Of a stretch of 64,000 bases of DNA, positions 1 to 64,000 are shown piece after piece. A program made the translations under genes and the position numbers. How positions within the stretch are numbered: the stretch's first letter is position 1; each line of letters starts with the position of its first letter. A model generated the notes under the pieces. That model ran no database searches. It saw nothing but the letters and a program-made list of their open reading frames with translations, and had not been told where the DNA came from. This DNA is from Gammaproteobacteria bacterium (GTDB lineage Bacteria > Pseudomonadota > Gammaproteobacteria > Thiotrichales > Thiotrichaceae). The stretch lies in the NCBI GenBank assembly GCA_018822845.1, contig JAHJJD010000120.1:1-64000 (forward strand), read 5' to 3'.

Positions 1-2379
1 CATGGCATTAGCGGTCAAGGCCACGATGGGCAACTCCTTGAACCTGGCATCATCCAGACTGCGAATCCTGCGGGTAGCCTGGTAACCATCCAGCACCGGC
101 ATCTGGCAATCCATCAGCACCAGGTCGTAGCTCCGCTCCTGCACCATGCGCACGGCTTCTTCCCCGTTCCCGGCACAATCAGTTTGCCCGTAGCCCAGTT
201 TCTTCAACATCATCAGTGCGACTTTCCGGTTGACGAGATGATCTTCGACCAGCAGGATACGGATTTCCCCCCGTTCCGCAACCGTCAGTTCCGGCACGCC
301 AGCGGCATTGGCCACCTCCCCGGTTTTGGCCGCCACCTTGACGTCTGCTTCAATGCCAACTGCGGGTTTGGCTGCTGCTGCGGCGGCATCCTGTTGCGTG
401 GCCGCCCAACTGCGGGACAGGCGTTCCAGTTGTTTGACAACCTGGGAATGGCGGATGGGTTTAGCCAGCAAATGAATGGACTGCCCCAGGCGTATGTCCC
501 GCAGCGTTTGCATACGCTTGTTGCTGGCATAGAGAACCAGGGGAATCTCAGTGTGCGCACGGATGGCGCTGACCACGGCCTGTATGCCCAAAGGGTGACT
601 AGGCTGGTGGTAGATCATGTCGGCATCCAGCATGATCAGGTTGCATGCATGGTCTGTTTCCAGCATTTGCAGCAAGCCGCCCAGGCTACCGGTCATTACC
701 GGGCTGAGCCCCCACTGCTGCATTTGGTGGGCATAATGCTGGTTCAGTTCCGGGTCGTCACAGAGCATCAGCACCTTGAAACCTGCCGCTATCCGTAACA
801 GGGGCGGCGGCCCAAGCGCCTGCGCTTCCGCCGTGAACCAGAAGGTGGATCCCTTGCCCGGTTTACTGCTGACACCCATTTCCCCGCCCAGCAATTGCGC
901 CAGTTGTTTGCTGATGGCCAGCCCCAGACCCGTGCCACTATATTGACGGGTGCTGGAACCATCCAGTTGCGAGAAGGCCGTGAACAGTTTGGGCAGGTCT
1001 TCTTCATCAATGCCACAACCAGTATCGCGTATCTCGAAGCGCAGCAGCAGGGAATTACCCCGATTTTCGGCCACACTGACAGCCAGGATTACATGCCCCC
1101 TGGCGGTAAACTTGATGGCGTTACCCAGCAGGTTAAGCAGTATCTGGCGCAGGCGCACCGAGTCACTGAACAGGGCTGCGGGAACATCGGTGTCGATGAA
1201 GAAAGCCAACTCCACCCCTTTGTTGTGGGCGGATTCCCCCAGCAGGTTGACGACACCTTCGACCATGTTCAGCAGACCGAAACTGCCCTTGTAGATATTG
1301 AGTTTGCCCACCTCGATGCGGGAAAAATCGAGAATGTCATTAATAATCCGCAACAGGGTTTCGCCGCTTTGCTGCACGGTCTCGGTCAGGTCGCGCTGCT
1401 CGCGGTCGAGGCGTGTGCCCAGCAGCAAATGGCTCATGCCAATCACGCCATTCATGGGGGTGCGTAGTTCGTGGCTCATGTTGGCAAGGAATTCGGATTT
1501 CAGGCGCACAGACTCCAGCGCAGCATCATGCGCCTTTGCCAGTTCCGCCAGCAGCGCCTCCCGCTCCTCAATGCCTAGCGCCAGTTTCTGGTTGGCCTGG
1601 CGCGTTTCCTCGGTCGCCATGTGCGCCTCTCCCAGCGAACGGTGCAGGTTACGCAGGGCTACCGCCAACATGCCCAGCATCGCCACCCCCAAACCCACCA
1701 GCAACAGGAAAGATTTCTGCATCGCCGTCGCCGTCGCACGCTCGAAGCTGCCAGACTGCCGACTGATGGACAACACCCCGGCAAAGTCCCCCACCTTCCA
1801 GTCGGTTTTGGTGGTTCCCGCATAGCTGTTATGGCAACCGATGCAACTTGCCGTCATGCGGCTGGGCAATGCGTAACGCAGCAGGTTGTTTCCATCCTCA
1901 GCCTGCTCGATACGCCATACGGGCTTGTCCGGGGTTTTGGTAAGTTCGTTTAGTGCCCAGCGCTCGAAATCATCCTGCGCGCCCCCTTCTTTTTGCCAGG
2001 AGAACGGATGGTCGCTGTAAACCCGTAACTGATAGTGGGCATCACTGTCTTCTGCCAGGAACTTGCTGAGGTCGTCCACCAGGGCAGATGGCACCGGCAT
2101 GGCGTCCATCTGGTGATAGTCATGCGTCAGCGGAACGCCGTGTGCCTGGGCACGGGGGATGATCTGCTCCGAATAGAACAGGCGGAAACGGTTGATGCTT
2201 GTCGCAAATTCACGGGCTTCATAGACCGCCAGTTCCTCATTGATGTTGAGGTTTTGCCGGTAGCTGAACCAGAATATCACCGCAGCCCCCAACACCAGCA
2301 GGAATGACATGATGTACAGGATGTACCGGGTAAAAAAGCTGTGGGTGGTGGCCGTGCGTTTGTAATGTTCCAATGGCAT
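1..2379 (-). CDS. Hybrid sensor histidine kinase with c-type-haem Tll0287-like sensor domain (3' end outside window)
   Basis: About 793 residues can be read; the C-terminus runs off the left edge. A membrane segment lies at about residues 17-38. A periplasmic domain follows with CIGCH at 179-183, the haem motif of the DUF3365/Tll0287-like family, then a second membrane segment. Next come a HisKA phosphoacceptor region (NMSHELRTP), an ATPase domain with the GTGLGL lid motif, a degenerate receiver-like domain, and a true receiver ([17 protein letters not shown]). It probably senses redox or a small ligand through haem and phosphorylates itself. The start ATG at 2379 has only a weak ribosome site. 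No cognate regulator is visible nearby. The domain reading is solid; the signal is unknown. Confidence 0.85.
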
Positions 2380-2471
2380 GTTCAACTTCCCGGATTATTG
2401 TTGTTATTGGCTTCTGGTCATACCCGCTTGCCGGTATGACCAGGGTTTGGCCCCGCATATCGGGGACATGT

Positions 2472-3218
2472 TCATGCGCGGCAGGCCAGGATTTTGCGGA
2501 ACTCATCCAGCTTGCCCTTCAGTTTGGCCCGCTGGGTTTGCGACTGGATTCCGCTTATCGTGGAATCCAGCTTCCAGCTTGCCTGAATAATGGCTCCCAG
2601 TTGCTCCGCATTATTGTCACAGGCCGAGGCGGTTGGCGCAGGCGGCTGCGCAGCCCCCCCACATGTCACGCTATCACCATAGTTGCCCGTATACGCATTG
2701 CCACCCAGCCAGCCGATATTGGAAAACTCATTGCCTGGGTTGGTGCCTACCGAGTTCGGCAACTGGCTGAATGGGTCGCTGTTGCCCAGCAATGCAACGC
2801 CGGGTATACAGCCTGACGGACTCTTGAAGGAAAAAATACGCTTTTCCCTGCCTGCCGCCCAGCCGAAAGCAGGTGGCCTGCCGCCAGTGTAAAACAGCCC
2901 GAATGACAGGTAATCAGCCGCCGGGTTTTCCGCCGGGGCGTCCACCCGCGAATGGTTCGCCCAGTTTATCCCCTGCACCGAGCTCTGGATACTCCCTACC
3001 CCAAAATGGGCAGCACCCGTTGCGTGCGGCGCGACCAGGGTGACTTGCGCAGACAACGCCATGTCGGGCGAGGGTGTGGAGTCAGGTTTCATGTAGACCA
3101 CGTATTCATTGCTGGCCGCCTCGTAAGCGATACGGAATTGCACATTTGCAAGTACCGGGGAAGTCATCGCCATCATCGTCGCCATCATTCCCAGTTGGAT
3201 GGATGTTTTTGTTTTCAT
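2472..3218 (-). CDS. Secreted protein of unknown function
   Basis: The protein has 248 residues. I start it at ATG 3218 because AGAAGGAA sits just upstream; a longer in-frame extension lacks this. An N-terminal signal peptide ends near the sequence SPVLA. The rest has no family I recognise. It is rich in Gly, Pro, Asn and Ser, has a few cysteines late in the chain (CGGAAQ, ACDNN) and ends in a short basic helix. The promoter region holds the degenerate site of the CCAACC repeat family, with a TAAGTT -10 candidate. It may therefore be an exported member of the alcohol regulon, which is inference. Confidence 0.7.
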   Translation of the reverse strand: MKTKTSIQLGMMATMMAMTSPVLANVQFRIAYEAASNEYVVYMKPDSTPSPDMALSAQVTLVAPHATGAAHFGVGSIQSSVQGINWANHSRVDAPAENPAADYLSFGLFYTGGRPPAFGWAAGREKRIFSFKSPSGCIPGVALLGNSDPFSQLPNSVGTNPGNEFSNIGWLGGNAYTGNYGDSVTCGGAAQPPAPTASACDNNAEQLGAIIQASWKLDSTISGIQSQTQRAKLKGKLDEFRKILACRA

Positions 3219-3267
3219 GACACTATTCCTTCTGTAATGGATTTGCTGTTGTTTGCCTACGACTCCC

Positions 3268-3326
3268 AACTTACAGAAAGGGGGTTTATGAAAGGTTGGA
3301 AAAGCGATGCTATCCTTCCAACCTTT
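3268..3326 (-). promoter_or_regulatory. Degenerate CCAACC-type promoter site and 11-bp inverted repeat
   Basis: On the minus strand CCAACC (3299-3294) is followed 11 bp on by TAAACC (3288-3283) and, after 9 bp, by TAAGTT (3273-3268). That is the geometry of the twelve better sites in this window. The half-site is also one arm of a perfect 11-bp inverted repeat, AAAGGTTGGAA (3291-3301) and TTCCAACCTTT (3316-3326), with a 14-bp spacer. The inverted repeat lies just past the stop codon of the regulator gene and could also act as a weak terminator. Confidence 0.5.
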
Positions 3327-3335
3327 TATAAACGC

Positions 3336-4559
3336 TCATCCAGTAGGCAGCAGGTCATGGGAAGCGGCCTGTTCCATCAGCTCCAGCAAGCGTTCCCGAA
3401 TGAGCGGCAGACCCAGCGGGTTGGCTGCATTGTCGATCAGTATCCGGGGGTCATGGCAGGCATACAGCAGCTCCTCCATGCCAGCCTCAATATGGTTGCG
3501 CCACTCTTCGATCGCCGGAGCCGTGGATGTCGGCAGCAATTCACCCTGGTACAACTTGAGTGCTTCCACCATGCTCCGCCGCTGGATGATGCCGGACAAT
3601 TCGCTGAAATCCGCCCATACAGGCATGAGCAAACGGTAGGGATGGGAACTGATCTGCCCGTTCAGCAGCTGGCGCAACTGGGTAATAATGGTCTTGATGG
3701 TGGCGTGGCTGCTGGAAGCATCCCTGTACAGACAGGCATGCAAAGCCTCCAGCAACAGCCCTTCCGGGTTTAACGCGAGGATGCAGAGGATTTCAAGCTG
3801 GCGTAGGGAAAGATGCACGGGTTTACCCTGGAACAATACCGAAGGTTGCCCCAAAGCATGGATTTCCAGTTCAGCCAGCGGCAGGCGTGCGGGCAAGCGC
3901 AGGGCAATGGCCTGGGCCAGATGGCTGACGGCTTCTTCAATCAAGGGGTTGTGGCGCTGCCAGCCCGTTGACATATCCAGTACGCCGACCAGTTGACCGG
4001 ACTGCGGATGAATGATGGGCGACGCATAACAGACAATGTCATGGCAGGCAGACAAATAATGTTCCGCCGCAAATACGGTGCAAGGCTGTTTCAGGTTCAG
4101 GGCAAGGCTGATGGCGTTGGCCCCTGCCCTGTGTTCCGCCCAATGGCTGCCGGGAGTGAATTGGATGGCTTCCACAAATGGCTGCAAACGTCTGCTTGCC
4201 GTAGTCCACAGCAGCCTGCCCTGAGGATCGGCGATGGCGGCTGCCAGCGGGCTTTCCCGCGCCAATTGGGTGATTTGTTTAATTTCCGGCACCGCTGCCG
4301 GGCGCAAGGGAGACGCCTCCCAGGCAAGCCTGGCTGCGTATGCGTCACCGTTGGGGGCACTTTCCAGCTGGTGGAGGGAATGGTGGGTGCGCCACCAGGA
4401 TGCAACAATGTCCGCATTCACCCGATGGGAACACTGCCCATTGCAGTGGGGCTGCTTCTCACAAAGGGGCTGTCCGTTGAAAAAACGTTCTTTCTGTAGC
4501 TCGATTTTTTTGCGGCGCTGGAGCAATCCAGCGTGAATCTTGCTTATTTTTCTTAGCAT
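3336..4559 (-). CDS. GAF-domain / winged-helix transcriptional regulator, paralogue 1
   Basis: This is one of three paralogues in the window (others at 8635-9813 and 52217-53389). The middle is an AcoR-like GAF domain with the family's HW-E-x-x-G-x-NAI, VFAAEHYL and SPIIHPQSGQLVGVLDMS blocks. AcoR proteins continue with an AAA+ domain; here the C-terminus is instead a winged-helix-like segment (LRQLEILCILALNPEG) and a stretch resembling the BTAD activation domain (LYQGELLP, EEWRNHIEAG). The start is uncertain. ATG 4559 gives 407 residues, close to the paralogues, but the frame stays open to 4649. This copy is the most diverged, having GANAI where the others have GTNA(I/V), and no CCAACC repeat lies upstream. 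Confidence 0.8.
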   Translation of the reverse strand: MLRKISKIHAGLLQRRKKIELQKERFFNGQPLCEKQPHCNGQCSHRVNADIVASWWRTHHSLHQLESAPNGDAYAARLAWEASPLRPAAVPEIKQITQLARESPLAAAIADPQGRLLWTTASRRLQPFVEAIQFTPGSHWAEHRAGANAISLALNLKQPCTVFAAEHYLSACHDIVCYASPIIHPQSGQLVGVLDMSTGWQRHNPLIEEAVSHLAQAIALRLPARLPLAELEIHALGQPSVLFQGKPVHLSLRQLEILCILALNPEGLLLEALHACLYRDASSSHATIKTIITQLRQLLNGQISSHPYRLLMPVWADFSELSGIIQRRSMVEALKLYQGELLPTSTAPAIEEWRNHIEAGMEELLYACHDPRILIDNAANPLGLPLIRERLLELMEQAASHDLLPTG

Positions 4560-4730
4560 CTTGCACAACTGACACTTATTGTTTGTTGGCATCAAGCTTA
4601 AAACGTTCTGGATAGTGGGGCAAGTAGTCATAAATTTTATTTTACGCAAATCTGATTGACAATTAATGGATAATGCACAAAAATTGGGTTGACATCCTCC
4701 CCGATCTGCAAACTTTCAGGATTCAAGCCC

Positions 4731-5351
4731 ATGAGCGAACAGGAATACCAACACCCCAGTGAGTACGCCCCTGATTTAAAACAGGAATATCTGGTAGAGC
4801 TGTGCAACGAGATATTGAATGTTGTGGAACAGGCGCTCGTCACAGCCGGGACTGAACACGATACCGCCTGGACGAGAGGTACGCTGGCCTATGGCCGGGT
4901 GCAGGGTTTCTTCCAGAAACTGCAAAAATCCCACAGCAAACCGTGGGTGACGCTCGCCAACAAAACCATGGATTTCACCTTCAAGGTAGGCAATACCTAC
5001 GTCCAGTTTGTGATGGATGACCCCTTCGCGCCGAAGAAAATCCACCGCCTGAAAGCCAATTCCATTGAGCAGATGAGCCTTGAACTGGAGCCGGAGCCCG
5101 ACGTTGTGGCGTGGCGATTGTTTGTGGACAGGAACTATGACGATGAATTCCTTGGCCTGAACGCCGTCCTGGTCGGTTTTGACATCAACCAGAACCCCGT
5201 ATGCATCTGGCGTCACGACGAGGTCGCCAGCATTCCGATGAAAACCGGCGACAAACCTGCCGAAGTATTCATCGAGGACGCGCCCTTGCAAAGACGCACT
5301 TCCCAAAGCAAACCTGCGGATGATGGCCTGAAGCATGAAGCGGCAAACTGA
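4731..5351 (+). CDS. Hypothetical protein paired with an XRE/ImmA-type gene
   Basis: The protein has 206 residues from ATG 4731 and no signal peptide or membrane segment. I do not recognise the family. It is acidic and soluble, with a mixed alpha/beta look. Its stop overlaps the start of the XRE/ImmA gene by 17 bases, so the two are translated as a unit. Such two-gene units, a short upstream protein with an HTH-metalloprotease, are common in stress-response or toxin-antitoxin-like loci. Whether this one is a toxin, a substrate or a partner cannot be told from sequence. Confidence 0.65.
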   Translation: MSEQEYQHPSEYAPDLKQEYLVELCNEILNVVEQALVTAGTEHDTAWTRGTLAYGRVQGFFQKLQKSHSKPWVTLANKTMDFTFKVGNTYVQFVMDDPFAPKKIHRLKANSIEQMSLELEPEPDVVAWRLFVDRNYDDEFLGLNAVLVGFDINQNPVCIWRHDEVASIPMKTGDKPAEVFIEDAPLQRRTSQSKPADDGLKHEAAN

Positions 5352-6441
5352 ACACGCCTTTTACCACGACAAGCTGAAGCTGGCGCGGCTGGCGGCGGGC
5401 AAGTCTTATCTGGATATTGGCGAAATGCTGGGCGTGACCCGCCAGTACGCCCATAAGCTGGAAGTCAACGCCGTCCCGTCGGACAGCCAGATCCAGTTGC
5501 TGGCTGAGCATCTGCTGGTGACGGAAGGTTTTTTTTTCACCCCCAGAAAGCGCCCCTTGGAACTGGAACAGTGCCATTTTCGCAGTGTGCGCAGTTCGAC
5601 GCAGACGCTCAAGAGAATGATTGCCGCGCAGGTCGAGATTTTTGAGGGCATCGCCAGCCATCTGGAAGACGAAGTGGCATTCCCCCCCATCAGCATCCCG
5701 GATATTGGCAACGCCGACATTAGCGGCATCGACAGCATTGAACGTCTGGCCGAACGCTTCCGGCGCGAACTGGATCTGGGTCTGGGGCCTGTTTCCAACA
5801 TGACCAAGCTGGCGGAAAAAGTGGGCGCGCTGGTGATCAATGTAGCCGAAGCTGACGATCGGGTGGACGCTTTTTCGCTGTTCAACGAACGCCCGCTGAT
5901 CGTGCGCAACACGACGAAACTGAACCCCTGTCGCCTGCGCTTCGATATTGCGCATGAAACCGGGCATCTGGTGCTGCACCAAGGCATGGAAACCGGGTGC
6001 AGGTTGACCGAGGAACAGGCCAACCAGTTCGCCAGTGCCTTGCTGATGCCGAGGACATCCTTTTCCGCCGAATTTCCCCGGATGCGCGGGCGTTACCTGA
6101 ACTGGCCTGCGCTGAAAGAGATGAAACTGCGTTGGCGGGTCAGCTTCAAAGCATTGATCTACCGGGCCAGCAAGCTTGGCCTGTTGACACCCGATCAGGC
6201 CAAATCGGGTTTTGTGTATTTGTCCCGGCATGGTTATACCAAGACCGAAGAGCTTGACGAGCAGATACCGCTGGAAGAACCAAGCATGGTGCAGCGGGCG
6301 ATTGACTTGCTCGATTATTCGACGTGGAAAAGAGTACTGGAAAGCAGCGGGTTGACCCGTGAGGCAGTCACTTCGCGTTATTTGCTGGCTGTGCCCAAAC
6401 CACACTTGAGTCTTGTCCGTGCAGGGAGGATGGGATATTGA
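5335..6441 (+). CDS. XRE-family HTH regulator fused to ImmA/IrrE metallopeptidase
   Basis: The protein has 368 residues. Residues 12-62 form an XRE helix-turn-helix (DIGEMLGVTRQYAHKLE). Residues 150-260 form an ImmA/IrrE (COG2856) zinc peptidase with HETGH at 207-211 and a downstream EEQANQFASALLMP block supplying the third ligand region. Known relatives cleave or inactivate repressors under stress, or work as antitoxin-like regulators of the preceding gene. The tight overlap with 4731-5351 suggests that gene is its partner. The next gene remnants downstream are broken, so the pair sits in an accessory patch. Confidence 0.9.
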   Translation: MKRQTEHAFYHDKLKLARLAAGKSYLDIGEMLGVTRQYAHKLEVNAVPSDSQIQLLAEHLLVTEGFFFTPRKRPLELEQCHFRSVRSSTQTLKRMIAAQVEIFEGIASHLEDEVAFPPISIPDIGNADISGIDSIERLAERFRRELDLGLGPVSNMTKLAEKVGALVINVAEADDRVDAFSLFNERPLIVRNTTKLNPCRLRFDIAHETGHLVLHQGMETGCRLTEEQANQFASALLMPRTSFSAEFPRMRGRYLNWPALKEMKLRWRVSFKALIYRASKLGLLTPDQAKSGFVYLSRHGYTKTEELDEQIPLEEPSMVQRAIDLLDYSTWKRVLESSGLTREAVTSRYLLAVPKPHLSLVRAGRMGY

Positions 6442-6469
6442 AGGGAAACGCCATGTAACAACCGCCAAC

Positions 6470-7001
6470 ACCGGCAATGGATTCTGGAAAGCGTCGGCAA
6501 TACCACCGATGCAGAACTGCTGTTTCCCTGAACCCTTCCTCAAGGCCGACACCCGTTTCTACAACCGTTGGCAGCAATTGCGCCAGCAACAACTGATCCA
6601 GGAAGACATCCGCGACACCAATACGGTGCAGGACATTGCGCATCTGGATGTACTCGCCACTATCCTGCGCGAACAGAGTGGGCAGGTGATGCGTTACAGC
6701 ACATTGGCCAACCAGATCAATTCACGGGCTGGGCAATTACCAACTGCACTACCTGCGCACCAAAGACCAGAAAGAAGTCGATTTCCTCATCAGCCGCGAT
6801 AACCAGCCATGGTTGCTGGTGGAGGTAAAAACCTCCGCCAGCCAGCCACTCAACAAACATCTGGGCTGGTTTCAGGAACAACTGGGGGCAGAACATGCCT
6901 TGCAGGTGGTGATGGATATGCCATATGTGGAAGCGGATTGCTTTGCGGTGGGAAAGCCGGTGAAAGTGCCAGTGGAGACGTTGTTGATGCGGCTGGTTTG
7001 A
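6470..7001 (+). pseudogene. Remnant of a DUF4143-containing AAA-type ATPase
   Basis: Two frames carry matching pieces. Roughly 6550-6735 encodes a stretch typical of the DUF4143 family (IQEDIRDTNTVQDIAHLDVL, LREQSGQVMRYSTLANQI). Roughly 6738-7001, in another frame, encodes its C-terminal nuclease-like end (YQLHYLRTKDQKEVDFLI, PWLLVEVKTSASQPL). The DNA-binding and central section that normally joins them is missing, so there is an internal deletion with a frame change. The P-loop domain is absent. An unrelated short frame just upstream (WILESVGNTTDAELLFP, then stop) may be the end of yet another gene. Confidence 0.7.
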
Positions 7002-7041
7002 AGCATCATAACCGATGTACGGGAGCACAGGAGACAATGCT

Positions 7042-7281
7042 ATGCAAGCCAAGACTAAACGCACCCTCGAAATCAAAATCCTCACCGAAAGCGGAGGCCG
7101 CCTAATGCCCTGTAGCACAACACAGGGAGCATTGTTGCCCGACAACGCACTGCCCCCCAAAGACACCCGCACACAATGGCCTGAAAACTACTTCAACCTG
7201 TTCGGCTCATGGGAAGGCGAACCCTTACAACGACCAGAACAAAGTCACGATGAACAGCAGCCATCAGATGAGCAGGCGTAA
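7042..7281 (+). CDS. Small hypothetical protein, possibly antitoxin-like
   Basis: The protein has 79 residues from ATG 7042, preceded by CAGGAGAC. It is soluble and acidic at the C-terminus. The segment WPENYFNLFGSWEGEPLQRP resembles the tails of some small antitoxin-like proteins, but I cannot assign a family. It lies between two gene remnants. No toxin gene is intact next to it. It may be a survivor of a lost module. Confidence 0.4.
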   Translation: MQAKTKRTLEIKILTESGGRLMPCSTTQGALLPDNALPPKDTRTQWPENYFNLFGSWEGEPLQRPEQSHDEQQPSDEQA

Positions 7282-7301
7282 TAAATGTTAGCCACCCCTG
7301 A

Positions 7302-8297
7302 CCATCTCCACCGCGAAGCCTGCCAACAGTCGCCATCATTCCTCGCTCGTTCTGCAACGGCAGCTACTACCGCCCATTCCGCGAGCTACTGCTGAAACAG
7401 TGCGCTATTCGCCATATCCACCTATTTGAAAGTCGCAGCAAAGCCTTCGGCGCAGACGACGTATTGCAGGAAAACATCATCATCCACCTGTGCAAAGGCG
7501 TGGAACAGGGCAAAGTCACCGTTTCCACTTCGCACGACGCCAGCTTTGCCGACTATCAGGAAACCCGCTTCGACTTTGCCGCCATCGTCAAGCTGGACGA
7601 TGCAGAGCGATTCATCCACATCCCAACCAGCCTGCATGAGACAGACATACCTGCCATTTGCACCCATACCCTGCAAACAATAGGGCTGGAAGTCTGCACT
7701 GGCCCTGTGGTCGATTTCCGCCTGAAGGAGTGCTGGAGCGAACAGCTCGCAGCCAACACAGCACCGCTGCTATACCCGTACCATTTCAGTACTGGAGAGT
7801 TGGTCTGGCCGAAGCAGCACAAAAAGAAGCCCAATGCCCTGCACCTGACGCCGACCTCCCGCAAATGGCTGATGCCCAAAGGGCATTACGTGCTGGTCAA
7901 ACGCTTCTCCTCCAAGGAAGAACGCCGCCGCGTCGTTGCCTACCACCTGACGCCGGATATGCTGGACAGCGAACTGATCGGTTTTGAAAACCACTGGAAC
8001 ATCTTCCACATCGGCAAAGCAGGGCTGGATGCTACGCTGGCAAGTGGCTTGGCAACATTCCTCAATTCCACCGTATTGGATGACTGGTTCCGCGTGTTTT
8101 CTGGTCACACTCAGGTCAACGCCACCGACTTGCGTACCCTGCGTTACCCCAGCCAAGCGCAATTGCTGGAACTCGGCAAACTCGCTGCGAACTGCGCTAC
8201 CCTTGACCAAACCACCATCGACCAACTGCTTGCAAGTTTTAGGGCCGTATACAATGTAAGAGGATTCAGTTCATGCCCAAACAATCCGAATACCTAA
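7302..8297 (+). pseudogene. C-terminal fragment of a type II restriction-modification DNA methylase
   Basis: The open frame begins without a start codon after a stop at 7299. It encodes the late part of an Eco57I-like adenine methylase: VAIIPRSFCNGSYYRPFREL, HLFESRSKAFGADDVLQENI, then the specificity region to about residue 330. The SAM-binding and NPPY catalytic motifs would lie upstream and are missing. The last residues (from about FRAVYNVRG) look unrelated and overlap the TfoX start, so the 3' end is probably a junction too. It cannot be an active methylase. No restriction enzyme gene is nearby. Confidence 0.75.
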
Positions 8298-8629
8298 CCT
8301 ACCTGCTCGAACTGCTCGCCCCGCTCGGGCAAATCACTTCCCGTTCCATGTTCGGCGGCTACGGCCTTTATCGCGACGACGTAATGTTCGCCCTCGTGGC
8401 CTACGAAACCCTGTACTTCAAAGTCACTGCTGATAATCAGGCCGATTACGAACAGGCTGGCAGCCAGCCTTTCACCTACAGCAAAAAGGACGGCAAGGCC
8501 ACCGTCATGTCCTACTGGGAAGTCCCGACAGACCTGCTGGAAGATCAGGAACAGCTACTGGAATGGGCACGTAAGGCGTATACGACGGCACTCAAGAACA
8601 AAGCCCCTCCACGCAGCCGCAAGCCTTAG
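8273..8629 (+). CDS. TfoX/Sxy N-terminal domain protein
   Basis: The protein has 118 residues. It matches the TfoX N-terminal domain, with the SMFGGYGLY block at about 22-30, LYFKV in the middle and a helical C-terminus. TfoX/Sxy proteins influence competence genes in Haemophilus and Vibrio, but many stand-alone N-terminal proteins like this one have no known role. The start overlaps the end of the methylase fragment by 25 bases; GTAAGAGGATTC upstream gives a plausible ribosome site. Confidence 0.85.
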   Translation: MPKQSEYLTYLLELLAPLGQITSRSMFGGYGLYRDDVMFALVAYETLYFKVTADNQADYEQAGSQPFTYSKKDGKATVMSYWEVPTDLLEDQEQLLEWARKAYTTALKNKAPPRSRKP

Positions 8630-8634
8630 CGCAT

Positions 8635-9813
8635 TCAGAATCTGCCGTTTGAAGCCAGTTCGGCCAGCCGTTCGCGCACCAGTTCGCTACCCGAGGTACT
8701 GTGGCAAAGCTTTTCCATCAAGACCGAAGGATCCTGACAGGATTCCAGCGCCTGCCCCATCACGGCATCAATGCAATGCCGCCATTCCTCCAGTTCCGGC
8801 GATTCGGACTGCGGCAGGAATGAGCCGCGATACAGTGAAAACGCTTCATTGGTGCGCTGCTGGCGCAAGGTCTGCCAGACCTGAATGAAATCCGCCCACA
8901 CGGGGGTCAACAAGCGGTAGGGACGTGAACCGATTTGCCCCTCCAGCACCCGGCGCAGATGCGACAGTTCCGATTTCAAGGTCGCGGTGGAAACCGGCGC
9001 ATCGCCATACAGGGCTGCGTGGAAACCTTCCAGACTCAGACCTTGCGGGTTCAATGCCAGCAGGCAGAGAATTTCCACCTGACGCATCGGCAGGTTCAAG
9101 GGTTTCCCCCGGAACAGCACACGGGGATGCCCCAGGGCATGGATCTCCAGTTCGGCGTGCGGCAGGTTCTGTGGCAGGCCACTGGCAATGGAGCGCGCCA
9201 GTTCCGTAACTGCCGCCTGCCCCAGCGGGGTGTGCCGGTTCCAGGTGGTGGACATATCCAGAACACCGACGCACTCGCCGGATTGCGGATGGATGATCGG
9301 CGCAGCATAGCAAACCCAGTCATGCACGAACGGCAAATAGTGTTCGGATGAAAAGACCGTGACGGAACGCCGCAATTTCAGCGACAAACCAACGGCGTTG
9401 GTGCCAACCGAACGCTCGTCCCAATGCCCGCCAGCCGTGAAGTTAACGGATTCCGCGCGCCGTTGCATGTGACTGCTGGCAAACGTCCACAACAGGCGTC
9501 CACTCGGGTCGGCTATGGCGGCAACCAGCTCCCCTTCCCTGGCCAGTTGCATCATGGCTTCCTGCTCGCGCCGGGCAGCCTGACACAGTTGGGATTCCTG
9601 CCACAGCCGGGCGGCGGTGTATTCATCGTCTGCCGGTGCGTGGTATTGCTGGGGTTTAATAAACTGGGCGCTGCGTTGCCACGATGACATGATGTCATCA
9701 CGCACATTGTCCGCCTTAATGAACGGACTGCCCGCCACAAAGCGGCTCCATTGGGTCTCAATTGTTGAGCGGCGCTGGGACAGGGCTCCCCCTGCCATTT
9801 GTGCCTGCTTCAT
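8635..9813 (-). CDS. GAF-domain / winged-helix transcriptional regulator, paralogue 2
   Basis: I start it at ATG 9813 (392 residues) because GGAGGAGG precedes that codon; the frame remains open upstream. The layout matches paralogues 1 and 3. There is an N-terminal helical part, an AcoR-like GAF domain (GGHWDERSVGTNAVGLSL, VFSSEHYLPF, APIIHPQSGECVGVLDMS), a winged-helix-like region (MRQVEILCLLALNPQG, TLKSELSHLRR) and a BTAD-like tail (LYRGSFLP, LEEWRHCID). No sigma-54 AAA+ domain is present. A CCAACC direct repeat lies 46 bp upstream of the start, so autoregulation is likely. It could be the master regulator of the repeat-bearing promoters; that is inference. Confidence 0.85.
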   Translation of the reverse strand: MKQAQMAGGALSQRRSTIETQWSRFVAGSPFIKADNVRDDIMSSWQRSAQFIKPQQYHAPADDEYTAARLWQESQLCQAARREQEAMMQLAREGELVAAIADPSGRLLWTFASSHMQRRAESVNFTAGGHWDERSVGTNAVGLSLKLRRSVTVFSSEHYLPFVHDWVCYAAPIIHPQSGECVGVLDMSTTWNRHTPLGQAAVTELARSIASGLPQNLPHAELEIHALGHPRVLFRGKPLNLPMRQVEILCLLALNPQGLSLEGFHAALYGDAPVSTATLKSELSHLRRVLEGQIGSRPYRLLTPVWADFIQVWQTLRQQRTNEAFSLYRGSFLPQSESPELEEWRHCIDAVMGQALESCQDPSVLMEKLCHSTSGSELVRERLAELASNGRF

Positions 9814-9858
9814 ACGCCTCCTCCTGCGATAAAGCCATAGATGGTGGAAAAGGGCCTC

Positions 9859-9891
9859 CCAACCTTTTCCCAACCTCAAGTCGGGTAACAT
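9859..9891 (+). promoter_or_regulatory. CCAACC direct-repeat promoter between regulator 2 and the porin region
   Basis: CCAACC at 9859-9864 and 9870-9875 (11-bp period), then TAACAT at 9886-9891 after 10 bp. In this orientation it points rightwards to a stretch with no intact gene. On the minus strand the same repeat lies in the 5' region of regulator 2. An AAGGAGAG ribosome-site-like run follows at 9931-9938 without a good start codon. Confidence 0.65.
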
Positions 9892-10162
9892 TTGCGTTTG
9901 TATGGCAAACTGTTAACCCATACTTATTAGAAGGAGAGTATCACGTATATTCATATTTTGAAAGTACATTCAAAATACAGACTTAATTTATAGCAAGAAA
10001 TATTAATCTGTTAGCTTGGATTCCCATTCAATGTAAATCCAGAAAAAATACTTTCCAACTTAATAAGGAACCTTTCTTGTTTTATAGAAAAACAAATAGA
10101 AATCATCTATTTATAAAAACTCTGCATCCGCGAAAAAAATAATCCTTATTTCCAAAAACCTC
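9892..10162. other. AT-rich non-coding stretch
   Basis: About 270 bases of AT-rich sequence between two copies of the CCAACC promoter. I find no frame with start and ribosome site. A TTG-started frame of 11 codons at 9958 is not credible. It may be a long leader, a decayed gene or a small RNA from the 9859 promoter; none can be decided here. Confidence 0.5.
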
Positions 10163-10195
10163 CCAACCTTTTTCCAACCTGCCTTGTTTAATCAT
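10163..10195 (+). promoter_or_regulatory. CCAACC direct-repeat promoter of the porin gene
   Basis: CCAACC at 10163-10168 and 10174-10179, separated by five T's. A -10-like TAATCA/AATCAT lies at 10189-10195, and TTTAAT overlaps it. No TTGACA-like -35 is present, because the repeat occupies that place. The start codon of the porin is about 58 bp further on. Confidence 0.75.
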
Positions 10196-10252
10196 GAGCT
10201 CCGCCCAAGATGTTCCGGGGTGAACAGTAAACATTACGGAGAGGATGAGTAT

Positions 10253-11479
10253 ATGAGAAAGAATCAAATTTCATTAATGGTAACCACCATTCTGGCTGGT
10301 TTCGCATCAACTGCATCGGCAGCTACCTGGCAAGCAGGCGACTGGGAATTGGGTCTGGGCGGCAACGTCAATACCTTCTACACCGTCACCAATTGTGACG
10401 CTGGCGATCTGGGTGCTGGTGGCGGCACTTTTGCTGGCCTTGCCTGTCTTGACCCTGATACAGGTACCTTTACCGGTAGCGACACCCACAGTGTGTCCAA
10501 CGGCTTACTGCCTGCCTCCCTGAACTTCAGCGCCAAAACCAAGCAGAACGGTTATGATCTGAGCGGTAACGTAAACGTCTATTACGGCATAGCATCCCAG
10601 GACACCAACGGTCTTGCGGGTGATGCACTGGATTTTTCCACGGTTGACGCCCGTCAGGTCTACATGACCTTTGGCAATGAAAAAATGGGTACGGTCAAGG
10701 CTGGCCGTGACTTCGGCCTGTTCGGGTTTGATCCGATCATCAACGATATAAGCCTGGTAGGCAACGGTGCCACCTTTACTGCTGCAGGCCCTGGTCACAC
10801 GACATTGGGCGGCCTGGGTTATGGCTATGTCTATACTGACCGGCTGGCACAGATTAACTGGACTACCCCGAAGAGAGGCGGAGCCGAAGCCACCATCGGT
10901 GTATTCAACCCGGTTGACGGGGTGGAATCCGACGGCGTAACAGCACAATCAACCGCTGACGGCGGCCAGCCAGGTTTCCACGGTCGCGCCAGCTATGACT
11001 TTGACAGAGGCAACGGCGTCAAGGGCCGTGTTTCCGTCACCGGCATCAACCAGAAAGTCAAACTGGCCAACGGCAACAAACCCAGCATCAACGGCGCGGA
11101 AGTTTTCGGCAAAGTGGATGTCAACAACCTTGGCCTTGCCGCTTCCTACTATCAGGGCAAAGGCATGGATACTCTTGGTCTGGGCGGCATCATCTTCCCC
11201 GGTTTCGACAGTACAACGGGTGAAGCTGAGAAGTCCAAAGGCGGCATGGTACAGGCCACCTACAAGGTCGGCAAAACCAAGCTGGGCGTTAATGTTGCAC
11301 AAAGCAAGCAAACCAACCTGACCAAGGTCAAGAACGACAAGGTAACGGTGGGCGCATACCACAACCTGACCGACAGCCTGACCCTGGTTGGCGAAGTATC
11401 CCGGCAGAAGAGCAACCTGGAAGGCGTTGGCACCGACAAATCCGGCAGTGTTGCGGTAGGGGCGATGCTGTCGTTCTAA
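10253..11479 (+). CDS. Gram-negative porin
   Basis: The protein has 408 residues from ATG 10253 with GGAGAGG upstream. The signal peptide ends at about ASTASA, mature start ATWQAGDW. The body has the alternating strand pattern of 16-stranded general porins (VYMTFGNEKMGTVKAGRDFG, GRASYDFD) and ends in a C-terminal beta strand finishing with Phe (VAVGAMLSF), the outer-membrane assembly signal. It shares the CCAACC promoter type with pqq and the dehydrogenases, so it probably admits the alcohol substrates or a cofactor. The substrate itself is not visible in the sequence. Confidence 0.9.
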   Translation: MRKNQISLMVTTILAGFASTASAATWQAGDWELGLGGNVNTFYTVTNCDAGDLGAGGGTFAGLACLDPDTGTFTGSDTHSVSNGLLPASLNFSAKTKQNGYDLSGNVNVYYGIASQDTNGLAGDALDFSTVDARQVYMTFGNEKMGTVKAGRDFGLFGFDPIINDISLVGNGATFTAAGPGHTTLGGLGYGYVYTDRLAQINWTTPKRGGAEATIGVFNPVDGVESDGVTAQSTADGGQPGFHGRASYDFDRGNGVKGRVSVTGINQKVKLANGNKPSINGAEVFGKVDVNNLGLAASYYQGKGMDTLGLGGIIFPGFDSTTGEAEKSKGGMVQATYKVGKTKLGVNVAQSKQTNLTKVKNDKVTVGAYHNLTDSLTLVGEVSRQKSNLEGVGTDKSGSVAVGAMLSF

Positions 11480-11493
11480 CACCAAGCCCTGCA

Positions 11494-11526
11494 CCGCTGG
11501 CCGCTTTGCAGAGTAGCGGTCAGCGG
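11494..11526 (+). terminator. Hairpin after the porin gene
   Basis: Arms CCGCTGGCCGCT (11494-11505) and AGCGGTCAGCGG (11515-11526) pair over 12 bp with one G-U, loop of 9. It is followed by TTTC only, so it is a weak intrinsic terminator or an mRNA-stabilising hairpin. Confidence 0.5.
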
Positions 11527-11553
11527 TTTCAATCTGACACTCCTTAAAGTTTC

Positions 11554-11590
11554 GCCGGGTTTCTCTCTCTCCTTTGCCCGGCATTTTTTT
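11554..11590 (+). terminator. Intrinsic terminator before pqqA
   Basis: GCCGGG (11554-11559) pairs with CCCGGC (11577-11582) and is followed by a run of seven T's. It separates the porin transcript from the pqqA promoter that starts 16 bp later. Confidence 0.6.
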
Positions 11591-11605
11591 CCCCCCTCCT
11601 TGCGA

Positions 11606-11637
11606 CCAACCTTTCTCCAACCCTTATGGCGCATAAT
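11606..11637 (+). promoter_or_regulatory. CCAACC direct-repeat promoter of pqqA-pqqB
   Basis: CCAACC at 11606-11611 and 11617-11622 with spacer TTTCT, then CATAAT at 11632-11637 after 9 bp. This is the best -10 box of the set. The pqqA start follows 43 bp further on. Confidence 0.8.
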
Positions 11638-11679
11638 GAAAACTCCGAAAACCTGTTAATCCAAGAGGAGTTATCATCC

Positions 11680-11766
11680 ATGAAGAAGTCTATGAAATGG
11701 GTCAAACCAGCGTTCAATGAAATGCGTTACGGTTTCGAAATCAACCTGTACATCATGAACCGCTAA
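11680..11766 (+). CDS. pqqA: PQQ precursor peptide PqqA
   Basis: A 28-residue peptide. The Glu and Tyr that become PQQ are in the conserved ExxxY motif, here Glu20 and Tyr24 in [18 protein letters not shown] run precedes them as in other PqqA peptides. AGAGGAG stands upstream of the ATG. PqqE, assisted by PqqD, cross-links the two side chains. The gene lies 4 bases before pqqB, under a CCAACC promoter. Confidence 0.95.
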
Positions 11767-11770
11767 CCCA

Positions 11771-12688
11771 TTGTTTATCCTGGTTCTTGGTTCTGCTGCG
11801 GGCGGTGGATTCCCGCAGTGGAACTGTAATTGCCCGATGTGCGCCGGAGAACGGAGTGGCTCGATTGTTGCCCATTCCCGTACCCAGTCATCCATCGCGG
11901 TATCCACCGACAAAGTGCGTTGGCTGCTGGTGAATGCGTCCCCTGATATTCGCACCCAGCTCAACGCCAACCATCAACTGTTACAACCTGCCCGCCAGTT
12001 ACGCGATACCGGCATTACCGCCGTGATGCTGGCCGATAGCCAGATCGATCACACCACCGGATTGCTGATCCTGCGCGAAAGCCCCAAGCCGCTGGAACTG
12101 TATTGCACCGACAGTGTGTACGAAGACCTGACCACCGGTTTCCCCGTGCTCAACATGCTGCAACATTATTGCGGTGTGAACCGTCATGGGCTGCCGCTGG
12201 ATGGTGAAACCTTCAGCATTCCCGGCATCGACAACCTGCGCATTACCCCGGTTGGCCTGCACAGCAAGGCTCCACCCTATTCCCCGCACCGCGAACACCC
12301 GACCCCGGGCGACAACGCCGGTTTCTGGTTTGAAGACACAGCCACGGGAGGCAAGCTGTTTTACGCCCCCGGCCTGGGTGAAATTGAACCCCATTTGCAA
12401 CCGTTCTTTGCCAACGCCGACTGCGTGCTGGTGGATGGCACCTGCTGGACGGATGACGAAATGCTGCGCCGCAAGGTCGGCAGCAAACATGCGCTCGAAA
12501 TGGGGCATCTGTCACAATCAGGTGAAGGCGGCATGATGGAATGGCTGGCGAATTTTCCTGAAACCCGCAAGATTCTGATCCACATCAACAACACCAACCC
12601 GATTCTGGACGAGGACTCGCCAGAGCGGGCGGAACTCAGCGCCGCCGGGATTGAGGTTTCCTTCGACGGAATGCTGCTTGATATTTGA
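11771..12688 (+). CDS. pqqB: PQQ biosynthesis protein PqqB
   Basis: The protein has 305 residues and belongs to the metallo-beta-lactamase fold family. The N-terminus [20 protein letters not shown] and the [15 protein letters not shown] block are typical. PqqB is thought to hydroxylate the tyrosine-derived part of the PqqA intermediate. The only start that keeps the conserved N-terminus is TTG at 11771, four bases after the pqqA stop. PqqC, D and E are 8 kb away, beyond the kdp operon. Confidence 0.95.
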
Positions 12689-12703
12689 GCAGCCTCAGGC
12701 TCG

Positions 12704-13405
12704 CTAATCCATCAGCAAACGATATCCCACCCCCGGTTCGGTACGGATATGGCGCGGCAACGCCGGATCAAGCTCCAGCTTGCGCCGCAGCCCCGCCATA
12801 TACACCCGCAAATAGTGCGTATCGTCAACATGCCCCGGCCCCCACACTTCGCGCAACAGTTGGCGCTGGGTCACCACCTTGCCAATATTGGTAATCAACC
12901 GGGTCAGCAGCCTGTATTCAATCGGGGTCAGGTGGATTTCTTCCTCCCCGCGCCAGACCTGCCGCTTGAGCAGGTCAACCCTGATCTCGCCCAGATGGAT
13001 GCAGGTTTCCCCGGCATTCAGCCCCCCGCCGGAACGCCGTAACAAGGCACGAACCCGCGCCTGCAATTCGGCAATGCCGAACGGCTTGGTCAGGTAATCG
13101 TCGGCTCCGGCATCCAGCGCCCGCACTTTTTCACTTTCCAGACTACGCGCCGACAGGATCAGGATCGGCACACCCGACCAAGCGCGGATGTCGTGGATCA
13201 CCTCAATCCCATCACGGTCAGGCAGCCCCAGGTCAAGCACCACCAGATCGGGTTTGCGTGTCCCGGCCTCAATGACACCTCGTTCAGCAGTTTCCGCTTC
13301 CGTCACGCTGCAATGCTCGGCTTCCAGGGCGGTACGCACGAAACGCCGGATTTGCGCCTCGTCCTCAATCAGCACCACATGGTAGGCGGGCGTCAGGCTG
13401 CTCAT
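12704..13405 (-). CDS. kdpE: Response regulator KdpE
   Basis: The protein has 233 residues. The receiver domain carries Asp58 (VVLDLGLPD) as phosphoacceptor, with Asp14/15-type acidic residues in LIEDE and Lys in TKPFG. The C-terminal OmpR-type winged helix (LTPIEYRLLTRLITN, RVYMAGLRRKLE) binds DNA. KdpE activates kdpFABC when K+ is low. Its ATG overlaps the kdpD stop by four bases. It converges with pqqB, leaving 15 bases between the two stops. Confidence 0.95.
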   Translation of the reverse strand: MSSLTPAYHVVLIEDEAQIRRFVRTALEAEHCSVTEAETAERGVIEAGTRKPDLVVLDLGLPDRDGIEVIHDIRAWSGVPILILSARSLESEKVRALDAGADDYLTKPFGIAELQARVRALLRRSGGGLNAGETCIHLGEIRVDLLKRQVWRGEEEIHLTPIEYRLLTRLITNIGKVVTQRQLLREVWGPGHVDDTHYLRVYMAGLRRKLELDPALPRHIRTEPGVGYRLLMD

Positions 13406-16098
13406 GCCGTTTCCTCCCTGGGGACTTCCGGTGGCTGCCCTGCCGGAAGGCGGATGATGAAACGCGCCCCGCCTTCCAGACGATTTTCGGCCCGCAACGT
13501 GCCACCGTGGGCTTCGATAATGGCGCGGGCAATGGAAAGCCCCAGACCGACGCCAGTGATGGCAGATTCGTTCTTGCCACGGGTGAACTTGGCGAAAATG
13601 GCTTCTTCCTTGCCCACCGGCAACCCCGACCCGTTGTCCTCGACGAGAATTTCAACCCAGTCGCCTTCACTCTTGCGTGCCGACAGCCGGATGGTGCTGC
13701 CCAGTGGCGTGTACTTGGCGGCATTTTCCAGCAGGTTGCAGAATACCCGCTCCATGAGGACAGTATCAAAATACAGCAAGGGCAGATCTGCCGGAATCCG
13801 CACCTTGACCACATGCCGGGAGAGCAAGTGAAGGCGGGATTGCATCGCCACCCCGATGACTTCTTCCAGCGGCTGCCAGTCGCGGTTAATCTTGACATCA
13901 CCGGATTGCAACCTTGCCATGTCGAGCAGGTTGCTGACCAAAGCACTCATCCGCTGTGCTTCCTCACGAATAACCTGCACGATTTCGGCTTGCTCCTGCG
14001 GCAGGAATGGCCCGGCAAGGCTCAGGGAATCCGCCAGTCCGGTCAGTACCGTCAGGGGGGTGCGCAGGTCGTGCGAAAGCGCTGACAACAGCGAATTCCG
14101 CAAGCGTTCAGACTCCATTTGCACCAGCGCATCCTGGGCGATTTCAATGAAATGTACCCGCTCCAGCGCAATCGCGATCAGGGTGGAACTGGTATCCAGC
14201 AAGCGCTGCTGTTCCGGGATCAGCGCCCATTGCTCCCCGCCGGGAACCAGCACCAGCACCCCACGTGTGCGCATCGGCGCTTTCAGTGGAATGTACAAGG
14301 CCGGGGCAGAAGGCAAGGTACTGGTTGACAGCCCCGCCTGTTCGTTACGGTCAAGCGCCCAGTGCGCAATCCCCATGTCCAGTTCCGGCAAGACTTCCGG
14401 GTTGCCCACGATAGCGAGTTTGTCCTGATCGTCCAGCGCCAGAATCACCGAACGCACGCCAAACACCCGCTGGATAAAACGTTCGCTGATGTCCGCAATC
14501 TGCACCGTCGCCAAGGTGCTGGAAAGCTCCCGCGCCATCTCGAACAGTGCCCGGATGCGCCGTTCCCGGTTTTCCGCGACTGTCGCCTGAAATTTCAGGT
14601 TGACGGTCAGTTGTCCGATCAGCAGCGCCACCACCAGCATCACCCCGAAGGTCAACAGATACTGCACATCGCTGACCGCAAAGGTAAAACGCGGCGGCAC
14701 GAAAAAGAAATCAAACACAGCCACCGACAGGAACGCTGCAAACACACCAGGGTTGCGTCCGAACTTATAAGCGCAAAACACCGCAGCCAGCAGGAAAATC
14801 ATGGCTATATTGGTCAAATCCAGATCAGGCAGCAGTGGTGTTGCCGCGAAAGCCACCAAGGCAACCACACCTGTGGCCCAAAGGTAACGCGGGACGCTGT
14901 GCATCAGGTCGCCCGAAGGCCGAAAGCCGCTTGACGCAGGGTTGCTTTCCCTGTCGCCCGTCTCCTTGGCAACCAGCACCACCTCCAGTTCCGGCCCGGC
15001 CCAGGCCAACTTTTCGGCAAAGCTACGTTGCCACAGCCACAGCCTTGCCACTTCCCGCCCCACTACCACCTTACCCAGATTGTGTTCACGGGCGTAAGCC
15101 ACCGTCGTTTCCACCGGATCATGCCCGGACAGGCTGGCGGTGGTGGCTCCCAAATCCTGTGCCAGTTTCAGGGTATTCAGGATACGCGCCCGGTCGGCCT
15201 TGGGCAGGCGTTGCAGTTTGGGGGTTTCGACATAAATCACATGCCAGGGGACGTTGAACAGCGTCGCAAGCCTGGCCCCCGTCCGCACCAGCCGCTTGCT
15301 GCCGGGGCTGGCTCCCAGACAGACCAGCAACGATTGCTGGGTTGGCCACACCGGGATGACGGATTGTTCCTTGCGGTAAGCCAGCACATCTTCATCCACC
15401 CGGTCAGCAGTACGGCGCAAGGCCAGTTCCCGCAAGGCCAGCAAATTGCCTTTGCGGAAAAAGTGCTGCATGGCCCGTTCAGCCTGCTGGGGAATATACA
15501 CCTTGCCATCCTGCAAGCGCTGGAGTAGTTCTTCATGCGGTAAATCCACCAGCACGATTTCATCCGCATCATCAAACACCTGGTCGGGCACGGTTTCCCA
15601 GACTTTCACCCCGGTAATGCCGCCGATGACATCGTTCAGGCGTTCCAGATGCTGGACATTGACGGTCGTCAATACGTCGATACCGGCATTGAGCAGTTCT
15701 TCAATGTCCTGCCAGCGTTTGGGGTGACGGGAACCGGGGGCGTTGGAATGCGCCAGTTCATCCATCAGGATCAAGGCGGGTTGGCGCTTCAGCGCAGCTT
15801 CAAGGTCGAATTCCGTTAACTTGCGTCCCTTGTAGTCAATGACCTTGAGCGGCAGGATTTCCAGCCCGCGTAACAGCGCAGCGGTTTCCGCCCGCCCGTG
15901 GGTTTCGACTACCCCCACCACCAGATCAATGCCTTGGCCTGCCAACAAGCGGGCGGCATTGAGCATGGCGTAGGTCTTGCCTACCCCCGGACTGGCACCG
16001 AAGAAAATCTTCAGCTTGCCGCGTTTGGCTTGCAAAGCTTCGGCCTCCAGCCGTGCCAGCAGTTCATCAGGATCGGGGCGCTTGTCGGCTTCAGCCAT
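13402..16098 (-). CDS. kdpD: Sensor histidine kinase KdpD
   Basis: The protein has 898 residues, the usual length. The N-terminal KdpD domain has the Walker-type [13 protein letters not shown] at about residues 34-46. A universal-stress-like domain follows, then four membrane segments (DUF4118) near 400-500, a GAF domain, HisKA with LSHDLRTPL, and the ATPase with [12 protein letters not shown]. It senses K+ limitation or turgor and phosphorylates KdpE. It overlaps kdpC by eight bases. Confidence 0.95.
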
Positions 16099-16666
16099 GG
16101 TGTTTGTCCAGTTCCAGATTGAGCATGAGGACGTTTACCCTCGGCTCACCCAGTATCCCCCACGCACGGCCTTCCGTATACCGGGCAACCAGTTCGTTAA
16201 GCTTGTCTTCACTCATATGCCGTTCGCGGGCAATGCGTGAAACCTGCCATAAAGCCGCCGCCACACTGATGTGCGGGTCAAGCCCGCTGGCGGAAGCCGT
16301 CACCAAATCCACAGGAATCGGTGCTTGCTGCTCAGGGTTACTGGCCTTGAGGGCCGCAATCCGCTCCTTGACTGCCTGTTCCAGTGCCGGATTGAGCGGC
16401 CCCAGATTCGAGCCAGCCGATGCCGCCGCATTGTAAGGCATGGGCGCAGTCGCTGAGGGGCGTCCCCAGAAGTATTGGCTGCCGGAAAAAGGCTGCCCAA
16501 TCAGGCGTGAACCGACCACCTTGCCCCCGCTTTCCAGCAAACTGCCATTGGCCTGAACAGGAAATACGCTTTGGGCTACCCCGGTAATCAGGGCGGGATA
16601 AAGCCCCCCGGTCACGATACTCAGGCTAAACAACAGCACCAATGCAGGTCTGGCATCTTTCAACAT
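16091..16666 (-). CDS. kdpC: Potassium-transporting ATPase subunit KdpC
   Basis: The protein has 191 residues from ATG 16666, with AAGGAGA upstream; the open frame begins six codons earlier but MLKDARPAL is the family start. One N-terminal membrane segment ([18 protein letters not shown]) is followed by a periplasmic domain containing [10 protein letters not shown] and the SGSNLGP-like [11 protein letters not shown] block. It is the chaperone-like subunit that holds ATP-bound KdpB. It lies ten bases after kdpB. Confidence 0.95.
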
Positions 16667-16676
16667 GGTAATCTCC

Positions 16677-18740
16677 TTACGCAAGATTAAGGCCGACCAG
16701 GATCAGGTCGATAAGCTTGATCCCCACAAACGGCACCACCAGCCCGCCAAGGCCATAGACCAGCAGGTTACGGCGCAGAATGGTGCTAGCCCCCTGCGGG
16801 CGGTAAGCCACGCCTTTGAGTGCCAGCGGAATCAGCGCAATGATGATCAGCGCGTTAAAAATCACCGCAGACAAAATGGCTGAAGCAGGTGTCGCCAGCC
16901 CCATGACATTGAGCGTATTCAAAACCGGATAGGTGGACGCGAACGCCGCCGGAATAATGGCGAAATACTTGGCGACATCGTTGGCAATCGAAAACGTAGT
17001 CAGCGACCCACGGGTCATCAGCATTTGCTTGCCGGTTTCGACCACTTCGATCAGCTTGGTCGGGTTGGAATCCAGATCCACCATGTTCCCGGCTTCCTTC
17101 GCAGCTTGCGTGCCGGTGTTCATCGCCACCGCCACATCGGCCTGCGCCAGCGCCGGGGCATCGTTGGTGCCGTCGCCAGTCATCGCTACCAGCCGCCCTT
17201 CGGCCTGATACTGGCGGATCAGCTTAAGCTTGGCTTCCGGTGTGGCTTCTGCCAGAAAATCATCCACCCCGGCTTCGGCGGCAATGGCGGCTGCGGTCAG
17301 GCTGTTATCACCGGTAATCATCACTGTCTTGATGCCCATGCGACGCAATTCGGCAAAACGTTCCTTGATGCCGCCTTTCACAATGTCCTTGAGTTCGACG
17401 ACACCCAGCACCCGGTTGCCTTCAACCACCGCCAGTGGGGTGGAACCGTGGCGGGAAATATCCTCCACCGCCTCCTGTACCTTCGCAGGCCAGTTGCCAC
17501 CCAAGGCTGCAATATATTCACGCACGGCATCGGCAGCCCCCTTGCGGATACTGCGCCCATTCCAGTCAATGCCGCTCATGCGGGTCTGGGCGATGAAATG
17601 CGCAAAAGTAGCTCCATCGGCCTGAATATCGCGCCCGCGCTGGTGCAACAGGTCTTTTGCCAGCGCCACGATGGAACGGCCTTCCGGGGTCTCATCCGCC
17701 AGCGAAGCATACAGCGCCGCATTGGCAAGCTGGTTGGCATTGACGCCTGGCGCGGCGACAAAGCGTGCCGCCTGCCGGTTGCCGAGGGTAATGGTGCCGG
17801 TCTTGTCGAGCAGCAGCACATCCACGTCACCCGCCGCTTCCACCGCCCGCCCGGAGGTGGCAATCACGTTTTTCGCCATCATGCGGCTCATCCCCGCTAC
17901 CCCAATGGCGGACAATAAACCACCAATAGTGGTCGGGATCAGGCACACCAGTAGCGCAACCAGCACCGTCACTGAAATCGGTGTGCCCGATTGGGCCGCA
18001 TCCACGCTGAATAACGAAAACGGCAACAAGGTAGCCGTTGCCAACAGGAAAGCCAGCGTCAGCATCACCAGCAGGATAGTGAGGGCAATTTCATTGGGGG
18101 TTTTCTGGCGTTTGGCGGTTTCCACCATGCCGATCATGCGGTCGAGGAAGGTTTCGCCCGGATTGACTGCAATGCGGATCACCAGCCAGTCGGACAGGAT
18201 GCGTGTCCCGCCCGTGACCGCCGAGAAATCACCCCCGGCTTCGCGGATCACGGGCGCGGATTCGCCGGTAATGGCGGATTCATCCACCGAGGCTACCCCT
18301 TCCAGCACTTCGCCGTCACCGGGGATAATGTCGCCCGCCGACACCAGCACGAAATCGCCTTTGCGCAACTCCTCCGACGGCACGGTATGCACCTTGGCGT
18401 TGGAATGCGGCTCCTGAAGCTTTTTCGCCCAGACAGTCTTGCGCAGACCCCGCAAGGCAGCGGCTTGTGCCTTGCCGCGCCCTTCCGCAATGGCTTCGGC
18501 AAAGTTGGCAAACAACACCGTGAACCACAGCCACAGGGTAATCGCCAGAATGAAACCCGTCGGTGCTTCGCCTTTTCCCAGCAATGCCTGAAGGAACAGC
18601 AGCGTGGTCAACACGCTGCCCAGCCAGACCACGAACATGACCGGATTTTTAAGCTGGTGTTGCGGGGAAAGCCGCTTGAACGATTCCCACACCGCTTCCC
18701 GGATGATGGTGGCATCATATAACGATTGGACAGTACGCAT
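16677..18740 (-). CDS. kdpB: Potassium-transporting P-type ATPase subunit KdpB
   Basis: The protein has 687 residues from ATG 18740 (AAGGAG upstream). P-type signatures are complete: ITGESAP actuator loop, [11 protein letters not shown] with the phosphorylated Asp, [17 protein letters not shown] hinge. KdpB hydrolyses ATP and drives K+ taken in by KdpA. The start sits next to a palindromic repeat that fills the gap to kdpA. Confidence 0.97.
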
Positions 18741-18760
18741 TACTTTGCTCCTTGATTTTT

Positions 18761-18866
18761 TACCCCTCACCCCAACCCCTCTCCCTCAAGGGGAGAGGGG
18801 CTAAGAAATGTTCTTTCTTGCTCCCCCTCGCCCCTTGAGGGAGAGGGGGCTGGGGGGTGAGGGGGA
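18761..18866. repeat. Palindromic repeat element, family A, copy 1
   Basis: About 106 bp made of two hairpins: CTCTCCCTCAAGGGGAGAG and CCCCTTGAGGGAGAGGGG, bounded by TACCCCTCACCCC on the left and an imperfect GGGGTGAGGGGGA on the right. The reverse complement of the element at 31853-31958 matches it almost throughout. It lies between kdpA and kdpB and interrupts no gene here. Confidence 0.9.
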
Positions 18867-18872
18867 TTAACG

Positions 18873-20588
18873 CTACATTTGCAGGTGTTCAACCACCGGC
18901 CCCAGTGCCAGTGCTGGCAGGAAAGTCAAAGCCCCCACCACGATCACTGTCCCTGCCAGCAGCAGCACAAACAGCAGGGTATGGGTAGGCAAGGTGCCAG
19001 CCCCCGGCTGGATGGTTTTCTTGGCAGCCAGTGAACCGGCAATCGCCAGCACCGGAATGATCACCCAGTAACGCGCAAACAGCATGGCGAACCCCAGCAG
19101 GGTGTTGTAGAACGGGGTATTGGCGGACAACCCGGCAAATGCGCTACCGTTATTGTTCCCGGCAGACGAAAATGCATACAGCACTTCCGAAAAACCGTGC
19201 GCCCCCGGATTGGCTATCCCGGCACGCCCGGCTTCCAGCGTCACAGCCAACGCCGTTCCCAGCAACACCATCAAGGGCGGGGTGAGGATTGCCACCGCTG
19301 CCATTTTCATCTCGAATGCCTCGATTTTCTTGCCGAGGTATTCCGGGGTGCGCCCGATCATTAATCCGGCGACGAACACTGCCACCAGCGCGAATACCAG
19401 CATCCCGTACAAACCGGAACCGACCCCGCCAAACACCACTTCGCCCAGTTGCATCAGCCACATCGGCACTAGCCCACCCAACGGGGTGTAAGAATCGTGC
19501 ATGGAATTGACCGAGCCGTTAGATGCCGCCGTGGTTGCGGTTGCCCATAGCGCGGAATTGACGATGCCGAAACGGGTTTCCTTGCCCTCCATATTGCCAC
19601 CGGCTTGCAGTTCGGATGCTTGCGTGTCCAGCCCCAGCCGCTCAAACAATGGGTTGCCCGACTGTTCCGCCCACACGCAACCTGCCAGCAAAACCACCAG
19701 CAGGATGGTCATCGACGAGAGGATGACGACACCCTGCCGCCGGTCGCCCACCAACACCCCGAAAGTCACGCACAAAGCCGATGGGATCAGCAGGATTGCC
19801 AGCATTTCCAGAAAATTGGTCAGCGGTGTGGGGTTTTCCAACGGATGCGCCGAGTTGACGTTGAAGAAACCACCGCCATTCGTCCCCAACTGCTTGATGG
19901 CAATCTGGGAAGCCGCCGGGCCAACCGCAATGCTTTGTTGCACATCGGCCTGTTCCACCAAAGCCACGGTGTGATGGGCGGAAACGCTTTGCACCACGCC
20001 TTGACTAACCAGCACGATGGCCAGCACCAGCGACAGGGGCAGCAGGATGTACAGCACCGAACGCAGCATATCCACCCAGAAATTGCCGAGATCACCCGCT
20101 TCCTTGCTCACAAAGCCACGCACCAATGCAATCAGCACCGCCATACCAGTAGCTGCCGAGAGGAAGTTTTGCACTGTCAGCCCCAACATCTGCGTCAGGT
20201 AGCTCATGGTGGTTTCACCGCCGTAGCCTTGCCAGTTGGTGTTGCTGGCAAAACTGATGGCAGTATTGAAAGCCGAATCCGGCGCTACCCCCACCAGCCC
20301 GTCCGGGTTGAGGGGCAGAATGCCCTGCAAGCGTTGCAGCGTGTACACCACCAGCAAACCCAGCAGGTTGAACAGCAGCAAGGCCAGTGCATAGCGTTTC
20401 CACGACATCCGGTCATCCTCACTGACCCCGGACAGCTTGCACAGCCCCGACTCCAGCGGGCGCAACCAGCGCATGAAAAGCGGGATATTGCCCTGATAGA
20501 CCCGTGCCATGTACACGCCCAGCGGCCACGACAGTGCGAACAGCACGGCAAAGTACAAGCCTAACTGCAAATAAGCATTCGTTGTCAT
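18873..20588 (-). CDS. kdpA: Potassium-transporting ATPase channel subunit KdpA
   Basis: The protein has 571 residues from ATG 20588 with GGAGG upstream; the longer frame upstream covers kdpF and is not part of the gene. About ten membrane segments and the selectivity-filter loops are present (NTNWQGYGGETTMSYLTQM, LGTNGGGFFNVNSAHPLENP, FSSAGNNNGSAF). It forms the K+ pathway of the complex. Its start overlaps the kdpF stop (ATGA). Confidence 0.96.
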   Translation of the reverse strand: MTTNAYLQLGLYFAVLFALSWPLGVYMARVYQGNIPLFMRWLRPLESGLCKLSGVSEDDRMSWKRYALALLLFNLLGLLVVYTLQRLQGILPLNPDGLVGVAPDSAFNTAISFASNTNWQGYGGETTMSYLTQMLGLTVQNFLSAATGMAVLIALVRGFVSKEAGDLGNFWVDMLRSVLYILLPLSLVLAIVLVSQGVVQSVSAHHTVALVEQADVQQSIAVGPAASQIAIKQLGTNGGGFFNVNSAHPLENPTPLTNFLEMLAILLIPSALCVTFGVLVGDRRQGVVILSSMTILLVVLLAGCVWAEQSGNPLFERLGLDTQASELQAGGNMEGKETRFGIVNSALWATATTAASNGSVNSMHDSYTPLGGLVPMWLMQLGEVVFGGVGSGLYGMLVFALVAVFVAGLMIGRTPEYLGKKIEAFEMKMAAVAILTPPLMVLLGTALAVTLEAGRAGIANPGAHGFSEVLYAFSSAGNNNGSAFAGLSANTPFYNTLLGFAMLFARYWVIIPVLAIAGSLAAKKTIQPGAGTLPTHTLLFVLLLAGTVIVVGALTFLPALALGPVVEHLQM

Positions 20589-20677
20589 GAGAAGTCCTCC
20601 GGGAAGAACAGCACGGCGACCAGATAGGCGAACACCGCCACAGCGCAGACCAAGGCAATGAGATAAAAGATGTTCAT
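20585..20677 (-). CDS. kdpF: KdpF small membrane subunit
   Basis: A 30-residue single-span peptide (MNIFYLIALVCAVAVFAYLV, then AVLFFPEDFS). It starts at ATG 20677, with GCTGGAGG upstream, and ends in a four-base overlap with kdpA. Length, position and the FPE(D/K/R)F end fit KdpF, which stabilises the KdpABC complex. Confidence 0.9.
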   Translation of the reverse strand: MNIFYLIALVCAVAVFAYLVAVLFFPEDFS

Positions 20678-20713
20678 TTGCGCCTCCAGCAAATGTGTGG
20701 ACTGACCCCCTTA

Positions 20714-20771
20714 CAATAGCGGGATGGACGTTAAGAAAAAGCAAAGAACGTGTTGGCGGATATTAAGAAAA
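20714..20771 (-). promoter_or_regulatory. kdp promoter with candidate KdpE direct repeats
   Basis: Read on the plus strand, GGACGTTAAGAAAA (20726-20739) and GGATATTAAGAAAA (20758-20771) form a direct repeat 32 bp apart, three helical turns. On the minus strand the T-rich repeat nearer kdpF overlaps the -35 position of a TATTGT -10 candidate (about 20713-20718). T-rich boxes of this kind are what KdpE binds in E. coli; the assignment here is inference. Confidence 0.5.
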
Positions 20772-20803
20772 CATCAAGAGCGCTGCCCTCCATTCCGCAT
20801 GAA

Positions 20804-20836
20804 CCAACCTTTCTCCAACCCCGCCCATTTCATACT
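20804..20836 (+). promoter_or_regulatory. CCAACC direct-repeat promoter of pqqCDE
   Basis: CCAACC at 20804-20809 and 20815-20820 with spacer TTTCT, identical to the pqqA site, then CATACT at 20831-20836 after 10 bp. The pqqC start is 30 bp downstream. The region is divergent with the kdp promoter. Confidence 0.8.
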
Positions 20837-20866
20837 GGAAAGCAATCTGGGAGAGGAGATTGAAAC

Positions 20867-21610
20867 ATGACGACAGCGTGGACACCCGCCGAATTTGAAC
20901 AGCAATTGCGCTCACTAGGGCGCTATTACCATACTTTCCACCCGTTCCAGCAGATGATGTACGAAGGCAAACTGAATGCCGAACAACTGCGTGGCTGGGT
21001 GGCAAACCGTTTCTACTATCAGGTAATCATCCCGCGCAAGGATGCTGCCCTGCTGTTCAACTGCCCCGACCGGGAAGTACGGCGGGTGTGGATTCAGCGC
21101 ATTCTGGATCATGATGGCGGGCCTGCCACCAACCATGTTTCTGACGGTGGCATTGAAGCCTGGCTGCGGCTGGGCGAAGCCTGCGGCGTACCACGTGAGG
21201 AATTGCTCGACCAGCGCCATGTATTGCCGGGCGTGCGTTTCGCGGTGGATGCCTACATCAATTTCGTGCACCACGCGGACTGGCACGAAGGCGTGTGTTC
21301 CTCGCTGACCGAGCTGTTTGCGCCGACCGCGCACCGCCAGCGCCTGCAAAGCTGGCCCGACCATTACCCGTGGATCGATAACGCCGGTTTGCAATATTTC
21401 CGCAACCGCCTGACCGAAGCGCACCGCGATGTGGATCACGGGCTGGCGCTGACACTGCAATATTTCACCACTGCCGAACAGCAGCAACGCGCCCTGCAAA
21501 TTCTCAAATTTAAACTGGATGTGTTGTGGACAATGTTGGATGCGATGTATCTGGCGTATATTCAAAACATGCCGCCTTACTTCAATATTAAAGAGGCCGC
21601 TGATGAGTGA
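20867..21610 (+). CDS. pqqC: Pyrroloquinoline-quinone synthase PqqC
   Basis: The protein has 247 residues and a haem-oxygenase-like all-helical fold. Family blocks are present: [41 protein letters not shown] and LEYFR-type [20 protein letters not shown] with the active-site His and Arg residues. It carries out the final ring closure and oxidation to PQQ. GGAGAGGAG precedes the start. It overlaps pqqD by eight bases. Confidence 0.97.
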
Positions 21611-21872
21611 CCTGAATGCCAAACCAACACTTGCCCCTGGCTACCGCTTCCAGTGGGAGCCGGTGCAGGAACGCCATGTGCTGCTGTACCCGGAAGGCAT
21701 GGTGCAACTGAATGAAACCGCCGCCGCCATCCTGACCTTTTGTGACGGGACACGCAGCATACTCGGCGTGATTACCGATCTGGAAAACGAATACAAAGCG
21801 GAAGGCTTGCGCGAAGATGTCGTGGGCTTCTTGCGCGAAGCGGTGGATCGCGGGTGGGTGCGCTATGGCTAA
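21603..21872 (+). CDS. pqqD: PQQ biosynthesis chaperone PqqD
   Basis: The protein has 89 residues from ATG 21603, which overlaps the pqqC stop. It shows the winged-helix RiPP-recognition fold pattern ([44 protein letters not shown]). It delivers PqqA to PqqE. The longer frame upstream of this ATG lies inside pqqC and is not used. Confidence 0.95.
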
Positions 21873-22974
21873 ACCACCTCCACCGCTGTGGCTGCTGGCT
21901 GAAGTCACCCATTCCTGCCCCTTGCAATGCCCGTATTGCAGTAATCCGCTGCATCTCATCCCCAAGAAAGACGAACTCGACACCGAAAGCTGGCTGCGCG
22001 TATTGCACGAATCCCGCCAACTGGGCGCGGCGCAACTGGGCTTTTCCGGCGGCGAGCCGCTGGTACGCAAGGATCTGGAAGACCTGATCGGCGCAGCCCG
22101 CAAACTGGGCTATTACTCCAACCTGATCACCTCCGGCGTGGGCATGGATGGCGACCGGGTGGCACGTTTCCGCGAACTGGGGCTGGATCACATCCAGGTC
22201 AGTTTCCAGGCCGATGATGCAGTGTTGAACGACTATCTGGCTGGCACGCACGCTTTCCAGCACAAGCTCGAAATGGCACGCGCGGTCAAGGCGAATGGCT
22301 ACCCGATGGTGCTGTGTTTTGTCATTCACCGGCAGAACAGCGACCGTATTGCGCAAATGCTGGATCTGGCGGTGGAATTGCAAGCCGATTACGTGGAACT
22401 GGCAACGACACAGTTTGAAGGCTGGGCGCTGCTCAACCGCGACCATTTGCTGCCTACGCTGGAACAGGTGCGCGAAGCCGAGCGCGTGGCGCACGTGTAT
22501 CAGGAAAAGCTCAAGGGCAAGATGCGCATTTACTACGTCGTGCCCGATTATTACGAAAACCGCCCGAAAGCCTGCGTTGGCGGGTGGGGACGGGTGTTCC
22601 TCGCGGTAGCTCCGGACGGCATGGCTCTCCCCTGCCATGCCGCCCGCGATCTGCCAGGGCTGGAGTTGCACAATGTGCGCGACCACAGCATGGAATGGAT
22701 CTGGAACGATTCGCCCGCTTTCAACCATTTCCGGGGTGAAGGCTGGATGAAGGAACCGTGCCGTAGCTGTGACGAGCGCGAAAAGGATTTTGGCGGCTGC
22801 CATTGCCAGGCGTTCAAGCTGACCGGCGACCCGACCAACGCCGACCCGGCCTGTTCCAAATCGCCGCATCACCATATTGTCGAGGAAGCGGCCATGCGTG
22901 CCAGACTGCCATCCCAGCAGGTCACGGTGAAGCCGCTAATGTTTCGCAGCCGGAAGAATTCAGTCCATCTGTAA
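21865..22974 (+). CDS. pqqE: Radical SAM enzyme PqqE
   Basis: The protein has 369 residues from ATG 21865. The radical SAM cluster motif is Cys18-x3-Cys22-x2-Cys25 (HSCPLQCPYC). The C-terminal SPASM domain carries ACVGGWGR, LPCHAA and CRSCDEREKDFGGCHC for two auxiliary clusters. It forms the Glu-Tyr carbon bond in PqqA. It overlaps pqqD by eight bases and ends the pqqCDE unit. Confidence 0.97.
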   Translation: MAKPPPPLWLLAEVTHSCPLQCPYCSNPLHLIPKKDELDTESWLRVLHESRQLGAAQLGFSGGEPLVRKDLEDLIGAARKLGYYSNLITSGVGMDGDRVARFRELGLDHIQVSFQADDAVLNDYLAGTHAFQHKLEMARAVKANGYPMVLCFVIHRQNSDRIAQMLDLAVELQADYVELATTQFEGWALLNRDHLLPTLEQVREAERVAHVYQEKLKGKMRIYYVVPDYYENRPKACVGGWGRVFLAVAPDGMALPCHAARDLPGLELHNVRDHSMEWIWNDSPAFNHFRGEGWMKEPCRSCDEREKDFGGCHCQAFKLTGDPTNADPACSKSPHHHIVEEAAMRARLPSQQVTVKPLMFRSRKNSVHL

Positions 22975-23049
22975 GGCCGGAATACAACAATAGAACCAAA
23001 CATGCGTTTTCCGGCTTCCGCCTGCGCCCGTCACAAGGAGGAAGAAGTC

Positions 23050-23418
23050 ATGAAAATTGCCTGTTTGCCCATCATGGCGGCTGTGGCCATTATGCCAGCC
23101 GCCCATAGTGCCGCTACCCCCAACAATGACTATCCGACCCAGGCACGGGTCGAATATGTCTTCGGCTGCATGCAACAGCACAAGGGGGAAAACTACGACA
23201 ATATGTATCACTGTATCTGCGCCATCGATAAAATTGCCACGCAAATGCCCTATGCTGAATTCGTTGCCAATACCACCCTGGCGGTCATGATCAATACGCC
23301 GGGCGAAAAGGGCGGAATATTCCGTGATGGAACCGGCGGGCGTAAAGCCGTGCAAGCGTTCAAAACCCTGCTAACCGATGCGGAAGTTTCCTGCGGGTTG
23401 CCCCCTGCCAATCCTTGA
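23050..23418 (+). CDS. Small periplasmic protein of the PQQ/xox cluster, unknown function
   Basis: The protein has 122 residues from ATG 23050 with AAGGAGGAAG upstream. A signal peptide ends near AAHSA. The mature part has four cysteines, in FGCMQQH, YHCICAID and VSCGLP, suggesting disulfides or a metal site. I do not recognise a named family. It stands between pqqE and xoxF with no CCAACC site of its own and is probably cotranscribed with pqqCDE. Confidence 0.75.
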   Translation: MKIACLPIMAAVAIMPAAHSAATPNNDYPTQARVEYVFGCMQQHKGENYDNMYHCICAIDKIATQMPYAEFVANTTLAVMINTPGEKGGIFRDGTGGRKAVQAFKTLLTDAEVSCGLPPANP

Positions 23419-23442
23419 ATTTGCCTGGCAGATAACATAATA

Positions 23443-23467
23443 CATCATTATTTAATTAATAATGATG
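23443..23467. repeat. AT-only inverted repeat upstream of xoxF
   Basis: CATCATTATT (23443-23452) and AATAATGATG (23458-23467) form a perfect 10-bp inverted repeat with a 5-base loop. It is too AT-rich for a strong terminator. It could close the pqqCDE transcript or be an operator about 95 bp upstream of the xoxF repeat site. Confidence 0.5.
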
Positions 23468-23560
23468 GTAAATAACAGCTCGGTTTCACGCAAAATCAAA
23501 GAAAAATCACTTGTTAATTAGTATTTTAACTTTTAATAAAAAGAATAATAAATAACCCAT

Positions 23561-23592
23561 CCAACCTTTTTCCAACCATTTTTTATTACACT
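23561..23592 (+). promoter_or_regulatory. CCAACC direct-repeat promoter of xoxF
   Basis: CCAACC at 23561-23566 and 23572-23577 with spacer TTTTT, then TACACT at 23587-23592 after 9 bp. The leader to the xoxF ATG is about 80 bases. AT-rich DNA lies immediately upstream. Confidence 0.8.
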
Positions 23593-23677
23593 ATGCACAC
23601 GCTGAAATTTCCTTCGGGAGCGGAGCGTAGGTGATGGAGAATGATACTGCTTCCGATACCATCAGGAGGAGAACATT

Positions 23678-25555
23678 ATGAGAGGTTTATCCAGTAAACG
23701 ATGGTGGCTGCTATTGATTGCAGCGCTATCACTGCCTTTCGGCCCTGCCTTTGCCAACGAGTCCGTGACCAAGGCAATAGCCGATGCCAACAACTGGGCT
23801 ATCTGGGGGGGCAATTACGCGGGCAACCGCTACAGCAGCCTTAACCAGATCAACAAGGACAATGCGTCCATGTTGCAGCCTGCGTGGACTTTTTCAACCG
23901 GCGTATTGCGCGGGCATGAAGGCGGGCCGATGGTGATCGGTGACACCATGTACGTGCATACGCCCTTCCCGAACAAGGTCTTCGCCATCAACCTCAAGGA
24001 TCAGACCATCAAGTGGAAATACGAGCCGGAACAAAGTGCTGACACCATTCCGGTCATGTGTTGCGACACCGTGAACCGGGGTCTGGCTTATGCTGACGGA
24101 ATGATTTTCCTGCAACAGGCCGACACCACTCTGGTGGCGCTGAATGCCGAAGATGGCAAAGTGATCTGGAGCATCAAGAATGGCGACCCCAAGAAAGGCG
24201 AAACCAACACCAACGCACCCGTGGTGATCAAGGACAAGATCATTACCGGTATCAGCGGCGGTGAATACGGGGTGCGCGGCTTCCTGGCAGCCTACAACAT
24301 CAAGGATGGCAGCCCTGCGTGGAAATGCTTCAGTACCGGGCCGGATGATGAAATGTGCATGGATCCGGCCAAAACCATGAGCTGGATGGGTACTGATAAA
24401 GGCTTGCAACCGGTCGGCAAGGATTCCAGCCTGACTAGCTGGAAAGGCGATCAGTGGAAAATCGGTGGTGGCCCTACCTGGGGCTGGTTCTCCTACGACC
24501 CGGCGCTGAACCTGATCTACTACGGCACTGGCAACCCCGGTACCTGGAACCCGGTAGCACGCCCCGGCGACAACAAATGGTCGATGGCCATCGTCGCGCG
24601 TGACGCCGACACCGGCATGGCCAAATGGGTCTACCAGATGACGCCGCATGACGAATGGGATTACGACGGCGTTAATGAAATGCAACTGGCCGACCTGAAA
24701 GTCAACGGCAAGGACGTCAAGGCGCTGGTGCATTTCGACCGTAACGGGTTCGCCTACACCCTGAACCGTGAAACTGGCGAAGTACTGGTAGCCGCCAAGT
24801 ATGACCCGGCAGTCAACTGGGCAACGAATATCGACATGAAGACAGGTCGTCCCGTCGTGGTTGCCGAATACAGCACCGACAAGAACGGGGTGGATGTCAA
24901 CACCAAGAACGTATGCCCGGCAGCCCTTGGCACCAAGGACCAGCAGCCTTCCGCATTCTCGCCGCAAACCGGCCTGTTCTACGTGCCCACCAACCATGTG
25001 TGCATGGACTATGAGCCGTATGCCATCGACTACGTTGCTGGCCAGCCATATGTCGGCGCTACCCTGAGCATGTTCCCGGCAGGCAAGGTGACCGGTGACG
25101 GCAGCACCAACCTGGGCAATTTCATCGCCTGGGATGCTGACAAGGGTGAAATCAAGTGGTCGATTCCTGAACCCTTCTCCGTCTGGAGCGGTGCTTTGGC
25201 AACCGCCGGGGATGTGGTGTTCTACGGCACACTGGAAGGCTACCTGAAAGCGATCGACGCCCAAACCGGCAAGGAGCTTTACCGCTTCAAGACACCCTCC
25301 GGGATCATCGGCAATATCAACACCTGGTCGTTTGACGGCAAGCAGTATGTTGGCGTGCTGTCCGGCATCGGTGGCTGGGCAGGCATCGGCATGGCTGCCG
25401 GGCTGACTGGCGATACCGAAGGGTTGGGTGCTGTCGGCGCTTACAAGAGCCTGAGCGATTTCACCCAGTTGGGTGGCGTGCTCACGGTCTTCAGCCTGCC
25501 TGACAGCGCCATGAAAACCGCAGCAACCAGTGACAAAGCCAAGAGCAACAACTGA
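23678..25555 (+). CDS. xoxF: Lanthanide-dependent PQQ methanol dehydrogenase XoxF
   Basis: The protein has 625 residues; the signal peptide ends at PAFA. It is an eight-bladed quinoprotein with the vicinal disulfide Cys128-Cys129. Catalytic Asp328 and extra Asp330 are in [11 protein letters not shown]. That second Asp coordinates a lanthanide and replaces the Ala of calcium-type MxaF. Other metal ligands fit Glu196 (GGEYG) and Asn286 (GTGNPG). It oxidises methanol to formaldehyde or formate in the periplasm. GGAGGAG precedes the ATG. No mxaI-like small subunit is present. Confidence 0.95.
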
Positions 25556-25572
25556 AGTCATGTTCATCAACC

Positions 25573-25600
25573 GCGCTCCTCCAAGGGAATGGGGGAGCGC
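25573..25600 (+). other. Intercistronic hairpin after xoxF
   Basis: GCGCTCCTCC (25573-25582) pairs with GGGGGAGCGC (25591-25600), 10 bp with one G-U and an 8-base loop. Followed by ATTATTG, not a T-run. It probably protects the xoxF message or lowers read-through into the next gene. Confidence 0.5.
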
Positions 25601-25621
25601 ATTATTGCAGCAGGCATAACC

Positions 25622-26878
25622 ATGAAACCCACCCCATTGCTTTGGTCATTATTTTCGCTGCTGCTGTACGCCGGTCTGGCAGCGGCTCCAGTGCTGGCGG
25701 TGGATGAGACAGGCCCGCAACGCAAGGCGCTCAAGGTCTGTGCTGACCCGCACTACCAACCTTTTTCCAGCAATGATCTGTCAGGTTATGAAAACCGCAT
25801 AGCCACCCTGATCGGCAAGGCGCTGAACCTGCCGGTCGAATACACCTGGTTCCCGCAGCGCATGGGCTTCATCCGCAACACCTTGCGCAAGGAAAACCCG
25901 GATGGCTCCGGCTACCTGTGTGACCTGGTGATTGGCGTGCCCAAGGAGTTTGAACTGGCGACCACCACTGCGCCGTACATGCGCTCCACCTATGCACTGG
26001 TGACAGCGGTGGATGGCAAACTGGCCTCCCTGCAACAAGCCGGGGAGCTGCTGAGCTTAAACGATGCACAGAAAGCGGGTCTCAAAATCGGCGTCACCGA
26101 ACGCAGCCCCGGAGCCTTGTGGCTGGCACGGCATAACCTGTTTGCGCAACTCGCGCCCTATAGGGCGCAGTCCGGCGACCCGGAAGAATTTCCCGGCCAG
26201 CCGCTGCTGAACGATCTTGAGGCGGGGAAAATCGACGCCGCCATTGTCTGGGGGCCAACCGCAGCCTATTTCGTGCGCACCGGTCAGGCGAAAAAACTGC
26301 GCTTGTTGCCGATGGTTTCGGAACCCGGCGTGCAATTTGATTTCGCCATTTCTGCCGCCGTGCGCTTTGGCGAGGATGAGTGGCAACAGCAGATTGATAC
26401 CATCCTGCAAACCAACGCCACGCAGATTCAAGCAATTTTGCAGGAATACGGCATTCCGCTCATGACCGAAACCACCGCTGCAAGTGCCCAGCCGCAAACA
26501 CAAGCGGAAACTGCTCCAGAACCTGAAAAGACAACCGTCACCCCTTACGCCGATCACATCCAGTGCGACCCCGACGGCAAAAACTGCAAAATCGACCTGT
26601 TCCTGACCAAGGGCTTCAGGGCATTTGGCCAGTGTCAGGTGTGCCACGGCATTGACGGCAGCGGCAGCACCATTGCCCCCAGCCTGCTGGAAAAACTCAA
26701 GGAGCTGGACAAGGATACCTTCTATAACCGGGTCGAAAACGGCTACCAGGGCCAGATTGGCGTCATGCCCCCCTGGAAGGACAACCCCAATATCATGAAC
26801 AACCTCGACAGCCTGTATGCCTACCTCAAGGCGCGTTCCGATGGCGTCATTCCTGCCGGTACGATTGAGCGCTATTAA
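25622..26878 (+). CDS. XoxJ-like periplasmic binding protein fused to an XoxG-like cytochrome c
   Basis: The protein has 418 residues from ATG 25622. A signal peptide (to about VLAVDE) is followed by a quinoprotein-associated SBP_bac_3-type domain (LKVCADPHYQPFSSND, DLVIGVPKEFELATTTAPY). A Gln/Thr/Pro/Glu-rich linker at about 280-310 leads to a C-terminal monohaem cytochrome with CQVCHG at 338-343 and probable axial Met382 (GVMPPW). XoxG accepts electrons from XoxF, and XoxJ is thought to help assemble or activate it. Usually these are separate genes; here one chain carries both. No separate xoxG follows xoxF. Confidence 0.88.
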   Translation: MKPTPLLWSLFSLLLYAGLAAAPVLAVDETGPQRKALKVCADPHYQPFSSNDLSGYENRIATLIGKALNLPVEYTWFPQRMGFIRNTLRKENPDGSGYLCDLVIGVPKEFELATTTAPYMRSTYALVTAVDGKLASLQQAGELLSLNDAQKAGLKIGVTERSPGALWLARHNLFAQLAPYRAQSGDPEEFPGQPLLNDLEAGKIDAAIVWGPTAAYFVRTGQAKKLRLLPMVSEPGVQFDFAISAAVRFGEDEWQQQIDTILQTNATQIQAILQEYGIPLMTETTAASAQPQTQAETAPEPEKTTVTPYADHIQCDPDGKNCKIDLFLTKGFRAFGQCQVCHGIDGSGSTIAPSLLEKLKELDKDTFYNRVENGYQGQIGVMPPWKDNPNIMNNLDSLYAYLKARSDGVIPAGTIERY

Positions 26879-26936
26879 GCACGTTTTCTGCCTGCCAGAT
26901 ACTTATGCTTTCAGCAACGATAAAAATCAAATTCGC

Positions 26937-26969
26937 CCAACCTTTTTCCAACCTGATGTTCGCTAAGCT
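26937..26969 (+). promoter_or_regulatory. CCAACC direct-repeat promoter of the second alcohol dehydrogenase operon
   Basis: CCAACC at 26937-26942 and 26948-26953 with spacer TTTTT. TAAGCT at 26964-26969 lies 10 bp further and is the -10 candidate. The leader is about 85 bases, ending in GGAGAGGAG before the ATG at 27060. Confidence 0.75.
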
Positions 26970-27059
26970 GGTTTTTAGCACCTGCAAGGGCACGGGGAGC
27001 GTCGTTGCAGGGTTTAATCCGACAAATTGGCTTGATAAGCCGGAGAGGAGATTCCATTC

Positions 27060-28814
27060 ATGAAAGCAGAGCGTTCATTCCGACAATTGTTGCTGGCGCT
27101 GGCCGTCGGCTGCGCACTCAACACCACCGCCCTGATGGCCGCCGTCACCGATGATGACATCGCCAACGACGCCACCACTACCAACGATGTGGTGAGCTAT
27201 GGCATGGGTCTGCAAGGCCAACGTTTCAGCCCACTGGACAAACTGAATGCCGACACCGTCAAAAACCTCGTACCGGCTTTCGTGCTGTCTTACGGGGATG
27301 AAAAGCAGCGCGGCCAGGAAGCCCAGCCGCTGGTGCATAACGGCAAGATTTTCGTCACTGCATCCTATTCCCGCGCGTTCGCCGCCGATGCCAAGACTGG
27401 TGAAGAGCTGTGGCAGTATAACCACCGCCTGCCGGACGGCATCCTGCCTTGTTGCGACGTGGTAAACCGTGGTGGCGCGCTGTACGACAACCTGTTCATT
27501 TTCTCCACGCTTGATGCGCAACTGGTCGCGCTGGACCAGGATACTGGCAAGGTTGTGTGGAAAGAAAAAATGGAAGACTTCAAAGCTGGTTATTCCAACA
27601 CCGCCGCACCGATCGTGGTGAAAGGTCTGGTTATTACCGGTGTTTCCGGTGGTGAATTCGGTATCGTCGGCAAGGTCGAAGCACGCGATGCCAAAACCGG
27701 CAAACTGGTCTGGTCACGCCCCACCGTAGAAGGCCACATGGGTACCCTGGACGGCAAGGACAACGGCATTACCGGCGAAACCAACAAGAGCTGGCCAGGC
27801 GACCTGTGGAAAACCGGCGGCGCGGCCACCTGGCTGGGCGGTACTTACGACCCTGACACCGACAGCCTGTTCTTCGGCACCGGTAACCCGGCTCCATGGA
27901 ATTCACACCTGCGCCCTGGCGACAACCTGTATTCCTCATCCCTGCTGGCGATTGATCCAGCCACTGGCAAGATCAAATGGCATTACCAGTGGACTCCGCA
28001 TGACGGTTGGGACTTCGACGGTGTAAACGAATTCGTTTCCTTCGACCTGAAGCAGGAAGATGGCACAGTCATCAAGGCTGGCGGCCATGCCGACCGTAAC
28101 GGCTTCTTCTACGTCCTGGACCGTACCAACGGCAAGCTGATCAATGCGACACCATTCGTCAACCAGATCACTTGGGCGAAGGGCATCGACCTGAAGACTG
28201 GCCGCCCCGAATACATTGACGACAACCGTCCGGGCGCGCCAGAAGGCGCTGAAAAAGGCAAATCCGTCTTCTCGGCACCTTCCTTCCTCGGTGGCAAGAA
28301 CTGGATGCCAATGGCCTACAACCCCAACACCGACCTGTTCTACGTGCCTGCCAACGAATGGGGCATGGACATCTGGAATGAGCCAATCACCTACAAGAAA
28401 GGCGCGGCTTACCTTGGCGCTGGCTTTACCATCAAGCCACTGAACGAGGACTACATCGGCGCACTGCGCGCCATTGACCCGAAAACCGGCAAGATCGTGT
28501 GGGAAGCCAAAAACAACGCACCGCTGTGGGGCGGCGTGCTGACCACCGCTGGCAATCTGGTCTTTACCGGTACGCCGGAAGGCTACCTGAAAGCGTATGA
28601 CGCCAAAACAGGTGAAGAACTGTGGAAATTCCAGACCGGTTCCGGCGTGGTCGGCTGCCCAACCACCTGGGAACAGGACGGTGAGCAGTTCGTAGCAGTC
28701 CCATCCGGCTGGGGTGGCGCAGTACCGCTGTGGGGTGGCGATGTCGCCGAGCGCGTCAAGCATCTCAACCAGGGTGGTAGCCTGTGGGTGTTCAAACTTC
28801 CCAAAACTTCCTGA
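27060..28814 (+). CDS. Lanthanide-type PQQ alcohol dehydrogenase (PedH/ExaA-like)
   Basis: The protein has 584 residues with a signal peptide ending near LMAA. It has a vicinal disulfide Cys131-Cys132 ([10 protein letters not shown]) and catalytic Asp318 with Asp320 in [11 protein letters not shown]. The second Asp marks the lanthanide-dependent type, as in PedH of Pseudomonas putida; calcium-type PedE/ExaA has Ser there. Glu199 and Asn276 fit the other ligands. It probably oxidises ethanol and other short alcohols to aldehydes. It differs clearly from the XoxF at 23678, being shorter, with W-rich loops of the ADH I type. It heads a long operon. Confidence 0.92.
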
Positions 28815-28828
28815 TCTCCACTGTGATT

Positions 28829-28852
28829 GGCGGGGCGAATGGCCGCCCCGCC
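28829..28852 (+). other. Intercistronic hairpin after the second dehydrogenase
   Basis: GGCGGGGCG (28829-28837) and CGCCCCGCC (28844-28852) form a 9-bp GC stem with a 6-base loop, followed by GCTTTG. Same position relative to its dehydrogenase gene as the hairpin after xoxF. Confidence 0.5.
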
Positions 28853-28893
28853 GCTTTGTGGAACAGGCTTTTCTGATATGAAGGTATGTAAAT

Positions 28894-29448
28894 ATGCAAA
28901 TGGTTAAACGTTCTTTTTCTGGCGCCATGGCAGTACTTGCGCTGAGCGCCGCCACCCAGGTCTGGGCGCACGGCGATGTCACACCGCAAGCGGTCGACAT
29001 TACCGGCCTGGAACCGATTGAGGACTCCGCCAACACCTGGCTGGATACCAACCCTTATTCCGGCAACGAAAAAGCCATCGAAATAGGGCATCACGCCTAT
29101 GCCCAGAACTGCGCGCGCTGCCACGGCATTGACGCAGTTTCCGGCGGCATTGCTCCCGACCTGCGGGAAACCCTGCCACTGGGCGCAGAAGGTGATGAAT
29201 TCTTCAAGGAACGCATGATCAACGGAGCTATCCGTAATGGCATCACTTACATGCCAAAATTTGAAGGCTTGATTGCCCAGGAAGGTCTGTGGGCAATCCG
29301 CGCATGGCTGGAATCCGTTTCTGTCGATGCGCCAGCGAAAGATGCAAGCAAAGCGGATGAAAAGGCTGACGAAAAAACGGACGAAAAGGCTGCTGAAACC
29401 AGGCCCGACGAGGCCAAACCCGACGAAAAGACTGCTGAAAGCAAGTAA
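28894..29448 (+). CDS. Cytochrome c-550 PedF-like electron acceptor
   Basis: The protein has 184 residues with a signal peptide ending at VWA. The mature N-terminus HGDVTPQAVD is characteristic of the PedF/ExaB-type cytochromes. Haem motif Cys73-Ala-Arg-Cys76-His77; axial Met probably in YMPKFEG. After about residue 145 comes a low-complexity tail of Asp/Glu-Lys repeats (DEKADEKTDEKAAE and similar), which is unusual for the family and may tether or space the protein. It takes electrons from the alcohol dehydrogenase just upstream. Confidence 0.9.
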   Translation: MQMVKRSFSGAMAVLALSAATQVWAHGDVTPQAVDITGLEPIEDSANTWLDTNPYSGNEKAIEIGHHAYAQNCARCHGIDAVSGGIAPDLRETLPLGAEGDEFFKERMINGAIRNGITYMPKFEGLIAQEGLWAIRAWLESVSVDAPAKDASKADEKADEKTDEKAAETRPDEAKPDEKTAESK

Positions 29449-29473
29449 ACCGGCGAACAAACCGACGCCACAA

Positions 29474-29499
29474 GATACCCGCCGCTCAACGGGGGTATC
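29474..29499 (+). other. Intercistronic hairpin after the cytochrome gene
   Basis: GATACCC (29474-29480) pairs with GGGTATC (29493-29499). It lies between the cytochrome and the binding-protein gene and has no T-run. Confidence 0.4.
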
Positions 29500-29529
29500 G
29501 CCAACAATGTTTAGAGGAGGACATTGAAC

Positions 29530-30399
29530 ATGTGGATCAAGACTTTAGCAACACTGACCGCCTCCATCCTGATAGTGGCGCTGCCTGCGCACGCCGCCAG
29601 TCTGGAAGATGTCAAATCCAGGGGAACGCTGAGCGTATCCCTCTACAAGGATTTCCCCCCCTATTCCTACGTACAGGATGGCAAGCAGCAAGGCATTGAT
29701 GTCGAGCTGGCCAAGGCGCTGGCGGACAAGCTGGGGGTGGAAAGTGACATCCGCATGGTCGGCGCGGATGAAAACGTGGAAGACGACCTGCGCAACAACG
29801 TCTGGAAAGGCCATTACCTCGGCGGTGGCGTCACCGATGTGATGCTGCACATGCCGTATGACCGTGAGTTTTCGCAGAGAGTCGACCAGGTAAGCTTCAT
29901 TGCCCCCTACCAACTGGAAAAGGTCGCTTTCGCCTTTGACACCGCCAAGGTCGGCGCACAGCCCACTTTGGCCAACTTCATGAGTGCACCGATCGGCGTG
30001 GAAATCGATACGCTGAGCGATTTCTACCTGCTGCAAGCCATGCAGGGCGGGATCAGCAAGAACCTCCGCCACTTCGAGAATCTCACCAAGGCTGCTGAAG
30101 CCCTGAAAGCCGGGGAAATTGCCGGGATCATGGGGCCGCGCGGCGAACTGGAAGGCATTCTCGCTACCCGCCCGGCCAACATCCAGATACAGAGCCTGGT
30201 AACGCCCGGCCTGGCGCGCGGAAGCTGGGCAATGGGCCTGGCAGTCAAAGCCAGCGATGAAGGCGGGCTGGACAAGGCGCTGGATGGAGCCATGGCCGAA
30301 CTGGTGCGCGACGGCACGGTAAAAAAGATTTTCGAGCAGCATAAGGTCACTTACCAACCGCCAGCAGAAGCGCCCGATGTAGCCAACAGCAGCAAATAA
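29530..30399 (+). CDS. Periplasmic SBP_bac_3-type protein of the PQQ alcohol dehydrogenase cluster
   Basis: The protein has 289 residues from ATG 29530, chosen because AGAGGAGG is nine bases away; an in-frame TTG two codons earlier is too close to it. Signal peptide to PAHA. The body is a two-lobe amino-acid-type binding fold (LKD-like SVSLYKDFPPYSYVQDGKQQ, IDVELAKALADKLGV). In PQQ alcohol clusters such proteins stand beside the cytochrome and are thought to act in dehydrogenase maturation rather than import. It is distantly related to the XoxJ part of the fusion at 25622. Confidence 0.85.
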   Translation: MWIKTLATLTASILIVALPAHAASLEDVKSRGTLSVSLYKDFPPYSYVQDGKQQGIDVELAKALADKLGVESDIRMVGADENVEDDLRNNVWKGHYLGGGVTDVMLHMPYDREFSQRVDQVSFIAPYQLEKVAFAFDTAKVGAQPTLANFMSAPIGVEIDTLSDFYLLQAMQGGISKNLRHFENLTKAAEALKAGEIAGIMGPRGELEGILATRPANIQIQSLVTPGLARGSWAMGLAVKASDEGGLDKALDGAMAELVRDGTVKKIFEQHKVTYQPPAEAPDVANSSK

Positions 30400-30479
30400 G
30401 CAACGTGCGCGAAATATCTTCCGTAAGGGCAGGCTCCCGTGCCTGCCCAATCATGAAGAAGGCAAGGAGGAGCCCCGTC

Positions 30480-31049
30480 ATGCAAATGATCCCGAAATTG
30501 CTGTATGGAGCCGCAACCACCCTGTTGTGCGCGGAATTGCAAGCCGCACCACTACCGGAACACATGCAAGTGCAACTGCTGCCCGCTACGGGCGAGCCTG
30601 TCACGGTGGCGGAACTGACCCTCAAGCCACTGGCCGAAGGGGGATACGAATACAGCTTGGCCATGAACCAGGTTATCTTTTCTGACCAGTTCCTCTCCAT
30701 GCGCCCATTCAAATGTCTGGATGCACCGCAGCAGATGCTGTGCCACCTGCCCTACCCTTACACCAAAACCAGCCACATCACAGGCGATGACTTGCGCAAC
30801 CTCGAATACGACCTGCTGTTCATTCACCGCAAACCCAGTGATTACGGCATTGACCCGTGGAATGGCGTTTATTACCAGCTGACCCTCAACGAGGATGAAG
30901 GCAAGATCGAAGGCGATATCCGCGCGGTGGATCTCGACATTCTCGCCGCACCGCCAGCAGCAGGCGATGCTTACCCGATAACCCCGGATGACCTGCACGA
31001 AACAGCGGCTGAAACCCATGCGTTTCCCCGTCTGGTTATCCAGCAATGA
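30480..31049 (+). CDS. Exported protein of the PQQ cluster, unknown function
   Basis: The protein has 189 residues from ATG 30480 with AAGGAGGAG upstream. The signal peptide ends near LQAAPL. Two cysteines (FKCLDAP and MLCHLPY) could form a disulfide. I cannot name the family. Its ATGA overlap with the SoxYZ-like gene and its place in the operon suggest a role in the quinoprotein electron relay or in assembly. Confidence 0.75.
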   Translation: MQMIPKLLYGAATTLLCAELQAAPLPEHMQVQLLPATGEPVTVAELTLKPLAEGGYEYSLAMNQVIFSDQFLSMRPFKCLDAPQQMLCHLPYPYTKTSHITGDDLRNLEYDLLFIHRKPSDYGIDPWNGVYYQLTLNEDEGKIEGDIRAVDLDILAAPPAAGDAYPITPDDLHETAAETHAFPRLVIQQ

Positions 31050-31846
31050 GCACACGAGACAGACAAGGCATGACACTTTTCAGGCTACCCGCTTGCATCC
31101 TGTTGCTGATAATCACCCTCGGCAATCCTGTCTCGGCGGCGGAACAATCCGGCCATGCGCCTGCCGACCCGCTTAACTCCCCACAATGGGGCGTCATGCA
31201 CAGCCGTTTCCTCAACGGCGAAACCTACGTGTTCGACGACAAGGTGAAAGTGCTGGCCCCCGATTCGGCGGAAGACTCACTCAACGTGCCCATCACCTTC
31301 GACGCCAGCGCCTTGCAAGGGGTGGAAAAAATCGTCGTGATGGCTGACCTCAACCCCATTCCGGGCGTGCTGGAGTTCCGCCCCAAAACCATTCCCGCAC
31401 GGCTTTCCTTCCGCATGAAACTGCAACAGGGCAGCCCGGTCAGGGCGGCGGCGAAAACCGCTGACGGCGTATGGCATGTCGGCGGCGCGTGGGTGGATGC
31501 GGCGGGCGGCGGCTGTACCCTGCCCAGCACTGGCACCGCCACGGGCGACTGGAGCAGCACCCTTGGCAAGGTTTCCGCCAATGTCTGGCAGCGCCCGGAC
31601 AACAACCGGCTGCGGGTGCGCGTCATGCACCCGATGGATACCGGGCTGGCTTCCGGCATTCCCACCTTCCACATCGAAGACATGAACATTCTGGATGAAA
31701 GCGGCGCGCTGCTGGCGGAAATGACCCTGCACGAGCCTATCAGCGAAAACCCGATGCTGAGCCTGGACGTAGGCAAACACACCGGTTTCAGACTGGAAGG
31801 GCATGACAACAACGGCAACCGGATTGATGCAGAGGTGGTGGAATGA
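31046..31846 (+). CDS. Quinoprotein-dehydrogenase-associated SoxYZ-like carrier
   Basis: The protein has 266 residues with a signal peptide to about PVSAAEQ. The N-terminal half resembles SoxY (NVPITFDASALQGVEKIVVM, ADLNPIPGVLEF) and ends in a GGGC segment (AAGGGCTLPS). The C-terminal half resembles SoxZ (RVMHPMDTGLASG). This fused arrangement is the TIGR04557-type carrier found with PQQ dehydrogenases. Its Cys may carry a sulfur or redox group. It is followed, in overlap, by its usual partner metallohydrolase. Confidence 0.88.
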   Translation: MSTRDRQGMTLFRLPACILLLIITLGNPVSAAEQSGHAPADPLNSPQWGVMHSRFLNGETYVFDDKVKVLAPDSAEDSLNVPITFDASALQGVEKIVVMADLNPIPGVLEFRPKTIPARLSFRMKLQQGSPVRAAAKTADGVWHVGGAWVDAAGGGCTLPSTGTATGDWSSTLGKVSANVWQRPDNNRLRVRVMHPMDTGLASGIPTFHIEDMNILDESGALLAEMTLHEPISENPMLSLDVGKHTGFRLEGHDNNGNRIDAEVVE

Positions 31847-32892
31847 GGAAGATACCCCTCACCCCCCGCCCCCCTCTCCCTCAAGGGGAGAGGGGGAGCA
31901 AGAAAGATAACCTCTTAGCCCCTCTCCCCTTGAGGGAGAGGGGTTGGGGTGAGGGGTACAAGCAGGCACTGCTTGCCCTCTTGCTGTTGATTCATGGCGC
32001 GGCAATCGCAGACACGTTCGGCTACCCGCTCGAACCCCAGCAAATCGCGCCCGACACTTACGTACTGGAAGGCAAAACCGAAGATTTTTCACGCAAGAAT
32101 GGCGGTTACATCGTCAACACCGGCTACATCATCACTGCTGATGGCGTGGTGGTCATCGACAGCGGCCCATCGAAACGTTTCGGCGAACAGCAACGCACCC
32201 TGATCGAAAAGGCCACTGGCAAGCCCGTGATCCGGTTGTACCTGACGCACCATCACCCCGACCATTTCCTCGGCAATCAGGCGTATGGCGAAATCCCCCG
32301 CTACGCGCTGCCCGCCAGCAAACAAGCCATGCAACTGGAAGGCGAGGCTTTCACCGCCAATATGTACCGCATGACCGGCGACTGGATGCGCGGCACCAGC
32401 ATTACCCTGCCGGACAAAGAAGCCAAAGCGGGCACGGAAACCGTCGGCGGCCATCAGTTGGAAACCATCGCCCTCAGCGGCCACACACCCGGCGACCTGG
32501 CGCTGTTCGACCACACCACCGGCATCCTGTTTGCTGGCGATCTGGTGTTCAACAACCGTGCCGCCACCACGCCGCACGCCAATATTGCGGCATGGTTGAC
32601 CGCACTGGAAAAGCTGCAAAGCCTGCCCCTCAAGATGATCGTGCCGGGGCATGGCAAGGTAGCGCAGGACAAGGCTCCAATCGAACAGACCCGCGACTAC
32701 CTGCAATGGCTGAGCGCCACCCTCAAGCAAGGCGCTGCCAACGGCCTGGACATGAACGAAGTCATGCAAACCCCCATTCCAGAGCGCTTCAAGGCTGTCG
32801 CCCTGGCCCACAGCGAACTACAGCGCTCGGTAAGCCACCTTTACCCGGCGCTGGAAACCGACAGTCTGAAACCGGCGAAACAGGCGGAATGA
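31843..32892 (+). CDS. Quinoprotein relay zinc metallohydrolase, N-terminus altered by a repeat
   Basis: The protein has 349 residues as read from ATG 31843. The metallo-beta-lactamase core is complete: H136-x-H138-x-D140-H141 (THHHPDH), LSGHTPGD and VPGHG. This matches the PQQ-linked relay hydrolase family (SoxH-related). Residues 5-39 are encoded by a palindromic repeat ([13 protein letters not shown]... [12 protein letters not shown]). The real signal peptide (ALLALLLLIHGAAIADT) begins only after it. Either the protein starts with this extra leader or a later start is used. The start overlaps the previous stop. Confidence 0.85.
   Translation: MRKIPLTPRPPLPQGERGSKKDNLLAPLPLRERGWGEGYKQALLALLLLIHGAAIADTFGYPLEPQQIAPDTYVLEGKTEDFSRKNGGYIVNTGYIITADGVVVIDSGPSKRFGEQQRTLIEKATGKPVIRLYLTHHHPDHFLGNQAYGEIPRYALPASKQAMQLEGEAFTANMYRMTGDWMRGTSITLPDKEAKAGTETVGGHQLETIALSGHTPGDLALFDHTTGILFAGDLVFNNRAATTPHANIAAWLTALEKLQSLPLKMIVPGHGKVAQDKAPIEQTRDYLQWLSATLKQGAANGLDMNEVMQTPIPERFKAVALAHSELQRSVSHLYPALETDSLKPAKQAE
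31853..31958. repeat. Palindromic repeat element, family A, copy 2, inside a gene
   Basis: 106 bp bounded by perfect 13-bp inverted ends TACCCCTCACCCC (31853-31865) and GGGGTGAGGGGTA (31946-31958), with two internal hairpins. It is nearly identical to copy 1 at 18761-18866 in opposite orientation. It is read in frame through the 5' end of the metallohydrolase gene. Confidence 0.92.
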
Positions 32893-33464
32893 AGCGGAGC
32901 CTCCTCCTCGCATGTATATGCCTCCTCTTCGCCGCCTGCCAACCGGTTTCAGACACTTTTACTTGCGAACGCACCCCCGACATGCCCCCTGGCCTGAAAA
33001 TGGATCACTACCGGGGGCCAACCCCGGCTTGTGTTCCCAACGGCATTACCCTGGATGTGGCCGGTTTGCAGGCATTACAGCAACAGGCGGACAAACCGGT
33101 GCTGATTGATGTGTGGGCTATCCTGTTGCGTCAGGAAGCAGGCTTCCCCAGCGTCTGGCTGCCCAATGAAGACCATTACAGCCTGCCGGACGCCGTGTGG
33201 CTACCGAATGTCGGCTACGGCCAGCTGGAACCGCAGATGGAACACTATCTTCAACAGAACCTGCAACGCCTGACTGGCGGGGACAAGGGCAAACCCTTGG
33301 TGTTTTTCTGCGTCGCCGACTGCTGGATGTCGTGGAACACCGTCCAGCGGGTACGCAGCTACGGTTATCAGCGGGTATACTGGTATAAGGACGGGACAAA
33401 TGGCTGGCAAGAAGCAGGTTTACCCTTAACCAAAGCAGAACCTGTCCCGGTCAGGGACGATTGA
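32889..33464 (+). CDS. PQQ-catabolism-associated CXXCW-family lipoprotein
   Basis: The protein has 191 residues from ATG 32889, overlapping the previous stop. A lipobox (LLFAAC17) marks a lipoprotein. The C-terminal half is rhodanese-like with FFCVADCWMSWN, i.e. Cys141, Cys145, Trp146, and the YGYQRVYWYKDGTNGW block typical of the TIGR03865 family found with PQQ alcohol dehydrogenases. The family is named CXXCW, whereas here I read three residues between the cysteines. It probably has a redox or sulfur-transfer role in the relay. Confidence 0.87.
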   Translation: MKRSLLLACICLLFAACQPVSDTFTCERTPDMPPGLKMDHYRGPTPACVPNGITLDVAGLQALQQQADKPVLIDVWAILLRQEAGFPSVWLPNEDHYSLPDAVWLPNVGYGQLEPQMEHYLQQNLQRLTGGDKGKPLVFFCVADCWMSWNTVQRVRSYGYQRVYWYKDGTNGWQEAGLPLTKAEPVPVRDD

Positions 33465-33479
33465 TTTCAGGAAGCTGGC

Positions 33480-34382
33480 ATGATTCTGAGTGACGCCTAT
33501 TTACAGCTAGTGGATCGTATCCGGGAAGCCGTTCCCCTGCCTGCCGTGCGCAGCCTCTACCTGCCTTCCCTGCAACAGGATGAATTCCGTGACGAATTTG
33601 GCTTCGTCTTTCTGGAAACAGGCGATGTCGGTGCGTTCTACGTCAGTCTGGAAGACAGCCTGCCTGCGCTATGGGAGGAATTTCCCGCTCCCCAACAGGT
33701 CAAGCTTCCCCTCAAAACAGCGCTGGACAGACTGGGGGGAAAGGAGCCAGCTTCACGCGCACTCGGATTAGGCGCATTCAACGCGCTGAGCCAGTACATC
33801 ATGCGCATCGCCGGGTATGAGCCGGAAAATCACAGCAATCACGACAAACGCATCAAGCCGCCGCCACCAGTCGATACGGTTGGCATGGTCGGCTATTTCT
33901 GCCCAATTGTTGAGCGGCTGACCAGCCAGGACATTAGGGTGATGGTGCTGGAATTGCTTCCCGAACGGGTTACACCGCATCCGCTGGTGCAAGTCACCAC
34001 CGACCCGGAGGATCTGGCGATGTGCGATCAGGTGCTGTGCACCGCTTCCACCCTGATCAACGGCACGCTGGACGATATTCTGGCCGCCTGCGGCAATGTG
34101 CCCGACTTCAGCCTGATCGGCCCCAGTGCGGGCGGCTTGCCGGATGTGGTGTTTTCAAGAGGCGTGCAGGAAGTCGGCGCGACCGCTTTCCCCGACAGTG
34201 CAATGTTGCAGGACTTGCTGGCACGGGGGGAATCCTGGGGCAAAGCCGGGCGCAAATACCGCATCCGCCAGGAAGAATACCCCGGCGTGGAAGCGCTGCT
34301 GGAACGGGCGGCAGCAACGTTACCGCATGAACAGCGCGGTCAGTCAAACTCTTGCCGGGGAATCCCTAACCAGCATCAGTGA
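33480..34382 (+). CDS. DUF364 / putative heavy-metal chelation domain protein
   Basis: The protein has 300 residues with no signal peptide. The C-terminal half holds the DUF364 signature (CDQVLCTASTLINGT, LIGPSAGGLPDVVFSRGVQEVGAT). DUF364 has a Rossmann-like fold and is annotated as a possible heavy-metal chelation domain; the N-terminal half fits the companion DUF4213. It is the last gene of the lanthanide-type dehydrogenase operon (15 bases after the CXXCW gene), which makes a role in metal handling worth considering. It runs into the convergent EamA gene by seven bases. Confidence 0.75.
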   Translation: MILSDAYLQLVDRIREAVPLPAVRSLYLPSLQQDEFRDEFGFVFLETGDVGAFYVSLEDSLPALWEEFPAPQQVKLPLKTALDRLGGKEPASRALGLGAFNALSQYIMRIAGYEPENHSNHDKRIKPPPPVDTVGMVGYFCPIVERLTSQDIRVMVLELLPERVTPHPLVQVTTDPEDLAMCDQVLCTASTLINGTLDDILAACGNVPDFSLIGPSAGGLPDVVFSRGVQEVGATAFPDSAMLQDLLARGESWGKAGRKYRIRQEEYPGVEALLERAAATLPHEQRGQSNSCRGIPNQHQ

Positions 34383-35443
34383 TCATGCTGATGGTGAGCA
34401 TCCGGAAAGTGGGCATGGCTATGCTCCATCGGCTCATGCTGGTGCCGGTGGCTATGCCGCGTACCAGGCGCAACCGGGAAATCATGCCCATGCTGGTGGT
34501 GTTCATCATGGGTATGTTCATGCTCGTGTTCCAGCGCCGAATGCTGGTGTTCGTGGGAATGGTGCTCGGTCAGGTGCAGCCACACGCCAATGGCCATCAG
34601 CGCGCCCGCCAACAACAGCGGCAAAGTAACAGGTTCATCCAGCAATACAATTGCCAACGCTGCGCCAAAGAATGGCGCGACCGAGAAATAAGCACCGGTA
34701 CGCGCCGTTCCCAGATGCCGCAACCCCACGACAAACAAGGTCAGGCTGACCCCGTAGGCAAACAACCCCAGCAGCAAGGCTCCCGCCAGCACCGGCAATC
34801 CGGGCAGGGATGCGCCCAGCAGTAACGCCAGCAACAGGTTGACCGCGCCTGCCACCAAGCCTTTGACTCCGGCAATCCAGGTCGCATCATTCAATGACAC
34901 TTTACGGGTCAGGTTATTATCCAGCCCCCAGGCAAAACACGCGCCCAAAATAGCCAGTGCTGGCAACACCTCGCCAAAGCGCGCCTCCCCCGGCCAGCTC
35001 AGCAGCAGCGCACCCGCTACAATGACGAACATGCCCAGCGCCACCCGCCGGTCAACGTTTTCACGGAAGGCAAACCAGGCCAGCAACGCGGTGAAGACAC
35101 CTTCCGCATTGAGCAACAGGGAAGCGCCCGAGGCTGGCATATTGGCCAACCCCGCCATCAGCAGCACTGGCGCAACCACCCCACCCGCCAGCACCGCCCC
35201 CGCAAACCAGATGGTTTCATGCCGGGGCAAGCTGACGGATGGGGCGCGGCTGAGCCAGCGGTACAGCATCAAGCCCAGCCCGGAACCCAGATACAACAAA
35301 CCCGCCAGCATCCACGGGCTGGCCCCATCCAACAGCAGTTTGGCCAGCGGCGTGCTGGCCCCGAACAGGATGGCTGCGCCCAGCGCCGCCGGAATGCCCG
35401 GTTGCATCAGGCGATCATGTGTATGTTGTTTAGTGATGCCCAC
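34376..35443 (-). CDS. EamA/DMT-family transporter with a His-rich tail
   Basis: The protein has 355 residues from GTG 35443 (AAGGGG upstream). Ten membrane segments form two EamA repeats in residues 15-290. The remaining 60 residues are cytosolic or periplasmic and extremely rich in His and Glu (HEHEHTHDEHHQHGHD and similar). Such tails bind divalent or trivalent metals. DMT transporters export or exchange small metabolites; the tail suggests a metal-linked role. It lies next to the MerR/CDF metal cluster and overlaps the GDCCVxC gene by 14 bases, so they form one transcript. Confidence 0.85.
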   Translation of the reverse strand: MGITKQHTHDRLMQPGIPAALGAAILFGASTPLAKLLLDGASPWMLAGLLYLGSGLGLMLYRWLSRAPSVSLPRHETIWFAGAVLAGGVVAPVLLMAGLANMPASGASLLLNAEGVFTALLAWFAFRENVDRRVALGMFVIVAGALLLSWPGEARFGEVLPALAILGACFAWGLDNNLTRKVSLNDATWIAGVKGLVAGAVNLLLALLLGASLPGLPVLAGALLLGLFAYGVSLTLFVVGLRHLGTARTGAYFSVAPFFGAALAIVLLDEPVTLPLLLAGALMAIGVWLHLTEHHSHEHQHSALEHEHEHTHDEHHQHGHDFPVAPGTRHSHRHQHEPMEHSHAHFPDAHHQHDH

Positions 35444-35648
35444 AACAACCCCTTTCCTGCTGAATCGGCGGACATTTCACCGTCCCGAACGAACAAAACA
35501 CACAGCAATCTCCCGGATTGGGGCGCAACAGAGTTTTGCACTGTTCGCATTCATAGAAAAACTGGCAGGCGTCAGTGGGCATGGTTTCCTGCTTGGCAAA
35601 ACCGCAGTGCGGGCAGGTCAGGACAGATTCCAGAATAACCTCAGTCAT
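35430..35648 (-). CDS. GDCCVxC-domain small thiol protein
   Basis: The protein has 72 residues from ATG 35648 (GAGGAG ten bases upstream; a GTG two codons earlier is possible). It has ten cysteines: CPHCG, YECEQCKT, GDCCVFCSFGTVKC and a C-terminal CCGHH. The GDCCVxC block defines a small family of presumed thiol or metal-binding proteins that often accompany mercury or zinc resistance genes. It overlaps the CDF gene upstream. Confidence 0.85.
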   Translation of the reverse strand: MTEVILESVLTCPHCGFAKQETMPTDACQFFYECEQCKTLLRPNPGDCCVFCSFGTVKCPPIQQERGCCGHH

Positions 35649-36312
35649 GCGCACGAAACTCCTCTATTTTTACAATGGAGGGAATGATGGCAGTATGGCG
35701 CAAATCCTGTTGGGCATACCCCCACATCTGCCACGCTCCGGTTAACGCCAGTGTTGCCATCACCCCCGCCACTATCAGGTCAGGCAGGCCGGAGGCTGTC
35801 CCAAAGACACCGACTGCCGCCAGCACCACCGCTATATTGCCCAGGGCATCATTGCGTGAGCAAATCCACACGCTGCGCATATTGCTGTCACCCTCACGGT
35901 AAACGTACAACATGGCGGCAACTGCCGCATTAGCCGCCAGCGCCAGCAGTGCAACACTGCCCATGGTCATGGCGTCCGGCAGGTTGCCTGTCCATAGCCC
36001 CCAGCCAGTACGCCCCAGCACCCACACCCCAAACGCCGCCATCGTTGCGGCTTTCAATAGCGAGGCTTTGGCGCGGATAGCCAGCCCCATACCCAGCACC
36101 CACAAGCTGATACCGTAGTTGGCCGCATCGCCGAAAAAGTCGAGCGAATCCGCCAACAGGGAAGCCGATTGCGCCCATACCCCGAACAGCATTTCCACCC
36201 CAAACATGGCGGCATTGATCAGCAAAGCCAGACATAGAATCAGGCGGTAACGCCCGTGCGGGGTTTTGGCTTCGGTGCCGCAACTGTGGTTACAACCGCA
36301 TTGTGCGCCCAT
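35641..36312 (-). CDS. Cation diffusion facilitator-type metal transporter, short form
   Basis: The protein has 223 residues and six membrane segments. The CDF metal site is recognisable as SLLADSLDFFGDAANY in helix 2 and WICSRNDALGNIAV in helix 5. The C-terminal cytosolic domain of larger CDF proteins is missing, as in many short homologues. The N-terminus carries a Cys/His patch (QCGCNHSCGTE). Its promoter is a MerR-type operator and the regulator is divergent, so it is most likely a metal exporter induced by that metal. Confidence 0.88.
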   Translation of the reverse strand: MGAQCGCNHSCGTEAKTPHGRYRLILCLALLINAAMFGVEMLFGVWAQSASLLADSLDFFGDAANYGISLWVLGMGLAIRAKASLLKAATMAAFGVWVLGRTGWGLWTGNLPDAMTMGSVALLALAANAAVAAMLYVYREGDSNMRSVWICSRNDALGNIAVVLAAVGVFGTASGLPDLIVAGVMATLALTGAWQMWGYAQQDLRHTAIIPSIVKIEEFRAHD

Positions 36313-36341
36313 ACATTTCTCCCAACTGTTGTATTGGAGTT

Positions 36342-36372
36342 ATGCTAAACCCTGTAGCCGCTACAGGGTCAA
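36342..36372 (-). promoter_or_regulatory. MerR-type promoter with 19-bp spacer and palindromic operator
   Basis: On the minus strand TTGACC (36372-36367) and TAGCAT (36347-36342) are 19 bp apart, the long spacer typical of MerR-activated promoters. The spacer region holds a perfect palindrome ACCCTGTAG-CCG-CTACAGGGT (36349-36369). It drives the CDF/GDCCVxC/EamA genes. Confidence 0.85.
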
Positions 36373-36375
36373 GCC

Positions 36376-36807
36376 ATGCCAACAACACTGACGATTGGAA
36401 AACTGGGTCAAGCATCCGGGGTGAATATTGAAACCATCCGCTATTACGAACGCAACGGCTTGCTGCCTTCGCCTACCCGTTCCAGCAGCGGTTATCGGCA
36501 TTACCGTGAGGACGATGTAAAGCGGCTGCGCTTTATCCGGCGTGGGCGTGAACTGGGCTTTGGTTTGGAGGAAATCCGCTCCCTGCTGCAATTGACCGAT
36601 CAGCCACAACAGCCCTGTGATACCGCCGACCAACTGGTGCAAAAACACATGGCGGAAGTGGATGCCAGAATCCGGGATTTACAGGCAATCCGGGCGGCAT
36701 TGGGGCAACTTGCCGGATGCCAAAGCCAGACAGCAGAGCATTGCCGTTTGCTGGAAGCGCTGGAGGAGCGGGATTGCTGCATTAAATCGGGGCACGTCCC
36801 CGATTAA
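36376..36807 (+). CDS. MerR-family metal-responsive regulator
   Basis: The protein has 143 residues. N-terminal winged helix (LTIGKLGQASGVNIETIRYY, GYRHYREDDVKRLRFI), a long dimerisation helix, then Cys residues in QQPCDTAD, LAGCQSQ and EHCRLLE. Their spacing resembles the Hg-sensing MerR rather than CueR, but the metal cannot be fixed from sequence. No ribosome site is visible at ATG 36376, which lies just past the operator. The last codons lie within a hairpin-forming repeat. Confidence 0.9.
   Translation: MPTTLTIGKLGQASGVNIETIRYYERNGLLPSPTRSSSGYRHYREDDVKRLRFIRRGRELGFGLEEIRSLLQLTDQPQQPCDTADQLVQKHMAEVDARIRDLQAIRAALGQLAGCQSQTAEHCRLLEALEERDCCIKSGHVPD
36785..36805. terminator. Hairpin at the end of the merR-like gene
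   Basis: AATCGGGG (36785-36792) and CCCCGATT (36798-36805) form a perfect 8-bp stem overlapping the stop codon. It sits between two converging genes and may serve both; no T-run follows. Confidence 0.45.
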
Positions 36808-36820
36808 CCCACCATGGTGG

Positions 36821-37888
36821 CTAGTTTGTCCGCGTGCCCCTGCTGTCCAGACGCTGGTAATCCCCTTTCACGTTCAGGGTGATCTCAACCGGAAAGTCGT
36901 TGTCATTCTTCCAGTACCAGCCATGCGTACCCTCAAAGCCTGCGGTCAGGCTGCCGCTGGATTGGGCATCCATGGCCGTCTTGAAACTCTCGAAATAGCC
37001 GCTGGTGTCTCCCTTGGGTTCCCCATGAAAATCAAAGTACACAATCCCCTTGTCCAGCCGCCAGTTGAAATCAAATGCGCCGCCCTTGGCCAGCATCAGC
37101 TTGTACTCGGTTTCCCCATGGGCGGGAATATTCACGGTAATCGTATCCTGCCAGTCAGCCGCCTGTGGCATCGGGTTTGCTGCTTGCACCACGGAAACTA
37201 CCCCGCCACCACCACTTGCGCCCTCATTGAGGTAACCGTGAATCTGCACGCCGAACAGGGCTATTCCCGCCAGTATCAGAGTATGGTTGGCCAGTTTGCT
37301 GAAAGCAGGGAATGCCTGGCTTTTACGCAAGGCGTTGATCACCAGCAACATAACGGCCAGAGCCACCACCTGCCCCAGTTCGATACCGATATTGAATGAG
37401 ATGATATTCAGCAGCAGCTCATCCTGATTCAGCGGTAACTGTTGCAGGCGGGTAGACAAACCCAGACCGTGTATCAAGCCCAGGCCAAAGATCATGGCCA
37501 GCATGTTGGGTGGGTTGATTTTCAGGTGTTTCCTGAACCAGTCGAGATTGCTGACGGCAATGTAGCAAACGCTCAGGGCGATCACGGCGTCAATCAGGAA
37601 ATAGTTGATCCTGACGGCGTTAAACGTGGCAATGATCAGCGTGATACTGTGACCCAGCGTGAACGCTGTAATGTATTTCACGATCTCCCTGAATCTGGTC
37701 AGGAAGAAAACCACGCCAAACACAAAGGCCAGATGATCATAGCCCGACAGCATATGGGTAGCCCCGATCCAGATATAGCGCAGATTACCGCCTTCGATGA
37801 TGATCTGCTTCTCGGCCTCCGACATGCCGTGCCCAAATGCCTGACCTGCCAGCAAGACAAGCATGATGGCCATGAAATACCGCTTCAT
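36821..37888 (-). CDS. HupE/UreJ-family membrane protein with an extra C-terminal domain
   Basis: The protein has 355 residues from ATG 37888 (a start seven codons earlier is possible). A signal-like first segment precedes GHGMSEAEK. Then come the family motif THMLSGYDHLAFVFG, HSITL and GLIHGLG, the histidines expected to bind metal. About seven membrane segments reach residue 240. The last 120 residues form an extracytoplasmic beta-rich domain ending in a Trp-rich segment (GTHGWYWKNDND). HupE/UreJ proteins import nickel or cobalt. It is last in the beta-propeller operon, so transport of the dehydrogenase metal is a possibility. Confidence 0.8.
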   Translation of the reverse strand: MKRYFMAIMLVLLAGQAFGHGMSEAEKQIIIEGGNLRYIWIGATHMLSGYDHLAFVFGVVFFLTRFREIVKYITAFTLGHSITLIIATFNAVRINYFLIDAVIALSVCYIAVSNLDWFRKHLKINPPNMLAMIFGLGLIHGLGLSTRLQQLPLNQDELLLNIISFNIGIELGQVVALAVMLLVINALRKSQAFPAFSKLANHTLILAGIALFGVQIHGYLNEGASGGGGVVSVVQAANPMPQAADWQDTITVNIPAHGETEYKLMLAKGGAFDFNWRLDKGIVYFDFHGEPKGDTSGYFESFKTAMDAQSSGSLTAGFEGTHGWYWKNDNDFPVEITLNVKGDYQRLDSRGTRTN

Positions 37889-37899
37889 TTTAACTTCCA

Positions 37900-38700
37900 T
37901 CAATCCCATTCGTAGTTCAGGCGCAGCAGCAGTGCACGGTTACCGTCGGTATCGCCGACCCCGAAAGCAACCGCAGCACCCACATCCAGCCCCTTGGCCG
38001 GTTTCCAGTACACGCCCGGTGTTACCCAGCTTTCCTCATCGCTCCAGTTGTATTCGCCAGTGAAAACATGCCTGCCGACTGCATGGAAAGCAGCCAGATT
38101 GGCAAAATTTTCGTCTCCAGCATCAGCCATTTCCCTGCCCACTTGCAGCGATGCCTGGGTATTGCCGGTTGTATCCAGATCGCGGGCCAGGGTGATGTGC
38201 ACCGTATCGCTGTCGCTGGCTTCCTCATCTTCATCTGCGATTACATCGTCGTCACCGTTGGCGAATTCGTGTTCATAACCCACAGCAACACTGTTGGGTG
38301 AACCGCCGATGTGCATCCAGCTTTTTTTCAAGCCCAGTTCGGTATTGCCTTGCCCATCCAGCGTTGCCTCATCTGCATCACCGGGTTTGATTTTGATGTA
38401 GGGCGTATGCTCCAGTTCCACCTGCAAACTATCGGTAATGCCGTATTCCAGCCCGGTGGTCAGGGTAGTTACCTTACCCGCATCGCTTTTGATGTAGTCG
38501 GCACCGATGGAAACCTGCCATTCGCCCTGTTCCTGTGGAAATACCGAATCGGACTGGAAGAAATCATTCAGTGGCTGCGGCGTTTCCCCTGCCTCGTCTA
38601 CGTCGTCATCCGCCCAGAGTGGCGTATTCCACAAGCCAAGTGCGGCAAGAATGGCGGCTGTCACAGCCACACGGGGGAAAAGTGCCGGTTTGGTTCGCAT
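37900..38700 (-). CDS. Outer-membrane beta-barrel protein with an acidic loop
   Basis: The protein has 266 residues with a signal peptide to PLWA. After an acidic start (DDDVDEAGE), amphipathic strands typical of MetA/phenol-pathway-type barrels follow (WQVSIGADYIKSD, LEYGITDSLQVELEHTPYI) up to the C-terminal strand LLLRLNYEWD. One surface loop is very acidic (GDDDVIADEDEEASDSD) and could bind cations. It lies between the binding-protein gene (nine-base gap) and the HupE-like gene. Confidence 0.75.
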   Translation of the reverse strand: MRTKPALFPRVAVTAAILAALGLWNTPLWADDDVDEAGETPQPLNDFFQSDSVFPQEQGEWQVSIGADYIKSDAGKVTTLTTGLEYGITDSLQVELEHTPYIKIKPGDADEATLDGQGNTELGLKKSWMHIGGSPNSVAVGYEHEFANGDDDVIADEDEEASDSDTVHITLARDLDTTGNTQASLQVGREMADAGDENFANLAAFHAVGRHVFTGEYNWSDEESWVTPGVYWKPAKGLDVGAAVAFGVGDTDGNRALLLRLNYEWD

Positions 38701-38709
38701 AAAGACTCC

Positions 38710-39984
38710 TTAAAACTTGCAGTTGCTGTCACGCTGGTCGAAACCCAGCGTATCGAGATTGTTGGTTTGATGCAGGAAGCCTTCCAGCGGCAGGCGTTCC
38801 ACCACCCAGTTATGTGTTCCCAGCAGGATCGGCTGGCGCAACTGGCGATCCCACGGGCGGAAATTCAGCCGCTTGCCTTTGAAACCGTCGAGAATAAACG
38901 CATCACTCAGCAAGTGATCGCGCAATTTGGCAAAGTCGGTGCTGGCGCTGCGTTGCACCGCTTCGGCAATCGCTTTCACTGCCAGCCATGCTGCCCAGTC
39001 CACGTCCCGCATCGGGCGACCCGCCTGTTTCTCGAAACGCTTTTCGAGTTGCGGTGCACCGTGGCGTTCCCATGCCCAGTGCCATGCCATTGCTGCCAAG
39101 CCTTCTGAACCGACCACCAATTGCGGTTTGACGCTTTGGTAAGGCACGCCACGGGCAAATTCACCGTCGGTATCCGCCACGAAAATCACGTCGTAATCGG
39201 CTTCACTGGTGAGCAGGGCCACATTGTTCTGGCTGCGGTGGCGCGGGTCGTTGCTGAGTTCAAAGATGCGCTTTGCCACGATCTTCACGCCGTAACGTTT
39301 GGCGGAACGCTCGAACGATTCGGTCAGTTGCACATCTTCCGGCGATGCTCCCGTGAGCAACAAGGCTTTGCCCCATTTGCGCACGGTCAGGTATTGCGTC
39401 AGGGCATCGCTCAACATGGCGTAGTTGGGAATTACATGTAGCAAATGCGCCTGACATTGCGCCTGCCGCAAGCTGTTTTCGCGTGCGGAAATATTGAAGA
39501 GCAGGATGTCCTTACCCTTGGTGGCAGCGGCAAGTTCAGCCACCGTGGCAGCGGGTGCATCCACCACGAAAAAATGCACGCCTTGCTTGCTGAGGGTATC
39601 AACCTGTGCCAGCAAATCGGCGTTATCCTTGCCCTTGACTTGTTGCAGCTTGAATTCTGCGCCAACGGCTGATCCGTGGAATTTGCTTTCCTTCAAGGCC
39701 ACTTGCGCCCCGGCATAAGGCCGACCTAGCGGCTGTGTCAGGTATTGGGCAAAGGTATGCTTGCTGCTGTAACGCGGGTCGTTTTGCAATTGCAGGTAGC
39801 CGATGGTGAAGTCTGCTGCCATTGCCGCATTGCCCAGTAACATCACCAAGAGGAAGAAAATCCCCCTCAATCCCCCTTTTGCAAAGGGGGAGGCAAGACA
39901 GCTCACCCGATGACCAAACCCGTACTGTCTGGAGGGTTCCCCCCTTTGCAAAAGGGGGGACAGGGGGGATTTTCTTCTAATCAT
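38710..39984 (-). CDS. ABC-type substrate-binding protein of the PQQ alcohol system, N-terminus altered by a repeat
   Basis: The protein has 424 residues as read. The fold is the branched-chain amino acid type binding protein (TIGR03863-like) found with PQQ alcohol dehydrogenases: DFTIGYLQLQNDPRYS, FVVDAPAATV, LFNISARENSLR. Related Ped/Lut ABC systems are needed for lanthanide-dependent growth in Pseudomonas and Methylobacterium. The first 45 or so codons come from a palindromic repeat (SPLSPLLQRGE, ASPFAKGGLRGI); the natural signal peptide FFLLVMLLGNAAMA begins after it. The gene overlaps the upstream beta-propeller gene by eight bases. Confidence 0.85.
   Translation of the reverse strand: MIRRKSPLSPLLQRGEPSRQYGFGHRVSCLASPFAKGGLRGIFFLLVMLLGNAAMAADFTIGYLQLQNDPRYSSKHTFAQYLTQPLGRPYAGAQVALKESKFHGSAVGAEFKLQQVKGKDNADLLAQVDTLSKQGVHFFVVDAPAATVAELAAATKGKDILLFNISARENSLRQAQCQAHLLHVIPNYAMLSDALTQYLTVRKWGKALLLTGASPEDVQLTESFERSAKRYGVKIVAKRIFELSNDPRHRSQNNVALLTSEADYDVIFVADTDGEFARGVPYQSVKPQLVVGSEGLAAMAWHWAWERHGAPQLEKRFEKQAGRPMRDVDWAAWLAVKAIAEAVQRSASTDFAKLRDHLLSDAFILDGFKGKRLNFRPWDRQLRQPILLGTHNWVVERLPLEGFLHQTNNLDTLGFDQRDSNCKF
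39856..39974. repeat. Palindromic repeat element, family B, inside a gene
   Basis: 119 bp bounded by GAAAATCCCCC (39856-39866) and GGGGGATTTTC (39964-39974). Each end contains a hairpin, CCCCCTTTTGCAAAGGGGG on one side and CCCCCCTTTGCAAAAGGGGG on the other. Its reading frame on the minus strand gives the SPLSPLLQRGE and SPFAKGGLRGIF peptides seen at this kind of repeat. It covers the 5' end of the binding-protein gene and reaches the stop of the propeller gene. Confidence 0.85.
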
Positions 39985-41089
39985 CGATCAGCACCGTATG
40001 TGGTACACGCGCAACCGGTACCGATTTGGTGACTTTGCGGCTGGCAACATCCACCACCGATATGTCATCACTCAGGCCATTGGCAACATACAGGGTGCTG
40101 TTGTCACGGTTGAGCACCACGTTCCAGGCGCGTTCACCGACCAGCACGTAATCCTGCACTTCGTGGCTGGCAACATCGACGAAAGCAATGTGGTTAGAGC
40201 CGCCCAAACCTACAACCACGGTTTTGCCGTCACGGGTCATGGTAATGCCGACCGGGGTTACGTCTTCCGCGCGGAAACCTTTCGGCAGGAACTTGATGCT
40301 TTGGGTCACTTTGTTGGTGGCAGGGTCAATGATGGTGACTTCGCCGCTGAGTTCGTTGGTGACCCATAGTTCTTTCTGGTCAGGTGTCAGGGCGAAACGG
40401 CGCGGGCGGTTGCCTACCACGATATTGGCCTTCATCTCGCCGCTGGCGGTGTCCACCACATGTACGGTGTTGGCGACTTCGGAGGTGACGTAAGCGGTTT
40501 TGCCGTCGGGGCTGAGCAGGATGCCTTCCGGTTCTTCGCCCACTTCGACGGTTTTCAGGCCGGGGATGGCGGCAGCATCGCCGTCTTCCTCTTCTTCGTC
40601 GTCAGCGTTGTCATCTTCGGCTTCGCTGGTTTCACCCGGAGGGGCAGGTTCAGCCACGCTCAGGTCGGGCTTTTCGCCGCGTTTGGCAAAGTATTCGTCC
40701 AGATTGAGGATACCGAGCGCACCGTCATCTTCCAGTGAGATGTATAGGGTTTTGCCATCAGCACTGATGTCGAACAGTTCGGGGTCTTCGATACCGGCAA
40801 TGCGGTCAACCAGTTCCAGCTTGGCTACGTCGATCACGTCAATCGCAGCACCATCGCCACAGGCTGCATAAATCTTGCTGTGGTCGGGGCTGAATTGCAG
40901 GTGGCGGGGGCGGGCAGCCGTGCCAATGCGTTTCACCACTTCAAAGGTTTTGGCATCGAGTACGCTGATATTGTTGTCTTTTTCGCTGCTGACGAAGATG
41001 TAGCCAGTGTCTTTGGCGAAAGCGGGGCTGGCAGCCAGCAGGCTGATCGACAGCAATGGCAGGGCGAATAGCGGGCGCAGATATTTCAC
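39977..41089 (-). CDS. PQQ-associated YVTN beta-propeller protein
   Basis: The protein has 370 residues from GTG 41089, picked because AAGGAGGAG ends four bases before it; the open frame extends nine codons further. The signal peptide ends at PAFA. Seven YVTN-type repeats follow (GYIFVSSEKDNNISVLDAKT, KIYAACGDGAAIDVIDV, ELWVTNELSGEVTIIDPAT, LYVANGLSDDISVVDVAS). An acidic insertion rich in Asp and Glu lies near residues 160-180. It belongs with the TIGR03866 family linked to PQQ alcohol ABC systems. It may bind metal or the dehydrogenase. It heads a four-gene operon ending at the HupE-like gene. Confidence 0.9.
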   Translation of the reverse strand: MKYLRPLFALPLLSISLLAASPAFAKDTGYIFVSSEKDNNISVLDAKTFEVVKRIGTAARPRHLQFSPDHSKIYAACGDGAAIDVIDVAKLELVDRIAGIEDPELFDISADGKTLYISLEDDGALGILNLDEYFAKRGEKPDLSVAEPAPPGETSEAEDDNADDEEEEDGDAAAIPGLKTVEVGEEPEGILLSPDGKTAYVTSEVANTVHVVDTASGEMKANIVVGNRPRRFALTPDQKELWVTNELSGEVTIIDPATNKVTQSIKFLPKGFRAEDVTPVGITMTRDGKTVVVGLGGSNHIAFVDVASHEVQDYVLVGERAWNVVLNRDNSTLYVANGLSDDISVVDVASRKVTKSVPVARVPHTVLIDD

Positions 41090-41122
41090 GATCTCCTCCT
41101 TCTCAATGAACCTCATACCGTG

Positions 41123-41155
41123 AAGTTAGCCGGACATAGGTTGGAAAAAGGTTGG
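41123..41155 (-). promoter_or_regulatory. CCAACC direct-repeat promoter of the beta-propeller operon
   Basis: On the minus strand CCAACC at 41155-41150 and 41144-41139 with spacer TTTTT, then TAACTT at 41128-41123 after 10 bp. The GTG start is about 34 bases further. Confidence 0.8.
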
Positions 41156-41181
41156 GAAAGGGCAAACGCTGGGGGCTGCCC

Positions 41182-41889
41182 CTAGCGGAATTTTATTAAT
41201 TCCAGCGTCATCTTGCCGCCCTTATAGACATCCGTATCCAGCGGCTCGTCACGCTCCAGCTTGACCAAGCCGACACCGGGCGCATACCACTCACGGGTGG
41301 TCACCTGTATCTGGCTGTCGCCAGTGCGCGGGTCGGCGTACAAGGTCAGTTCCGCTTGCCCTTCGACCAGCACGCAATGGCTGAAACTTCCGGCGGGCAC
41401 AGCCACGGTTTCGTCCACCCCCACCACCGTGTAGGTCATGGGAAAGCGCAAGCCCTGGGCGTAAAGGTTGTGGCCGCCTTCATACACCCGCTCGATCAGG
41501 TAAGGCATGGTCACCAGCGACCAGGTTTTGCCTTTGGATTGTGCGGTGGGCAGCGGCAACACCATGCGTGGCAGCGCATCCGGCTGCGGCGCAAGTTCCA
41601 CCAGCGTGCGTTTGGCGATGCGGTACAAACCGTCGTCCCGGCGACTGATGTAATAATCCGTGCCATCACTGGTGCGGCGCACGCTGGTGGCAGCGCCCTT
41701 GAACGTTGCCTCGCCCACATTTTCGATGCTGAATGGCCTGATTTCGGAATGGTGCGGTTGCTCGACGCTGACCCGGTATTCCCAGCGCAGCCCTTCATCC
41801 AGCGGGAAATAGTCGTCGGCGGCGGGCTTGCCGCAGGCGTGCAGCAGCGGCAGGCACAATAGGATGAAAAGAATCCGTTTCATGCTCAT
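41182..41889 (-). CDS. Lipoprotein of the ExbB/ExbD-like unit, unknown function
   Basis: The protein has 235 residues with lipobox LLHAC19. The mature part starts GKPAADDYFPLDEGLRWEYR and looks like an all-beta lipocalin-like domain ending TREWYAPGVGLVKLER. Such domains bind lipids or small ligands, but I cannot name the family. ATGA overlap with the 172-residue gene upstream shows translational coupling. It is last in the unit that starts at 43661. Confidence 0.75.
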   Translation of the reverse strand: MSMKRILFILLCLPLLHACGKPAADDYFPLDEGLRWEYRVSVEQPHHSEIRPFSIENVGEATFKGAATSVRRTSDGTDYYISRRDDGLYRIAKRTLVELAPQPDALPRMVLPLPTAQSKGKTWSLVTMPYLIERVYEGGHNLYAQGLRFPMTYTVVGVDETVAVPAGSFSHCVLVEGQAELTLYADPRTGDSQIQVTTREWYAPGVGLVKLERDEPLDTDVYKGGKMTLELIKFR

Positions 41890-42404
41890 TTCTCCGGCAA
41901 AGCCGGGTCAGGCAGGTTGCTGAACTTGAGCTTGTCTTGCACTTCGCCCAGTTGCCGCACGCTGACCGGCGCACCATCCCGCGCCGCCTTGTTGCCGCCT
42001 TTCGTGCCAATCTGCACATTGCCGTTACGCTGGTTGCGCAAGGCGTCTTCCAGCGCGGAATGCACTTCGCGCTCGTAGGCGATTTCATAGGCGCGCGGCT
42101 CATCCGCCGGTTTGCTGCCTTGCAGGTTGGAAGCCCACACGAATATGCGCCCCTGCGTACCCTTTTCCTGATCCGGCTCCTCAATCACCGAGGCGTGCAG
42201 CAGGAATTTGTCCGGCAGTTCCACCCGGCTCGGCCAGCCCTGCACCTGTTTCCAGCCCTGATAACTGATGAGGTAAAAACCGCCCGCCAGCGCCACCAGC
42301 CCCAACTTGAACAGCCAGTGCAGCCGCCCGTGGGTGATGACCAACACCAGCATCGCCAGCAGGAAAATGTACGCCAACACCAGCAAGGTCAGCATTTCGG
42401 TCAT
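41886..42404 (-). CDS. Inner-membrane protein of the ExbB/ExbD-like unit, unknown function
   Basis: The protein has 172 residues. Two membrane segments at about 4-22 and 30-46 are followed by a soluble domain, probably periplasmic, with LPDKFLLHASVIEEPDQEKG and RAYEIAYEREVHSALEDAL. No family is recognised. It overlaps both neighbours by four bases. It probably forms a complex with the ExbB- and ExbD-like proteins. Confidence 0.75.
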   Translation of the reverse strand: MTEMLTLLVLAYIFLLAMLVLVITHGRLHWLFKLGLVALAGGFYLISYQGWKQVQGWPSRVELPDKFLLHASVIEEPDQEKGTQGRIFVWASNLQGSKPADEPRAYEIAYEREVHSALEDALRNQRNGNVQIGTKGGNKAARDGAPVSVRQLGEVQDKLKFSNLPDPALPEK

Positions 42405-43009
42405 AGTTTTCCTCCCAGAACGATGGATTTCTGTAGTGTGTTGATATTGGTGACCTTGCCGCCGGGGGTAATGCTGAAACGCACAGCGGTGCGTTCCTCG
42501 CCTGCGCGTTCCAGCGTGGTGGTGGCGTAATGCAGCACCTTCAGGGTCGGGTTCACTTCCGCCACATACACCGTGACCGGCACGGCGCGCAGGGTCTGGC
42601 TGCGGTAGTAATGCACATTGACGATGTATTCGCCGGGTGGCCGCCCACGGATGGTGACGATTTCCTGATTGAGCGGGTTGATGATTTCCTTGCCGTCGAT
42701 CAGTTGCATGTCGTTGACCAAACCACGGTCATCGCGATCCAGATGCATCAGGCCGTCTTGCGCGCGTTTGAACCATATCAGTCGGCCTTCTGGCCCTTCC
42801 ACCCAGGTGTCGATGTCGTCGGGGCTGTTGTCCGGCCAGCTCACCGTAATCATGAATTCGGCCTTGGGGTTGATGATGCCGCTTTTGGCGGGCGGGTGCA
42901 TGAGCAACAGGCTGATGAAAAACAGGAAGGCAAAGGTCAGCAGGGCATTGAATAACAGATCGGTAAACGGGTCGACATCGAAACTGCCTTGCCGTTTAAA
43001 CATCGCCAT
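42401..43009 (-). CDS. ExbD/TolR-like protein with an enlarged periplasmic domain
   Basis: The protein has 202 residues. The N-terminus resembles ExbD/TolR: a short cytoplasmic part with FDVDPFTDLLFNALLTFAFLF, where an Asp stands just before and at the start of the single membrane helix as in proton-driven ExbD. The periplasmic part (about 155 residues) is larger and different. It looks like a beta domain (MITVSWPDNSPDDIDTWVEG, GEYIVNVHYYRSQ) of the YfaP/DUF2135 kind, not the peptidoglycan-binding ExbD fold. It overlaps the ExbB-like gene by 14 bases. Confidence 0.8.
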   Translation of the reverse strand: MAMFKRQGSFDVDPFTDLLFNALLTFAFLFFISLLLMHPPAKSGIINPKAEFMITVSWPDNSPDDIDTWVEGPEGRLIWFKRAQDGLMHLDRDDRGLVNDMQLIDGKEIINPLNQEIVTIRGRPPGEYIVNVHYYRSQTLRAVPVTVYVAEVNPTLKVLHYATTTLERAGEERTAVRFSITPGGKVTNINTLQKSIVLGGKL

Positions 43010-43661
43010 AGGCCGCCCCGGCGAATAATTTGCGCTCGCTGGCGTGCACCGCTTCCACCACCAGCCTGTCCGCCGTGCGATCCAGCATCAGGTATTGCAG
43101 CCCCAGCAACATGCTGCCGACCAGCCCGATGATGGTGGTGTTGAGGGCGATCTTCATACCCTGGGTCATTTGCTGCATCAGGGTTTGCACTTGCTCGATG
43201 TCGAGCGATTCGATCTGCGTCATCGACCCCAGCATGATGACGAAACCCACCACCGTACCCAGCAGCCCCAGCTTGATCAGCAAACCGGTGACAAACCAGC
43301 CGACCTGATGCTGGCCGCGCAATTGTTCACCCAGCAATTCCGCCATCAACTGCTTTTCATGTGCATTGGGAATGGCCTGTAATTCGCGTAAGTAGCCGCT
43401 CATCAGCGCACTTTCATCCGGCTTGTTTCCGGCTTGCCAGTGCTGCAAGGCATGGGTCTGGTGCGCCAGGAACAGGCAGCGATAGCCGCAATGCAGGCAG
43501 GTCAGCAGGAACAGCGCCACCATCAGCGGCGACAGCCAGGTGGTGTCGGTGGCAAACATGACAGACAAGATGCCGTTATCCCACAGCAACACCAACCCCA
43601 TCAGCAGCAGGCCGAAAAACCACAGCCAGTACAGGCATAACAGCCACGGGGTTTTATTCAT
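42996..43661 (-). CDS. MotA/TolQ/ExbB-like proton channel protein
   Basis: The protein has 221 residues with GGGAGG before ATG 43661. Membrane segments lie at about 5-28, 42-62, 121-143 and 170-190. The conserved ExbB/TolQ block (LLIKLGLLGTVVGFVIML, MKIALNTTIIGLVGSMLLGL) forms the ion pathway with the ExbD-like Asp. It heads a four-gene unit controlled by a CCAACC promoter. No TonB or TonB-dependent receptor is encoded in the window, so its output is unknown. Confidence 0.85.
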   Translation of the reverse strand: MNKTPWLLCLYWLWFFGLLLMGLVLLWDNGILSVMFATDTTWLSPLMVALFLLTCLHCGYRCLFLAHQTHALQHWQAGNKPDESALMSGYLRELQAIPNAHEKQLMAELLGEQLRGQHQVGWFVTGLLIKLGLLGTVVGFVIMLGSMTQIESLDIEQVQTLMQQMTQGMKIALNTTIIGLVGSMLLGLQYLMLDRTADRLVVEAVHASERKLFAGAAYGDV

Positions 43662-43709
43662 GCGCTTGACCTCCCGTAGGGTGAATGACGGCCAGAATAC
43701 TGTTTGCCA

Positions 43710-43770
43710 GTTTTACCCGGACAGGGTTGGCGAAAGGTTGGTGGATAATCCTGCCGGATTGCGCTATCAA
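43710..43770. promoter_or_regulatory. Divergent CCAACC promoter: ExbB-like unit (-) and PedC-like permease (+)
   Basis: On the minus strand CCAACC at 43741-43736 and 43730-43725 (spacer TTTCG), then TAAAAC at 43715-43710 after 9 bp. On the plus strand the same repeat reads GGTTGG; 23 bp after it stands TATCAA at 43765-43770. The same spacing is found at the 45588 site, which supports use in both directions. Confidence 0.7.
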
Positions 43771-43795
43771 GTAGGGAAACCATCGGGAGGAGGTT

Positions 43796-44599
43796 ATGGC
43801 CACACGGCATTTGCCCGCATTACTGGCGATTAGTCAGCGCGAAACCGTCAAGTTCCTGCATCAGCGCGGACGCCTGCTGTCGGCGCTGGTGCGCCCGGCC
43901 TTATGGCTAATCGTGTTCGCCGCCGGTTTCCAGAATGTGTTCGGCGTGTCGATCATTCCGCCTTACGAGACGTACATCGAATACCAGGTCTACGTGGTGC
44001 CCGGCCTGCTGGGCATGGTGCTGCTGTTCAACGGCATGCAGTCCTCGCTGGCGATGGTGTATGACCGCGAAATGGGCCTGATGCGGCTGCTGCTGATTGC
44101 GCCACAACCTCGCTGGTTCCTGCTGTTCAGCAAACTGGTGGCAGGAACCGTGCTGTCGGTGTTGCAGGCGTATGCCTTCCTCGCCCTGTGCGCCGTGTTC
44201 GGGGTCGACATTCCGTGGATGGGATGGTTGTACGCCCTGCCCGCGCTGGTGCTGGGCGGGCTGATGCTGGGCGCGTTGGGGCTGCTGCTGTCGGTTTCCA
44301 TCCGCCAACTGGAAAACTTTGCGGGCACCATGAACTTCGTCATTTTCCCCATGTTTTTCCTCTCCAGTGCACTGTATCCGCTGTGGAAATTGCAGGAATC
44401 GGGCGCAACCATCGTGCACCTGCTGGCGCAATACAACCCGTTTACGCATGTGGTGGAAATGATCCGTTTTGCCCTGTACGGCCAATTCAACCTCCTCTCT
44501 TCACTGGCCGTACTGGGCGCTTTGATTGTGTTTTTCCTGCTGGCGGTGTGGGGGTATGACCCGCAACATGGGTTGGTGCGCAAGGCGCGACAGGCTTGA
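43796..44599 (+). CDS. ABC-2 type permease of the PQQ alcohol system (PedC-like)
   Basis: The protein has 267 residues and six membrane segments, with GGGAGGAGG before the ATG. The ABC-2 signature is visible (RPALWLIVFAAGFQNVF, LGALGLLLSVSIRQLENFAGTMNFVIFPMFFLSSALYP in parts, YNPFTHVVEMIRFALYG). It matches the permease family (TIGR03861) tied to PQQ alcohol dehydrogenases, whose P. putida system PedA1A2BC is needed for rare-earth-dependent growth. Its ATPase partner is probably the gene at 49082, five kilobases away. Confidence 0.88.
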   Translation: MATRHLPALLAISQRETVKFLHQRGRLLSALVRPALWLIVFAAGFQNVFGVSIIPPYETYIEYQVYVVPGLLGMVLLFNGMQSSLAMVYDREMGLMRLLLIAPQPRWFLLFSKLVAGTVLSVLQAYAFLALCAVFGVDIPWMGWLYALPALVLGGLMLGALGLLLSVSIRQLENFAGTMNFVIFPMFFLSSALYPLWKLQESGATIVHLLAQYNPFTHVVEMIRFALYGQFNLLSSLAVLGALIVFFLLAVWGYDPQHGLVRKARQA

Positions 44600-44671
44600 A
44601 AATTGTAGATTCCACTCCTCCTGTGTCAGAATCAATCCGTCATCACACCGGACAGATTCAGGAAGTTATTA

Positions 44672-45160
44672 ATGACAACACAGGAAAACACTTCACAACT
44701 AATCATTTACCAAACGGAAGGCGGCAGTACCAAACTGGATGTCCGCTTTCAGGATGAAACGGTCTGGCTGACGCAAAAGCTAATGGCGGAGTTGTTCCAG
44801 ACAACTACTGCCAACATCAATATCCATCTGAAAAATATCTTTTCAGAACATGAACTTGATGAAAATTCAGTTGTTAAGGATTTCTTAATAACTGCCGCAG
44901 ATGAAAAAAAATACCGCACCAAACACTACAACCTCGATGCCATCATCTCGGTGGGCTACCGGGTTCAGTCGCATACCGCTACCCGCTTCCGCCAGTGGGC
45001 AACCCGCCATTTGCGGGAATACATCGTCAAGGGTTTTGTGCTGGATGATGAACGCCTGAAGAACCCTGACCAGCCTTTCGACTATTTTGAAGAGCTCACC
45101 CGCCGCATTCAGGACATCCGCCCTTTTCCCAAACAAGCCATCATTCCCGCAGCCCTATAA
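44672..45160 (+). pseudogene. Truncated RhuM-family gene
   Basis: 162 residues match the N-terminal half of RhuM-type virulence proteins (VWLTQKLMAELFQTTTANIN, HLKNIFSEHELDENSV, YNLDAIISVGYRVQSHTATR, FRQWATRHLREYIVKGFVLD). The match stops at RRIQDIRPF, after which unrelated residues and a stop follow. Full-length relatives are about twice as long. Probably not functional. It has its own AT-rich 5' region and does not belong to the operons around it. Confidence 0.75.
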
Positions 45161-45193
45161 ATGCCTTTCGGCTTTCTCCCCCAAACCCGATAT

Positions 45194-45210
45194 ATTGGAA
45201 TCATTCCAAT
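45194..45210. repeat. Short palindrome upstream of the glycine-zipper gene
   Basis: ATTGGAA-TCA-TTCCAAT, a perfect 7-bp inverted repeat 24 bases before the ATG at 45235. It is a plausible operator for that gene. Confidence 0.4.
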
Positions 45211-45234
45211 GAGAGAAAACGGGAGGAATTCCCA

Positions 45235-45450
45235 ATGAAATCAGCACAAAAGTTTGTCACAGCCGCTTTTATGGCGTTTGTATTATTCAGCATGACTGCC
45301 TGTGTCAACAGCATGACAACACGGGAAAGAAATACAGCGATTGGCGCAGGTGTCGGCGCTGTTGTAGGCAATGTCGTTACTGATGGATCAACTGTCGGCA
45401 CTGTTGGTGGCGCAGTCGCAGGCGGTGTTATCGGCCACAATGTCCGTTAA
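45235..45450 (+). CDS. Glycine-zipper lipoprotein
   Basis: The protein has 71 residues. The lipobox is FSMTAC. The rest is a glycine zipper (AIGAGVGAVVGNVV, GTVGGAVAGGVIGHNV) like OsmB/YmgG-type envelope-stress lipoproteins. GGGAGGAATTCCC stands upstream. It is independent of the neighbouring ABC operon, whose repeat promoter begins 140 bases later. Confidence 0.85.
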   Translation: MKSAQKFVTAAFMAFVLFSMTACVNSMTTRERNTAIGAGVGAVVGNVVTDGSTVGTVGGAVAGGVIGHNVR

Positions 45451-45587
45451 GTAATGTTACACACCTGACGCCCTGCATTTGGCAATTGCCCGCCACCACG
45501 GCTGCACTGACTTCTGGATAAATGATGACAGGCTGAACACAGCTGCTGGTGATTTGGTTGTTAACGTACTAGGTTGACGCCCCCGCA

Positions 45588-45633
45588 GGTTGGCAAAAGG
45601 TTGGTAGCATCCCATCCCACTTTCCGGTATCAA
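45588..45633 (+). promoter_or_regulatory. Reverse-oriented CCAACC promoter of the NitT/TauT-type ABC operon
   Basis: GGTTGG at 45588-45593 and 45599-45604 (spacer CAAAA), then TATCAA at 45628-45633 after 23 bp. The repeat is inverted relative to most sites. A further half-site GGTTGA lies at 45572-45577. No -10-like box follows on the minus strand. Confidence 0.6.
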
Positions 45634-45666
45634 GAAAGTATTCATGTCATCGGGGAGGAAGACATC

Positions 45667-46815
45667 ATGAAACTTTCATACCGTCGCTTGTTAGAAACGT
45701 GCACGAAACAACTTCCCAAAGAGGGCGTATGCCATACGCCCCTACAGCGGATGGTCTTCGTAGGGGCGTATGGCATACGCCCTCTTCACGGTTGTACCGA
45801 GTCAGGGATGTTGTTTCGTGCACGTTCCTTAGTACGCTGGCTGGCCTCGCTCAGCCTGCTGGCCGGGCTGTCATCGCCCGCTTTCGCACTGGAAAAAGTG
45901 CGTGTGGGCGTGCTGGAATTCGGCACCGTCAGTTGGGAAATGGATACCCTCAAACAGCACAAGCTGGATGAGCAACAAGGCATAGCCCTCGAAATCACCC
46001 CGCTGGCTTCCGCCGACGCATCCACTGTCGCCCTGCAAGGTGGCGCAGTCGATATCATCGTCTCCGACTGGGTATGGGTCGCGCGCCAACGTGCCGCAGG
46101 GCAGGATTACACCCTGTTCCCCTACTCCAACGCAGTCGGTGCACTGATGGTCAAACCCGACAGCGGTATCAAGACGCTGGCCGACCTGAAAGGCAAGAAA
46201 CTCGGTGTGGCAGGCGGGCCAACCGACAAAAGCTGGCTATTGCTGCGCGCCTACGCCCAGCAAAAAGAAGGGCTGGATTTGCAAGCCGAAGCTGAACCGC
46301 AATTCGCCGCGCCCCCGCTGCTCAACGAACTGATGCAACGTGGTGACCTCGACGCCGTGCTGAATTTCTGGCACTACGCCGCCCGCCTGCAAGCCGCTGG
46401 CATGCAACCATTGATCACTGTACCGGAAGTCGTGCAAGGCTTGGGCATCAACAGCGAATTGCCACTGGTCGGCTGGGTCGTCAACGAAACATGGGCGAAT
46501 GAACACCCCGCTGCGGTAAAAGGCTTCCTCACCGCCGACTACGCCGCCAAGCAAATACTCAAGGAATCCGACGCGGAATGGGAGCGTCTACGCCCGCGCA
46601 TGAAAGCCGAAAACGACGCCATTTTCACCCAGTTGCGTGACGGTTTCCGCGCGGGCATCCCCACCTGTTTCGGCGAGCAGGAAAAGCAGGCGGCTGCCGA
46701 CACCTTCAAAATCCTGGCCGAAGTTGGCGGGGAAAAGCTGCTGGGCAAGGCCAAACCGCCACTGGATGACAAGGTGTTCTGGCCTGGCTTCAGTCTGCCC
46801 GCCTGTACCGGGTGA
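45667..46815 (+). CDS. NitT/TauT-type ABC substrate-binding protein, signal peptide split by a repeat element
   Basis: The protein has 382 residues as read from ATG 45667 (GGGGAGGAAG upstream). The body is a SsuA/ThiY-like binding fold (VRVGVLEFGTVSWEMDTL, GGAVDIIVSDWVWVARQRAAG, KKLGVAGGPTDKSWLL). A 135-bp element with inverted ends fills codons 10-54 in frame. Removing it with one TTA duplicate joins MKLSYRRLL directly to VRWLASLSLLAGLSSPAFA, a normal signal peptide. Today translation may start at 45667 with a 46-residue insertion, or at ATG 45808 inside the element. The ligand is unknown; the operon shares the alcohol-regulon repeat. Confidence 0.85.
   Translation: MKLSYRRLLETCTKQLPKEGVCHTPLQRMVFVGAYGIRPLHGCTESGMLFRARSLVRWLASLSLLAGLSSPAFALEKVRVGVLEFGTVSWEMDTLKQHKLDEQQGIALEITPLASADASTVALQGGAVDIIVSDWVWVARQRAAGQDYTLFPYSNAVGALMVKPDSGIKTLADLKGKKLGVAGGPTDKSWLLLRAYAQQKEGLDLQAEAEPQFAAPPLLNELMQRGDLDAVLNFWHYAARLQAAGMQPLITVPEVVQGLGINSELPLVGWVVNETWANEHPAAVKGFLTADYAAKQILKESDAEWERLRPRMKAENDAIFTQLRDGFRAGIPTCFGEQEKQAAADTFKILAEVGGEKLLGKAKPPLDDKVFWPGFSLPACTG
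45694..45828. mobile_element. 135-bp MITE-like element with TTA target duplication
   Basis: The ends are 19-bp inverted repeats with one mismatch (GAAACGTGCACGAAACAAC at 45694-45712 and the complement of GGAACGTGCACGAAACAAC at 45810-45828). Inside is a perfect 25-bp inverted repeat (45721-45745 and 45760-45784) built on GGGCGTATGCCATACGCCC. TTA occurs on both sides (45691-45693 and 45829-45831). There is no coding capacity of its own, so a transposase elsewhere would be needed. Confidence 0.85.
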
Positions 46816-46817
46816 GT

Positions 46818-47558
46818 ATGCACCCACGCTACATCCGCCTCATCGTCCTGTGCGGTTTCGTGCTGCTGTGGCATCTGACCGCTGAGCTGCTGGCAAGCCG
46901 CTCGCTGCCCGGCCCGCTGGCAGTGCTGGATACGCTCTGGCAACAACTGGCCAACGGTGAATTGCTGTTTCATCTGGGTGCCACCCTGTTGCGGGTGTTG
47001 GTCAGTTTCACGCTGGCCATGCTGATTGGGGTCGCGCTCGGCATCCTCATGGGCAGCCGCCAAACATGGGACGACTGGCTGGATGCGCTACTAATCCTCG
47101 CCCTCAATATTCCTGCACTGGTCACCATCATCCTCTGCTATATCTGGCTGGGGCTGGGGGAAACGGCAGCGGTGCTGGCGGTAGCGCTGAACAAGATTCC
47201 CACCGTGGTGGTCACCCTGCGTGAAGGCGCGCGCGCCATCAACCCCGAACTCTTGCAAGTGGCACAGGTTTACCGCCTGTCGCGCTGGCAAACCTTCCGC
47301 AAGGTCTACCTGCCGCAGCTTTACCCTTATCTGTTCGGCGCGGCGCGTAACGGGCTGGCGCTGATCTGGAAAATCGTGCTGGTGGTGGAACTGCTGGGGC
47401 GCAGCAACGGCGTCGGTTTCCAGTTGGGCAATTACTTCCACTTTTTCGACATCAGCGGAATTCTGGCCTACACGCTGGCTTTCGTCGTGATCGTGCTGGC
47501 GCTGGAAGCCTTGCTGCTGCGCCCGCTGGAAAGGCATTTGAACCGGTGGCGCGCATGA
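46818..47558 (+). CDS. NitT/TauT-type ABC permease
   Basis: The protein has 246 residues from ATG 46818 (a GTG two codons earlier overlaps the previous stop). Six membrane segments and the BPD_transp_1 EAA loop (REGARAINPELLQVAQVYRL, YLPQLYPYLFGAARNGLALI) are present. It is the membrane part of the transporter with its flanking genes. It overlaps the ATPase gene by four bases. Confidence 0.92.
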   Translation: MHPRYIRLIVLCGFVLLWHLTAELLASRSLPGPLAVLDTLWQQLANGELLFHLGATLLRVLVSFTLAMLIGVALGILMGSRQTWDDWLDALLILALNIPALVTIILCYIWLGLGETAAVLAVALNKIPTVVVTLREGARAINPELLQVAQVYRLSRWQTFRKVYLPQLYPYLFGAARNGLALIWKIVLVVELLGRSNGVGFQLGNYFHFFDISGILAYTLAFVVIVLALEALLLRPLERHLNRWRA

Positions 47559-48310
47559 GTTTCCTGAGTGTTGATTTACAGGACAAAACCTATCCCAACG
47601 GCGTGTGCGCCATCCGTGATTTGCGCTTTGAGGTGGCAGAAGGTGAATTCGTGGCGATTGTCGCGCCCTCCGGTGCAGGCAAAAGCACCCTGTTGAACCT
47701 GCTGGCGGGGCTGGACAAGGGTTTCCACGGCTCGCTGAGTTACCCGCATGATGCCAGCCTGAGCTTCATGTTCCAGGAACCGCGCCTGCTGCCGTGGCTG
47801 ACACTGGAAGCCAATATCCGCCTGGTGCTGGATGCACCACACCGCCACACCGATCTGAGCCGTTTCGCCCGTATGGATCTGCTGTTGCAGCAACTGGGCT
47901 TGCAGGATTTCCGCCATGCTTACCCCAACCAGTTGTCGGGCGGCATGAAACGCCGCGCCGCACTGGTGCGTGCTTTCGTCACCCAGCCCAGCCTGCTGCT
48001 GATGGATGAGCCATTCCAGTCGCTTGACGAGCCGACCGCGCAAGGCTTGCGCCAGTTGCTGCTGCAATTGTGGGCGGAAAGCCGCCCTACCGTGCTGTTC
48101 GTCACCCACAGCCTCAACGAAGCGCTGCTGCTGGCTGACCGCATCCTGTTCCTGTCACCCCGACCCGCCCATGTGATTCTGGATTACCGCGTTCCCCTGG
48201 CGCGACCCCGCCCGCTGGAAACCAGCGCGTTGCAACCCTTGCAGGCTGAATTGCTGCAACAGCACCCTGAACTGCTGTCCGGTATCCCAACCTTTTACCA
48301 ACCGGATTGA
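47555..48310 (+). CDS. NitT/TauT-type ABC ATP-binding protein
   Basis: The protein has 251 residues from ATG 47555. Walker A APSGAGKST, Q-loop FQEPRLLPW, signature LSGGMKRRAAL, Walker B LLLMDEP, H-loop FVTHS. Closest in type to SsuB/TauB. The last codons (GIPTFYQPD) coincide with the CCAACC repeat that drives the next gene, so the 3' end doubles as a promoter. Confidence 0.93.
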   Translation: MSFLSVDLQDKTYPNGVCAIRDLRFEVAEGEFVAIVAPSGAGKSTLLNLLAGLDKGFHGSLSYPHDASLSFMFQEPRLLPWLTLEANIRLVLDAPHRHTDLSRFARMDLLLQQLGLQDFRHAYPNQLSGGMKRRAALVRAFVTQPSLLLMDEPFQSLDEPTAQGLRQLLLQLWAESRPTVLFVTHSLNEALLLADRILFLSPRPAHVILDYRVPLARPRPLETSALQPLQAELLQQHPELLSGIPTFYQPD

Positions 48311-48319
48311 ACCTAGACT
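48287..48319 (+). promoter_or_regulatory. CCAACC direct-repeat promoter of the dihaem cytochrome gene, inside the preceding CDS
   Basis: CCAACC at 48287-48292 and 48298-48303 (spacer TTTTA), then TAGACT at 48314-48319 after 10 bp. The repeat lies within the last eight codons of the ATPase gene. The cytochrome start follows 47 bp after the -10 box. Confidence 0.75.
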
Positions 48320-48365
48320 TTGGCGTATCCGAGCGAACATATTTGGCTTACAGGAGATAGTGACG

Positions 48366-49034
48366 ATGAAGTGTTTGAATATCATGGCGCTGGCGACCCT
48401 GATGGGGATGGGCACAGCCGCTCATGCCACAGACCACATGCTGGAAACAGCCACCAGACAGGGCTGTTTCATCTGCCACTCGGTGCAGACTAAAACCGGG
48501 CCTGCTGTCCCGCTCGCCCCGGCGTATGCGGACATTGCCGAACGCTTCAAGGATCAGAAGGACGCCGCCAGCTATCTGGCCGGGCGCATCCTCAAGGGTA
48601 CGGTGGATACACCACAGGATTGGGAAGGCAAGGTGAATATGCGCTTCATGCCACCCAATGTGGGCGTAACCCCGGAAGAAGCCAGCCAACTGGCGGAGTG
48701 GATTCTCACCATCAAGAAAGACGCAGTGCCTGAAGAAGTCATCACCCGCGAAGGCATGTTGACGCTGGCCGCCCAGAACGGCTGTATTGCCTGCCACGGC
48801 GTCAGCAAGACCAAAGACAGCCATTACATCCCGCTGGCACCCACTTTCCACGACGTGGCCGAGCGTTACAAAGCCAGCGAAAACCCTAAAGCGGTTCTGC
48901 TGGATTCGATCATGCACGGCACCGTGGACAAGGAAAAGAAATGGCCTGACACCAACATGCGTTTCATGCCACCCAATCCGTCCCTGAGCCAGCAAGACGC
49001 CGAAACACTGGTCGACTGGATTTTATCCCTGTAG
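48366..49034 (+). CDS. Dihaem cytochrome c (c4-like)
   Basis: The protein has 222 residues from ATG 48366 (CAGGAGATAG upstream). The signal peptide ends at AAHA. Two similar cytochrome domains each have a haem motif (GCFICHS and GCIACHG) and a late axial Met (MRFMPPN in both). The repeat within the protein suggests an internal duplication, as in cytochrome c4. It probably links the dehydrogenase cytochromes to a terminal oxidase. The PedA-like ATPase gene follows. Confidence 0.92.
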   Translation: MKCLNIMALATLMGMGTAAHATDHMLETATRQGCFICHSVQTKTGPAVPLAPAYADIAERFKDQKDAASYLAGRILKGTVDTPQDWEGKVNMRFMPPNVGVTPEEASQLAEWILTIKKDAVPEEVITREGMLTLAAQNGCIACHGVSKTKDSHYIPLAPTFHDVAERYKASENPKAVLLDSIMHGTVDKEKKWPDTNMRFMPPNPSLSQQDAETLVDWILSL

Positions 49035-49081
49035 GCATGTAACCATGCAGACATCCCGTTGACCTGTCGAGGAAACCCGTG

Positions 49082-49879
49082 ATGCCTGAACAGCCCATCC
49101 TGTCCGTCGAATCTGTCAGCAAACACTACGGCGCGTTGTGCGCCGTCAATCAGGTCAGTTTCCAGTTAGGCAGCGGCTTTCATGCGTTGCTGGGGCCGAA
49201 TGGGGCGGGCAAGAGCACCCTGTTCCAGTTGCTGACCGGCCTGTTTGCGCCGGATCAGGGTGAAATCCGCCTCAACGGGGTCAGCATCCGCCACAACCTG
49301 ACGCAGGCACTGGCGCAGATGGGCGTGGTGTTCCAGCAACCAGCGCTGGATCTCGACCTGAGCTTACAGGCCAACCTGGATTTTTACGGGCGCTTGCACG
49401 GTATGCGCAAGGCGGAAATTCGTGAACGCAGCGCCGCCGAACTGGCGCAACTGGAGCTGACGGAATCCGCCAAACGCCCTTGCCGCACCCTGAGCGGCGG
49501 CAACCGGCGCAAGGTGGAACTGGCGCGCGCCCTGCTGACCGGGCCACAACTGCTGTTGATGGACGAAGCCACAGTCGGTCTCGACCCCGCTTCCCGCGCT
49601 GCACTGCTGGCTTACGTCCACCGTCTGTGCCATCAACAGGGTTTGAGCGTGTTGTGGGCAACCCACCTGATCGATGAAGCCGAACAAGCCGATCAGGTGC
49701 TGGTCATGCACAAGGGCAAACTGCTGGCGCAGGCTGCACCCGCTGAACTCATCGCACAAACCGGCGCGCCCTCGCTGCTGGAGGCTTTCTTCCATTTGTC
49801 GGGCGAGCCTTCTTCTGTCGGAGCCAACTGTGCTGGTGCCAGGGAATCGCTTGCAGGGCAAGCTCCTACAGCGTTATGA
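49082..49879 (+). CDS. ABC ATPase of the PQQ alcohol system (PedA-like), C-terminus formed by a repeat
   Basis: The protein has 265 residues from ATG 49082. Walker A GPNGAGKST, Q-loop FQQPALDLDLSL, signature LSGGNRRKVELA, Walker B LLLMDEATVGLD, H-loop ATHLIDEAEQ. It fits the TIGR03864 family that works with the PedC-like permease at 43796. The normal end is near LLEAFFHLSGE. The last 20 or so residues are encoded by a REP-like palindromic sequence, giving an atypical tail. The gene overlaps the aminopeptidase start by four bases. Confidence 0.88.
   Translation: MPEQPILSVESVSKHYGALCAVNQVSFQLGSGFHALLGPNGAGKSTLFQLLTGLFAPDQGEIRLNGVSIRHNLTQALAQMGVVFQQPALDLDLSLQANLDFYGRLHGMRKAEIRERSAAELAQLELTESAKRPCRTLSGGNRRKVELARALLTGPQLLLMDEATVGLDPASRAALLAYVHRLCHQQGLSVLWATHLIDEAEQADQVLVMHKGKLLAQAAPAELIAQTGAPSLLEAFFHLSGEPSSVGANCAGARESLAGQAPTAL
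49820..49870. repeat. REP-like palindromic sequence at a gene end
   Basis: On the minus strand this reads TGTAGGAGCTTGCCCTGCAA and then GCGATTCC, the type of extragenic palindrome common in Pseudomonas. GCTTGC (49849-49854) and GCAAGC (49858-49863) form the inner stem. Here it lies inside the 3' end of the ATPase gene. Confidence 0.65.
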
Positions 49880-50823
49880 CGCCTTACCGCGAAGCCTGCC
49901 TTCCGGTCACTCAGGGGCATTCGCTGTATTACGCCGAATTCGGCAATCCGGCGGGTATTCCGCTGCTGTTTGTGCATGGCGGTCCCGGCTCCGGCTGCAA
50001 TCCGGCACACGCGGCTTTGCTGCTGCCAGAAACCTTGCGCATCATCCAGTTCGACCAGCGCGGCTGCGGGCGTTCCACCCCCGGCGGCAAGCTGCTGGGC
50101 AACCGTACCTGCGCGCTGGTACATGACATGGAATGCCTGCGCCGCCATCTGGGTATTGCGCAATGGCTCATTTACGGAGGCTCGTGGGGTGCAACGCTGG
50201 CACTTGAATACGCCAAACATTTCACCCAGCGGGTATCAGGTTTGCTGCTGCGCGGCGCATTTCTGGCACGGCAGGAAGACTGGCAATGGTTCAGCACGCC
50301 ACACGGGGTGGCACAGCAGTTTCCGGCAGCCTATCAAAACCTGCTGCAAGCCTTGCAGGCGCAGCCGGGGGAAAATCCGGCCAGCAGCCTGCACCGGCAT
50401 TTGCTCAACCCACGCACCAGCATGGAAGCTGCTTACCGTTACGCGCTGGCGTGGGATGCGTGGGAAGCCAGCGTAATGGGTGTTCCACCGCCCGTTTTCA
50501 ACCCCGACCCGGCCAGCTGGCAGGCGCGCACCAACCGTGCCCGCGTCTACAGCCATTATGCTGTCCACCAGTTTTTCCTTCCCGCACAAGGCGTCTTGCC
50601 GGGGCTGGAAGCCATCCGCGCTATTCCCGCTACGCTGGCGCACGGGTTGCATGATCCTGTGTGCCGCTATGCAGGTGCAGAAATGTTGGCGGCAAAACTG
50701 CCGCAACTGCAACTGGTTACAGCCAAGGCGGGGCATGGCATGCACGAGCCAGCCATGCAATCAGCCCTGCGTGAAGCTATCACACACTTGTATTCCAACC
50801 TTTTGCCAACCCGCATCCGTTAA
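49876..50823 (+). CDS. pip: Prolyl aminopeptidase
   Basis: The protein has 315 residues and an alpha/beta-hydrolase fold. The oxyanion motif FVHGGPGSG, FDQRGCGRS and the nucleophile elbow GGSWGATLA (Ser103) are typical; the catalytic Asp (HDPVC region) and His (KAGHGMHEP) follow late. It removes N-terminal proline from peptides in the cytoplasm. Its start overlaps the ATPase stop. The CCAACC promoter of the next gene lies in its last ten codons. Confidence 0.92.
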   Translation: MTPYREACLPVTQGHSLYYAEFGNPAGIPLLFVHGGPGSGCNPAHAALLLPETLRIIQFDQRGCGRSTPGGKLLGNRTCALVHDMECLRRHLGIAQWLIYGGSWGATLALEYAKHFTQRVSGLLLRGAFLARQEDWQWFSTPHGVAQQFPAAYQNLLQALQAQPGENPASSLHRHLLNPRTSMEAAYRYALAWDAWEASVMGVPPPVFNPDPASWQARTNRARVYSHYAVHQFFLPAQGVLPGLEAIRAIPATLAHGLHDPVCRYAGAEMLAAKLPQLQLVTAKAGHGMHEPAMQSALREAITHLYSNLLPTRIR

Positions 50824-50826
50824 ACT
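50795..50826 (+). promoter_or_regulatory. CCAACC direct-repeat promoter of NDH-2, inside the end of pip
   Basis: CCAACC at 50795-50800 and 50806-50811 (spacer TTTTG), then TAAACT at 50821-50826 after 9 bp. The -10 box includes the pip stop codon. The NDH-2 start is 41 bp further on. Confidence 0.78.
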
Positions 50827-50866
50827 ATGTTGCACTGCAATACGACTACTAATAACGGGAGTACTT

Positions 50867-52207
50867 ATGCAAACCCATATACCCGACGGGGAAGGCATGT
50901 ACCGGATCGTGATTGTCGGCGGCGGTGCGGGTGGGCTTGAACTCGCTACCCTGCTGGGCGATACGCTGGGCAAGCGCAAACAGGCGCACATCACCCTGAT
51001 CGACAAGAACCTGACCCACATCTGGAAACCGATGCTGCACGAAATCGCTTCCGGCAGCCTGGATTACACCATGCATGAGGTGGACTATCTGGCGCAGGCG
51101 CACGGGCATCATTTCCGCTACCGGATCGGCGCGATGAGCAGCATTGACCGCAAGCAGAAACTGGTGTTCGTCGATGCACACACCGATGAGGAAGGCCAGA
51201 CCGTTACCCGGCAACGCAGCTTTGCGTATGACACGCTGGTGGTGGCGATCGGCAGCCGCACCCATGATTTCGGTATTCCCGGCGTGGCGGAATACGCCAT
51301 CCAGCTGGATACTGCCGAACAGGCCCAGCGCTTCCACCGCAAGCTGGTGAATGCCTGTATCCGCGCCCATGCGCAGGATGAGCCCTTGCAGTCGGGCCAA
51401 TTACAGGTAGCCATTATTGGCGCGGGTGCAACGGGGGTGGAGCTTTCCGCCGAGTTGCACAAAAGCATCCGCACCCTGGTGGATTACGGGCTGGAACGCA
51501 TTGATGCCGACCGCGATGTCAGACTCAACCTGATTGAGGCCGCCCCACGTATCCTTTCCGCCCTGCCGGAACGCATTGCCGGTGAAGCCATGCGCATCCT
51601 CCAGCGGCTGAAGGTGGAAGTACACACCAACGCCCGCGTTTCCGCCGTGCTGCCGGATGGCGTGCAACTGGCCAGCGGCGAATTTATCCCCGCCGAACTG
51701 GTGGTGTGGGCGGCGGGTATCCGCTCGTTTGTCTGCCTGCAACACATGGATGGCCTGGAAATCAACGACATCAACCAGTTGGTCGTCAAACCCAGCCTGC
51801 AAACCACGCTGGACGAGCATGTATTCGCCTTCGGCGACTGCGCTGCGGCGGCCTGGCTGGGCAAACCGGCAGGAACGCTGGTGCCACCGCGCGCCCAGGC
51901 CGCCCACCAGCAAGCACTGCATCTGGCCAGACAGATACGCAACCAGATTGAAGGCAAGCCGCTGGAAGATTTCCACTATCAGGATTTCGGCTCGCTGGTA
52001 TCGCTAGGGGAAAACCGGGCAGTTGGTGGGCTGATGGGCAATCTGGCCAAGGGCACGATGTTCGTGGAAGGTTACCTCGCCCGTTTCATGTACAACATGC
52101 TGTATAAAAAGCATCAACTGGGCTTGCACGGCTTCTGGAAAGTGGCACTGGATACGGTCGATGGCATGATACGGCGCAGCACCACACCCCGCATCAAACT
52201 GCACTGA
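50867..52207 (+). CDS. Type II NADH dehydrogenase (NDH-2-like flavoprotein)
   Basis: The protein has 446 residues from ATG 50867 (ACGGGAG upstream). FAD-binding VIVGGGAGGLELATLL at the N-terminus, a second nucleotide fold VAIIGAGATGVELSAEL, and FAFGDCAAA near residue 320 are present. The C-terminal amphipathic part (FVEGYLARFMYNMLYKKHQ) would dock to the membrane. It passes electrons from NADH to quinone without pumping protons. Its CCAACC promoter ties it to alcohol oxidation, where it could reoxidise NADH from the aldehyde oxidoreductase downstream. Confidence 0.9.
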   Translation: MQTHIPDGEGMYRIVIVGGGAGGLELATLLGDTLGKRKQAHITLIDKNLTHIWKPMLHEIASGSLDYTMHEVDYLAQAHGHHFRYRIGAMSSIDRKQKLVFVDAHTDEEGQTVTRQRSFAYDTLVVAIGSRTHDFGIPGVAEYAIQLDTAEQAQRFHRKLVNACIRAHAQDEPLQSGQLQVAIIGAGATGVELSAELHKSIRTLVDYGLERIDADRDVRLNLIEAAPRILSALPERIAGEAMRILQRLKVEVHTNARVSAVLPDGVQLASGEFIPAELVVWAAGIRSFVCLQHMDGLEINDINQLVVKPSLQTTLDEHVFAFGDCAAAAWLGKPAGTLVPPRAQAAHQQALHLARQIRNQIEGKPLEDFHYQDFGSLVSLGENRAVGGLMGNLAKGTMFVEGYLARFMYNMLYKKHQLGLHGFWKVALDTVDGMIRRSTTPRIKLH

Positions 52208-52216
52208 GGAACAGGC

Positions 52217-53389
52217 TCAATGCGCGCCAGCACCCGATGTCAGCTCAACCAGACGCTCGCGCACCATGCCACTGCCCTGTGATCCATGACTCAGGCTTTC
52301 CAGCAGGACTTCCGGGTCATCACAGGCATCCACCACCTTTTCCATCACGGCGTCGATGCAGTTGCGCCATTCGCCCAGTTCGGGGGAATTGGAATTCGGC
52401 AGGAATGGCCCGCGATACAGACCCAGCGCCTTTTCCGCCTTTTTATCCTTGAGCACCCGCCATAGCGTAACGAAATCCGCCCAGGTGGATACCAGCAAAC
52501 GGTAGGGGCGGGAACCGATCTGCCCGCCCAACTGGCTGCGCAGGTGGGAAAGTTCCGCTTTCAGGGTTGCCATGGCAATAGGCTCATCGCCATACAGCGC
52601 CGAATGCAGGGTAGTCAGCACCAACCCCTGCGGATTCAGTACCAGCAGGCACAGGATTTCCATTTGCCGTTGCGACAGATGAATCTCCTCACCACGAAAC
52701 AATACACGCGGCATCCCCAGCGCGTGGATCTGCAACTCGGCCTGTGGCTGGGTGGCAGGCAAATGGCGCTGGATCGAACGGGCCAGATCGGAGATGGCCA
52801 TTTCCCCCAATGGTGTGTGTTTGTCCCAGGTAGTGACAATACCCAGCACCCCCGCCAGCTCACCGGAGCGGGAATGGACGATGGGGATGGCGTAACTTAC
52901 CCAGTCGTGCAGACAGCGGGCGTAATGCTCACTGGCGAACACCACTGCCTTGCGCTTGTGGAGCAGCGCCAGACCGATGGCGTTGGTGCCTGCGGAAATC
53001 TCATCCCAGCGCCCGCCGGGAAGGTAGTGGGCGCGCTCGACGCGATCCCGCATGTAATGGCTGGATGTTGTCCACAACAGACGGCCTGATGCATCGGCCA
53101 AAGCCAGTGCCAATGCCCCTTCCTCTACCAGTTGTACCAGTTCGGCTTGTATGTGCTGGATGGCCTGGTTTAACGGGGATACCTCCCACAGGGCGGGCGC
53201 GTTATCCACCAGCGGTACGGAAAGTTTCCAGGGACTCAGGTATTGCAGGCTGCGTTGCCACGAACGGGCAATGTCAAGGCTGATGGCATCACCGGGTAGC
53301 AGGGGGTAACCGTTGACAAACCGCTCCCACGCAGACTCGGCAACCTGCTTGCGTTGTTTGAGCATCAACCGGCGGTCTGGTTGTCGCAT
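52217..53389 (-). CDS. GAF-domain / winged-helix transcriptional regulator, paralogue 3
   Basis: The protein has 390 residues from ATG 53389; a GTG three codons earlier lies only two bases from the AGGAGG and is less likely. The architecture is as in paralogues 1 and 2: GAF with GGRWDEISAGTNAIGLAL and VFASEHYARCLHDW, winged-helix-like LSQRQMEILCLLVLNPQG and TLKAELSHLRSQL, and BTAD-like LYRGPFLP, LGEWRNCID. It is divergent from the aldehyde oxidoreductase operon, and the CCAACC repeat lies in the gap. The pair resembles a regulator next to its own target. Confidence 0.87.
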   Translation of the reverse strand: MRQPDRRLMLKQRKQVAESAWERFVNGYPLLPGDAISLDIARSWQRSLQYLSPWKLSVPLVDNAPALWEVSPLNQAIQHIQAELVQLVEEGALALALADASGRLLWTTSSHYMRDRVERAHYLPGGRWDEISAGTNAIGLALLHKRKAVVFASEHYARCLHDWVSYAIPIVHSRSGELAGVLGIVTTWDKHTPLGEMAISDLARSIQRHLPATQPQAELQIHALGMPRVLFRGEEIHLSQRQMEILCLLVLNPQGLVLTTLHSALYGDEPIAMATLKAELSHLRSQLGGQIGSRPYRLLVSTWADFVTLWRVLKDKKAEKALGLYRGPFLPNSNSPELGEWRNCIDAVMEKVVDACDDPEVLLESLSHGSQGSGMVRERLVELTSGAGAH

Positions 53390-53431
53390 GTCAGTCACTC
53401 CCTCCTGCTGCTAGCTGTGGACTTCTTCTTG

Positions 53432-53464
53432 CCAACCTTTTTGCAACCTACGCTTTGTTAGTAT
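53432..53464 (+). promoter_or_regulatory. CCAACC-type promoter of the aldehyde oxidoreductase operon
   Basis: CCAACC at 53432-53437 and GCAACC at 53443-53448 (spacer TTTTT, same 11-bp period), then TAGTAT at 53459-53464 after 10 bp. It lies between regulator 3 and aorA. Confidence 0.78.
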
Positions 53465-53517
53465 GGCTTACAAATATATACACACCAAGTAGCTGATATT
53501 CCAGAGGAGGATGCAGC

Positions 53518-54000
53518 ATGTTAATGAAATCGCTTTACATCAATCCGGAAAAATGTACCGGCTGTCTGCAATGCGAAATGGCCTGCTCGTTTGAAAATGA
53601 AGGAGTGTTTAATCCGGCCCGCTCGCGCATCAAGGTTTTCACCTTCCATGATGCAGGACGCTTTGTGCCTTACACCTGTACGCAGTGCGATGAAGCGTGG
53701 TGCATGAAAGCCTGCCCGGTTGAGGCCATCGTGCTCAATGCTGCAACTGGCTCGAAAGACATCATCAACGACCGCTGCGTGGGTTGCAAGGTTTGCACCA
53801 TCGCCTGCCCGTTCGGCACGGTAAATTACAATTCGGCCAGCGGCAAGGTCATCAAGTGCGACCTGTGTGGTGGCAACCCGCAGTGCGCGCAAGCCTGCCC
53901 GACCGGCGCGATTACCTACATCGACGCTGATGCTACCGGCCTGGAGCGCATGCGCCTGTGGGCCACCAAAACCGATACCGCACATCATGCAGCAGCCTGA
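53518..54000 (+). CDS. aorA: Aldehyde oxidoreductase iron-sulfur subunit AorA
   Basis: The protein has 160 residues with GAGGAGG before the ATG. Four [4Fe-4S] cluster motifs are visible: CTGCLQCEMAC, CTQCDEAWCMKACP, CVGCKVCTIACP and CDLCGGNPQCAQACP. It is the electron-transfer subunit that links AorB to AorC in the multi-subunit enzyme described from Aromatoleum. Order and spacing to the next two genes match that operon. Confidence 0.9.
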   Translation: MLMKSLYINPEKCTGCLQCEMACSFENEGVFNPARSRIKVFTFHDAGRFVPYTCTQCDEAWCMKACPVEAIVLNAATGSKDIINDRCVGCKVCTIACPFGTVNYNSASGKVIKCDLCGGNPQCAQACPTGAITYIDADATGLERMRLWATKTDTAHHAAA

Positions 54001-54013
54001 GGAGGATTAAGAC

Positions 54014-55870
54014 ATGGCATGGACCAAACAGATTCTGCGCGTCAACCTGACCAACGGCGACGTAAGCGTTGAACCACTCAACATGGGATGGGCACAGGAA
54101 TACCTCGGCCAGCGTGGCCTGGCAACCCGTTATTTCGTGGCGGAAGTCGACCCGACAGTCGACGCACTCGGCCCTGACAACAAGCTGATCATGGCGACTG
54201 GCCCATTGACCGGCACCATGGCTTCCACTGGTGGACGCTATTCCGTCATCACCAAAAGCCCGCTGACCGGCACAATCGCCTGTTCCAACTCCGGTGGTTT
54301 CATCGGTGCAGCACTGAAAAATGCCGGTTGGGACATGATCATTTTCGAAGGCAAGGCACCATCCCCGGTTTACCTTTACGTGGAAGACGACAAGGTGGAA
54401 ATCCTGCCTGCCGATGACCTGTGGGGCAAATCGGTGTGGGAAGCTGACGAGCTTATCCACAAGAAGCATCAGGATCCGCAAATCCGCATTTCCTGCGTAG
54501 GCCGTGCGGCGGAATCAGGCTGCCTGTTTTCCGCCATCGTCAATGACCTGCACCGCGCGGCAGGGCGTTCCGGCGTCGGTACCGTGATGGCTTCCAAAAA
54601 CCTGAAGGCGGTCGCAGTACGCGGCACCAAGGGCGTGGGCAATATTAAGGACCCGATCCGCTTTATGCGCGAAGTAACAGCGCAGAAAAAAGTGCTGGCC
54701 GACAACGCCGTTACCGGTCAGGGTCTGCCAACTTACGGTACGCAAGTACTGATGAACGTTATCAACGAAATGGGCGCATTGCCGACCCGCAACATGCGCG
54801 AAGTCAAGTTTGAAGGCGCACACAGCGTTTCCGGCGAAGCCATGCACGAAAAGCGCAAGACCGACGGCAAGCCCAACCTGACCCGCAATGCTGGCTGCTT
54901 CGGCTGCACCATTGCCTGCGGACGCATTTCCACCGTCGACCAGGGTCACTTCTCGGTCGCCAACAAGCCCGAATACTGGGGCAACTCCGGCGGTCTGGAA
55001 TACGAAGCAGCCTGGGCGCTGGGGCCGGATACCGGCGTGGATGACCTTGACGCACTCACCTACGTCAACTTCCTGTGCAACGAAGACGGCTTCGACCCGA
55101 TTTCCTACGGCTCCACCGTGGCAGCCGCCATGGAACTGTACGATATGGGCGTGATTACCAAGGAAGATACCGGCGGCATCGAATTGACATTCGGCTCGGC
55201 GGAAGCGCTGGTGAAAGTGACCGAACTGACGGCCAAAGGCGAAGGTTTCGGCAAAATCCTCGGCCTGGGTTCCAAACGCATGTGCGAAAAATATGGCCAT
55301 CCAGAACTGTCCATGACGGTCAAGGGGCAGGAATTCCCGGCTTATGACCCGCGCGGTATTCAGGGCATGGGGCTAACCTACGCCACCTCCAACCGGGGCG
55401 CTTGCCACTTGCGCAGCTACACGGTCGCCTCCGAAGTGCTGGGCATCCCGGTCAAGACCGACCCACTGGAAACTGACGGCAAGCCTGAACTGGTCATCGC
55501 CTTCCAGGACGCTACCGCAGCGGTCGACTCCTCCGGCCTGTGCCTGTTCACCACCTTCGCCTGGTCGCTGGAAAACATTGCGCCGCAAATCGACGCTGCC
55601 TGCGAAGGCGACTGGTCGGTGGAAAAATGTGCCGAAGTGGGTGCGCGCATCTGGAACCTGGAACGTGATTTCAACATGCGCGCTGGCCTGACGGGTGCGG
55701 ACGACACCTTGCCCAAGCGCCTGCTGAAAGACGCCGCCAATGTCGGCCCGGCACAAGGTAAAGTGGCTGGTCTTGACCTGATGCTGCCCAAGTACTACGA
55801 ACTGCGTGGCTGGACGACTGACGGGCAACTGACCGACGAAACCCGTAGCCGTTACCGTTTGCCTGCATGA
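54014..55870 (+). CDS. aorB: Tungsten-containing aldehyde:ferredoxin oxidoreductase large subunit AorB
   Basis: The protein has 618 residues with GAGGAGG before the ATG. The AOR N-domain (ILRVNLTNGDVSVEPLN, MATGPLTGTMASTGGRYSVI) and the cluster motif NAGCFGCTIACGR (CxxCxxxC) are present. The binding region for the bis-pterin includes DPRGIQGMGLTYATSNRGACHL, and VDSSGLCLFTTF follows near the end. It oxidises aldehydes to acids at a W-pterin centre. Here it would clear the products of the periplasmic alcohol dehydrogenases once they enter the cytoplasm. Confidence 0.94.
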   Translation: MAWTKQILRVNLTNGDVSVEPLNMGWAQEYLGQRGLATRYFVAEVDPTVDALGPDNKLIMATGPLTGTMASTGGRYSVITKSPLTGTIACSNSGGFIGAALKNAGWDMIIFEGKAPSPVYLYVEDDKVEILPADDLWGKSVWEADELIHKKHQDPQIRISCVGRAAESGCLFSAIVNDLHRAAGRSGVGTVMASKNLKAVAVRGTKGVGNIKDPIRFMREVTAQKKVLADNAVTGQGLPTYGTQVLMNVINEMGALPTRNMREVKFEGAHSVSGEAMHEKRKTDGKPNLTRNAGCFGCTIACGRISTVDQGHFSVANKPEYWGNSGGLEYEAAWALGPDTGVDDLDALTYVNFLCNEDGFDPISYGSTVAAAMELYDMGVITKEDTGGIELTFGSAEALVKVTELTAKGEGFGKILGLGSKRMCEKYGHPELSMTVKGQEFPAYDPRGIQGMGLTYATSNRGACHLRSYTVASEVLGIPVKTDPLETDGKPELVIAFQDATAAVDSSGLCLFTTFAWSLENIAPQIDAACEGDWSVEKCAEVGARIWNLERDFNMRAGLTGADDTLPKRLLKDAANVGPAQGKVAGLDLMLPKYYELRGWTTDGQLTDETRSRYRLPA

Positions 55871-55877
55871 GGTTGGC

Positions 55878-57128
55878 ATGAAACACATCATCATCGGAAC
55901 AGGTCCGGCGGGCGTGGTGGCCGCCGAGACCCTGCGCAAACGGATGCCGGAGGCCGACATCACCCTGATCGGGGGTGAGCCGGAGCGCCCGTATTCACGT
56001 ATGGCGATTCCTTACCACCTGATGGGCAATATTGCAGAAAGTGGTACGTACCTGCGTACTGCGCCCAACCATTTCCGCAATCTGGACATCACCCTGCTGC
56101 ATCAACACGTCAACAGCATCGACGCCGCCGCCAAATCAATCAGTCTGGATAACGGCAACATGCTGACGTTCGACAAGCTGCTGCTGGCAACTGGCTCACG
56201 CCCTACCCGCCCACCGCTCGAAGGCATGGATTTGCCAGGCGTGGTCAGCTGCTGGACGCTGGCGGATGCGCGCAAAATCATCGCCGGAGCCAATGCGGGC
56301 GATGACGTGGTGCTGATGGGAGCCGGTTTCATCGGCTGCATCATCCTGGAAGCACTGGCGCAACGCGGCGTCAACCTGACCGTGGTGGAAATGGAAAACC
56401 GCATGGTGCCACGCATGATGGACGACCAGTCCGGCGGCCTGCTCAAGCAATGGTGCCAAAGCAAGGGCGTGACCGTACTGACTTCCACCCGTGTCAAGTG
56501 CATCACAGAGGAAAAGGGCAAGCTGGTAGTTGAACTGGAAGGCCGTGAGCCACTCAAGGTCAATCTGGTGATCTGCGCCACTGGCGTGCGCGCCAATATG
56601 GAGCTGGCGGATGGCCTGCTGGACACCAACCACGGCATCCTGGTCAATGAACGCCTGCAAACCAGCCACCCGGACATTTACGCAGCGGGCGACGTAGCGG
56701 AAGGCAAGGACTTTTCCACCGGCGGCTACAGCGTACAGGCCATCCAGCCGACGGCTGTTGAACACGGGGCGCTGGCTGCCATCAATATGGCAGGCGGCGA
56801 GGACGCCCTGCACCGTGGCAGCATCAACATGAACGTGCTCGACACCATGGGGCTGATTTCCGCATCATTTGGCCTGTGGCAAGGCGTGGATGGCGGCGAT
56901 TCGGCGGCGCTGGACAACCCGCAACGTTACCGCTATATCAACCTCCAGTTCGAGGATGACCGGCTGGTGGGGGCAAACGCACTGGGCCTGACCCAGCATG
57001 TCGGCGTGCTGCGCGGCCTGATCCAGAACCAGACCCGGCTGGGCAAGTGGAAACACAAACTGATGGAAGACCCGACCCGCATCATGGAGGCGTATCTGGC
57101 GCAACACGTTCCCCGTCATGGCCCCTGA
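55878..57128 (+). CDS. aorC: FAD/NAD-binding subunit of the aldehyde oxidoreductase, AorC
   Basis: The protein has 416 residues. FAD motif IIGTGPAGVVAAE at the N-terminus, NAD motif VLMGAGFIGCIILEAL near residue 150, and IYAAGDVAEGKDF near 270. It belongs to the NADH:rubredoxin-reductase-like group. In the AorABC enzyme this subunit passes electrons to NAD+. It sits seven bases after aorB and four bases before the MoaD-like gene. Confidence 0.88.
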   Translation: MKHIIIGTGPAGVVAAETLRKRMPEADITLIGGEPERPYSRMAIPYHLMGNIAESGTYLRTAPNHFRNLDITLLHQHVNSIDAAAKSISLDNGNMLTFDKLLLATGSRPTRPPLEGMDLPGVVSCWTLADARKIIAGANAGDDVVLMGAGFIGCIILEALAQRGVNLTVVEMENRMVPRMMDDQSGGLLKQWCQSKGVTVLTSTRVKCITEEKGKLVVELEGREPLKVNLVICATGVRANMELADGLLDTNHGILVNERLQTSHPDIYAAGDVAEGKDFSTGGYSVQAIQPTAVEHGALAAINMAGGEDALHRGSINMNVLDTMGLISASFGLWQGVDGGDSAALDNPQRYRYINLQFEDDRLVGANALGLTQHVGVLRGLIQNQTRLGKWKHKLMEDPTRIMEAYLAQHVPRHGP

Positions 57129-57131
57129 CCC

Positions 57132-57386
57132 ATGAACATCACCCTGAAGCTGTATGCCAACCTCAGCGGCCTGCTTCCCGCCCGCGCGCAGCGCAATGCT
57201 GCCGAGGTGGAAGTGGCTGACAACGCCAGCCTGAACACGGTCATCGACCAGTTCAAGGTGCCACGCGAATCAGCGCATCTAGTGCTGCTGAATGGCGTAT
57301 TCGTTTGCCACGAAGACCGCGACCGGCCCGGCAGGCTACAAGCGGGCGATGTGCTGGCTATCTGGCCGCCCGTAGCAGGGGGGTGA
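57132..57386 (+). CDS. MoaD/ThiS-family sulfur carrier of the aor operon
   Basis: The protein has 84 residues. Ubiquitin-like fold pattern (ITLKLYANLSGLLPA, VLAIWPPVAGG) ending in Gly-Gly, where thiocarboxylate is formed. MoaD-like proteins supply sulfur for the pterin dithiolene. Its place in the aor operon suggests it is dedicated to the tungsten cofactor. Confidence 0.9.
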   Translation: MNITLKLYANLSGLLPARAQRNAAEVEVADNASLNTVIDQFKVPRESAHLVLLNGVFVCHEDRDRPGRLQAGDVLAIWPPVAGG

Positions 57387-57411
57387 AACCATTTCTCTCC
57401 TGAAGCGCGAA

Positions 57412-57675
57412 ATGGGCTTTACGCGGGTGGAATTCCTCCGGATTCTGCCCGCAGCCCTGCATGATTACCCTTACACACAGGAACACGACTGCATCCAGGT
57501 GACGGTGGACGGCAAACTGCTGACCATCACGCTGGGGGAAGAACAGGTGCGGCGGATTGCCATGCTGGCCTTGCCGTGGATTCCTGTCGAATTCGATTAC
57601 TCCCGGATTGGGGATGTTCCGTTCCAGACTTTTTTACGCCAGTTTGATCTGTATTACCGCAAGGGTGGCGGATGA
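57412..57675 (+). CDS. Small conserved-looking protein of the aor operon, unknown function
   Basis: The protein has 87 residues from ATG 57412. It is compact and soluble, with LPAALHDYPYTQEHDCIQVT, LLTITLGEEQVRRIAMLALP and a Phe/Tyr-rich end. I do not recognise it. The ATG lacks a ribosome site, while AGGGGGG lies before an in-frame ATT at 57391 that would add seven residues (ISLLKRE). It may be a chaperone or cofactor-insertion factor for AorB; this is inference from position only. Confidence 0.65.
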   Translation: MGFTRVEFLRILPAALHDYPYTQEHDCIQVTVDGKLLTITLGEEQVRRIAMLALPWIPVEFDYSRIGDVPFQTFLRQFDLYYRKGGG

Positions 57676-57847
57676 GAGTCGTTACATGCCGTTACAAATA
57701 TTTGACAAAAACTGCAACAATTTCATTCAAATAAGACATGCTTATGATGTAAACTAGTCCCGTTTCTGTGTCCCAACGCAGTATTCCGCATTTGTCGAGG
57801 AGTGTCGGTGAGGTTATCACCACTTTCAGAATAACGGGCTTACGTAA

Positions 57848-59119
57848 ATGATTCCTACCAGTCTTGACCTGTCATCCGCCAGACATCTGGCTGCGCGCGC
57901 CTGTATTGGCGAAGAGTGGAAGCTGTTACAGGCATGGCAAGGTGTATCGGCACAAACCACTGTCCGGCAGTTGCTGGACGCCAAACCCCATTTACCCGGC
58001 AATCCGCCTGCCCTGTCTTCGTGGGGCAGTTGGGAATCCATGCTGGAAAGTGGCGAGATGTCGCAGGCACGTGAACGCCTCAACCGCGACAAGATGGCGC
58101 TTAAGCAATGGTGGTTGCAACACCTGCTGACCACCACCACACCGCTGACCGAACGGATGGTGATGTTCTGGCACAATCATTTCACCACCTCCATCAACAA
58201 GGTCAACCAGCCTGATCTGGTGCTGCAACAACACCAGCTTGTCCGCCAGCACGCCTTGGGCAATTTCCGCGACCTGTTGCACGCCATTGCCCGCGACCCC
58301 GCCATGCTCGTCTATCTGGACGGGGCGATGAATTACAAGGAACAACCCAACGAGAATTTCGCCCGCGAATTGCTGGAGCTGTTTACGCTGGGTGCGGGAA
58401 ATTACCGGGAAAGCGACATCAAGGCCGCCGCCAGAGCCTTTACCGGCTGGACAGTTGACCGCAACAGCAACCGTTTTGTGTTCGCAGCCCAGCACCATGC
58501 ACCCAATACCCAGCCTTTTCTGGGCAAAACCGGCGTAGCCGATGGTCAACAGGTGCTGGACGCCCTGCTGGCTCACCCGCGCACCGCCGAGCATATTGCC
58601 GAAAAATGCTGGCATGCCTTTGTCAGCACTGGCACCCCCGACAAGGCTGAAATCCGCAAGTGGGCAAACGCATTCCGCGAATCTGGCTATGAAATCAAGG
58701 CATTGCTGGAAAGCATCCTGTTGAGTGAAGCCTTCTGGGCGACGCAACATCGCGGCATGCTAAGCAAGTCGCCGCTGGATTTGATTAGCGGCCTGTTCCG
58801 CTCCTTGCCGTTATCGCCAGCGCCACCGCAGGAACTGGTGAAGTTTGCGGAAAAGCTGGGGCAAAACCCGTTCGTTCCCCCCACGCCCAAAGGCTGGGAA
58901 GGCGGCAAAGCCTGGATTACCACCCAGAGCCTGCTGGATCGTTACGGCATCCTGTTTCACTGGAGCCGCAACCTGCGGCCAGCAAACCTGCCAGAGCTGG
59001 ATGGTGCGCAAATTACCCAATGGCTTTTGCCAACCGCACCCGCAAACCCGTTGGCAGGCACCACCCGGCAGCAAATCCTGCTGGCCGCCCTGTTTGACCC
59101 TGCCTACCAACTGAAATAG
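57848..59119 (+). CDS. DUF1800 protein
   Basis: The protein has 423 residues. Family hallmarks are VMFWHNHFTTS, YLDGAMNYKEQPNENFAREL and LLELFTLGAGNY, and late SPLDLISGLFR. DUF1800 proteins are nearly always next to a DUF1501 gene, as here, and are presumed exported, but no clear signal peptide is seen at this start. The biochemical role is unknown. A TTGACA at about 57702 and other promoter-like bits precede it; no CCAACC repeat does. Confidence 0.88.
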   Translation: MIPTSLDLSSARHLAARACIGEEWKLLQAWQGVSAQTTVRQLLDAKPHLPGNPPALSSWGSWESMLESGEMSQARERLNRDKMALKQWWLQHLLTTTTPLTERMVMFWHNHFTTSINKVNQPDLVLQQHQLVRQHALGNFRDLLHAIARDPAMLVYLDGAMNYKEQPNENFARELLELFTLGAGNYRESDIKAAARAFTGWTVDRNSNRFVFAAQHHAPNTQPFLGKTGVADGQQVLDALLAHPRTAEHIAEKCWHAFVSTGTPDKAEIRKWANAFRESGYEIKALLESILLSEAFWATQHRGMLSKSPLDLISGLFRSLPLSPAPPQELVKFAEKLGQNPFVPPTPKGWEGGKAWITTQSLLDRYGILFHWSRNLRPANLPELDGAQITQWLLPTAPANPLAGTTRQQILLAALFDPAYQLK

Positions 59120-59129
59120 GGAGCGACCC

Positions 59130-60263
59130 ATGAACCGGCGTGATTTCCTGAAAAGCCTCGGCGCACTTCCCTTGCTGCATTTGCTGCCTGCCAGTGTTGA
59201 AGCCGGGCAGAAACAGCGTTGCGTGGTGCTGGTCGAGTTGAAAGGCGGCAATGACAGCCTGAATACGCTGGTGCCCTATCAGGATGCGGCGTATTACCGC
59301 TTGCGCCCGCAGCTTGCCTTGCGTGAACAACAGGTTTTGCCGCTGGGCAATGGCATGGGGCTACACCCGGCCATGCAACCCCTGCTACCTTTGTGGCGTA
59401 ACGGGGAAATGGCCTGGATTCAGGGGGTGGGCATTCCGGGACAAAACCTGGCGCGTTCCCATTTCACCTCCATCCATACCTGGGATACGGCCAGCGAGGA
59501 TCAGCATAGCCAGCAAGGCTGGCTGAGCAGGGTGTTCCCGGAGCAGGCCCAACACCTGCAAGGCGTGGTCATTGGTGATGAACTGGGGCCGCTGGCTGGC
59601 GGCCATTTCAACGCGGTCAACCTGCATGACATTGATGCGTTTGCGGCCTATATCAGCAGCCTGCCTGCCGTTCCCACCCACAGCAGCAACCCGATGCTGG
59701 CACATATCCTCGCCACCCAGCAACGGCTGCTCAATGCTGGTGCAGAAGTTTCCCATAAGCTCAAGGGCAATCAGGCCATCAAGCAGCAATTCCCCAAGGG
59801 GGCGTTTGGCGAAGGGCTGGCCTCCATCGCCCGCCTGATCCTGAGTGATTTCAACATGCCTGTGTACAAGATAGGGCTGGGCAATTTCGACACGCATGTT
59901 TCCCAGCCAAACCTGCATCAGAAACTGCTGGGCGAGCTGGCTAACGGCCTGGCCGCTTTCAGCAAGGTGATGCAGGCGCATGGCAAGTGGGGCGATGTCA
60001 TGGTGCTTAGCTATTCCGAATTCGGACGCAGGGCGGCGGAAAACCACAATATGGGCACCGATCATGGCTCGGCTGCTGCCCATTTCGCCATCGGCGGCGG
60101 CGTCAAGGGCGGCATGTACGGAACCCACCCCGATCTGGACGCCCTCAACGAAGGCGATGTAAGAAACAGCCTCGACTTCCGCTCACTCTATGCAAGCCTG
60201 GCACGGCGCTGGTGGCAACGCAGCAGCCCCTGGCCAGTGGCAGACATCCCCTTTATTGCCTGA
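59130..60263 (+). CDS. DUF1501 protein, Tat-exported
   Basis: The protein has 377 residues. The N-terminus MNRRDFLKSLGALPLLHLLP is a twin-arginine signal. Family blocks are VVLVELKGGNDSLNTLVPY, SHFTSIHTWDTA and the late SEFGRRAAENHNMGTDHGSA, which gives metal or catalytic residues in an alkaline-phosphatase-like fold. It is coupled to the DUF1800 gene (ten bases apart). The substrate is unknown; the pair is thought to act outside the cytoplasm. Confidence 0.9.
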   Translation: MNRRDFLKSLGALPLLHLLPASVEAGQKQRCVVLVELKGGNDSLNTLVPYQDAAYYRLRPQLALREQQVLPLGNGMGLHPAMQPLLPLWRNGEMAWIQGVGIPGQNLARSHFTSIHTWDTASEDQHSQQGWLSRVFPEQAQHLQGVVIGDELGPLAGGHFNAVNLHDIDAFAAYISSLPAVPTHSSNPMLAHILATQQRLLNAGAEVSHKLKGNQAIKQQFPKGAFGEGLASIARLILSDFNMPVYKIGLGNFDTHVSQPNLHQKLLGELANGLAAFSKVMQAHGKWGDVMVLSYSEFGRRAAENHNMGTDHGSAAAHFAIGGGVKGGMYGTHPDLDALNEGDVRNSLDFRSLYASLARRWWQRSSPWPVADIPFIA

Positions 60264-60636
60264 GGTTGCTTCCGCAGGCGGCGGGCAACACGTAGCTGAT
60301 GATGACGCCTTTCAGCCGCAGTGCCACCAGCAAAGGGGTGGAAAGGCTTTCCGGCAGGCGCAGGCGATAGCCACCGAAGAAATAGTGGTGCACATCCAGA
60401 TACAGGGTTTCCAGCAGGAAAGCAGGCGGATTCGTGCCGGTCAGGGCATTCAGGATGGGTAATACCGGTGTGCGATCCACATCGGAAAAATACAGCAGGC
60501 TGCGTTCGCGGTTAAAAAATACGTGGTTGATGCCGAGGTAGTAGAAAATGTCCCGCTCACTGGTGCTGGCAGGCAGGTCGCGCCGTTTGCATGGCACGTT
60601 GGCAGTATTGCGTACACTTTGTGGAACCGGCTGCAT
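60253..60636 (-). CDS. Hypothetical protein
   Basis: The protein has 127 residues with GGAGG seven bases before ATG 60636, a good start. It contains SERDIFYYLGINHVFFNRER, LYFSDVDRTPVLPILNALTG and LRLKGVIISYVL. It may be peripheral to a membrane. I do not recognise the family. It converges with the DUF1501 gene and overlaps its end by 11 bases. Confidence 0.65.
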   Translation of the reverse strand: MQPVPQSVRNTANVPCKRRDLPASTSERDIFYYLGINHVFFNRERSLLYFSDVDRTPVLPILNALTGTNPPAFLLETLYLDVHHYFFGGYRLRLPESLSTPLLVALRLKGVIISYVLPAACGSNLRQ

Positions 60637-60705
60637 GCATTCCTCCAGACAATGGAATGGGCTGTCGCCCTACATCCTGCTGATGCTAGCACATGCCGGA
60701 CAGCA

Positions 60706-60733
60706 AAAGAAAAGGGAGCAGAAGCTCCCTTTT
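60706..60733 (-). terminator. Terminator after fba
   Basis: AAAAGGGAGC (60710-60719) and GCTCCCTTTT (60724-60733) form a 10-bp stem with a 4-base loop. On the minus strand it is followed by CTTTTG, a usable T-rich end for the fba transcript. Confidence 0.8.
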
Positions 60734-60755
60734 CAACGCTATGCGTTAAGCGGCC

Positions 60756-61820
60756 TTACGACACTTTCGGGTCAAGCTTGCCAGCTTTGTATTCACCAAA
60801 CATGACTTCCAGTGAAACAGGCTTGATCTTGTCAGCCATGCCCGCAGAACCGAAAGCTTCAAAGCGGTCTTTGCAGATGCCAGACATGGCTTTGGTCGCT
60901 TCTTTCAGGAACTTGCGTGGGTCAAAGTTAGCCTTGTTGTCATGCAAGTGCTTGCGGATAGCGCCAGTGGAAGCCATGCGCAGGTCAGTGTCGATATTGA
61001 CCTTGCGTACACCGTGCTTGATACCTTCAACGATTTCGGAAACCGGCACGCCATAGGTTTGACCCATGTCGCCGCCGTAGTTGTTGATGATTTCGAGCCA
61101 GTCTTCTGGTACAGAAGAAGAGCCGTGCATAACCAGGTGAACGGTAGGGATGCGGGCGTGGATTTCTTTCACGCGGTCGATACGCAGTACATTGCCGGTA
61201 GGCTTCTTGGTGAACTTGTATGCACCGTGGGAAGTACCGATGGCAATTGCCAGCGCGTCAACGCCGGTCTTGCGCACGAAGTCAGCCGCTTCTTCCGGGT
61301 CAGTCAGCAGTTGGGAATGATCCAGCACGCCTTCTGCACCGTGACCGTCTTCTTCGCCCATCATGCCAGTTTCGAGTGAACCCAGGCAGCCCAGTTCGCC
61401 TTCAACAGAAACGCCGCAAGCGTGTGCCAGTTCAACCACTTTACGGGTGGTTTCGACGTTGTATTCGTAGCTGGAAGGGGTCTTGCCATCAGCCATCAGG
61501 GAACCATCCATCATGACAGATGAGAAACCGGACTGGATGGAACGGAAGCAAACCGCTGGCTCAGCGCCGTGGTCCTGGTGCATGACGATGGGGATATGCG
61601 GGTACATTTCGACCGCAGCCAGCACCAGGTGGCGCAGGAACGGTTCGCCTGCGTAAGAACGCGCACCGGCAGAACCTTGCAGGATGACTGGGGAGTTGCA
61701 CGCATCTGCTGCTTGCATGATGGCGTGGATTTGCTCCATGTTGTTCACGTTGAATGCTGGCATCCCGTAGCCGTTTTCAGCAGCGTGATCCAGTAATTGA
61801 CGCAATGAAATCAAAGCCAT
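60756..61820 (-). CDS. fba: Class II fructose-bisphosphate aldolase, Calvin-cycle type
   Basis: The protein has 354 residues. Zinc and substrate motifs are visible: [32 protein letters not shown] and [15 protein letters not shown], then [21 protein letters not shown]. The [19 protein letters not shown] start and the length are those of the Calvin-cycle subtype, which acts on FBP and sedoheptulose bisphosphate. GAGGAG stands before the ATG. It follows pgk and pyk in the same direction, the common central-metabolism order. Confidence 0.96.
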
Positions 61821-61868
61821 GATGTTCTCCTCAAATGTTAGTAAATTTTACGCTATAGGTGTTTGGCC

Positions 61869-63311
61869 TTAACCGTTCTGGTGTTCGCCGACGCGCAGGA
61901 TTTTGAGCTGGTTGGTTCCACCCTTGGTTCCCATCAGGTCGCCCTTGGTAATGATGACCAGATCACCCTTTTCGACAATTCCTTCAGCAATCATCAACTC
62001 GACTGCCTGACGATTGGCTATTTTGGGGTCTTTGAGGGGCTCGTGCAATTTCACCGGATAAACCCCCCGGTACAAGCTGACCCGGCGTGCGGCTTCATCG
62101 CTGGATGCCAGCGCATAAATCGGGATGCCGGAACTGATACGCGACATCCACAACGGGGTGGAGCCTGATTCAGTCAGCGCCGCAATCGCCCGCACGCCCA
62201 TATGGTTGGCGGTATACATGGTGGCCATGGCGATGGCCTCATCCATGCGCTCAAAGCGTTCTTCCATGCGATGGCCTGATTTGCGGGTTTCGATGGAAGT
62301 TTCAGCTTCCTCACAAATGTTCGCCATTGTTTTGACCACCAGTGCAGGGTGCTTGCCGGTAGCCGTTTCACCGGACAGCATCACCGCATCCGTGCCGTCG
62401 ATAACCGAATTCGCCACGTCGAATACCTCTGCCCGCGTCGGGATCGGGTTTTCGGTCATGGTTTCCATCATCTGCGTGGCGGTAATGACCGCGCGGTTGA
62501 GGCTACGGGCGCGGCTGATCAGGCATTTCTGCGCCCGTGGCAGCTTAGCATCGCCGATTTCCACGCCCAGGTCGCCGCGTGCAATCATAATGGCGTCGGA
62601 AGCCAGAATGATCTCGTCACGGGCGGCTTCTTCCATGGTTTCGGCACGTTCCATTTTGGCGATAATCGCCGCCTTGCAACCAGCCTCTACCGCCAGACGG
62701 CGAGCCTCATGGATGTCATCTGCCGTGCGCGGAAAAGAGACCGCCAGAAAGTCCACGCCAATGTTGGCGGCAGCCTGGATGTCCTCCCTGTCCTTGTCGG
62801 TCAGGGCAGCGGCACTCAAGCCCCCACCCCGGCGGTTCAAACCCTTGTTGTTGGAAAGAACGCCGCCGTTGATGGCGCGGGTATGGATTTCCTGTCCCCG
62901 GACTGCGGTAATTTCCAGGACAATGCGGCCATCATCCAGCCACAGTTCATCCCCCGCCTTGACATCGTTGACCAACTCCTTGTAACCCAGCCCAACCCGC
63001 TCCTGCGTACCAGCGTCAGCTTCCAGTTCTGCATCAAGAATGAAGGCGTCGCCTGGATTCAGGGTGATTTTGCCATCCCTGAAACGGGCAATACGCAATT
63101 TTGGCCCTTGCAGGTCGCCGAGGATACCGACAATGCGGCCCGCTTTTCTGGCCAGTTCACGCACCAGCTCGGCGCGCGCTGCATGTTCTTCATGGGTACC
63201 GTGGGAAAAATTCATCCGCACGACATCCACACCTGCGCGGATAAGCGCTTCAATGGCTTCCGGTGTGCTTGTAGCAGGCCCCATGGTCGCTACAATTTTT
63301 GTCCTTCTCAA
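61869..63311 (-). CDS. pyk: Pyruvate kinase
   Basis: The protein has 480 residues. RRTKIVATMGPATS start, NFSHGTHEEH, KMERAETMEE, the active-site ARGDLGVEIG and TQMMETM, and the C-terminal regulatory domain ending LMGTKGGTNQLKI are present. It makes pyruvate and ATP from PEP. The only start that keeps the conserved N-terminus appears to be TTG 63311, with a poor ribosome site, so low translation is possible. Confidence 0.95.
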   Translation of the reverse strand: MRRTKIVATMGPATSTPEAIEALIRAGVDVVRMNFSHGTHEEHAARAELVRELARKAGRIVGILGDLQGPKLRIARFRDGKITLNPGDAFILDAELEADAGTQERVGLGYKELVNDVKAGDELWLDDGRIVLEITAVRGQEIHTRAINGGVLSNNKGLNRRGGGLSAAALTDKDREDIQAAANIGVDFLAVSFPRTADDIHEARRLAVEAGCKAAIIAKMERAETMEEAARDEIILASDAIMIARGDLGVEIGDAKLPRAQKCLISRARSLNRAVITATQMMETMTENPIPTRAEVFDVANSVIDGTDAVMLSGETATGKHPALVVKTMANICEEAETSIETRKSGHRMEERFERMDEAIAMATMYTANHMGVRAIAALTESGSTPLWMSRISSGIPIYALASSDEAARRVSLYRGVYPVKLHEPLKDPKIANRQAVELMIAEGIVEKGDLVIITKGDLMGTKGGTNQLKILRVGEHQNG

Positions 63312-63384
63312 TGTAATACCTATAACTGTGTGCTTTTAAAGTGCTTAGTTTATGCTTGTTCTATGTCATTTGTACTATGTGTTT

Positions 63385-63412
63385 GTAGGGGCGAAAAATG
63401 TTTCGCCCCTAC
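63385..63412. repeat. Palindromic repeat between pgk and pyk
   Basis: GTAGGGGCGAAA (63385-63396) and TTTCGCCCCTAC (63401-63412) form a perfect 12-bp stem with a 4-base loop. It shares the GTAGGGGCG core with the inner stem of the element at 45694-45828. No T-run follows in the direction of transcription. Confidence 0.7.
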
Positions 63413-63422
63413 GGAAGGGTCA

Positions 63423-64000
63423 TTAACCCTTGGCGCGTTCTTCCAACATCGCTACTGCCGGGAGGGTTTTGCCTTCGAGGTATTCGAGGAAAGCACCACC
63501 AGCAGTAGAGATATACGAAATCTTGTCGTAAATATCGTACTTCTGGATCGCAGCGATAGTGTCGCCGCCGCCCGCCAGCGTGAACGCCTTGGTTTCAGCC
63601 ATCGCCATGGAAATAGCCTTGGTGCCTTCACCAAACTGGTCGAATTCAAATACGCCGACCGGGCCGTTCCAGACAACAGTGCCTGCGTTCATGATGATGT
63701 CGACCAGCTCTTGTGCAGATTTGGGGCCGATGTCGAAAATCATGTCATCGTCAGCCACGTCTTTCGCGTCTTTCAGCACTGCCGGTTCGTTGGCATCGAA
63801 TTTCTTGCCACAAACCACGTCAACGGCGATAGGGATGATCGCACCACGTGCAGTCATCTTGCTAATCAGTGCATTGGCAGTGTCAACCAGATCATCTTCG
63901 CACAGGGATTTGCCAACGTTGTGGCCAGTCGCTTTCAGGAAGGTGTTGGCAATACCACCGCCAACGACCAGTTGTTCGCATTTTTCAGACAGTGCTTCCA
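63423..64000 (-). CDS. pgk: Phosphoglycerate kinase (5' part outside window)
   Basis: The last 191 or so residues are present and the frame runs off the right edge. [54 protein letters not shown] and the C-terminal [28 protein letters not shown] are diagnostic. It interconverts 1,3-bisphosphoglycerate and 3-phosphoglycerate in glycolysis and the Calvin cycle. It lies upstream of pyk and fba in the same direction. Confidence 0.96.

Follow-up and report, generated by a model that had tools for sequence, protein, structure and literature searches.

A candidate proton-driven motor unit with an ExbB-type channel and an unusual partner in the ExbD position, near PQQ alcohol oxidation genes

Layout of the unit and its regulatory box

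ORF analysis of the window, that is, the whole 64,000-nucleotide stretch of DNA from a Thiothrix-like gammaproteobacterium that was analysed, located a unit of four overlapping open reading frames at positions 41182-43661 of the minus strand, all of them with an ATG start and with successive overlaps of 14, 4 and 4 bases. All four genes that had been predicted there were found, namely a TolQ/ExbB-like channel, a partner with a beta domain, a two-helix protein and a lipoprotein. The unit and the features to which it is compared below are the following:

42996..43661, minus strand: gene 1, ExbB/TolQ/MotA-type channel subunit, 221 aa (PF01618, alignment A4, hydropathy)
42401..43009, minus strand: gene 2, protein in the ExbD position, 202 aa, TM helix and modelled beta sandwich (alignment A1, AlphaFold model, VIA-align, conservation)
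41886..42404, minus strand: gene 3, two-TM protein, 172 aa, third core subunit (alignment A3, model pLDDT 68.5)
41182..41889, minus strand: gene 4, DUF3108-like lipoprotein, 235 aa (PF21347, lipobox)
43725..43741, minus strand: predicted regulatory box CCAACC-N5-CCAACC, GGTTGGCGAAAGGTTGG, reading CCAACCTTTCGCCAACC on the coding strand of the motor operon (exact match)
43796..44599, plus strand: divergent PedC permease of a PedA1A2BC-type ABC transporter (TIGR03861, 374 bits, cut-off 241)
39977..41116, minus strand: PQQ-associated beta-propeller, downstream of the four genes; a separate box lies at 41139 (TIGR03866)
27060..28814, plus strand: PQQ alcohol dehydrogenase with a WDFD motif, box at 26937 (TIGR03075)
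23678..25555, plus strand: PQQ alcohol dehydrogenase with a WDYD motif, box at 23561 (TIGR03075)
10184-11479: porin preceded by the box (Porin_4)

Relatives of gene 2 were present in 22/95, 41/370, 25/397 and 42/289 genomes of four overlapping samples, and because they recur in this way we consider the unit to be more than a chance arrangement. It occurs in Alpha- and Gammaproteobacteria in the GTDB sense. No description of the four-gene unit appeared in the titles and abstract openings among the literature matches listed.

The box is separated by 63 bp from the ATG of the exbB-like gene and by 54 bp from pedC, in an orientation that fits the motor operon. Exact copies were found at 13 sites genome-wide, 11 of them within this window, and the box precedes pqqB, pqqC, two PQQ dehydrogenases and a porin, among others. 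Judging from the sequence, the motor operon would share the regulation of the PQQ/ped genes of this genome, whose regulon box it carries. The original prediction had placed the unit inside an alcohol regulon, under a CCAACC promoter divergent from a PedC-like permease, and both points agree with the box common to these genes and with the identification of PedC. It had also stated that TonB and its receptor are missing; neither TonB nor a TonB-dependent receptor was found among the window proteins scanned, and the statement stands for that part of the window ORFs. A KdpE-type regulator at 12704-13405 clustered by its receiver domain with NarL-like regulators elsewhere, a match that we do not claim. 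The window resembles the ped cluster of P. putida in containing PedC, a substrate-binding protein, a beta-propeller, SoxYZ/SoxH and PQQ dehydrogenases; it differs in its motor genes, ExbB and MotA each having 0 occurrences in the review of the P. putida cluster (PMC12997753).

Channel, partner and accessory subunits

Gene 1 passed the Pfam MotA_ExbB model (PF01618; 37.3 bits, cut-off 22.9) and contains the motifs KLGLLGTVVGF and GMKIALNTTIIGL. Glycines and threonines in the pore helices are a hallmark of the MotA/TolQ/ExbB family, and gene 1 retains them: G132, G135, G139 and T176 were found in 15/15 aligned sequences, and T136 and T175 in at least 90% of the 15. Hydropathy predicted four hydrophobic segments in gene 1 and in five of seven other channels, the remaining two having three (L117) and five (L160); on this measure gene 1 does not fit the pattern of ExbB and TolQ, which have three TM helices. 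A sequence search of the channel against the PDB gave no match at E 0.01. Its nearest NCBIfam match was ZorA_2, a likeness to the ZorAB proteins of the Zorya system, but the 30.7 bits obtained are far under the cut-off of 100 and an assignment to Zorya defence was discarded.

The claim of an ExbB-type unit was borne out, with the ExbD position taken by an unusual partner. In the AlphaFold model of gene 2 (pLDDT 69) a single TM helix at residues 14-37 is followed by strands from residue 50 to 180. The helix carries Asp17, as expected of an ExbD/TolR partner, and this residue is predicted to carry protons; it was present in 67/84 close and 7/7 distant relatives, 11 of the 17 close relatives that lack it lying within the PQQ clade. 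Seven residues of the domain, six of them acidic (D65, D67, R92, D93, D94, E116 and E172), were invariant in 91/91 sequences. Gene 2 did not match Pfam ExbD (PF02472) at E<=0.5, and a search of the genome for PF02472 at E<=1 returned nothing at the gene 2 locus; three other proteins of the genome match canonical ExbD over the cut-off. None of the Pfam or NCBIfam models reached its cut-off on gene 2, including DUF2135 (PF09906; 18.8 bits, cut-off 22), which 4 of 17 family members matched at E<=1. By sequence, the PDB yielded one match to gene 2 at E 0.45. For the unit, a plasmid search yielded four Azospirillum matches at 30% identity.

Since it sits behind the TM helix, the domain of gene 2 is probably periplasmic. 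When the model was compared with solved structures by VIA-align, the best match was 3ibz (TerD), with Z 9.5 and rmsd 3.6 over 130 residues, for a model of intermediate confidence (pLDDT 69); by the tool's own remark, models without a clear match typically peak at a best Z of 7-8. TerD-titled or TerD-homologue chains occupied ranks 1, 5 and 6 of this second-look alignment, and ranks 2 and 4 went to other chains (Z 8.9 and 8.0). Further Z values were 8.0 for 2qz7, 7.9 for 2kxt and 8.4 for 2qng, the last of which is titled as of unknown function and is presumably TerD-like. By eye, gene 2 also shares with the TerD family (tellurite resistance, calcium binding) an acidic DxD, a second acidic stretch and a Glu after it. 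Foldseek with the same model returned no match below E 1e-3. The TerD model PF02342 was absent from the Pfam matches (E<=1) of 17 gene 2 family members; hhalign against 17 TerD proteins gave a probability of 0.4%, under nine controls; and with 42 TerD proteins TerD ranked 2/47 locally (3%), aligned off the acidic motif, and 17/47 globally. When 13 of these 42 were used for shuffle tests, four TerD groups came 3rd, 4th, 5th and 8th among 30, with SoxYZ and another control ahead of them. We rejected TerD as a sequence assignment, given hhalign probabilities of about 3% or less and pairwise scores within the range of the controls, two of which were higher. Because the sequence tests remained at background, TerD is retained purely as a fold resemblance: in the model, the domain seems to resemble a TerD-type calcium-binding sandwich, but one that differs from TerD in lacking a PF02342 match or profile support and in its probably periplasmic position behind a TM helix. 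In the literature collection searched, no paper joins DUF2135 with ExbD, or TerD with lanthanide.

Gene 3 was called in 79/91 loci. Its model (pLDDT 68.5) begins with two long helices (2-25 and 30-54), and the charges of the protein indicate that its C-terminal domain is probably periplasmic; a fold search gave no clear match, the best (Z 7.2) being an unrelated helix pair. Gene 4 carries the lipobox LHAC and scored 28.3 bits against DUF3108_like (PF21347), barely over the cut-off of 27. The lipoprotein was called in 24/91 loci, mostly in the PQQ-linked clade. In L025, L026 and L027 the lipobox Cys is directly followed by Asp, a residue that, by the sorting rule of E. coli, keeps the protein in the inner membrane. 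Compared with ExbBD and TolQR, the unit shares a PF01618 channel with GLLGTVxGF and TT motifs and a one-TM partner with an Asp; it differs in its four channel segments, in a partner that is not PF02472 and whose periplasmic model is nearest to TerD, in the extra two-TM subunit, and in that no TonB or TolA was found among the scanned proteins.

Linkage to PQQ genes across loci and genomes

Neighbourhoods of up to ∼10 kb per side, or to the contig end, were compared using longest-ORF gene calls, and 'PQQ genes' were defined as BLAST clusters of dehydrogenase, SoxYZ, SoxH or PqqE. The tree comprised 83 sequences out of 91 loci, leaving aside seven distant ones (L123-L126 and L165-L167) and L094, which the search pattern missed although it bears SoxYZ/SoxH and the lipoprotein; L038 was dropped as a duplicate of L027. 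The clade of the window holds 40/83 sequences, and PQQ genes lay nearby in 24/40 of its loci versus 3/43 outside (p 2.6e-7, overstated, as are all p-values here, because related genomes are not independent); in the other 16/40 no PQQ gene occurred in the stretch covered. The support of this clade, 93/89, is under the tool's star, and by the tool's warning the two alphaproteobacterial groups may have been joined falsely; without them the linkage was 18/23 versus 3/43. The gene-neighbourhood search that had been suggested therefore yielded the expected PQQ linkage for the window's clade, and not for the family as a whole, whose units lie mainly without PQQ genes. Among the 23 lipoprotein-bearing loci in the tree, 17 had PQQ genes; seven alphaproteobacterial loci have the lipoprotein without them.

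Individual loci illustrate the arrangement. In Thiothrix eikelboomii (L026) the unit ends a PQQ-dehydrogenase gene run that stays on one strand from dehydrogenase to lipoprotein, with a largest gap of 79 bp and a box 95 bp ahead of the dehydrogenase. PqqE is the gene immediately upstream of exbB, on the same strand, in L122, and an alphaproteobacterial locus (L221) reads ExbB-ExbD-2TM-153aa-propeller-PedSBP-PedC in one direction.

At the genome level, the PQQ alcohol dehydrogenase family TIGR03075 was found in 28/36 strong carriers versus 38/334 others of 370 gammaproteobacterial genomes (p 4e-17) and, within the Thiothrix family, in 8/8 carriers versus 11/52 others (p 3e-5), all hand counts from tables with likewise overstated p-values, one of the 28 (G251) being a fragment below the family cut-off. 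Counted by families, again by hand and assuming a total of 167, the figures were 16/19 carrier families versus 24/∼148 others (p ∼4e-9, overstated for the same reason). Eight of the 36 strong carriers lack a TIGR03075 enzyme and none of the eight has PqqE over the cut-off, G226 having a sub-threshold match; conversely, of the 66 genomes in which TIGR03075 was found, 38 fall outside the strong carriers. On these two counts, a PQQ exporter is unlikely.

In other clades, genes for a YkuD L,D-transpeptidase, for DUF302 and for VWA-FHA proteins (Pfam, one representative each) accompany the core trio, which also occurs beside DUF255-like genes; the neighbour labels DUF255 and tilS/accA/dnaE/rnhB are our own reading of the sequences and are to be taken as assumed. 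The first three of these neighbours, together with four genomes of ∼1 Mb that carry the trio without TIGR03075 or PqqE, would be expected of a general Tol-like motor that protects or remodels the envelope and that came to lie with alcohol genes by chance in one clade. This explanation, which we regard as unlikely, leaves unaccounted for both the repeated PQQ/ped adjacency of that clade and the box shared with PQQ/ped genes in this genome. At the f204 loci, which belong to large genomes, sensor-kinase and response-regulator genes adjoin the unit divergently; with the FHA domain protein of another clade, they would suit a signalling device in which a metal-binding gene 2 protein adjusts the regulon in response to periplasmic Ca/Ln or to the proton gradient. 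Conservation of the channel motifs speaks for a role in force or ion flow and against one in sensing alone, and we hold a signalling role to be highly improbable.

The motif WDxD is the lanthanide mark of PQQ alcohol dehydrogenases. Dehydrogenases adjoining the alphaproteobacterial units L032-L036 have WDYT instead, and because of these partners and of the carriers without PQQ enzymes, a lanthanide-specific reading of the unit was rejected as a general rule. The unit had been suggested to energise the outer membrane. On that view the lipoprotein, together with the porin or barrel protein, would let the motor move lanthanide, PQQ or a chelator, and the box ahead of the porin and the presence of the lipoprotein in most PQQ-linked loci of the clade would accord with this. 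Opposed to it are the WDYT partners, the three canonical ExbD-family proteins of the genome, the absence, from the set of proteins scanned, of any TonB-like linker or TonB-dependent receptor, and the Asp after the lipobox Cys of L025, L026 and L027, which points to the inner membrane. The outer-membrane lanthanide route of P. putida, stated in PMC12997753 to be unresolved and without a LutH homologue, would leave room for such a role, which we nevertheless judge very unlikely. Outer-membrane import is not supported, whether of lanthanide, PQQ or a chelator, the core trio being more widespread than PQQ, and neither is a lanthanide-specific importer.

A possible motor for the quinoprotein system

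We propose that the products of the four genes, if co-expressed, would assemble into a motor that runs on protons, like ExbBD, TolQR and MotAB. The ring would be built from the gene 1 product and the axle from that of gene 2, with the proton carried by Asp17, and gene 3 would be a third membrane subunit bearing a periplasmic domain. In the periplasmic part of the axle a TerD-like sandwich seemingly replaces the ExbD/TolR fold, and its invariant acidic cluster may bind Ca2+, or Ln3+ in such cells. In the window's clade the motor would have been put to use in PQQ-dependent alcohol oxidation, with a lipoprotein of its own and the box of that regulon, and its likeliest job there would be the powering of a periplasmic step for the quinoprotein system. 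We lean, with moderate confidence, towards a new motor branch that serves the PQQ alcohol regulon in this clade.

As to the step that would be powered, metal supply to the dehydrogenase, or its maturation, is a tentative and rather doubtful suggestion. It is quite unlikely, in our estimate, that the unit is a proton-driven metal loader whose TerD-like axle cycles Ca2+/Ln3+ into or out of PQQ alcohol dehydrogenases, with peptidoglycan or other envelope targets in sister clades. The MoxR-VWA (mxa) machinery offers a parallel, by analogy only, as an accessory machine beside a quinoprotein dehydrogenase, with the difference that the energy of the unit would come from proton flow and not from ATP; according to PMC12657314, calcium insertion is supported by MoxR-MoxC/L pairs. 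Were the metal loader real, proton flow would do what MoxR-VWA ATPases are held to do in Ca2+ insertion into methanol dehydrogenase. Possible relatives of the unit are MEALZ_3990-3991 of Methylomicrobium alcaliphilum (MotA/TolQ/ExbB channel), which drop together with mxa genes when La replaces Ca, and exbB and exbD, called TonB machinery, drop with Nd in a Beijerinckiaceae strain that accumulates lanthanides, as reported in PMC6277846 and PMC10848612, respectively.

Only a few types of envelope motor driven by protons are known, and a further branch would widen the list of periplasmic tasks that are powered by the proton gradient. Through its tie to PQQ alcohol oxidation it would connect metal handling with quinoprotein enzymes in a way that can be tested.

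The motor operon and its setting

The motor unit comprises four genes:

42996-43661, minus strand: exbB-like gene 1, an ExbB/TolQ/MotA-type channel subunit (Pfam, motifs, hydropathy)
42401-43009, minus strand: exbD-like gene 2, one transmembrane helix and an all-beta domain (the putative axle)
41886-42404, minus strand: two-TM gene 3, two transmembrane helices and a C-terminal domain
41182-41889, minus strand: lipoprotein gene 4, with a DUF3108-like match barely over cut-off

Because successive ORFs overlap by 14, 4 and 4 bases, the four genes almost certainly form a single operon. These overlaps, together with the Pfam identification of the gene 1 product as a channel subunit (37.3 bits against a cut-off of 22.9), bear out the original prediction of four overlapping genes with an ExbB-like channel. 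Hydropathy analysis gave four hydrophobic segments in this protein, which carries the pore motifs KLGLLGTVVGF and GMKIALNTTIIGL. The gene 2 product has DPFTDLLFN at the start of its single helix, with the all-beta domain after it. It matched no ExbD model in Pfam, NCBIfam or a genome-wide ExbD search, and its DUF2135 match fell below cut-off (4 of 17 relatives match at E ≤ 1). The pore motifs and the transmembrane aspartate suggest that the unit does work coupled to proton flow, as ExbBD and TolQR do. Since three ExbD proteins and four further PF01618 proteins, all over cut-off, are encoded elsewhere in the host genome (99% complete, 4.0 Mb in 130 contigs), the unit is additional to its ordinary motors.

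The operon is divergent from pedC, and downstream of it lie genes for a PQQ-associated beta-propeller and a ped-type substrate-binding protein. The window also encodes two PQQ alcohol dehydrogenases, SoxYZ-, SoxH- and MoxJ-like proteins, PqqB, PqqC and PqqE. Both dehydrogenases contain the WDxD motif, the lanthanide mark. The PQQ region encloses a kdp group (12704-20744) made up of kdpA, a gene for a kdpB-like P-type ATPase, kdpD and an OmpR-type regulator gene. Near the ped genes, a possible metal-handling run (33480-37909) encodes a DUF364 'heavy-metal chelation' protein, a CDF-type match below cut-off, a MerR-family regulator and a HupE/UreJ protein. A further gene group (53518-57128), which includes an aldehyde-ferredoxin-oxidoreductase-like gene (54014-55870, below family cut-off), was found again in two relatives, L027 and L039, close to their motor units, as if alcohol and aldehyde oxidation genes travelled together.

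A candidate regulatory box shared with the PQQ genes

The CCAACC promoter that had been proposed for these genes proved to be a real box. An exact genome-wide search for GGTTGG-N5-GGTTGG returned 13 sites, 11 of them within 9859-50811 of the window, and AAA precedes the second half in all 11. This box would mark an unnamed PQQ/alcohol regulon. Read on the coding strand as CCAACC-N5-CCAACC, it stands ahead of both dehydrogenases, the beta-propeller, a porin, pqqB, pqqC, a cytochrome c and the motor operon; the site at 43725 is oriented for the motor genes, not for pedC. Behind three of the window's 11 sites (9859, 45588 and 50795) there is no clear called gene in that orientation. The GGTTGGNNAAAGGTTGG box of 9859-50811 consists of direct repeats 11 bp apart; one site, at 20804, is on the border of the kdp group, and a further one-mismatch site lies at 53432. 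Among the scanned loci of relatives, L037 has beside its motor unit a box identical in sequence to that of the window, L025 and L026 have one box each ahead of the dehydrogenase, and the remaining loci contained no exact copy.

Distribution and linkage to PQQ alcohol oxidation

When searched with a profile of the exbD-like gene, 41 of 370 gammaproteobacterial genomes proved to have a relative (36 of them strong carriers, E < 1e-70), as did 25 of 397 genomes drawn from the phylum and 42 of 289 from the class of genome G455, which we take to be Alphaproteobacteria because several of its loci have the gene order of neighbourhoods L032-L036. In 91 neighbourhoods with an exbD-like gene, an exbB-like gene was called 86 times, the two-TM gene 79 times and the lipoprotein gene 24 times. 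An 83-sequence tree, midpoint rooted and flagged with long-branch warnings, assigned the window to a 40-member clade with support of 93/89, short of the tool's star. In 6 of 8 more distant loci of the G455 class (L234-L241, E of about 1e-23 to 1e-27), ExbB and ExbD-like genes are paired with a different third protein of about 170 aa, a gene set that is a second architecture.

Within the window's clade, the tie of the motor unit to PQQ alcohol oxidation is strong. PQQ genes, counted as BLAST clusters of dehydrogenase, SoxYZ, SoxH or PqqE, occurred within the available flanking sequence (up to about 10 kb each side) in 24 of 40 clade loci against 3 of 43 others, and in 18 of 23 clade loci once the two alphaproteobacterial groups were left aside. 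They accompanied 17 of 23 lipoprotein-bearing loci versus 10 of 60 lacking the lipoprotein. Among 22 further strong loci of the G455 class, 10 had dehydrogenase or ped genes, 7 had the lipoprotein but no such genes, and 5 had neither. At the genome level, a TIGR03075 (PQQ alcohol) dehydrogenase was present in 28 of 36 strong carriers versus 38 of 334 other genomes. In the window's own family, where 8 of 60 genomes have the window-type unit (at least 72% identity), this dehydrogenase was found in all 8 of these versus 11 of the other 52; a second, paralogous unit (41-47% identity) showed no such tie (5 of 13).

Gene order in individual relatives was also recorded. In Thiothrix eikelboomii (L026), a single strand carries in succession the dehydrogenase gene, the genes as far as SoxH, one more ORF and the four motor genes, no gap being larger than 79 bp; the box lies 95 bp before the dehydrogenase. 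PqqE is directly upstream of the exbB-like gene in L122, and in the alphaproteobacterial L221 the first three motor genes (the trio) are followed in the same direction by an ORF of 153 aa and then by the genes for the beta-propeller, substrate-binding protein and PedC.

The lanthanide-import reading, the axle domain and a possible role

The original prediction had further raised the possibility that the unit moves lanthanide, PQQ or a chelator across the outer membrane. The lanthanide-import reading is not supported: the trio occurs outside the clade with other partners, the dehydrogenases neighbouring it in L032-L036 have WDYT, and neither TonB nor a receptor was found among the scanned proteins, an absence already noted. 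Outside the clade, the partners of the trio are in some loci a YkuD-type L,D-transpeptidase with DUF302 and VWA-FHA proteins (Pfam, one representative each) and in others a DUF255-like protein; the trio is also present in four genomes, each about 1 Mb in size, that lack TIGR03075 and PqqE. The +2 residue of the lipobox varies (Asp in three relatives), so the lipoprotein would not clearly be placed in the outer membrane.

Two of these settings recur. The order L,D-transpeptidase, DUF302 protein, ExbB, ExbD-like, two-TM, VWA-FHA protein, with members absent in some loci, was seen in L087, L088, L091, L093, L095, L098, L099, L107, L108, L111, L115, L116 and L118, near genes resembling tilS, accA, dnaE and rnhB. 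In L050-L056 and L109, a paralogous trio adjoins a protein, some 600 aa long, of DUF255/thioredoxin-like type; in the Thiothrix family this trio is found both where the genome encodes PQQ enzymes and where it does not.

Nine residues (W58, D65, D67, R92, D93, D94, G96, E116 and E172) are invariant across the 91 axle sequences, whereas 67 of 84 close relatives and all 7 distant ones retain the transmembrane aspartate. The other 17 close proteins (L107, L108, L111, L115, L116, L118 and L154-L164) start with an FDPxxxxLFK-like motif instead of DPFTDLLFN; in these the proton path would have to differ. Several of the first six loci have the two-TM gene in two copies.

The AlphaFold model of the axle (pLDDT 69) gave nothing at E < 1e-3 in Foldseek. 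A second aligner, which cautions that best Z values of 7-8 are common in models without a clear match, returned chains titled TerD or homologue at ranks 1, 5 and 6 (Z of 9.5, 8.0 and 7.9), one TerD-type title naming calcium binding. Rank 3 was 2qng (Z 8.4), presumably TerD-like; a radial-spoke chain (Z 8.9) and a GLPD-SCP2 model (Z 8.0) took ranks 2 and 4, and rank 7 had a Z of 6.3. When the axle was compared by sequence with proteins of the TerD family, no significant support emerged. That the axle may bind metal is thus a reasoned guess and not a result.

By analogy alone, the unit can be likened to the MoxR-VWA pairs of methanol dehydrogenase, which are said to support Ca2+ insertion into that enzyme (PMC12657314). 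A lead comes from M. alcaliphilum, where a transcriptome study reports that two MotA/TolQ/ExbB genes fall with the mxa genes when La replaces Ca (PMC6277846); they are a possible counterpart. According to a ped-cluster review, it is not settled how lanthanides cross the outer membrane of P. putida (PMC12997753). A MotAB survey describes non-flagellar homologues that carry a variety of unknown domains and B subunits that are compact and bind peptidoglycan; the passages covered contain no occurrence of a TerD-like B subunit or of PQQ (PMC12505986). The motor unit is genuine and conserved; it forms a branch, undescribed as far as the searches go, within a known kind of motor. Combining the motor and axle reading with the dehydrogenase linkage, our best guess is that it would power some periplasmic process that serves the quinoprotein system, such as metal supply or maturation.
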